Positions 1 through 24,618 of a stretch of DNA of 24,618 bases are shown piece by piece. The notes under the pieces are model-generated. The model had not been told where the DNA came from, made no database searches, and saw only the letters and a program-made list of their open reading frames with translations. The first letter of the stretch is position 1; every line of letters begins with the position of its first letter. Source of the stretch: a virus. The stretch spans positions 1 to 24,618 of IMG/VR virus record IMGVR_UViG_3300008952_000285. One strand, 5' to 3'. The translations under genes were made by a program, and so were the position numbers.

Positions 1-2868
1 ACCTGTTGCAGAAACTGTTAACCCTACAAATGCTCCAGTTCCTGAAGCATCTTGAATAAGTAATCTAGGATTTTTCCATCCTATTGATCTGCCTTCAGGT
101 AATGCAGTTACTACGCCTGCATTACTACCGACTATATATACTGGTTCATCTAAAAATCCTGTATCGGCATTGGTACCACCAGTCCATGTATTAACGGTAT
201 TTGGTGTTGTACTATAATCGTACCGATAAGGACCGGCAGATCCTTTTATGTAGGCAAAAGAACTTCCTGATCCCCACGATTTTGCTACTGTTTGGGATAT
301 GCCCGACGACCCAATACCATTAGTAGTAGTAGAATTATTTGTAGTTAATACGTCAGAATCTTTTCCATCTACAGGAATAGCATCTCTATAAAAATGAAAC
401 TCACCTCTTATGATACGTTCATCTTGGTCTACTAAAATAAAATCTTTTTCTCCATTATAAGGGTATGACGCCGAATCTACATCTTGTGCAAATCCATTAT
501 ATGTTGTAAGTTTGCCGCCATTGGATCTTCCGACCAATGAAGAACTACTATGATCTCTATGATCACTAACAATGTCTGCTTTTACACCTTCTTTTGCCAT
601 TACTATTTTAGCATCAAAATTAGCTAGAGATACACCTGGTCTTGTAATAGCATCAGCAGTTATAGTAGGTTTATCTTCCGCAGTACCACCAGATTCAGTT
701 AAAGATCCATTAGAAAATGTTACTACTTTGAAATAATTACCATCATCAAAATCGTCACCGCCTGTTTCTGATGTCGAAGCTTGTCCTATACCTGCACCGT
801 CAGTATCGTCCCATAATAACGCCGAAGGATTTACCAAAGTACCGCTACTTTTTCCTCTGTTAACCCAAAATCCTGAAACTCCGTCAAATGCATTATTAGT
901 GCTGTCACCTGTTTGGTGCTGACTACTGTTTAATTGAAATAGATTATCTTCAATTAGTAAATTATTAGATTCAATTACTAGACTACTTCCAGATACTGTA
1001 TGATTTCCTGCAACATGAACATCACCATTAACTTGAAGATTTTTTTCTATATGTACTCCGCCTTTAATTCTAAGAGCTCCATTAGCCTCTTTACCAGCAG
1101 AACTATTACCAATAGTTTGGTCTCTTTCAAACGCTACCTCAACAAAACCTGCTAATCTTCTAGTTCCTGCTGTCGAATTTGCTGTAGTTATAAGCGTACC
1201 TGGGGAGCCAGCTGTATATTCGGCTCCAGCTAATACTGTATATGAATTATTATTAGCATCATCTCCGCCTATTGCTTGGCCACCATAACCCGAACTAACT
1301 GTTGTTTGTCCGTCTTCTAATGTTAGTCCGTCGATTCCAGGATCATTTTGTTCCGGATTTGTTAAGTCATTTATAGCATTAGATTGAAATGCAGAATATG
1401 TGCCTCCATGTAACTTATCACCGCTAATAGCATTAGGATCTAATAAAATTCTATTATCACCTAATTCTGCAACTAACTTTGCTCCACTACCATTGCCTCC
1501 TAGTGTAATACCACCACCTTCGCCGACTTCTGTACTAAGAGCATATGTGTATCCTGATCCAGATGTAGTAATTGTTACTCCTGTTATAACTCCTCCTGTA
1601 ATAATCAATGAACCTACGGCTGTTTCTCCTGAAACAGGAGCATCAAATGTAATAGTAGAGGTACCATCAATATAACCACTGCCACCTTGTATAATTTTTA
1701 CACTTTGAATTGAACTACCAAAACCTGATCTACAACCTGTTAAGTCTAGTTGATCTGAAGGATTCATTCCTACACGAATACTACCATTTATTGAAGGTCT
1801 TAAAGGCGGCGATGAATATCCACTACCGTTATTGGTCATTGTAATACCTGTAATCTTATCCTCATCGGCAGTTCCGTCGGATCCTCTATTGACAGTAGCA
1901 GTTGCCTGGGCACCACCGGCCTCTTGAGGTGGTCCTATTATAACTGTAGGAGTCTGGGTATAACCACTACCTTTATTGGTCATTACTGCACCGGTAATTT
2001 TTCCTAACTGATTAGTATCAGTTCTATCAATAATAGCATAACCCTCTGCTTGTGTGCCATCTGCTTCATCTGGTTCACTAAATTTTAAATCATATCTATA
2101 ACCTGCTACTGTGTCGCCTGAAGAAGTTGTTACGTCTGGATCAAATTCTCCAGCTAAAGTTAAACCTGTTGTTATTTTTGGAAATTCTTTATATAAAGGT
2201 AATCCGTCTGGATGCTTTTCCTGTTTATATACCGAGGCTTGACCTCCTGGAGGAGTAACAGTTGCGTCTTTTTTCAATGGTTCCCAAGGTAATTGGGTAT
2301 TGGCAAAATTAAATATGCCAATAATTTTTTTGTTTAGAACCACTTTAATGCATGGATACGATTGAGGAGCTTCAGATCCATCCTCTACATGAGAAGCTAT
2401 AGATTGGAATAAGAACGTAGCATCAGCAGATACAGGCACACTTAATTGTCCCCAGTCTAATACACCGCTTTCGTCTTTATATCTAATATTTAAAATGCCA
2501 TTATCTGAACTACTATCAAACCATAAATCGCCTTCTCGTGGTGTATAACCACTAGAATCAGTGGTAGGATCGGTTATTGCAACCGTTATATTTGCTAACT
2601 GTTTCCATTTTTGATTACCTGAATTATCGGCGTCGAGCATATACAAATACCCGTCTGTTGGTTTAAACCATAATTGGCCCACCATAGGATTTGTGGGTGC
2701 AGTATCTCTTGAAAAATTTTCAAGGATATGAACAAAATTTTCTGCAATTAATTGTCCATAATTTTTATAGTTTTGACCTATAAGGTTTAAACTTGTTTGA
2801 GTATTAACAGTACCTTCTAATACATTTGCTACTGTTGACCCTTTATAATTTTTTATATTATATGGCAT
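1..2868 (-). CDS. Tail fibre-like virion structural protein (5' part, runs off left edge)
   Basis: The frame is open from ATG at 2868 to base 1, giving 956 residues without a stop; the C-terminus is outside the window. An AAAGG ribosome site lies 7 bases before the ATG, and the gene begins 10 bases after the 210-aa gene. The N-terminus (MPYNIKNYKGSTVAN, then NYGQLIAENFVHILENF and VGQLWFKPTDGYLYM at about 37-76) resembles the opening segment of fibre-like proteins of marine T4-like phages. About 300-440 carries four GSGY-centred repeats. About 600-670 has VNGDVHVAGNHTVSG, then LIEDNLFQLNSS and a GFWVNRG...LLWDD segment, a module common in such fibres. It is Gly/Ser/Thr/Asn rich, with no signal peptide or membrane segment. 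The role as a host-contacting fibre or baseplate appendage is inferred from these patterns and from its place at the distal end of the baseplate operon. The exact T4 equivalent is unknown. Confidence 0.72.
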   Translation of the reverse strand, partial: MPYNIKNYKGSTVANVLEGTVNTQTSLNLIGQNYKNYGQLIAENFVHILENFSRDTAPTNPMVGQLWFKPTDGYLYMLDADNSGNQKWKQLANITVAITDPTTDSSGYTPREGDLWFDSSSDNGILNIRYKDESGVLDWGQLSVPVSADATFLFQSIASHVEDGSEAPQSYPCIKVVLNKKIIGIFNFANTQLPWEPLKKDATVTPPGGQASVYKQEKHPDGLPLYKEFPKITTGLTLAGEFDPDVTTSSGDTVAGYRYDLKFSEPDEADGTQAEGYAIIDRTDTNQLGKITGAVMTNKGSGYTQTPTVIIGPPQEAGGAQATATVNRGSDGTADEDKITGITMTNNGSGYSSPPLRPSINGSIRVGMNPSDQLDLTGCRSGFGSSIQSVKIIQGGSGYIDGTSTITFDAPVSGETAVGSLIITGGVITGVTITTSGSGYTYALSTEVGEGGGITLGGNGSGAKLVAELGDNRILLDPNAISGDKLHGGTYSAFQSNAINDLTNPEQNDPGIDGLTLEDGQTTVSSGYGGQAIGGDDANNNSYTVLAGAEYTAGSPGTLITTANSTAGTRRLAGFVEVAFERDQTIGNSSAGKEANGALRIKGGVHIEKNLQVNGDVHVAGNHTVSGSSLVIESNNLLIEDNLFQLNSSQHQTGDSTNNAFDGVSGFWVNRGKSSGTLVNPSALLWDDTDGAGIGQASTSETGGDDFDDGNYFKVVTFSNGSLTESGGTAEDKPTITADAITRPGVSLANFDAKIVMAKEGVKADIVSDHRDHSSSSLVGRSNGGKLTTYNGFAQDVDSASYPYNGEKDFILVDQDERIIRGEFHFYRDAIPVDGKDSDVLTTNNSTTTNGIGSSGISQTVAKSWGSGSSFAYIKGSAGPYRYDYSTTPNTVNTWTGGTNADTGFLDEPVYIVGSNAGVVTALPEGRSIGWKNPRLLIQDASGTGAFVGLTVSATG

Positions 2869-2878
2869 ATTTTTACCT

Positions 2879-3511
2879 TTATGTTGCTACGTAATTAGTT
2901 CTTATTCTTATTGTATATAAGACCTGTATTTTTCTATTAGCAGATTTTTCTACAGGATGAAAAATAACATGACTTAATAATAACCCTTGATTTCGACCAT
3001 CAACTGATTTAGCCTTTAGACCTATCTCATCAAATATAAATTGACCATCGCTATTATCAGCTGTATTCTGCGATACAATAGGCGAAGATAAATTAAAATT
3101 TGTATCGGACGACGACGGTTCAGTATATGCTAACGTAGATGTAATTATTATATCTGTGTATTCAGAACCGTCAGCATATACAACTTCCATTTTATTATTT
3201 GCAATATCACTATTATCAGCATCTAACGTATCAATATTTTTAAAAAATTTATCTGCATATAGATCATCATTTGCTAAATTAACTTTAGGCTCTCTATATG
3301 AAATATTTCCTTGAGCGTCTGTAATAGTTCCGTCACTGCCAAAATGCATTTCGTATATGGTAAAATTATCTTTATTGCTTAATGTATTAGCAATGCACCT
3401 ACTCATATTTTCTGAATGTATTTTATTAGGTTTATCTACAAAAATCTCACCAGTATCTACGTCAAAAATTTTAACGTGTCCTTGCATGTCTATATTAATA
3501 TTACTTTTCAT
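2879..3511 (-). CDS. Conserved T4-like phage virion structural protein, 210 aa
   Basis: The protein opens with a small module containing GHVKIFDVDTGEIFVDK and IHSENMSRCIANTLSN (about 11-46), followed by EMHFGSDGTI and a beta-rich remainder ending in QVLYTIRIRTNYVAT. This layout matches my memory of a roughly 200-aa protein found next to fibre genes in marine T4-like phages; I know no established function for it. It has no signal peptide, membrane helix or catalytic motif. ATG 3511 is preceded by AAGG about 10 bases upstream and by a T4-type late promoter box that overlaps the stop of the giant gene. It may therefore be transcribed from its own late promoter as well as by readthrough. The following fibre gene starts 10 bases downstream. 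A tail or baseplate role is inferred from context; an attachment or chaperone protein for the fibre is an alternative. Confidence 0.7.
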   Translation of the reverse strand: MKSNINIDMQGHVKIFDVDTGEIFVDKPNKIHSENMSRCIANTLSNKDNFTIYEMHFGSDGTITDAQGNISYREPKVNLANDDLYADKFFKNIDTLDADNSDIANNKMEVVYADGSEYTDIIITSTLAYTEPSSSDTNFNLSSPIVSQNTADNSDGQFIFDEIGLKAKSVDGRNQGLLLSHVIFHPVEKSANRKIQVLYTIRIRTNYVAT

Positions 3512-3530
3512 TATTATTTTACCTTATTAA

Positions 3531-3538
3531 TATTTATA
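3531..3538 (-). promoter_or_regulatory. T4-type late promoter box TATAAATA
   Basis: The minus strand reads TATAAATA, identical to the T4 late promoter -10 consensus, ending 19 bases before the ATG of the 210-aa gene. It includes the TAA stop of the giant gene, so coding and promoter functions would share bases. The motif is seen directly. Its use depends on the phage having T4-like gp55/gp33/gp45 late transcription factors, none of which lies in this window. In AT-rich DNA an 8-base match can occur by chance; position in front of a structural gene is the main support. Confidence 0.5.
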
Positions 3539-6500
3539 TGGTTCCCTGAGTGACAGTTAAGCCTTGTATTGGACTAGTACCAGCAATAGTAGTATTAGCC
3601 GAAGGATTAAATGCTGGATAACTTAACGGATCCGTTGCCAATGTTAAGTTCATAGCAGTACCTGCTTCAACAACAGAAGCACCATTTAAATGAGCTTTAG
3701 GAGTGGTACCGTCGACTCCTCTTGTACAACCTGTTAATGTATCAGTAGATACTCCTGTGAATGTAATTCTTTCTGAGCCTATAACTATTGTACCCGAAGT
3801 ACCAGTTAAATTGGCTGCTCCACCATTTGCAACTTCAATGGAAGTTGCAGTTGCAGTAATAGCACCATTTAATGTTGTTTTGTTAGCATCGATAATACCT
3901 TCGTATTTTCTTGTACCTGCATCTGTAATAAAAATTCTAAATGCTCTAGAATCGGCATCAGCAGTATTGCCTGTTGTATTTGTTTGCACTCGTATATCTA
4001 ATACTTCTGTTGCAGTAGTTTTAGATTCTTCTGTTATAGTTCTAGCATCGGCAATAGTTTCTATTTTACTATGATACGGTTTTGTATCATTTAAAAATTC
4101 TAAAATATCATCTTCACTACCTACATCAAATGTTTTAGGTGTTAAATTTAATGGTGTACTTCTTGTTAATTGTAGCACAGATGATTTTGCAATCCAATCT
4201 ATGTTTTCTTGTTCACTATAAATATACCTTATCATTGCAAAGAAAAATTCTTTGTAATACGACTGATAAGGTCCTACAAATACATCTAATCTTAATGCAT
4301 CTAAAATATTTAAAAATTCATTATTATAATTTTTATCCCAGCCAGTTATATCCCACTCTACTGCATCCCAACCACCATCTTCGTCGGTAATATTATATAA
4401 TGTTTCTTTAATTTGTATGGTACCGTTTTGTTTACCAATTTTTAACCATTGGTTAGATACCCACTGATAAAATGCCCAATCTCCTGCTCCATCGTCATCA
4501 TCTACTCTTACTGTTGTGTATAATGATGTATTTACATCATATAATTCATTTCTTGTATTTACGGTTTGTTGAGTAACTGTAGACGAATTAATTGTGTAGT
4601 TTGGGTCAAACCAGTCTGCATATACCCAATAATCTTGAGGTGTGTATGTAGAATTACCTTTATTAAATGTTCCACCTAATCTTTTTCTCCAATTAAGTTG
4701 GGAATCACTTAAATTTATTTTTATTAATAATTCATTTACTTTTTGTACTACAATTCGTATTGCTTTTAATCTATCTTTAATTAAACTTTGTTTATATGGA
4801 CGTATTTGACTACCATACCTAAATAATTCATTTAATCTTAAATCAGGTACTCTGTTTGGTGCTTCGTATGATATTGTATTATCATTTAAATATTCATATG
4901 TTCCTGCTAATAACTGTGTCCATGGTTGTCTAGAAAAATTTCCTATTTCATTAAATGAAGCAAACTGATCATGGGCAACAATTGTAGAAGCATTGGTAGT
5001 TACAGGATGGTTAACGCCTCGTGTAACTAACAATCTGTCCCCTGTTGATACATTTGTAAATTCGATATCATCAACAAAAATTATTACATCACTACTAGGA
5101 GAAGATTGCAAATCTATTTTTAAAAATACAGCTTGATATTGATCACTTTGGGCAACAACTTCTAATTGAAGGCCGTACAATTCGTTTGCTGCGACTGATG
5201 TTATAGCAATAGTGTCGCTGGTCTCTACTGTAAATCCTGAAAAATTAGTTTGAGACGAACTTGCATGTCCATATGATAATGACGCAGATCCTGCTCCTGA
5301 CCATGTAGACGAAGATCTAAACTTTATTTTAATAAGATGCTTTACACCAGCAGTTATACCTGCATATGCAGGTAATGATATATCTATTTTTTGTCCGACA
5401 TATCCGACTTGTGTACCCGATAATATAGTAAATTTACCAGAATATGCTCCGTTTAATACCTCACCACTAGTTGATGTAACTACTAATGCACCCAATTGTG
5501 TAGACCAATAAGTTGTTGCATTGGCATTAAAATCAGAATTTTGTAGATAATTAGTATCAGAAAGAAATCTTTCAGTCGCATAACGATCATAATAATTTAA
5601 TTCTACAACTTCATTTTCTATTTTTGCGTGAGATTGAAGATATCCGGATCCTTTTCTTGCGGTATTCATAGTTATTGCAGTTATAGATCCATTTGATAAT
5701 GTAACATCTGCATCTATAACAGTTGCTCTAGTACCTGTAGAAGTTTCAGGATATGAAATATATACATTTGGTTTAGATGTGTATCCTGATCCGCCTCTAA
5801 CAATAGTAATACTATCAATTGTTCCATTAACTATATTTGGAAAAGCATATGCGGTTACATCAGCCAAAGGTAATCCTAAAGTATTTCCTACTGGTGGATC
5901 TATTGTAACAACGGCCCCAAAAGTTAAATTATTTGCTATTGGACTTATTCTTATTTCTGGATAATGTCTTGACCAATGACTAGTAGAAGTTAATACATGT
6001 CCTGTATTATTATCAGCGAGTGAAATATATTGTATTTTATTTGTGGCATCATTTACTACGTCGTCTTTTGCATATGTTGTTCCACTAGCATAATCAGCAA
6101 TAGTAGGCAAACTTAACATTAACTTTGCTGATTCTAATTCTATTGCTATTGCATTATTTTGTAAATTACCACCAGAAGTTCCACTGGTTCCACTTGTCCC
6201 AGATGTTCCACTTGTCCCAGATGTTCCACTTGTCCCAGATGTTCCACTTGTACCATAAGAAACAACAGAATTAGCTGGATATTCTAAATCTCCGCTCCAA
6301 TCATATGATATTGTATTAATACTATTGTTAACTGACGTTTCTTGACCAACTAACCCTAATGTTGTTTTTGTTTGGTCAAATCCTAATATACTTTCGTGCA
6401 TTCTATTTGCTAATAATCTAGGAACAACCGAACTATCATTTTCTCTTAGTGTTAACCATTCTTTATGTGTTTGGCCTACACTATTTGTAAAGTTAATTTG

Positions 6501-9500
6501 AACTATAGAATTTTTGTTAAGAATTTTTTCTAAATTACCACTTATTAAACTAGATGTACCTGCAGGAGATGCCCAAAAAATACCTGACTCTGTAGGATCA
6601 TCTATATATTGTGTAATTTCTAATGTACTAAATCTTCTATATGGTTTAGTTTTAGGTACCGTTCTTTTATTCTTAACCCAAAAATAATAATATGTGACTT
6701 CGGTGCCAGTATAAGGATTGTATTCTGTATCTTGAGACCAATAATAATATATTTGATCATCTATAATTTTATAATATGCCTCGCCAGATGCTACTTCACC
6801 ATCTATAACAAATTCACCATTTACTAACGTCGACCATTCATCAGGTGTAACAATGCTTTTAGTCCATTCGTAAATATCTATACTTGATTCTGGAAACTTT
6901 GCACCCCAATTTTTAAACGAATAATCTAAATCTAATTTTTGTTCATAATCTAAATATCTTACAGTAGATAAATCCCACCATGTTTCGCCGACTTTTTCTT
7001 TATCCCAATATCTTTCATCAACAACTTCTTTAGTTTCTTCTGTCGAATCACTATATAATGCTTGATCATATCTAGTCGAAGAATCTATTTCAGCTTCGGC
7101 TACTCCGGGTATAATGCCTTTAAATGGGTCCCAAACTTCTGCCTTACCCAATTCTTTATTATCAATATAATCATATATTAAAACATTTGATATTTGATCG
7201 GACGCGGTTTTTGTTTGTTGTTGTCTAACTACGTCCCAATCTGTATTAGATAAATTATAAGAATAAACTCCAAAACCCAATCCTGATGTATTTTTAAATA
7301 CTATTTCTAGCGGTTGTCCTATAATCCATTGTGATATATTAGCTGGCGTAAATGTTATAGTTGTACCCGAAACCGACCATGCAACATTTCCTCCTGTTGA
7401 CGCAGGTAAAATAGTTTTACTGGTTCCTATATAAACTGATATGTCGTCAGCACTTGATACTGAATATGATAGTGTATATGCCGTTTGTTCAATTTCTGAA
7501 CTAAGATACTGTCCGCCTGTTGTTGTAGTATCTGATTGGTATTTTAATATTAAAGATTGTACTCTATAATAAGAATCTGCATACGCAACCCAACCCTCAT
7601 TCCAAGCATATTTTGAATCTGTTATTGCATTATATAAATCATCGGTGCCTAAAAATCTGTGTGATCTAAAAACAAAACATTTACAATATAGTTCATTTAC
7701 TGCAATATATTGATCTATGTAAAATTGCTTATCACTCCTTGAACCGCAAGTAGCACAATCAGAACCACTCGGAAAACCTGTTACTTTATGTATACCATTT
7801 AATCCTGGATTATTTTCTGCACCTACTATAAGAACATAATCACCGATACTCAAAGAATGAGATTGATTTAATTTTACCAATGCTTCGTTTCCAGTATCAT
7901 ACCCCGGACAAACTAATTCAACATCAAGATTCTTATCATGCAAACCTACTACATCCCAACTTTGAGTATTTTCATCATTTGCAAACCAAGCAGTAAATAA
8001 TCCATTTTCTGATACTGCGGTCCAAGGATTAGGATCATTTGAAGATGCTCTATATTGAAATGCTGAAATATAAATAAAGTCGTTATCTGCAGGTAACTTA
8101 CTATATGGCACAGAAGTAGGACCAAATGTAAATGCATATGTGTATTCACCTAATCCATCTACTTTTGTATTAGCACTATCTCTATATTGCATAGGATAAT
8201 ATGTTGTATTAAAATCACCTATTCTAACTTCTACTCCTAAATTACTAGTAGCAAAAGGATCTGTTGCGGCAGTTAATTTTGTGGTGTTATCATATGAAAA
8301 TACACACTTATCTATATGTAATCCTGCAACATATAAATCTCCTGTCTTTGTCCAAAATCCTGTTTGAGTAGAAGGATTTTGATTTAAATTATTAGCGGTA
8401 GTTATTGCTTTATATTCTGCTCCTTCATATATAACATAATCTGGATTGGTAGAGGAATTATCCTGACCATCATAAGCAAAATTAGCATTCCATGTAGGAA
8501 AGTCGTTATATGAACTACCTGCTACTCCGACTGCTACCCATTTAGTTGCACCAGATTCTGTTCCCGGTGTTACATTTGAAAATGAACTTGCAATAGATCT
8601 ATAATTTGTAGTTGTACCAGAATCTGTATGAGATACATAAGCATTAATACCATATGTTATACTGTTATCGTATGCGGTAAAAACAGTAGATGAATAATAT
8701 GTAGTTTTAAGAGCATTGTTAATACCTCTAAAACTTTGTTTAGCAGATGTTATTGCAGAGTTAGTCCATCTTTGTCCTTTATGCCGTACAAAAGATCCGA
8801 CAGCATATGATCTATTATCTCTCCATCCGTCTGTTTGTGTTAAATTATATATACTTGAGAGAGCTCCTTGATCTTTAACATCTTTGTATGTATCATACAG
8901 TTTAGGTAAATCTTTTTTATTAAACATAGTATAAGTAACTTCGTCTAATTTAAGATAACCTGCATTAGGTAAATTTTTCTCGTCAGTTTCTATTTCTTCA
9001 AAATTAGATAAATCTCTATCTAATGATCCTTGCGTAAAAGTTATAGGAGGATCATTTGCTGGTTCTTCTAACCATCTAGAATCACCTTTTAACATACTAA
9101 TAGCAGCATCATAATCTATATCTCTAGCCTGACCAGAAAATATAGGATCAAATCGAATTAATTGCGGATTTGTTTTAATGTCGCTTTGTTTTAAAGTAAA
9201 TTCTTGTGTTTGCTGAGTAGGTAAAGGACCAAACTCACCTAACCTAAACATCCATTCTTCTTCTAAGTCTATATCAACACTTGATTCTAATAAAAATGTA
9301 CTTCGTATTAATCTATTAAAACTTTCAGGTGTTCCTTTTTTATGAAGTAGTCCTTTCATAAATTGAAATTGTACATCATCAGATAATCGCATATTACGTA
9401 AGAACTGTTTCTTCTCATACCCTATGTTTTTTCGTGCAACACCTGATAAATTTAAGTCTGTTAAATGCTGAGTTTCGCTGAATAATTCATAATTTACGTT

Positions 9501-12500
9501 TGACACTGACTTATCAAAATTTTCAAATATTGTATCATCTCTAACTATGTAACCTGGTGCATAAAATGTACCATTCCAGTTAGATGTTTTTTGATAATCT
9601 ATTTTTAATCTTAACTTTTCTTCACTTAATAATGGAGAATACACAATATCGTTAAAAATTGTTGTATTGTCTAGTATCAACAGATGTTCGTAATCACAAA
9701 CAACCAATATAGCACAATAAATTGCTTTATTGTCGTTTTTACATTTTATATTAACTTCTTTGTACTGTCTGTCTACACTTATCTCTGAAAGATTTAATAA
9801 TTTTTTATCTTTATCTAAATACGTACTACCATATTCATCTTCATTATTTTTTAAATAACCATGAGCCAATATTAAGGTTAAGGATTTACCTATAGGACTT
9901 AATTGTACCGAAGTGTTAACATCCCAGTTAGATTCTGCCCATATTACAAATTGATTGGCTGCAAAATTCCAATTTTGTATATTGTTATTTGAATCAACAT
10001 CATTAAAAACAAAACCAACTGATTCTAAATATTTTTCATATTCTAATAGAAACCAATAAACATCTTGTATATTGTTAAATGTAGTTCCGTAATTAACTTT
10101 TACAGGAATTGTTTCGTACTTAACATATCTAATTAAATTTGTATTTCCTATTGTTACTGCTCTGCCTGAAACTTTTATCGAAGGTAATACATTAAAATAT
10201 GGTTCATCATTATGCCAACCATTAATTGTATATCCGGTCGACGATTTAATAATTTCTACTCCACTATAAACTATTTTTTTATACGGAGATGACTTATGTA
10301 ATTTTAATGAAATATTATCAGCTGGTATAAAATTATCAGATAGTTCTGATTGTAGGCTATCTGCTAATAATGATATATTATTTTTATTAGAATAACCTTG
10401 TATTTTATACATTTGTTTTGAATTTAACTGTCGTATTTGTCTAGCAAAATCTTTATAAATTTCATTACCTAAAAACATTAATCTATCAACTATTAATTGT
10501 TGAATCCCTAAAACTCTTCGAGTTAAATTGGTTGTGTCTACTTCATTATGAATGTATAATTCATTTGTGTTATGTCGTTTTTTTGTTTTTTCAGATATTT
10601 TTTGTAGTTCGTGCTTACTATCAACTATTTCAATTATACCTCCCATGCCGGAATGATTACCACACGAATAATATAACTGACTTATAGCGGTACCTTTAGG
10701 AATTATTAATTGCGTATATCTGTCACCTGTATTACTTGATAAAAAACTTTGTTCATAATTCCCAGAACCAGCAAATGTAGTATAATCAGTTGAACCAATT
10801 TTCCACACCTGTTGTGTTCCTTGGCTATATATAGAACCTTCAGTGTCTCTTATTGTAGTAAAGTATAAAGGATGGTTATCAGTGTATGTTAATGAACTGG
10901 CATTAGTTGAATCAGATTGATCAAAAATATATGTTTTACCTTGTTCTAATTTTAAAGTTTTTTGTTGGACACCATCTATATAAAATCTATTCTGTGATCC
11001 GTCACTTGCTACGGTTACTTTCAAGGTAGTTGATGCATCCGGACCATCATTTATTTTATCTAAAACATCGTAATTGTCTTCTAAATATTTTCCAGGATTA
11101 GCAGAATATAAAAATTTATTTTCTACATAAGGAAAAATTGAACTACGCAACCATACAGTTTCTATAGGACTTCCATCACCAAATTTAAAATTACTTCTTG
11201 CTTCGTTTGCAGTTGGAGAAGCAAGACTCCATGTATCAGGATCTTGTAAAGTAACAGTTGCATCAGTTCCGCCCGCTGTACCAGTGCCTGTAACAGGAAA
11301 TGTTGCTCCGGGTCTAGCAACATTTATATCTTGCACTTCTGCTTGACCAGGTTCGGATATAATTCCTTTTTGTAATGCAGATTCTAGGTCAGCTTTTCTT
11401 GTTAGGTTGGCCCAACAATTATCATTTGTAGTGGTTGTTGTGGGACTACCGTATCCTGCATCCCACCAACTAGGTTTTTCTACAAAGCCTAGCATTTCCC
11501 ATGGGTGAGTATGCGGTCTATCTGTATCAAAATAATGTCTGTAGATGCCTCTCCAATAACCTATTCCTTCTGGTTGGGTTGAAGAATAATTATGTGTAAA
11601 TTTATTATTAGCATCATACGAACTATTTGTTAATGTTGTAATACCCTTACCCACTCTATACGAATTAAAATAATTATCATAAAAATTATTTTGTTCGGTT
11701 TTTGTATACGGTGTAGACCGATACTTTCCAGGTATATAAGTTAAATCTTTTCTTTTATTTTTAAACAAAGATTGTATATGATCATATATTCTATTTTCTA
11801 ATTCAAACAATGCTTTGTCTCTAACATCTGTTAAAGACGGAGTTAAATTACTATCGACGGTTGTATTAAACGAAACCGTTTTAGAACCATCGTGGCCTTC
11901 TATAATTACAACTTGCCTCGAACCTGTGTCATCTAAATAAAATGTCGGTTTAATACAAGGTACTACACCTAACTTTGCTAATGTAGGTGGTATAAAACTT
12001 AATCCTTGATCAATACTAACTTTTATAACAACTTTACCTGAACTGACTGCACTATTCAATGTAATTTTATTAGTTGTTGATGTAGTATCTAATGTATATA
12101 GATCACTTGTTAAATATGTTTCAACTCCGTTGGTATCAATAGTATAAACATATACATGATTTTTATATTGATTAGTTCTTGTAATATTTCTAGGTAAATT
12201 AAAATTAGATGTACTAGCAGAAACATTATATGTTTTTTCAACTAAGTTAAAATAGTACATCATATCACTATTTGCAAACGAAAATGTATTATTCTTACCT
12301 AAATTAATATCATAAAGGGCTTGATCAATTAATCCGCTAATAGTAGGACTTGACGTCATACTTTTGTTTAGTTGTTCTATTTTTTGAACAAATTTTTTCT
12401 TAAAAACATTATAAGAATCAGATACATATTCTAATGCTAATAATACATCGTAATCTTCGTTACTTAATGTAAACCCTGTTTTTAATAACGAAGATAATTG

Positions 12501-15431
12501 TTGATTTATTGTTCCACCAAATCTTTTTGTTTTATCTAAATTTCTATAATTATTTGAACCAAAAGAACTACCTGTTCTTCCAGGTTGTTTTTCTATTACA
12601 TCTACAAAATGATTAAACAATTCTGAGTACTGAATATATTTTACTTCACTGTTATTTGAATTGTTTTTTATTGAATTAGCAACATCATATGACCATTCGT
12701 CTGTTGAGCTAGTATCTGTAGTAAAAAATTTAATATCAATTATATCGCCTATTGCTAATATATCTTCGTTAGTCGATATTGCTTGGGCATAAGATGAATT
12801 ACCTGTTTTATAAGGTATTACAACATTCTGCCCATTAAACGTATACTGAACATTCCTTAATAATTTAGTACCATTATGGAATACTTCAGGCCACCCTTGT
12901 TCCAAAACTTGATCTATAATTATAATTTTACCTGTTGAACTATTAGGAGCAGTATAATATAAAATACTATTTGTTTCTGCGGCATCAACCGCAAATGTTG
13001 TTTTTGTACCTGATGTACTAATACTAGAGGTAAAGGCCGATCCTGTTTTATCTTGAAATGCCAATGAAGTTATACCATTTGTTACATCAAATGTATATGT
13101 TTTCCCTCGTGCCAAATATAATGTAGGATTAATACCTGTTAATTTTTCATAACCGTATGCAGAATCTAAATGAAAATTCCATCCGGTTGTATTTGCCTTG
13201 AGCCAAAAATCTCTTTCAGGTTCATAATTTGTTGTGCCCAAATCTACACTTAGGTCTGCCGTTGCAGATGTAACTTCTTGGGTTACAGTAATCGGAGTTC
13301 TTACTTGTTTATAACTCTGATGCCAGCAATTGTCGTAATAATGTTTTCCGTCATTGGCATCATATTTTTGTAAATAATACAAACCTTTTATATCTACACC
13401 TGTAGTAAATGTATTGTATTGATATGTTGTTTGAACAACAGAATTATTAAAAATTAAATTACTTGTATTTGTTGTATTTGAATACGACAAAGGAAATTTT
13501 AAATAATCATCATTTTTGCGAGTAGGCGAAGTTGTATCTTCTAGATATTCAAATACTGTTGATCCTGTAAAATCTGTTTCTTTATAATGAGATAATGGTT
13601 CATGTTTAGCATTGTATAATTCATATAACGGATGTTTATTTGGTATTTCTTTTTCTTGAGTTGCAGACCATGTATCTAATTTTGCATTGTAATAATAATC
13701 TATTCCTCTAACTAATGAAGAAGAAGCAGTTTGCCATTTTGTTGCATCTTCTCCTGGTGTTACACCTTTATTAATATTAACTAATGAACTAAAATACAAG
13801 TCTTTATATTTTACAATATCGCCAATAGAATAAGATTTATTCCAATCATATAATGTAGGACCATTCATGATAGTAACTATATCACCATGATTTGGTACTG
13901 CGGTCGACCGACCATTATCGTTTGTAATTGCGGTTAATGTATAACTATTACTGTCGACTGTACAAATTTGATTGTTTATATTTGTTGTTGCATTTATTAT
14001 TAATACTCTATCATCTCCTTGAACAGTATAACCATTATGAACTAAATTAGTTGCTAAACTTGTGTTAGGATCAGGTAAGGTTGAAATTACCATAGCAACC
14101 GGTTTTCTACTTTCAATGCCATGATTGTATAGACGTAAATCTTTCTCCCAACAAATAATAGGTCGTTGTGCATAATCACTATCGTCTAATATTTGACCTA
14201 ATGTTGTAGAACTAGATGGAGATGCTACGCTATCTCCTATTTTAAAAGTTGGTGCAACACCTATAAAAGTATTAACTGCCTTTACTGTATCAATATGGTA
14301 CCAATTATTTGTTCTAGACCAAATATTATTATCTCTTGAACCTCTTTCTATAGTTAGATATTCGTGTCTCCAATGAAGATCTGTGTTTTGTCCGTTTTTA
14401 AAAGGTACTACTTTTTGTCCGCCTACTACTAATAAATGAACACCTGCACTAGCACCGTAATTTGCACCAGTTGTTGCAGTTATGGTAGTGCTTACTTGTC
14501 CGTCGGTTTCGATACTACCCGAAGCAATAGCATGAGTTGGATTTCCGCCAGATGAATCATATATATTAAAAAATGGTTTATAAACGTATCCTTCACCTTG
14601 TGTAGTTATAGAAATTGTATCAATTTCATCATTTATATCTACAGTAACAGTACCAGCAGCATTTATCTGGCTTGCAATACCATGTGAATAAGGCGTTATA
14701 GATGTTAAATTTGATTCCCAAGCGGTAGTTGTTGCATTAAAGGTACTTTCTACAATTAATTTTATTTTAGACCCTACGCCAGTAACCAAGTAAACATTAT
14801 TATCATTGGAAAATGTAAGTCGCATACCATTTTCCAGTTTAATAGTTCTGTTACTATATTCTGATTGAGCCGATGATGTAAATTGTGCTAACCCTTCTAC
14901 ATCAGCAGCAGTTGTTCCATGAAGACCAAATATAGGTAATCCAAACGGCAACCATACGTAATTATTCCAATTAATAAACATATCAAAATCAATTGGAGGT
15001 CTCCAAGAATAATTAATATCAGCAAATAATTTATCTAAATTAGTAGTGTTTGAATCTAAAAAATTTAACTTATTAATTATATCACTATAGGTATACGCAG
15101 ATTCATATTCGCCTGTGTCTGTTCGCTGACTTACTATACCCGGTTCTAATTGATAACGATTATCTAATGTATTTTTACTAGGTAAATAAGAATCATCTAC
15201 TGATGATCTAATTTTTCCTGTCTTCTTTCCAATATATCCTGATTTATTTTCAGATACACCGCTTTCGATCATAGGATCTAAAGTTGCATTTAAAAATTTT
15301 TTATTTGTATCGCTTTGGAAATATTCAGGTAATAAGTCTGTTGAATATTTTTTTGATAAATTCCTATTAGTCGAACCCGGCGAAGTATTATTAACTTGCT
15401 CTGTTTTTGCTTTACTAGTAAAATCAACCAT
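3534..15431 (-). CDS. Giant baseplate-associated structural protein (gp7 position), 3965 aa
   Basis: A single uninterrupted frame of 3965 codons starts at an ATG with AGGAA five bases upstream, 11 bases after gp6. T4 has gp7 (about 1030 aa, the wedge protein that binds gp6, gp53 and gp8) in this position, so this is a positional and far larger counterpart; residue-level homology to gp7 is not claimed. The N-terminus (LLPEYFQSDTNKKFLN, then SGYIGKKTGK, YQLEPGIV and FDMFINWNNYVWLP by about 170) resembles large structural proteins of marine T4-like phages. Visible modules are a chitin-binding-like segment (about 524-567), two cupredoxin-like segments (about 743-840 and 1480-1600, the latter with CGNHSGMGG), more chitin-binding-like segments (about 2194-2364 and 3112-3160), a CATC...CKC cysteine group (about 2560-2585), nine GTS triplets (3060-3086), a YHSKI motif (about 3785) and an Ig-like segment near 3844-3920. 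It is probably a virion protein extending from the baseplate. Confidence 0.75.
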   Translation of the reverse strand: MVDFTSKAKTEQVNNTSPGSTNRNLSKKYSTDLLPEYFQSDTNKKFLNATLDPMIESGVSENKSGYIGKKTGKIRSSVDDSYLPSKNTLDNRYQLEPGIVSQRTDTGEYESAYTYSDIINKLNFLDSNTTNLDKLFADINYSWRPPIDFDMFINWNNYVWLPFGLPIFGLHGTTAADVEGLAQFTSSAQSEYSNRTIKLENGMRLTFSNDNNVYLVTGVGSKIKLIVESTFNATTTAWESNLTSITPYSHGIASQINAAGTVTVDINDEIDTISITTQGEGYVYKPFFNIYDSSGGNPTHAIASGSIETDGQVSTTITATTGANYGASAGVHLLVVGGQKVVPFKNGQNTDLHWRHEYLTIERGSRDNNIWSRTNNWYHIDTVKAVNTFIGVAPTFKIGDSVASPSSSTTLGQILDDSDYAQRPIICWEKDLRLYNHGIESRKPVAMVISTLPDPNTSLATNLVHNGYTVQGDDRVLIINATTNINNQICTVDSNSYTLTAITNDNGRSTAVPNHGDIVTIMNGPTLYDWNKSYSIGDIVKYKDLYFSSLVNINKGVTPGEDATKWQTASSSLVRGIDYYYNAKLDTWSATQEKEIPNKHPLYELYNAKHEPLSHYKETDFTGSTVFEYLEDTTSPTRKNDDYLKFPLSYSNTTNTSNLIFNNSVVQTTYQYNTFTTGVDIKGLYYLQKYDANDGKHYYDNCWHQSYKQVRTPITVTQEVTSATADLSVDLGTTNYEPERDFWLKANTTGWNFHLDSAYGYEKLTGINPTLYLARGKTYTFDVTNGITSLAFQDKTGSAFTSSISTSGTKTTFAVDAAETNSILYYTAPNSSTGKIIIIDQVLEQGWPEVFHNGTKLLRNVQYTFNGQNVVIPYKTGNSSYAQAISTNEDILAIGDIIDIKFFTTDTSSTDEWSYDVANSIKNNSNNSEVKYIQYSELFNHFVDVIEKQPGRTGSSFGSNNYRNLDKTKRFGGTINQQLSSLLKTGFTLSNEDYDVLLALEYVSDSYNVFKKKFVQKIEQLNKSMTSSPTISGLIDQALYDINLGKNNTFSFANSDMMYYFNLVEKTYNVSASTSNFNLPRNITRTNQYKNHVYVYTIDTNGVETYLTSDLYTLDTTSTTNKITLNSAVSSGKVVIKVSIDQGLSFIPPTLAKLGVVPCIKPTFYLDDTGSRQVVIIEGHDGSKTVSFNTTVDSNLTPSLTDVRDKALFELENRIYDHIQSLFKNKRKDLTYIPGKYRSTPYTKTEQNNFYDNYFNSYRVGKGITTLTNSSYDANNKFTHNYSSTQPEGIGYWRGIYRHYFDTDRPHTHPWEMLGFVEKPSWWDAGYGSPTTTTTNDNCWANLTRKADLESALQKGIISEPGQAEVQDINVARPGATFPVTGTGTAGGTDATVTLQDPDTWSLASPTANEARSNFKFGDGSPIETVWLRSSIFPYVENKFLYSANPGKYLEDNYDVLDKINDGPDASTTLKVTVASDGSQNRFYIDGVQQKTLKLEQGKTYIFDQSDSTNASSLTYTDNHPLYFTTIRDTEGSIYSQGTQQVWKIGSTDYTTFAGSGNYEQSFLSSNTGDRYTQLIIPKGTAISQLYYSCGNHSGMGGIIEIVDSKHELQKISEKTKKRHNTNELYIHNEVDTTNLTRRVLGIQQLIVDRLMFLGNEIYKDFARQIRQLNSKQMYKIQGYSNKNNISLLADSLQSELSDNFIPADNISLKLHKSSPYKKIVYSGVEIIKSSTGYTINGWHNDEPYFNVLPSIKVSGRAVTIGNTNLIRYVKYETIPVKVNYGTTFNNIQDVYWFLLEYEKYLESVGFVFNDVDSNNNIQNWNFAANQFVIWAESNWDVNTSVQLSPIGKSLTLILAHGYLKNNEDEYGSTYLDKDKKLLNLSEISVDRQYKEVNIKCKNDNKAIYCAILVVCDYEHLLILDNTTIFNDIVYSPLLSEEKLRLKIDYQKTSNWNGTFYAPGYIVRDDTIFENFDKSVSNVNYELFSETQHLTDLNLSGVARKNIGYEKKQFLRNMRLSDDVQFQFMKGLLHKKGTPESFNRLIRSTFLLESSVDIDLEEEWMFRLGEFGPLPTQQTQEFTLKQSDIKTNPQLIRFDPIFSGQARDIDYDAAISMLKGDSRWLEEPANDPPITFTQGSLDRDLSNFEEIETDEKNLPNAGYLKLDEVTYTMFNKKDLPKLYDTYKDVKDQGALSSIYNLTQTDGWRDNRSYAVGSFVRHKGQRWTNSAITSAKQSFRGINNALKTTYYSSTVFTAYDNSITYGINAYVSHTDSGTTTNYRSIASSFSNVTPGTESGATKWVAVGVAGSSYNDFPTWNANFAYDGQDNSSTNPDYVIYEGAEYKAITTANNLNQNPSTQTGFWTKTGDLYVAGLHIDKCVFSYDNTTKLTAATDPFATSNLGVEVRIGDFNTTYYPMQYRDSANTKVDGLGEYTYAFTFGPTSVPYSKLPADNDFIYISAFQYRASSNDPNPWTAVSENGLFTAWFANDENTQSWDVVGLHDKNLDVELVCPGYDTGNEALVKLNQSHSLSIGDYVLIVGAENNPGLNGIHKVTGFPSGSDCATCGSRSDKQFYIDQYIAVNELYCKCFVFRSHRFLGTDDLYNAITDSKYAWNEGWVAYADSYYRVQSLILKYQSDTTTTGGQYLSSEIEQTAYTLSYSVSSADDISVYIGTSKTILPASTGGNVAWSVSGTTITFTPANISQWIIGQPLEIVFKNTSGLGFGVYSYNLSNTDWDVVRQQQTKTASDQISNVLIYDYIDNKELGKAEVWDPFKGIIPGVAEAEIDSSTRYDQALYSDSTEETKEVVDERYWDKEKVGETWWDLSTVRYLDYEQKLDLDYSFKNWGAKFPESSIDIYEWTKSIVTPDEWSTLVNGEFVIDGEVASGEAYYKIIDDQIYYYWSQDTEYNPYTGTEVTYYYFWVKNKRTVPKTKPYRRFSTLEITQYIDDPTESGIFWASPAGTSSLISGNLEKILNKNSIVQINFTNSVGQTHKEWLTLRENDSSVVPRLLANRMHESILGFDQTKTTLGLVGQETSVNNSINTISYDWSGDLEYPANSVVSYGTSGTSGTSGTSGTSGTSGTSGTSGTSGGNLQNNAIAIELESAKLMLSLPTIADYASGTTYAKDDVVNDATNKIQYISLADNNTGHVLTSTSHWSRHYPEIRISPIANNLTFGAVVTIDPPVGNTLGLPLADVTAYAFPNIVNGTIDSITIVRGGSGYTSKPNVYISYPETSTGTRATVIDADVTLSNGSITAITMNTARKGSGYLQSHAKIENEVVELNYYDRYATERFLSDTNYLQNSDFNANATTYWSTQLGALVVTSTSGEVLNGAYSGKFTILSGTQVGYVGQKIDISLPAYAGITAGVKHLIKIKFRSSSTWSGAGSASLSYGHASSSQTNFSGFTVETSDTIAITSVAANELYGLQLEVVAQSDQYQAVFLKIDLQSSPSSDVIIFVDDIEFTNVSTGDRLLVTRGVNHPVTTNASTIVAHDQFASFNEIGNFSRQPWTQLLAGTYEYLNDNTISYEAPNRVPDLRLNELFRYGSQIRPYKQSLIKDRLKAIRIVVQKVNELLIKINLSDSQLNWRKRLGGTFNKGNSTYTPQDYWVYADWFDPNYTINSSTVTQQTVNTRNELYDVNTSLYTTVRVDDDDGAGDWAFYQWVSNQWLKIGKQNGTIQIKETLYNITDEDGGWDAVEWDITGWDKNYNNEFLNILDALRLDVFVGPYQSYYKEFFFAMIRYIYSEQENIDWIAKSSVLQLTRSTPLNLTPKTFDVGSEDDILEFLNDTKPYHSKIETIADARTITEESKTTATEVLDIRVQTNTTGNTADADSRAFRIFITDAGTRKYEGIIDANKTTLNGAITATATSIEVANGGAANLTGTSGTIVIGSERITFTGVSTDTLTGCTRGVDGTTPKAHLNGASVVEAGTAMNLTLATDPLSYPAFNPSANTTIAGTSPIQGLTVTQGTI
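6174..6254 (-). repeat. (GTS)9 coding microsatellite, 18-bp unit
   Basis: Three perfect tandem copies of the 18-base unit gttccacttgtcccagat (plus-strand reading, 6187-6240) are flanked by degenerate copies. In the giant protein they encode nine Gly-Thr-Ser triplets followed by Gly-Gly. The 18-base period encodes two triplets with alternating codons, so slipped-strand changes would add or remove six residues in frame. It is probably a flexible linker between modules. Confidence 0.9.
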
Positions 15432-15442
15432 TTAATTTCCTA

Positions 15443-18400
15443 TCAGTAGTATCCTGAACCACCATCGGATGAACCACTACTAGATGTAGATGTTGTTACA
15501 CCCGTGATCGATGTAGTACCTGTTACAGTATCTAATGTACCACCTGCAATTCTAATATTAGATTCAGTATAAGATGAAACTATATCTATATCAGATACTT
15601 TTGCTGCACTTATAAAAATCTCATGTTCGTTTGGTGTTACCTGAAACATATTACCAAATCTAGAACCACCATCTTTAGGTACTATAACAATAGATGAAAT
15701 AATACCTATCATCTTTCGATGAACATAACCTGCTAATTCTGTAAAATAAAATGTTTCCCCAAATGCCCAGTTAGCAGGATCAAAATATTCATCTATATAA
15801 CCTACAATTAATGATTTTATTTCGTTATCTGTATATGATGTAGTAGAATTTTTAACTACTTTAAATTTTGCCTGCAATGCATAATCTGCTTCCGCTCCAA
15901 ATAATATTTTCATTTCACATGGTTTATAAATGATTGTATCCGATGAAGTTTTTGAACTTTCAATTGATGTAAACATATTTTTTAAATCTTCAGTTGTATG
16001 AGGTAAAGGTTTAAAATCTATACGCCTATCATTTTTTAACCAATTTGAAAAAGCAGTATAATATGTATTTGTTAAAACATATGTATCAATTATATTTGTA
16101 ACTGCCGGATCTATTCTTGCCTCTTCACTTGCAGCATGAGTCCATTTAAAATTAAGATTTGATCTTCCTGTATAACTTTTATATGTTAATTTCCTAATAT
16201 GCTCCCAATATGTAACATTAGTTGGTAAACTTCCTAAGTTATTGTTCGTTAATGATTTATATTCAGATCCTTCGTATTCTACTTTATCATTTAACGAATA
16301 TACTTGTGACGAAGACCAACTTATAACTGTATTGGGAGTAGCAGGTGTCCAATATGTAGTATTAGTCGGAACATTACCTGTTGTTGATGCTAATGCTTTA
16401 TAATAGTTTCCGTTATATATTACAACATCATTAATGCTATATGTAGCTACTCCATTATATTCTAATGCCAAAGGAGGAGGTTCTGCCATTAATGTTTTAT
16501 ACGTATAATTACCATCTTGAACATCTGTTATAAAAATAGTATTTGATCCTACAATAGAATCAAATGCAAAAGGATCATCAATTACTAAATCTTTATTATC
16601 GTCGGCAAATTTAAGTAACACTCTTCTAGGATCTGTATATCCGTCGTCGTATGTGTAATATCCTGATATATCAAACTTATAATCATTAGTAAACAATGTA
16701 GAACCCGTTCCGCCACCAACGGTTGTTAATGGTACGGAATTTAATTTTAGAATGCTAATAGCATCTATAACAGATTTTTTTGATAATTTACTTACTTTAT
16801 TTTCTAATCGTTGATTATAAAATCTTACATTATTAACTGAACCAAAATTAAATTTAACTGCCCTTGCTAAAAATACCCATTGATTTGCTTCTTTTTCTAT
16901 TCGTAACATCCAACTATGATCTCCATTGCTGCCCGTACCAGCAGAACTAAGATCAAATGCAGCATCTCTAGAAGCACCCAAATTTGCAACAGGCACTACA
17001 GTCCATGCCATTGTTGTATGATTGTAATACAAACCAAATGAATTATTTGCATCTAATTGTGTAGCTATATTTGTTCTTTCAGTTGATGTAAATTTTTTAT
17101 TAAATGCAGGTGCTATTCTTTTAATTCTATAACCAGAAGGAATATTTCTAGATAATTGTACCGCTCCTAAACCTTCTGCAGTTTTACCTGTATATGTTAG
17201 TGTAGTGTCTGTTACTCCCCTACCATCTCCTGAAACACTAACTATGCTTGCCCATTCAGTTTTTGACGAAGCAGTATAATTGTTAGTGCCATCAGTATCA
17301 GGTTGTACAAATTCAATATTAGCTCCAGGAACTAAATATTTTCCGATCAGATCAATTGTGTATGTTCCTAATCCTGCCGTTGTTGCATCGTCTTGAAAAT
17401 ATCCTGTCGACATTTTATTTGAACCAGTTACTCGTGTCCATGTCCATATGTCACTAGTTGCTGATTGCAAATAATTAATTGGATATGTAGGTCCAGAAAT
17501 ATAATCACCTGAATATTTTTGATAATAAAAATTTTCAACTTCTTTTTCGTTCAAATATGATTCTATGTATTGTTCTATTATAGATGATGAAGTTAATGTT
17601 GAATCAGAAGATAAAGTAGATCGTAATAAAGAATCTTCTAAATAAATGTACCCATCGTCTCCAAATATAGTTAAATCTTTATATGTTCCTGTTGGATCAT
17701 TAATATCAACATAACGTGTATGTCCACTATGTATTCTATTTGTACTCTTTATCTTTTTAATATTTGTAGAAGCTTGCAATGGATATACTGCATAATCTTC
17801 GGCAGTTACCATTCTATCCTGAGTAGCATATACTTGTGGTGCATTTGTTTGTATAGATGTTAATGTCTCTGTTTCTGTACTATTTTGAACTGCTTCTTGT
17901 AAATCTAAAACTACAGTTAAGTCGTATAATTGATTGTCGTTTCTACTAAAATAAGGAATAACAATGTTTATGTTTTGCATGTCTTCTGGTCTAATAATAT
18001 ACGATTCATTATTTCCTGTTCTGTACCAAGTTCTGATAACATCTTTAGGAGCATTACCAAATCTTCCATCTGCAAACTTAATAGATATTTGATCGTCATT
18101 TCTTGTAACAACTTCAAATATATTTCTTAAACTATTATCAATAGAATTAAAAATAACATTTGAACCTGTAACAACCGGTACTTTAGTCCAACTAACAGAC
18201 ACCGAACCTGATTGAGCAACACTTTGAACCCACACATCATCATTTACTATATTATCTACATTAATATCTATTACCTGATTTTCAATCGGTGATGTAATTA
18301 ATACATCTTTAAATGCCAAAGTACCCTGTTTGAAGTAAAAAAAGAAACCTGTATTGTCACTAGCATTACCTTTACCGTCATTTAAATAAATGCAGTTAAA

Positions 18401-19096
18401 AGATGCATTAGGATCGGGATAAGGTTCATAATACCCTGCTGCATTTAAATTAACATTACAAATTTCAAAGCCAGTCGATATACCATTAACATTGGCATTG
18501 AACAGATAAACAACATCTTGTCCTGTCAATGAATTTAAAGTATAAATTTCTGTTTTAATACCATCATGCGTACCTGAATTATACGGAGTACCGAATTGAT
18601 TTGTAGCTGTCAGTACAGAATTTACAATTAAAAGAAATTGTTCGTATGCATTTGCATTAGTAGCATCATTCCACACTACTTCTACGTTAGAAAGATTATT
18701 GCCGTCTGAATCTATTAATATTTCTGTGGTTTTTACTGATTTTACTTTAATTACCCCTTTTGAATTTAATGATCGTTTTGGATTATATCCTAAAAATCTA
18801 GCCAACCGTAACACTGATTCTCTAGAAGTAGCAGTTTCTATAAAATTTTCACGAGAAGAAAAGTCAATTCTAAATGCTAGGCTATGTCCTAGATATGCAA
18901 TAAGATCTATTAAACTTACAAATTCTGAAGATTGAATCCAATCATTATAATCTTCTGGATAATTTAATCTAATGTAATCGACCATTGCCGATTTAATAGT
19001 ATCAAAGTCGTATGCTTTAAAATTTGCTTGGGCAAACGATTGATATACCGCAGTATAATCTTCTGCAGCAAATAATACATCTTGTCGTGTAGCCAT
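15443..19096 (-). CDS. 6: Baseplate wedge protein gp6-like (Baseplate_J family), 1217 aa
   Basis: This corresponds to T4 gp6, which forms the inner baseplate ring and wedge backbone with gp25 and gp53. The first 110 residues have the gp6 signature (FKAYDFDTIKSAMVDYIRLN, WIQSSEFVSLIDLIAYLGHS, ENFIETATSRESVLRLARFLGY). The central part has APQVYATQDRMVTAEDY (about 415-430) and a Baseplate_J-like core. About 1052-1178 holds the conserved C-terminal domain (YFDPANWAFGETFYFTELAGY, then FQVTPNEHEIFISAAKV). T4 gp6 is 660 aa, so this one is almost double. Part of the extra length is a pair of chitin-binding-like segments at about 882-970. The tail is Ser/Thr/Gly rich and ends GSGYY. The start has AGGAA 7 bases upstream and lies 10 bases after gp25, so the two are co-transcribed. 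Family assignment is firm; the function of the inserted segments is unknown. Confidence 0.92.
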   Translation of the reverse strand: MATRQDVLFAAEDYTAVYQSFAQANFKAYDFDTIKSAMVDYIRLNYPEDYNDWIQSSEFVSLIDLIAYLGHSLAFRIDFSSRENFIETATSRESVLRLARFLGYNPKRSLNSKGVIKVKSVKTTEILIDSDGNNLSNVEVVWNDATNANAYEQFLLIVNSVLTATNQFGTPYNSGTHDGIKTEIYTLNSLTGQDVVYLFNANVNGISTGFEICNVNLNAAGYYEPYPDPNASFNCIYLNDGKGNASDNTGFFFYFKQGTLAFKDVLITSPIENQVIDINVDNIVNDDVWVQSVAQSGSVSVSWTKVPVVTGSNVIFNSIDNSLRNIFEVVTRNDDQISIKFADGRFGNAPKDVIRTWYRTGNNESYIIRPEDMQNINIVIPYFSRNDNQLYDLTVVLDLQEAVQNSTETETLTSIQTNAPQVYATQDRMVTAEDYAVYPLQASTNIKKIKSTNRIHSGHTRYVDINDPTGTYKDLTIFGDDGYIYLEDSLLRSTLSSDSTLTSSSIIEQYIESYLNEKEVENFYYQKYSGDYISGPTYPINYLQSATSDIWTWTRVTGSNKMSTGYFQDDATTAGLGTYTIDLIGKYLVPGANIEFVQPDTDGTNNYTASSKTEWASIVSVSGDGRGVTDTTLTYTGKTAEGLGAVQLSRNIPSGYRIKRIAPAFNKKFTSTERTNIATQLDANNSFGLYYNHTTMAWTVVPVANLGASRDAAFDLSSAGTGSNGDHSWMLRIEKEANQWVFLARAVKFNFGSVNNVRFYNQRLENKVSKLSKKSVIDAISILKLNSVPLTTVGGGTGSTLFTNDYKFDISGYYTYDDGYTDPRRVLLKFADDNKDLVIDDPFAFDSIVGSNTIFITDVQDGNYTYKTLMAEPPPLALEYNGVATYSINDVVIYNGNYYKALASTTGNVPTNTTYWTPATPNTVISWSSSQVYSLNDKVEYEGSEYKSLTNNNLGSLPTNVTYWEHIRKLTYKSYTGRSNLNFKWTHAASEEARIDPAVTNIIDTYVLTNTYYTAFSNWLKNDRRIDFKPLPHTTEDLKNMFTSIESSKTSSDTIIYKPCEMKILFGAEADYALQAKFKVVKNSTTSYTDNEIKSLIVGYIDEYFDPANWAFGETFYFTELAGYVHRKMIGIISSIVIVPKDGGSRFGNMFQVTPNEHEIFISAAKVSDIDIVSSYTESNIRIAGGTLDTVTGTTSITGVTTSTSSSGSSDGGSGYY

Positions 19097-19106
19097 TTAG
19101 TTATTC

Positions 19107-19478
19107 CTATTTTGCTTCAGATAAATTTCGATCAAAATTAATAGATAAAATATCTTCTTGATCAGTTGGTGTATATTTTAATCGCATCTGAATGCTAATT
19201 GCATTTTGGTTACTGTAAGTAACCACTTCTCGTAAATTCCATCTAGGATCTTGTGATACAATATCTATACAATCTTCTTTAATTGCGTCTTCTACTGTAT
19301 CGTCATATGGCTCAAATAATAAATCCCAAATCAAAGAACCATACGAAGGATCCATTAATCTTTCGCCTTTTTTAGTGTTAAAATGATTTGTTAAATCTTG
19401 TTTAGCAAGGTCCATATCTTTTAATTTTCTAACTGAAGTTTTAGAAGAATAGCCTTTAAATAAAACTTTTGTTGCCAT
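19107..19478 (-). CDS. 25: Baseplate wedge protein gp25-like (GPW/gp25 family), 123 aa
   Basis: This is a GPW/gp25-family protein, the lysozyme-related wedge subunit that joins gp6 and gp53 at the inner baseplate and helps begin sheath assembly. The family hallmark is KGERLMDPSYGSLIWDLLFEP at residues 38-58, followed by VEDAIKEDCIDIVSQDPRW. The length (123 aa) fits T4 gp25 (132 aa). It is the first gene of the leftward structural operon: GGAA lies 5 bases before the ATG and a CTAAATA late promoter box lies 18 bases upstream. The gp25-gp6 order is the same as in T4-like phages, and together the two genes are the strongest evidence that the window is from a myovirus. Confidence 0.95.
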   Translation of the reverse strand: MATKVLFKGYSSKTSVRKLKDMDLAKQDLTNHFNTKKGERLMDPSYGSLIWDLLFEPYDDTVEDAIKEDCIDIVSQDPRWNLREVVTYSNQNAISIQMRLKYTPTDQEDILSINFDRNLSEAK

Positions 19479-19496
19479 AATTATTCCAACTTATTA

Positions 19497-19503
19497 TATT
19501 TAG
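19497..19503 (-). promoter_or_regulatory. T4-like late promoter box CTAAATA ahead of gp25
   Basis: The minus strand reads CTAAATATAATAAG just before gp25. CTAAATA is the late promoter core described for T4-like cyanophages. It lies 18 bases before the gp25 ATG, so the leader would be very short but would still include the GGAA ribosome site. This is the only clear promoter candidate for the whole structural operon in the divergent region. No good sigma70 -35/-10 pair was seen on this strand. Confidence 0.6.
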
Positions 19504-19528
19504 TAAAAAATAAACCAAGTATTTAATA

Positions 19529-19565
19529 TTTTTGGTTGACATTTGATCTTAAGAGTGTATAATAC
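19529..19565 (+). promoter_or_regulatory. Sigma70-like promoter P1 (TTGACA-16-TATAAT)
   Basis: A perfect -35 hexamer TTGACA (19536-19541) and a perfect -10 TATAAT (19558-19563) are separated by 16 bases. Transcription would start near 19570, leaving a leader of about 35-40 bases before the 201-aa gene. The -35 is embedded in TTTTTGGTTGACA and the -10 in TATAATAC; both strings recur at P2 (23897-23933). A GTTAA-5-TTAAC inverted repeat (19574-19588) sits just after the expected start. A promoter this close to consensus suggests early or constitutive transcription by host RNA polymerase. Confidence 0.85.
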
Positions 19566-19596
19566 TTGTATAGGTTAAATTAGTTAACACTTGCTT

Positions 19597-19601
19597 AGGA
19601 G
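19597..19601 (+). promoter_or_regulatory. Ribosome binding site AGGAG of the 201-aa gene
   Basis: AGGAG ends five bases before the ATG at 19607. It fixes that start and is among the strongest Shine-Dalgarno sites in the window. Confidence 0.8.
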
Positions 19602-19606
19602 CAAAT

Positions 19607-20212
19607 ATGACAAAGTGGAACAGAACTAAAATTGCTAACCTACTTGCTACAAACAACAAGGCAGTTGAACGTGCCTTAATAGTTGTTTTCAACAATCAAG
19701 AGCTTGACGAGCAAGCAATGGATTCCACCCATAAAGCAAATGGTATTGGGTTTACTGCATTTGATGCAGATATCCTTTCTTCCTTTGCAAAACACATCCT
19801 TAAAGGTCGTTCACTTTCCCCAAAACAATTAGAAGTTGCACGTAAAAAAGACAAATTTGGTAATATGAAAATTGCCAAATACTGGAAACAGTTACAAGCA
19901 GAAATTATCCGTAAAGAACAAAAATTAGACATTCCTGCAGACGGCGGGTTTAGAACTTCTAAACAAGTTATTAATGGTGTGAGACAAGGTTATACTTACG
20001 ATGATGATACATATTCCGACCATTTTAAAGACGCAAATGGTTTTAGACCACGTGGTATTTTGTGGGATCAGTGGATGGCACAAAGTCCGGCTGAAAAGCA
20101 AAAAGAGTGGGATAGGTTGCAAGAAGAGATTGTAAGGCAGATAGAAGAAGATAAAAAGTATAATCATTGTTTGCAAAAAGAAGTTAATCACTATAAGCAA
20201 ATGAGCATATGA
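19607..20212 (+). CDS. Conserved phage/plasmid-type hypothetical protein, two-part, 201 aa
   Basis: First gene of the rightward operon, under promoter P1 and a strong AGGAG site. The N-terminal half (about 10-85: LLATNNKAVERALIVVFNNQ, then NGIGFTAFDADILSSFAK and LSPKQLEVARKK) resembles a small uncharacterised domain I recall from phage and plasmid proteins. The C-terminal half (about 130-201) has YSDHFKDANGFRPRGILWDQW and then a charged helix with EKQKEWDRLQEEIVRQIEEDKK. The GFRPRG...W segment also recurs in phage hypotheticals, so this may be a fusion of two small proteins. No catalytic motif, signal peptide or membrane segment is visible. Its stop overlaps the next ATG (ATGA), so the two are probably translationally coupled. 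Function is unknown; an early role is inferred only from the promoter. Confidence 0.8.
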   Translation: MTKWNRTKIANLLATNNKAVERALIVVFNNQELDEQAMDSTHKANGIGFTAFDADILSSFAKHILKGRSLSPKQLEVARKKDKFGNMKIAKYWKQLQAEIIRKEQKLDIPADGGFRTSKQVINGVRQGYTYDDDTYSDHFKDANGFRPRGILWDQWMAQSPAEKQKEWDRLQEEIVRQIEEDKKYNHCLQKEVNHYKQMSI

Positions 20213-20484
20213 CTTATCCTTATAAGAAAGAAAAAGATATGAATGATTATAACCGCGGTAAACGTGACATCATGTTAGAAATGGCAAAAGAAGATTTGAT
20301 TAACGTAGCATCAAGAATTGCTGTTTTAGAAAACGACCTCGATGGTGCCCGAAAAACAAAGTGGGAGCTAGTTAATAAGATTCGTTTGCTAGAAAACAAT
20401 GCGGCTTTTGAGTGTGTAGAAAAAGGAGAGGCTTTGACTCTCCATGAGAAGATTAACATTATTAAGGAAGGGTTTACGTTATGA
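20209..20484 (+). CDS. Small coiled-coil protein of unknown function, 91 aa
   Basis: The start ATG overlaps the previous stop as ATGA. An alternative in-frame ATG at 20239 (Met11) would remove MTYPYKKEKD; neither has a strong Shine-Dalgarno site, so coupling from the upstream gene favours 20209. The protein is charged and mostly helical, with a heptad-like stretch (about 28-63: LINVASRIAVLENDLDGARK...VNKIRLLENN) typical of a short coiled coil. It ends KINIIKEGFTL. The last codons also contain AAGGAAGG, the ribosome site of the next gene, and its stop overlaps that ATG. Part of this 3' end is duplicated at 20852. I do not recognise a family. Confidence 0.7.
   Translation: MTYPYKKEKDMNDYNRGKRDIMLEMAKEDLINVASRIAVLENDLDGARKTKWELVNKIRLLENNAAFECVEKGEALTLHEKINIIKEGFTL
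20425..20443 (+). other. Perfect 6-bp hairpin GGAGAG/CTCTCC within coding sequence
   Basis: GGAGAG and CTCTCC are separated by seven bases near the 3' end of the 91-aa gene, about 20 bases before the AAGGAAGG site of the 117-aa gene. There is no U-tract, so it is not an intrinsic terminator. It could influence translation coupling or mRNA processing, or be chance. Confidence 0.35.
20458..20482 (+). repeat. 25-bp direct repeat, copy 1 (gene junction with ribosome site)
   Basis: This copy spans the last eight codons of the 91-aa gene, the AAGGAAGG ribosome site (20464-20471) and the first two bases of the ATG of the 117-aa gene. It matches copy 2 at 22 of 25 positions. Confidence 0.85.
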
Positions 20485-20834
20485 GTACGAGTGTATATGG
20501 TGAAAGAATTGAAGCTTTAGTAGAAGGTCTTGACGCTATGTTAGACCACATGAACGATAGTTATCGTGAGTGGATGAAAAGTGATGACCCTATCAAGAAG
20601 CAAATGTGTAGTGAGTATCATGCTTCCCTTACCTATTACATGGGTAAGAAATATGTCAAGGTAGTCACAAGCAGTTCAGTTTGTGCTTTCGTTGTCGCCT
20701 GTGATGATGATAAGAAGTTCATGTTTGGTGACATCCTGAAGCCTGCTGGGCGGAAGGCTCCTGCAAGGAACTTCCGTAGAGGGAATGTTCTGGATCGAAC
20801 CTTTGCTCGAGTTCGATGGACAGGAGCTTTATAA
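20481..20834 (+). CDS. Conserved phage hypothetical protein, 117 aa
   Basis: AAGGAAGG lies nine bases before the ATG, which overlaps the previous stop (ATGA). The N-terminal third is helical and charged. The C-terminal part has YYMGKKYVKVVTSSSVCAF, then a GDILKPAGRKAPARNFRRGN segment and a terminal VRWTGAL. I recall this GDIL...W/G..AP..NF.RGN pattern in small proteins of T4-like and other large phages, with no established function. A compact beta-rich fold is likely for residues 55-117. By eye its base composition is clearly richer in G and C than the structural genes to the left. No membrane or secretion signal is seen. Confidence in the gene is good; the function is unknown. Confidence 0.78.
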   Translation: MSTSVYGERIEALVEGLDAMLDHMNDSYREWMKSDDPIKKQMCSEYHASLTYYMGKKYVKVVTSSSVCAFVVACDDDKKFMFGDILKPAGRKAPARNFRRGNVLDRTFARVRWTGAL

Positions 20835-20851
20835 AAAAACTTGACAAATTT

Positions 20852-20876
20852 ATTATTAAGGAAGGATTTACTGTAT
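20852..20876 (+). repeat. 25-bp direct repeat, copy 2 (decayed gene junction)
   Basis: This copy lies in the 75-base gap after the 117-aa gene. It keeps AAGGAAGG and the codons for IIKEGFT plus a stop, but the position matching the ATG of copy 1 reads ATA. A short frame, ATG 20816 to TAG 20878, encodes 20 residues ending KFIIKEGFTV. See findings for the interpretation as a remnant. Confidence 0.8.
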
Positions 20877-20877
20877 A

Positions 20878-20885
20878 GATAAATA
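20878..20885 (+). promoter_or_regulatory. Possible T4-type late promoter box GATAAATA
   Basis: GATAAATA differs from the T4 late consensus TATAAATA at one base and lies 24 bases before the ATG of the 155-aa gene. It would give that possible head protein its own late expression inside an otherwise early-type operon. A nearby TTGACA (20841) has no matching -10 at normal spacing, so a sigma70 promoter here is unlikely. Confidence 0.4.
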
Positions 20886-20909
20886 ATTTAAACAGTTTAG
20901 GACAGTTAT

Positions 20910-21377
20910 ATGAAAATCAATGATATTATCAACGAAGCATCTTTTAAATTTTCTCCCGAAGACTTCAAAGATACAGAAAAATATAGCATACCATTTGAGG
21001 ATACAACAAGATTTGCCCAATTCTTAGCAAGGCAAATGGAAATTATGGGTGTATCAAAAGAGATGGCAGAAAAGTTATATAAGGCTGCGGAAGCAGGCAA
21101 CGATAGTTGGATTCATAGATTTGGAAAAAGTCCTAAACTTAAAAATCTTATTGGTCATACTATAGATACTGCAATGACGTCCAATTTAGTTGCAATTCAA
21201 AAAGCAATGGGATTATATGCAGGCATTCTTAATCTTAAAAAGAAAGGTCCTAGTAAACCATCGCCCACACCAGACGATATGCTACCCGGCGGACCAGACG
21301 ACGAAGAAGCAAGAGATCGTCGAAGTGCAGCCGCTTTTGGACCTCCAACTGATCCACGTGGTATTAGATCATACTAA
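20910..21377 (+). CDS. Possible internal head protein with capsid-targeting leader, 155 aa
   Basis: The N-terminus MKINDIINEAS has the form of T4 capsid-targeting sequences (compare MKTYQEFIAEA of T4 internal protein III). These bring proteins into the prohead and are removed by the gp21 protease after Glu in an (I/L)-x-E|A/G/S site. Here I-N-E|A at residues 7-10 fits that site. The body (12-115) is mostly helical, with SKEMAEKLYKAAEAGNDSW and a KKKGPSKP basic stretch. The tail (117-155) is acidic then Arg/Pro-rich. The length is in the T4 internal-protein range. AGGA lies about 9 bases before the ATG, with a possible late promoter box upstream. An internal head or ejected protein is an inference. 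MKI..II.EA openings are common among marine phage hypotheticals, so it could be another head-associated or unrelated protein. Confidence 0.72.
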   Translation: MKINDIINEASFKFSPEDFKDTEKYSIPFEDTTRFAQFLARQMEIMGVSKEMAEKLYKAAEAGNDSWIHRFGKSPKLKNLIGHTIDTAMTSNLVAIQKAMGLYAGILNLKKKGPSKPSPTPDDMLPGGPDDEEARDRRSAAAFGPPTDPRGIRSY

Positions 21378-21380
21378 AAT

Positions 21381-21599
21381 ATGAAAGAACTATTAGATCA
21401 ACTACGAGTTGTTTTTGAAAAATCCGAAGCTCGCATCCATGAACTCGTAGGTAAGTGTAACGAGCTAGAAGAAGAAAACGACAGACTTCGTCAAGAACTT
21501 CAAAACGAAGGATACATTATTAAAATAAACAGAAACTATGATAGGTCTAGAAAGTATGACAGAAGCAAATCACAACGAGAATTCGACTGCGATTTTTGA
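21381..21599 (+). CDS. Small coiled-coil hypothetical protein, 72 aa
   Basis: It begins three bases after the previous stop. Residues 1-45 are a strong predicted coiled coil by eye (LLDQLRVVFEKSEARIHELV, then CNELEEENDRLRQELQNE). The C-terminal 25 residues are basic and tyrosine/arginine rich (NYDRSRKYDRSKS). That C-terminal part overlaps the next gene by 44 bases in another frame. There is no clear Shine-Dalgarno sequence, so coupling to the upstream gene is likely. The function is unknown; a small scaffold or oligomerisation protein is possible. Confidence 0.6.
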   Translation: MKELLDQLRVVFEKSEARIHELVGKCNELEEENDRLRQELQNEGYIIKINRNYDRSRKYDRSKSQREFDCDF

Positions 21600-21948
21600 T
21601 TGGGCAAATAAATTTCATAAAGCATTTAGAGAATTAAAACACCAAGGATTAGATATACAGACAGTCCGTGTCTTTAGAAACTTAATATGTAGAGACGGTT
21701 TTTCGTTTTCCCTCCAAGCAGGTCCTGCACATTATTCTGAACCAAAAGCAATAGCAGAAAAATATGATGCCTGGGAAGTTGGGTATCCGTCACAAGTAGA
21801 ACCATTGTGGTTAGAATGGCAAGAACCCGGCCATGATCCAACAGAAAGTGTATACGGCTGGGTGCCAAATAATGTTGTTAATGCAGTAATACAAAAACAT
21901 GGTGGCATTGATGAACGAGAATTTATTTTGGAGAAGCTTCTAAAATAA
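21556..21948 (+). CDS. Conserved phage hypothetical protein, 130 aa
   Basis: I chose ATG 21556 rather than 21538 because AGG and AGAAAG lie just before it, while 21538 has no ribosome site. Conserved-looking segments are VRVFRNLICRDGFSFSLQAG, AHYSEPK, WEVGYPS, and near the end SVYGWVPNNVVNAVIQKHGG. This set matches a family of phage hypotheticals I recall, with the general form 'GF..S.QA....Y..P....Y...E.G.P.....VYGYVP...V..V..KHGG'. No function is established as far as I know. The fold is likely soluble alpha/beta; no membrane segment is seen. It overlaps the coiled-coil gene by 44 bases and ends 10 bases before the next small gene. Confidence 0.75.
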   Translation: MTEANHNENSTAIFDWANKFHKAFRELKHQGLDIQTVRVFRNLICRDGFSFSLQAGPAHYSEPKAIAEKYDAWEVGYPSQVEPLWLEWQEPGHDPTESVYGWVPNNVVNAVIQKHGGIDEREFILEKLLK

Positions 21949-21958
21949 ATACGGTATC

Positions 21959-22117
21959 ATGACTGACGCACAGGTAGAAGATCATTTAGATGAACGACAA
22001 GAGCTAGAGCAGGAAAGAGATTATTACAAAGATAGGTGTACAGAGTTAACACGGCAATTAGATATTGCTAATAAAGAATTAAAAAGAATAGAAGATACTT
22101 ATTTCAGAAACAACTAA
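21959..22117 (+). CDS. Very small coiled-coil protein, 52 aa
   Basis: The 52-codon frame runs MTDAQVEDHLDERQ...TYFRNN and almost all of it has heptad character (ELEQERDYYKDRCTEL, then RQLDIANKELKRIED). It fills the space between the 130-aa gene and prs, begins 10 bases after the former's stop, and its TAA overlaps the prs ATG (TAATG). This placement and its codon pattern support a real gene. It is similar in style to the 72-aa coiled-coil protein upstream and may have arisen by the same route, but the sequences are not obviously alike. AATAAATA at 21944-21951, only seven bases from its ATG, resembles a late promoter box, though it is probably too close to serve this gene. Function is unknown. 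Confidence 0.6.
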   Translation: MTDAQVEDHLDERQELEQERDYYKDRCTELTRQLDIANKELKRIEDTYFRNN

Positions 22118-23043
22118 TGAAACTGATAACAGGTAATGCAAACAGAAAACTAGCCGAAGACATAGCCGGCTTAGCAGGTATAAGTTTATGCGAAACTTTA
22201 GTAACCCGGTTCGCAGACAATGAAATTTGGTGTGAAATAAAAGAGAACATCCGAGGGGAAGATGTTTTCATTATCCAAAGCACATGTAATCCAGCCAACG
22301 ACAACTTAATGGAATTATTAGTACTCATAGACGCTTGCAAACGAGCAAGTGCAGGCAGAGTTACGGCAGTTATTCCTTATTATGGTTATGCACGACAAGA
22401 CAGGAAACCTACTTCTAGAACTCCTGTAAGTGCAAAACTTGTTGCTAATATGTTAGAAGCGGCAGGCGTAGATCGTGTATTAACAATGGATTTACATGCA
22501 GGTCAAATACAAGCCTTTTTTGATATTCCAGTAGATGATTTAAGAGCAAAACCGTTGTTTGTAAAAGACTTAAAAAATAGTCCTATGGTTAAAAGCGGTA
22601 ATGCAATAATAGTTTCACCGGATGCAGGAGGCGTTCCCCGGGCAAGGTCTATTGCAAAAGCATTAGATTTAGATATAGCAATTATTGATAAACGTCGAGA
22701 TAGGGCCAACGAGTCCGAAGCAATGAATGTCATTGGTAACGTAAAGGGGAAGCAATGTATAATCGTGGACGATATCGTAGATACTGGGGGAACACTAGCC
22801 AAGGGTGCAGACGCTTTAAAGAGCGAAGGCGCCGAGGTAATTCATGCATATATAACACACGGAGTATTAAGCAAAAATGGTGCAAAGAAAATGGAATCGT
22901 CAGCGTTATCGGCATTAGCGATAACAGATAGTATTCCAAATGAAGAAAATAGTGTAGTTAAAATTATCTCAATTGCGGGTATGTTTGCCGAAGCAATTCG
23001 CAGAGTACACCATGATGAATCAATTAGTGTATTGTTTGAATGA
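22117..23043 (+). CDS. prs: Ribose-phosphate pyrophosphokinase (PRPP synthetase)
   Basis: Transfers pyrophosphate from ATP to ribose 5-phosphate to make PRPP, the shared precursor of purines, pyrimidines, NAD, histidine and tryptophan. All class I landmarks are present: RFADNEI (31-37), ANDNLMELL (60-68), the PYYGYARQDRK ATP-binding region (87-97), metal-binding His127 in MDLHAGQIQ, SPDAGG (167-172), the catalytic KRR loop (192-194), the PRPP loop DDIVDTGGT (218-226), and a C-terminal ESISVLFE like the E. coli ESISAMFE end. At 308 aa it is full length, with no missing catalytic residue. Sequence style is closest to alphaproteobacterial enzymes as I remember them. It sits inside a chain of overlapping phage genes (TAATG with the 52-aa gene upstream, ATGA with the 201-aa gene downstream), so it is probably a phage-carried metabolic gene. 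An ADP-ribose pyrophosphate synthetase (NARP1-type Adps, also PRPP-synthetase-like) is the main alternative. Confidence 0.95.
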   Translation: MKLITGNANRKLAEDIAGLAGISLCETLVTRFADNEIWCEIKENIRGEDVFIIQSTCNPANDNLMELLVLIDACKRASAGRVTAVIPYYGYARQDRKPTSRTPVSAKLVANMLEAAGVDRVLTMDLHAGQIQAFFDIPVDDLRAKPLFVKDLKNSPMVKSGNAIIVSPDAGGVPRARSIAKALDLDIAIIDKRRDRANESEAMNVIGNVKGKQCIIVDDIVDTGGTLAKGADALKSEGAEVIHAYITHGVLSKNGAKKMESSALSALAITDSIPNEENSVVKIISIAGMFAEAIRRVHHDESISVLFE

Positions 23044-23645
23044 ACGAAGAAGAAGCATGGCATAATTGTCATCCAGATGATGCATGGATTTTTGATAAAC
23101 TAATCCTCTCCAAAAAATTAGGTTACACATGTGGTCCAGCAGAAGTAGCCGTTCCTGAATCAAATTATTATGTAGTTAGACCTTGTGTTAATCTTGCTGG
23201 CATGAGTATAGGTGCGGAAATACAATATTTAGAAATGGATTCATGTATTGATCAGCCTGGTTATTTTTGGTGCGAAATGTTTAAAGGTAGACATTTAAGT
23301 GCCGACTATGAAATAGATTCTGCATCTAGATCAATCCAACAAGGTTTAACAGTAGAAGGATTTAGAGACTATAATCAACCCCTATGGAAGTTTCTTCGTT
23401 GGATTCGTGTCAACGACGAACTAAAGATAAATTTTATTCTTAAACAATTAAAAGGATCTTATAAGGCTATTAACTGCGAGTTTATAGGCGGTAAACTTAT
23501 AGAAATGCATTTAAGAGCAAACTCAGATATGGGCGATTACAATGAAGTAATACCTGTATGGAAGGGCGAATCTACAACACCGCCAGACGGCTTTGAATAT
23601 ATAGAAGATGAAGATTTCAATCGTATCGGCTTTTTTAAGCGTTAA
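23040..23645 (+). CDS. Conserved phage hypothetical protein, possibly ATP-grasp-like, 201 aa
   Basis: The ATG overlaps the prs stop (ATGA) with no ribosome site of its own, so it is probably translated by re-initiation and made together with Prs. Marked segments are DDAWIFDKLILSKKLGYTCGP (13-33), YYVVRPCVNLAGMSIGAEIQ (43-62), PGYFWCEMFKGRHLSADYE (about 73-91) and INCEFIGGKLIEMHLRANSDM (about 144-164). This arrangement resembles a conserved protein I recall from T4-like phages. The order 'VRPC.N' ... 'E.F.GRHLS.DYE' ... 'GGKLIEMHLRAN' is reminiscent of the closing half of ATP-grasp ligases, but no glycine-rich ATP loop is clear. I treat that as a weak lead only. Alternatives are a structural or nucleotide-binding protein without catalysis. 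Confidence 0.78.
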   Translation: MNEEEAWHNCHPDDAWIFDKLILSKKLGYTCGPAEVAVPESNYYVVRPCVNLAGMSIGAEIQYLEMDSCIDQPGYFWCEMFKGRHLSADYEIDSASRSIQQGLTVEGFRDYNQPLWKFLRWIRVNDELKINFILKQLKGSYKAINCEFIGGKLIEMHLRANSDMGDYNEVIPVWKGESTTPPDGFEYIEDEDFNRIGFFKR

Positions 23646-23907
23646 AAATCATTTTAAAGAAAGTTACATATTAAGTCCATTTGCATTTTATTGTGAAGTC
23701 TTAGAAGCGACTTTATTAATTAGTGCAAGTGCTATATTAACTTTTACAGTACTAGATCCTGCTACAAAAATATTCATTCCTTTGTATTTTGTAGGTAGTA
23801 TAATGGGCGTAATTAGCACTACAATTCGCAAGGCGGCATTTGCTACTGTTCTTTGTACATGGTTTACAATTATGAATTTTATTGCTCTTATTAAACTTTT
23901 TGGTTGA
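23608..23907 (+). CDS. Small membrane protein with three predicted helices, 99 aa
   Basis: Hydrophobic segments at about 27-48 (FYCEVLEATLLISASAILTF), 54-70 (IFIPLYFVGSIMGVIST) and 76-97 (AAFATVLCTWFTIMNFIALI) suggest three inner-membrane helices separated by short turns. ATG 23608 overlaps the preceding gene by 38 bases; no later ATG precedes the first helix, so this start is the most likely, although a non-ATG start nearer 23650 cannot be excluded. There is no lipobox or cleavable signal. Inner-membrane location is probable. The role is unknown: holin-like, superinfection exclusion or membrane-anchoring functions are all open. Promoter P2 begins within its final codons. Confidence 0.7.
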   Translation: MKISIVSAFLSVKNHFKESYILSPFAFYCEVLEATLLISASAILTFTVLDPATKIFIPLYFVGSIMGVISTTIRKAAFATVLCTWFTIMNFIALIKLFG

Positions 23908-23933
23908 CAAATACTTACAAGATAGTATAATAC
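23897..23933 (+). promoter_or_regulatory. Sigma70-like promoter P2 (TTGACA-16-TATAAT)
   Basis: TTGACA (23904-23909) and TATAAT (23926-23931) are separated by 16 bases. The first bases of the -35 element lie in the last codons and stop of the membrane-protein gene. The strings TTTTTGGTTGACA and TATAATAC are identical to P1, at the same spacing. A TTAACATTAAC stretch follows near the expected start. The leader to the 85-aa gene is about 25 bases and contains GAGG (23954-23957), six bases before the ATG. Confidence 0.85.
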
Positions 23934-23963
23934 ATATATTGTTTAACATTAACGAGGTCCAAT

Positions 23964-24221
23964 ATGAGTGTTAACGAATGGGATTTTGTACATGAAGATG
24001 TTACACCTACCGATATCACTTTATTTCAACTTGAACCTAATGCTAAGTTTAATGACGAACATTGTCTTGCACATATCATGTGTTGGGCAGGTGCATTTCC
24101 TAGTGTATCACAGGCTAGGAAAAATGGATGGGATAGGCCTATCCCTTTTGGCTTTTCTGAATTTACAGTAGGAAAGTCCAAAAGACAAATATTCATCCTC
24201 AATCGAACAGGAGACAAATGA
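23964..24221 (+). CDS. Conserved small phage hypothetical protein, 85 aa
   Basis: First gene after promoter P2, with GAGG six bases before its ATG. The C-terminal half (HIMCWAGAFPSVSQARKNGWDRPIP, then GFSEFTVGKSKRQIFILN) matches a short family of phage hypotheticals I recall. The pattern 'PS.SQARKNGW...IP.G..E..VGK.K..I.ILN' looks like a small RNA- or nucleic-acid-binding fold of the S4 type, but this is only an impression. The N-terminus is acidic. Its stop overlaps the next ATG (ATGA), coupling it to the lipoprotein gene. A perfect 16-base palindrome lies within the codons for WDRPIP. Function is unknown. Confidence 0.75.
   Translation: MSVNEWDFVHEDVTPTDITLFQLEPNAKFNDEHCLAHIMCWAGAFPSVSQARKNGWDRPIPFGFSEFTVGKSKRQIFILNRTGDK
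24131..24146. other. Perfect 16-bp palindrome GGGATAGGCCTATCCC
   Basis: The sequence is an exact inverted repeat with no central gap, followed directly by TTTT. As RNA it could form a six-pair stem with a GGCC loop and a short U-tract, like a very weak intrinsic terminator. It lies inside the 85-aa gene (codons for GWDRPIP), so codon constraint may explain part of it. See findings. Confidence 0.5.
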
Positions 24222-24618
24222 GGAATATTTTTATCGTGTTAGTAGCACTGATCGCACTTGGATGTTCGAGTGCAAGTAAACAGGAAATGGTTAAAGAGGC
24301 ACTTAATAGTGTCGGTGACCGACCTGACTGGGTTATGATTCCGCCTGTACCAGAAGGCGATCAACTTTACTTTGTAGGTACAAGCAATTTGTATGCTACA
24401 GAACAAGGGGCTCGCAGAGATGCGAAGCGAGACTCTATCCGGGAAATGTCGGAGTTTGTTCGTGTTCTTAATAAGAACAAATGGGAAAGAGTAGGCGTGA
24501 CATATGGTATGTCTGCTATGGCTAAAATGCCTACTGTTAGCGAACGTAACTTTGAGAAAGTTGTAAGTGCATCAACCGCAAACTTTTTGCGAGTGCAAGA
24601 AATGTATTTCGAACGTGA
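24218..24618 (+). CDS. Putative LPP20-like lipoprotein (5' part, runs off right edge)
   Basis: The frame opens at an ATG overlapping the previous stop (ATGA) and is open for 133 codons to the window edge. Residues 1-15 (MRNIFIVLVALIALG) form a lipoprotein signal peptide and Cys16 is the probable lipidated residue: ALGC fits a relaxed lipobox. Ser at +2 would favour outer-membrane sorting. The mature part has RPDWV (about 36-40), LYFVGTSN and a TEQGARRDAKRDSI helix, the 'P.W...Y.VG.S...E..AR..A...' layout of LPP20-type bacterial envelope lipoproteins. A phage lipoprotein could act in superinfection exclusion, lysis or envelope change; none of these is shown by the sequence. By eye it is richer in G and C than the structural genes, so recent acquisition from a bacterium is possible. 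Confidence 0.75.
   Translation, partial: MRNIFIVLVALIALGCSSASKQEMVKEALNSVGDRPDWVMIPPVPEGDQLYFVGTSNLYATEQGARRDAKRDSIREMSEFVRVLNKNKWERVGVTYGMSAMAKMPTVSERNFEKVVSASTANFLRVQEMYFER

Follow-up and report, generated by a model that had tools for sequence, protein, structure and literature searches.

The window analysed here is a linear, 24,618-base fragment that makes up a whole IMG/VR contig, in which a gene for ribose-phosphate pyrophosphokinase (prs) lies in a plus-strand operon that diverges from phage virion genes on the minus strand. The features are as follows.

3534-15431, minus strand: 3965-aa virion protein, phrog_10938, with a GTSGTSGTS repeat run
15443-19096, minus strand: gp6-like baseplate wedge, the lineage anchor for the prs presence test
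19107-19478, minus strand: gp25 baseplate wedge, pointing away from the prs operon
19536-19563, plus strand: exact sigma-70 consensus promoter TTGACA-16-TATAAT (12/12 match), head of the prs operon
19607-20212, plus strand: 201-aa ORF, phrog_21015, first gene of the prs operon
20209-20484, plus strand: 91-aa ORF, prs operon
20481-20834, plus strand: 117-aa ORF, DUF7717-like (slightly below cut-off), prs operon
20910-21377, plus strand: 155-aa conserved hypothetical, prs operon
21381-21599, plus strand: 72-aa ORF, coiled-coil-like, prs operon
21538-21948, plus strand: 136-aa conserved hypothetical upstream of prs
21959-22117, plus strand: 52-aa ORF, coiled-coil-like, directly upstream of prs and conserved there in the lineage
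22117-23043, plus strand: prs, class I ribose-phosphate pyrophosphokinase, 308 aa, by profile, structure and alignment matches
22765-22794, plus strand: PRPP/ribose-5-phosphate binding loop VDDIVDTGGT in prs, read from the sequence and intact relative to E. coli
23040-23645, plus strand: 201-aa ORF (orf23040), phrog_3577 (unknown function), tentatively ATP-grasp-like
23608-23907, plus strand: 99-aa conserved hydrophobic ORF following orf23040
23904-23931, plus strand: second exact sigma-70 consensus promoter, just past the prs operon

The original prediction had prs locked into a chain of stop/start overlaps. This held for its immediate neighbours, as prs overlaps the 52-aa ORF by 1 nt (TAATG at 22117) and orf23040 by 4 nt (ATGA, 23040-23043), but further upstream the chain is broken by gaps of 3 to 75 nt. 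Exact matches to TTGACA-16-TATAAT are expected 0.08 times per window, and the one at 19536 was found at the same place in 15 of the 16 contigs of the lineage that extend that far. Both exact promoters are conserved in same-lineage contigs and have the flanks TTGGTTGACA...TATAATAC in common. On the minus strand, the presence of gp25, the gp6-like wedge protein and the 3965-aa virion protein indicates a contractile-tailed T4-like phage setting, and gp6 is nearest to the gp6 of large phages, e.g. Atu_ph07, SCTP-2 and PA5oct. The motif CTAAATA upstream of gp25 (19497-19503, minus strand) was considered as a late-promoter motif and rejected, its frequency in the window being that of chance.

The frame of prs is intact from the ATG at 22117 to the TGA ending at 23043, and the claim that it encodes a complete class I PRPP synthetase was confirmed. 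The 308-aa product scored 459 bits with NCBIfam NF002320 (ribose-phosphate diphosphokinase, cut-off 297) and 385 bits with TIGR01251 (cut-off 113), its N-terminal, PRT and synthetase-associated Pfam domains were all well above cut-off, and solved class I enzymes in the PDB aligned with it from end to end. Length and domains are thus shared with the bacterial class I enzymes (E. coli Prs, PDB 4S2U/6ASV/7XMU). Identity to E. coli Prs is 54%, and the best bacterial matches, all full-length, are 55-60% identical. Individual sites were mapped in E. coli Prs numbering with residue roles taken from PMC6332680 and PMC9232217, according to which the DTGGT loop holds the phosphate of ribose 5-phosphate. 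The landmarks described as intact are so at every position tested: the ATP site, the catalytic loop KxR and the ribose-5-phosphate loop DDxxDTGGT are all present, the catalytic residues F35, D37, E39, R96, Q97, D98, R99, H131, D170, K194, R196, D220 and D221 are kept along with DTGGT, and the ADP/Pi allosteric site 1 is complete (R49, S81, R105, Q136, D144, S308, S310 and F313). S103 is a T in the window Prs. Among 43 clade members (the window and 42 other full-length members of the core clade), the catalytic and allosteric site 1 positions depart from this pattern in two proteins alone, where one glycine of the loop is replaced by N. Across 109 bacterial Prs these residues are nearly or wholly invariant, and 99 of the 108 positions invariant in bacteria are unchanged in the window, the nine substitutions being mostly conservative. 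The window Prs differs from E. coli Prs in allosteric site 2 residues and in a flexible loop that is one residue shorter, as in most sampled bacteria; from the bacterial class I enzymes at large it differs in being phage-encoded and in forming a clade of its own, at best about 60% identical to any that was found. Since the catalytic residues and allosteric site 1 are intact, the window Prs should, as far as its sequence tells, be an ordinary, ADP-regulated class I PRPP synthetase.

Two contigs from separate metagenomes carry the same locus. One (L002) corresponds to window positions 19063-23602, 4.5 kb around prs, at 99.98% identity, and the other (L003) to 17513-24618 at 92-95% identity. Both span the prs junctions, and the window is thus not chimeric at this point, which had been named as what would refute a phage gene. 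About 17 contigs show the same arrangement of genes around prs. To avoid bias, presence was assessed with gp6 instead of prs as the anchor, which yielded 26 contigs, several of them already found from prs; all 17 that reach the site carry the gene, since 13 extend 3.5 kb or more upstream and hold prs and 4 break off within it. Purifying selection on prs is strong, with dN/dS at 0.019 for the window against L003 and at 0.08-0.14 for the window against more distant same-lineage copies. The full-length bacterial matches might suggest a host gene that strayed in or was captured recently, or even an assembly artefact. However, independent contigs share the same junctions, prs is fixed in the lineage and selectively constrained, and its relatives form a phage-only clade on a long stem, which makes any such origin exceedingly improbable and upholds the view that this is no stray host fragment. 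Being metabolic, selectively maintained and part of a true phage genome, prs belongs to the auxiliary metabolic genes (AMGs).

The clade is carried by 44 IMG/VR contigs and the window, a count that leaves out relatives at 51-57% identity, which form other groups. Its 30 distinct full-length proteins constitute one branch (SH-aLRT 100; 100/100 in a smaller set) with a long stem. Phylogenetic comparison with bacterial Prs, as originally proposed, gave a mixed outcome, in that the phage proteins fall on the class I side of the tree but outside the sampled housekeeping groups. Annotated phage records contained no match to the window Prs above 60% identity. Among these uncultured marine phages, the clade is spread over at least two distant T4-like lineages: the gp23 of G004, a window-type phage, is at 33% to HTVC008M, while HTVC008M-like phages with a clade prs have gp23 at 61-63%. 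The clade must therefore either have moved from phage to phage or go back to an old common ancestor. Another phage group, separate from this clade (L043-L049 and L055, contigs up to 322 kb), has Prs 55-57% identical to the window, nearest to Pelagibacteraceae Prs in the tree and apparently acquired independently. The Prs of L054, a contig of the viral collection, groups with a Pelagibacteraceae genome, and this contig may be cellular DNA. Relatives at 51-52% identity in annotated records (Acinetobacter MD-2021a, Listeria and Enterococcus contigs) were considered as phage Prs and set aside; the Acinetobacter gene has a host-like context (tRNA-Gln, rplY, pth) and the Listeria and Enterococcus contigs are without annotation.

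Phage-borne prs is already known as an AMG. A survey of ocean-virus AMGs names PRPP biosynthesis as one of the pathways targeted, with prsA assigned to a single virus population (PMC11360552). Gene class and environment are the same as for the window prs, but, compared by the survey's description, one population stands against 44 contigs and the window, and the present clade is fixed in one lineage and linked in others to pyrF, PRT or purC. New here are a coherent and sizeable phage clade, fixation in one lineage, retained regulation, and operon partners that include the prs-pyrF link.

PRPP is a precursor common to purine, pyrimidine and NAD synthesis, and a phage Prs is therefore easily taken for an NAD+ counter-defence. 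The original prediction had raised this alternative in the form of Adps, the NARP1 enzyme that pyrophosphorylates ADP-ribose, its product then being converted to NAD+ by Namat to defeat NAD-depleting defences. Adps is of the same superfamily as Prs, and the Adps of phage ICP1 was itself first annotated as a PRPP synthetase (PMC11559045). This Vibrio phage protein (NrsA) is a distant homologue that shares the fold and some catalytic residues with the window Prs, yet the two are only 22% identical. ICP1 Adps has T at E39 and A at Q97, both of which the window keeps, its substrate loop reads DGAAS instead of DTGGT, and it is devoid of the C-terminal regulatory residues found in the window Prs. 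The tree has a 100/100 branch that parts the window and the bacterial class I enzymes from a side holding Adps together with six Nampt-linked phage Prs; within that side, branches are long and the order is not trusted. ICP1 Adps moreover has a Namat partner, whereas no NAPRTase-family (Namat/Nampt) gene was found, even at E <= 1, in the search of the window and 37 related records, all fragments of up to 177 kb; with the same Pfam NAPRTase model, the controls ICP1 Namat and GAP52 Nampt scored 123 and 124 bits. We thus regard an Adps function for the window protein as next to incredible.

An ordinary PRPP synthetase could still serve NAD+ salvage by feeding a phage or host Nampt and refilling NAD+ during infection. 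All six of the other phage Prs inspected, of the type found in Cronobacter phage GAP52, Escherichia phage mistaenkt and Vibrio phage D69, lie a few genes from a Nampt/NAPRT gene, and some window-lineage contigs have a nucleotidyltransferase weakly similar to NMN adenylyltransferases. The Nampt-linked proteins are phage-borne and annotated as ribose-phosphate pyrophosphokinase, as in the window, but they form a different branch at 25-29% identity, and in most of them the C-terminal regulatory residues of class I are missing. Nampt/NAPRT was found in none of the 38 fragmentary records, and none adjoins prs in the window or the related contigs. The nucleotidyltransferase reaches 24 bits against NMNAT cut-offs of 127 or more, and an NMN adenylyltransferase reading of the protein in G004 and G021 is accordingly unsupported. 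A role in NAD+ salvage is quite unlikely. A HIGH-type nucleotidyltransferase is encoded in a window-lineage contig at L181:16540-17175 (minus strand).

The sister contigs point to nucleotide synthesis instead. The gene for orotidine-5'-phosphate decarboxylase, pyrF, is located beside or near prs in 8 of the 38 records (three of them at L017:5674-6318, L025:1230-1880 and L027:11744-12394), and in L017 and L025 it starts before prs has ended; no PHROG family matched the phage pyrF. A purine-type phosphoribosyltransferase above the Pfam cut-off is present in 11 records, purC adjoins prs in L018, L022 and L024, IMPDH/GMP-reductase occurs in other sister contigs, and ThyX in six of the longer records. 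This proximity of prs to pyrF, purine-type phosphoribosyltransferases or purC favours PRPP supply for nucleotide synthesis. On the other hand, the immediate neighbours of the window prs have no known function, and none of the nucleotide genes named above, PRT, pyrF and ThyX among them, was found in window-lineage contigs of up to 86 kb. For the window itself the nucleotide reading relies on the context of the family, the ordinary enzymology and the NAD partners not being found in the fragments.

Taken together, prs most probably encodes a host-type, ADP-regulated class I PRPP synthetase that is expressed from a host sigma-70 promoter, probably early, and feeds nucleotide synthesis by dosage. 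The canonical motifs had been said to favour ordinary PRPP synthesis by a phage gene raising nucleotide precursor supply; the identity of the enzyme holds, and this function is the best supported by the sequences. The phage Prs would convert ribose 5-phosphate and ATP to PRPP and AMP. Because a conserved exact promoter heads the operon, we infer that prs is transcribed by way of host sigma-70, probably early in infection, and the added enzyme may allow PRPP for pyrimidine and purine nucleotides to keep pace with phage DNA replication. Enzyme activity, early timing, a dosage benefit and the use of PRPP for nucleotides by the window phage are likewise inferred. With allosteric site 1 intact, ADP would throttle the enzyme as in the host, and the benefit to the phage would thus be one of dosage or timing, not of escape from feedback.

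More tentatively, and with a good deal of doubt, a phage-evolved PRPP module may be shared by several marine T4-like lineages, in which an early-operon prs would act with pyrF and a divergent PRT-like protein (PRPP and orotate to OMP to UMP), an ATP-grasp-like partner taking their place in the window lineage. If so, the phage would run the final steps of pyrimidine synthesis itself, with ADP feedback left intact. The PRT-like protein is a 146-aa pyrF neighbour (cluster C6) with the PRPP-type motif CDDVLTTGGS, whose start overlaps pyrF in L027 and L034. Its identity as an orotate phosphoribosyltransferase could not be upheld, as its PF00156 match was under cut-off, a profile search against the PDB gave no PRT and the structure model was poor (pLDDT 46), and it is left as 'PRT-like'.

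The partner in the window lineage, orf23040, could also imply that PRPP is made for a dedicated product and not for general nucleotide pools. The 4-nt overlap with prs occurs in both the window and L003, homologues are found at the end of prs or close to it in 15 loci, and the top Foldseek matches are nearly all ATP-grasp enzymes, several of which bind purine-pathway intermediates. The C-terminal half is accordingly predicted, with low confidence, to be ATP-grasp-like, but the model is poor (mean pLDDT 59), with TM below 0.4 and a best E of 3e-3. Relatives of orf23040 occur in 50 Synechococcus phage records while the 60 best prs matches include none from a Synechococcus phage, and in most sister contigs prs has no adjoining orf23040. 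A dedicated product is for these reasons improbable, and general nucleotide supply is preferred.

Phage Prs are consequently of at least two kinds separable by sequence, one host-type, regulated and nucleotide-linked in marine T4-like phages, the other divergent, being Adps or Nampt-linked. Annotation of a phage Prs should consider the ribose-5-phosphate loop, the C-terminal regulatory residues and the neighbouring genes. The prs-pyrF operon is open to direct testing.

Other genes accompany prs in these contigs. Nitrogen uptake and assimilation genes are found alongside nucleotide genes, in the form of ammonium transporters (one of a 'marine subtype') and a glutamine-synthetase-like gene (L030:8536-9795, L184:5088-6245 and L038:4634-5782). 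Parts of ABC transporters are located near prs (L021:4780-5850, L027:5349-7007 and L040:7279-8097), comprising PnrA/BMP-like and NMT1/THI5-like binding proteins, an ATPase and a permease, and these transporters might import nucleosides or pyrimidine precursors.
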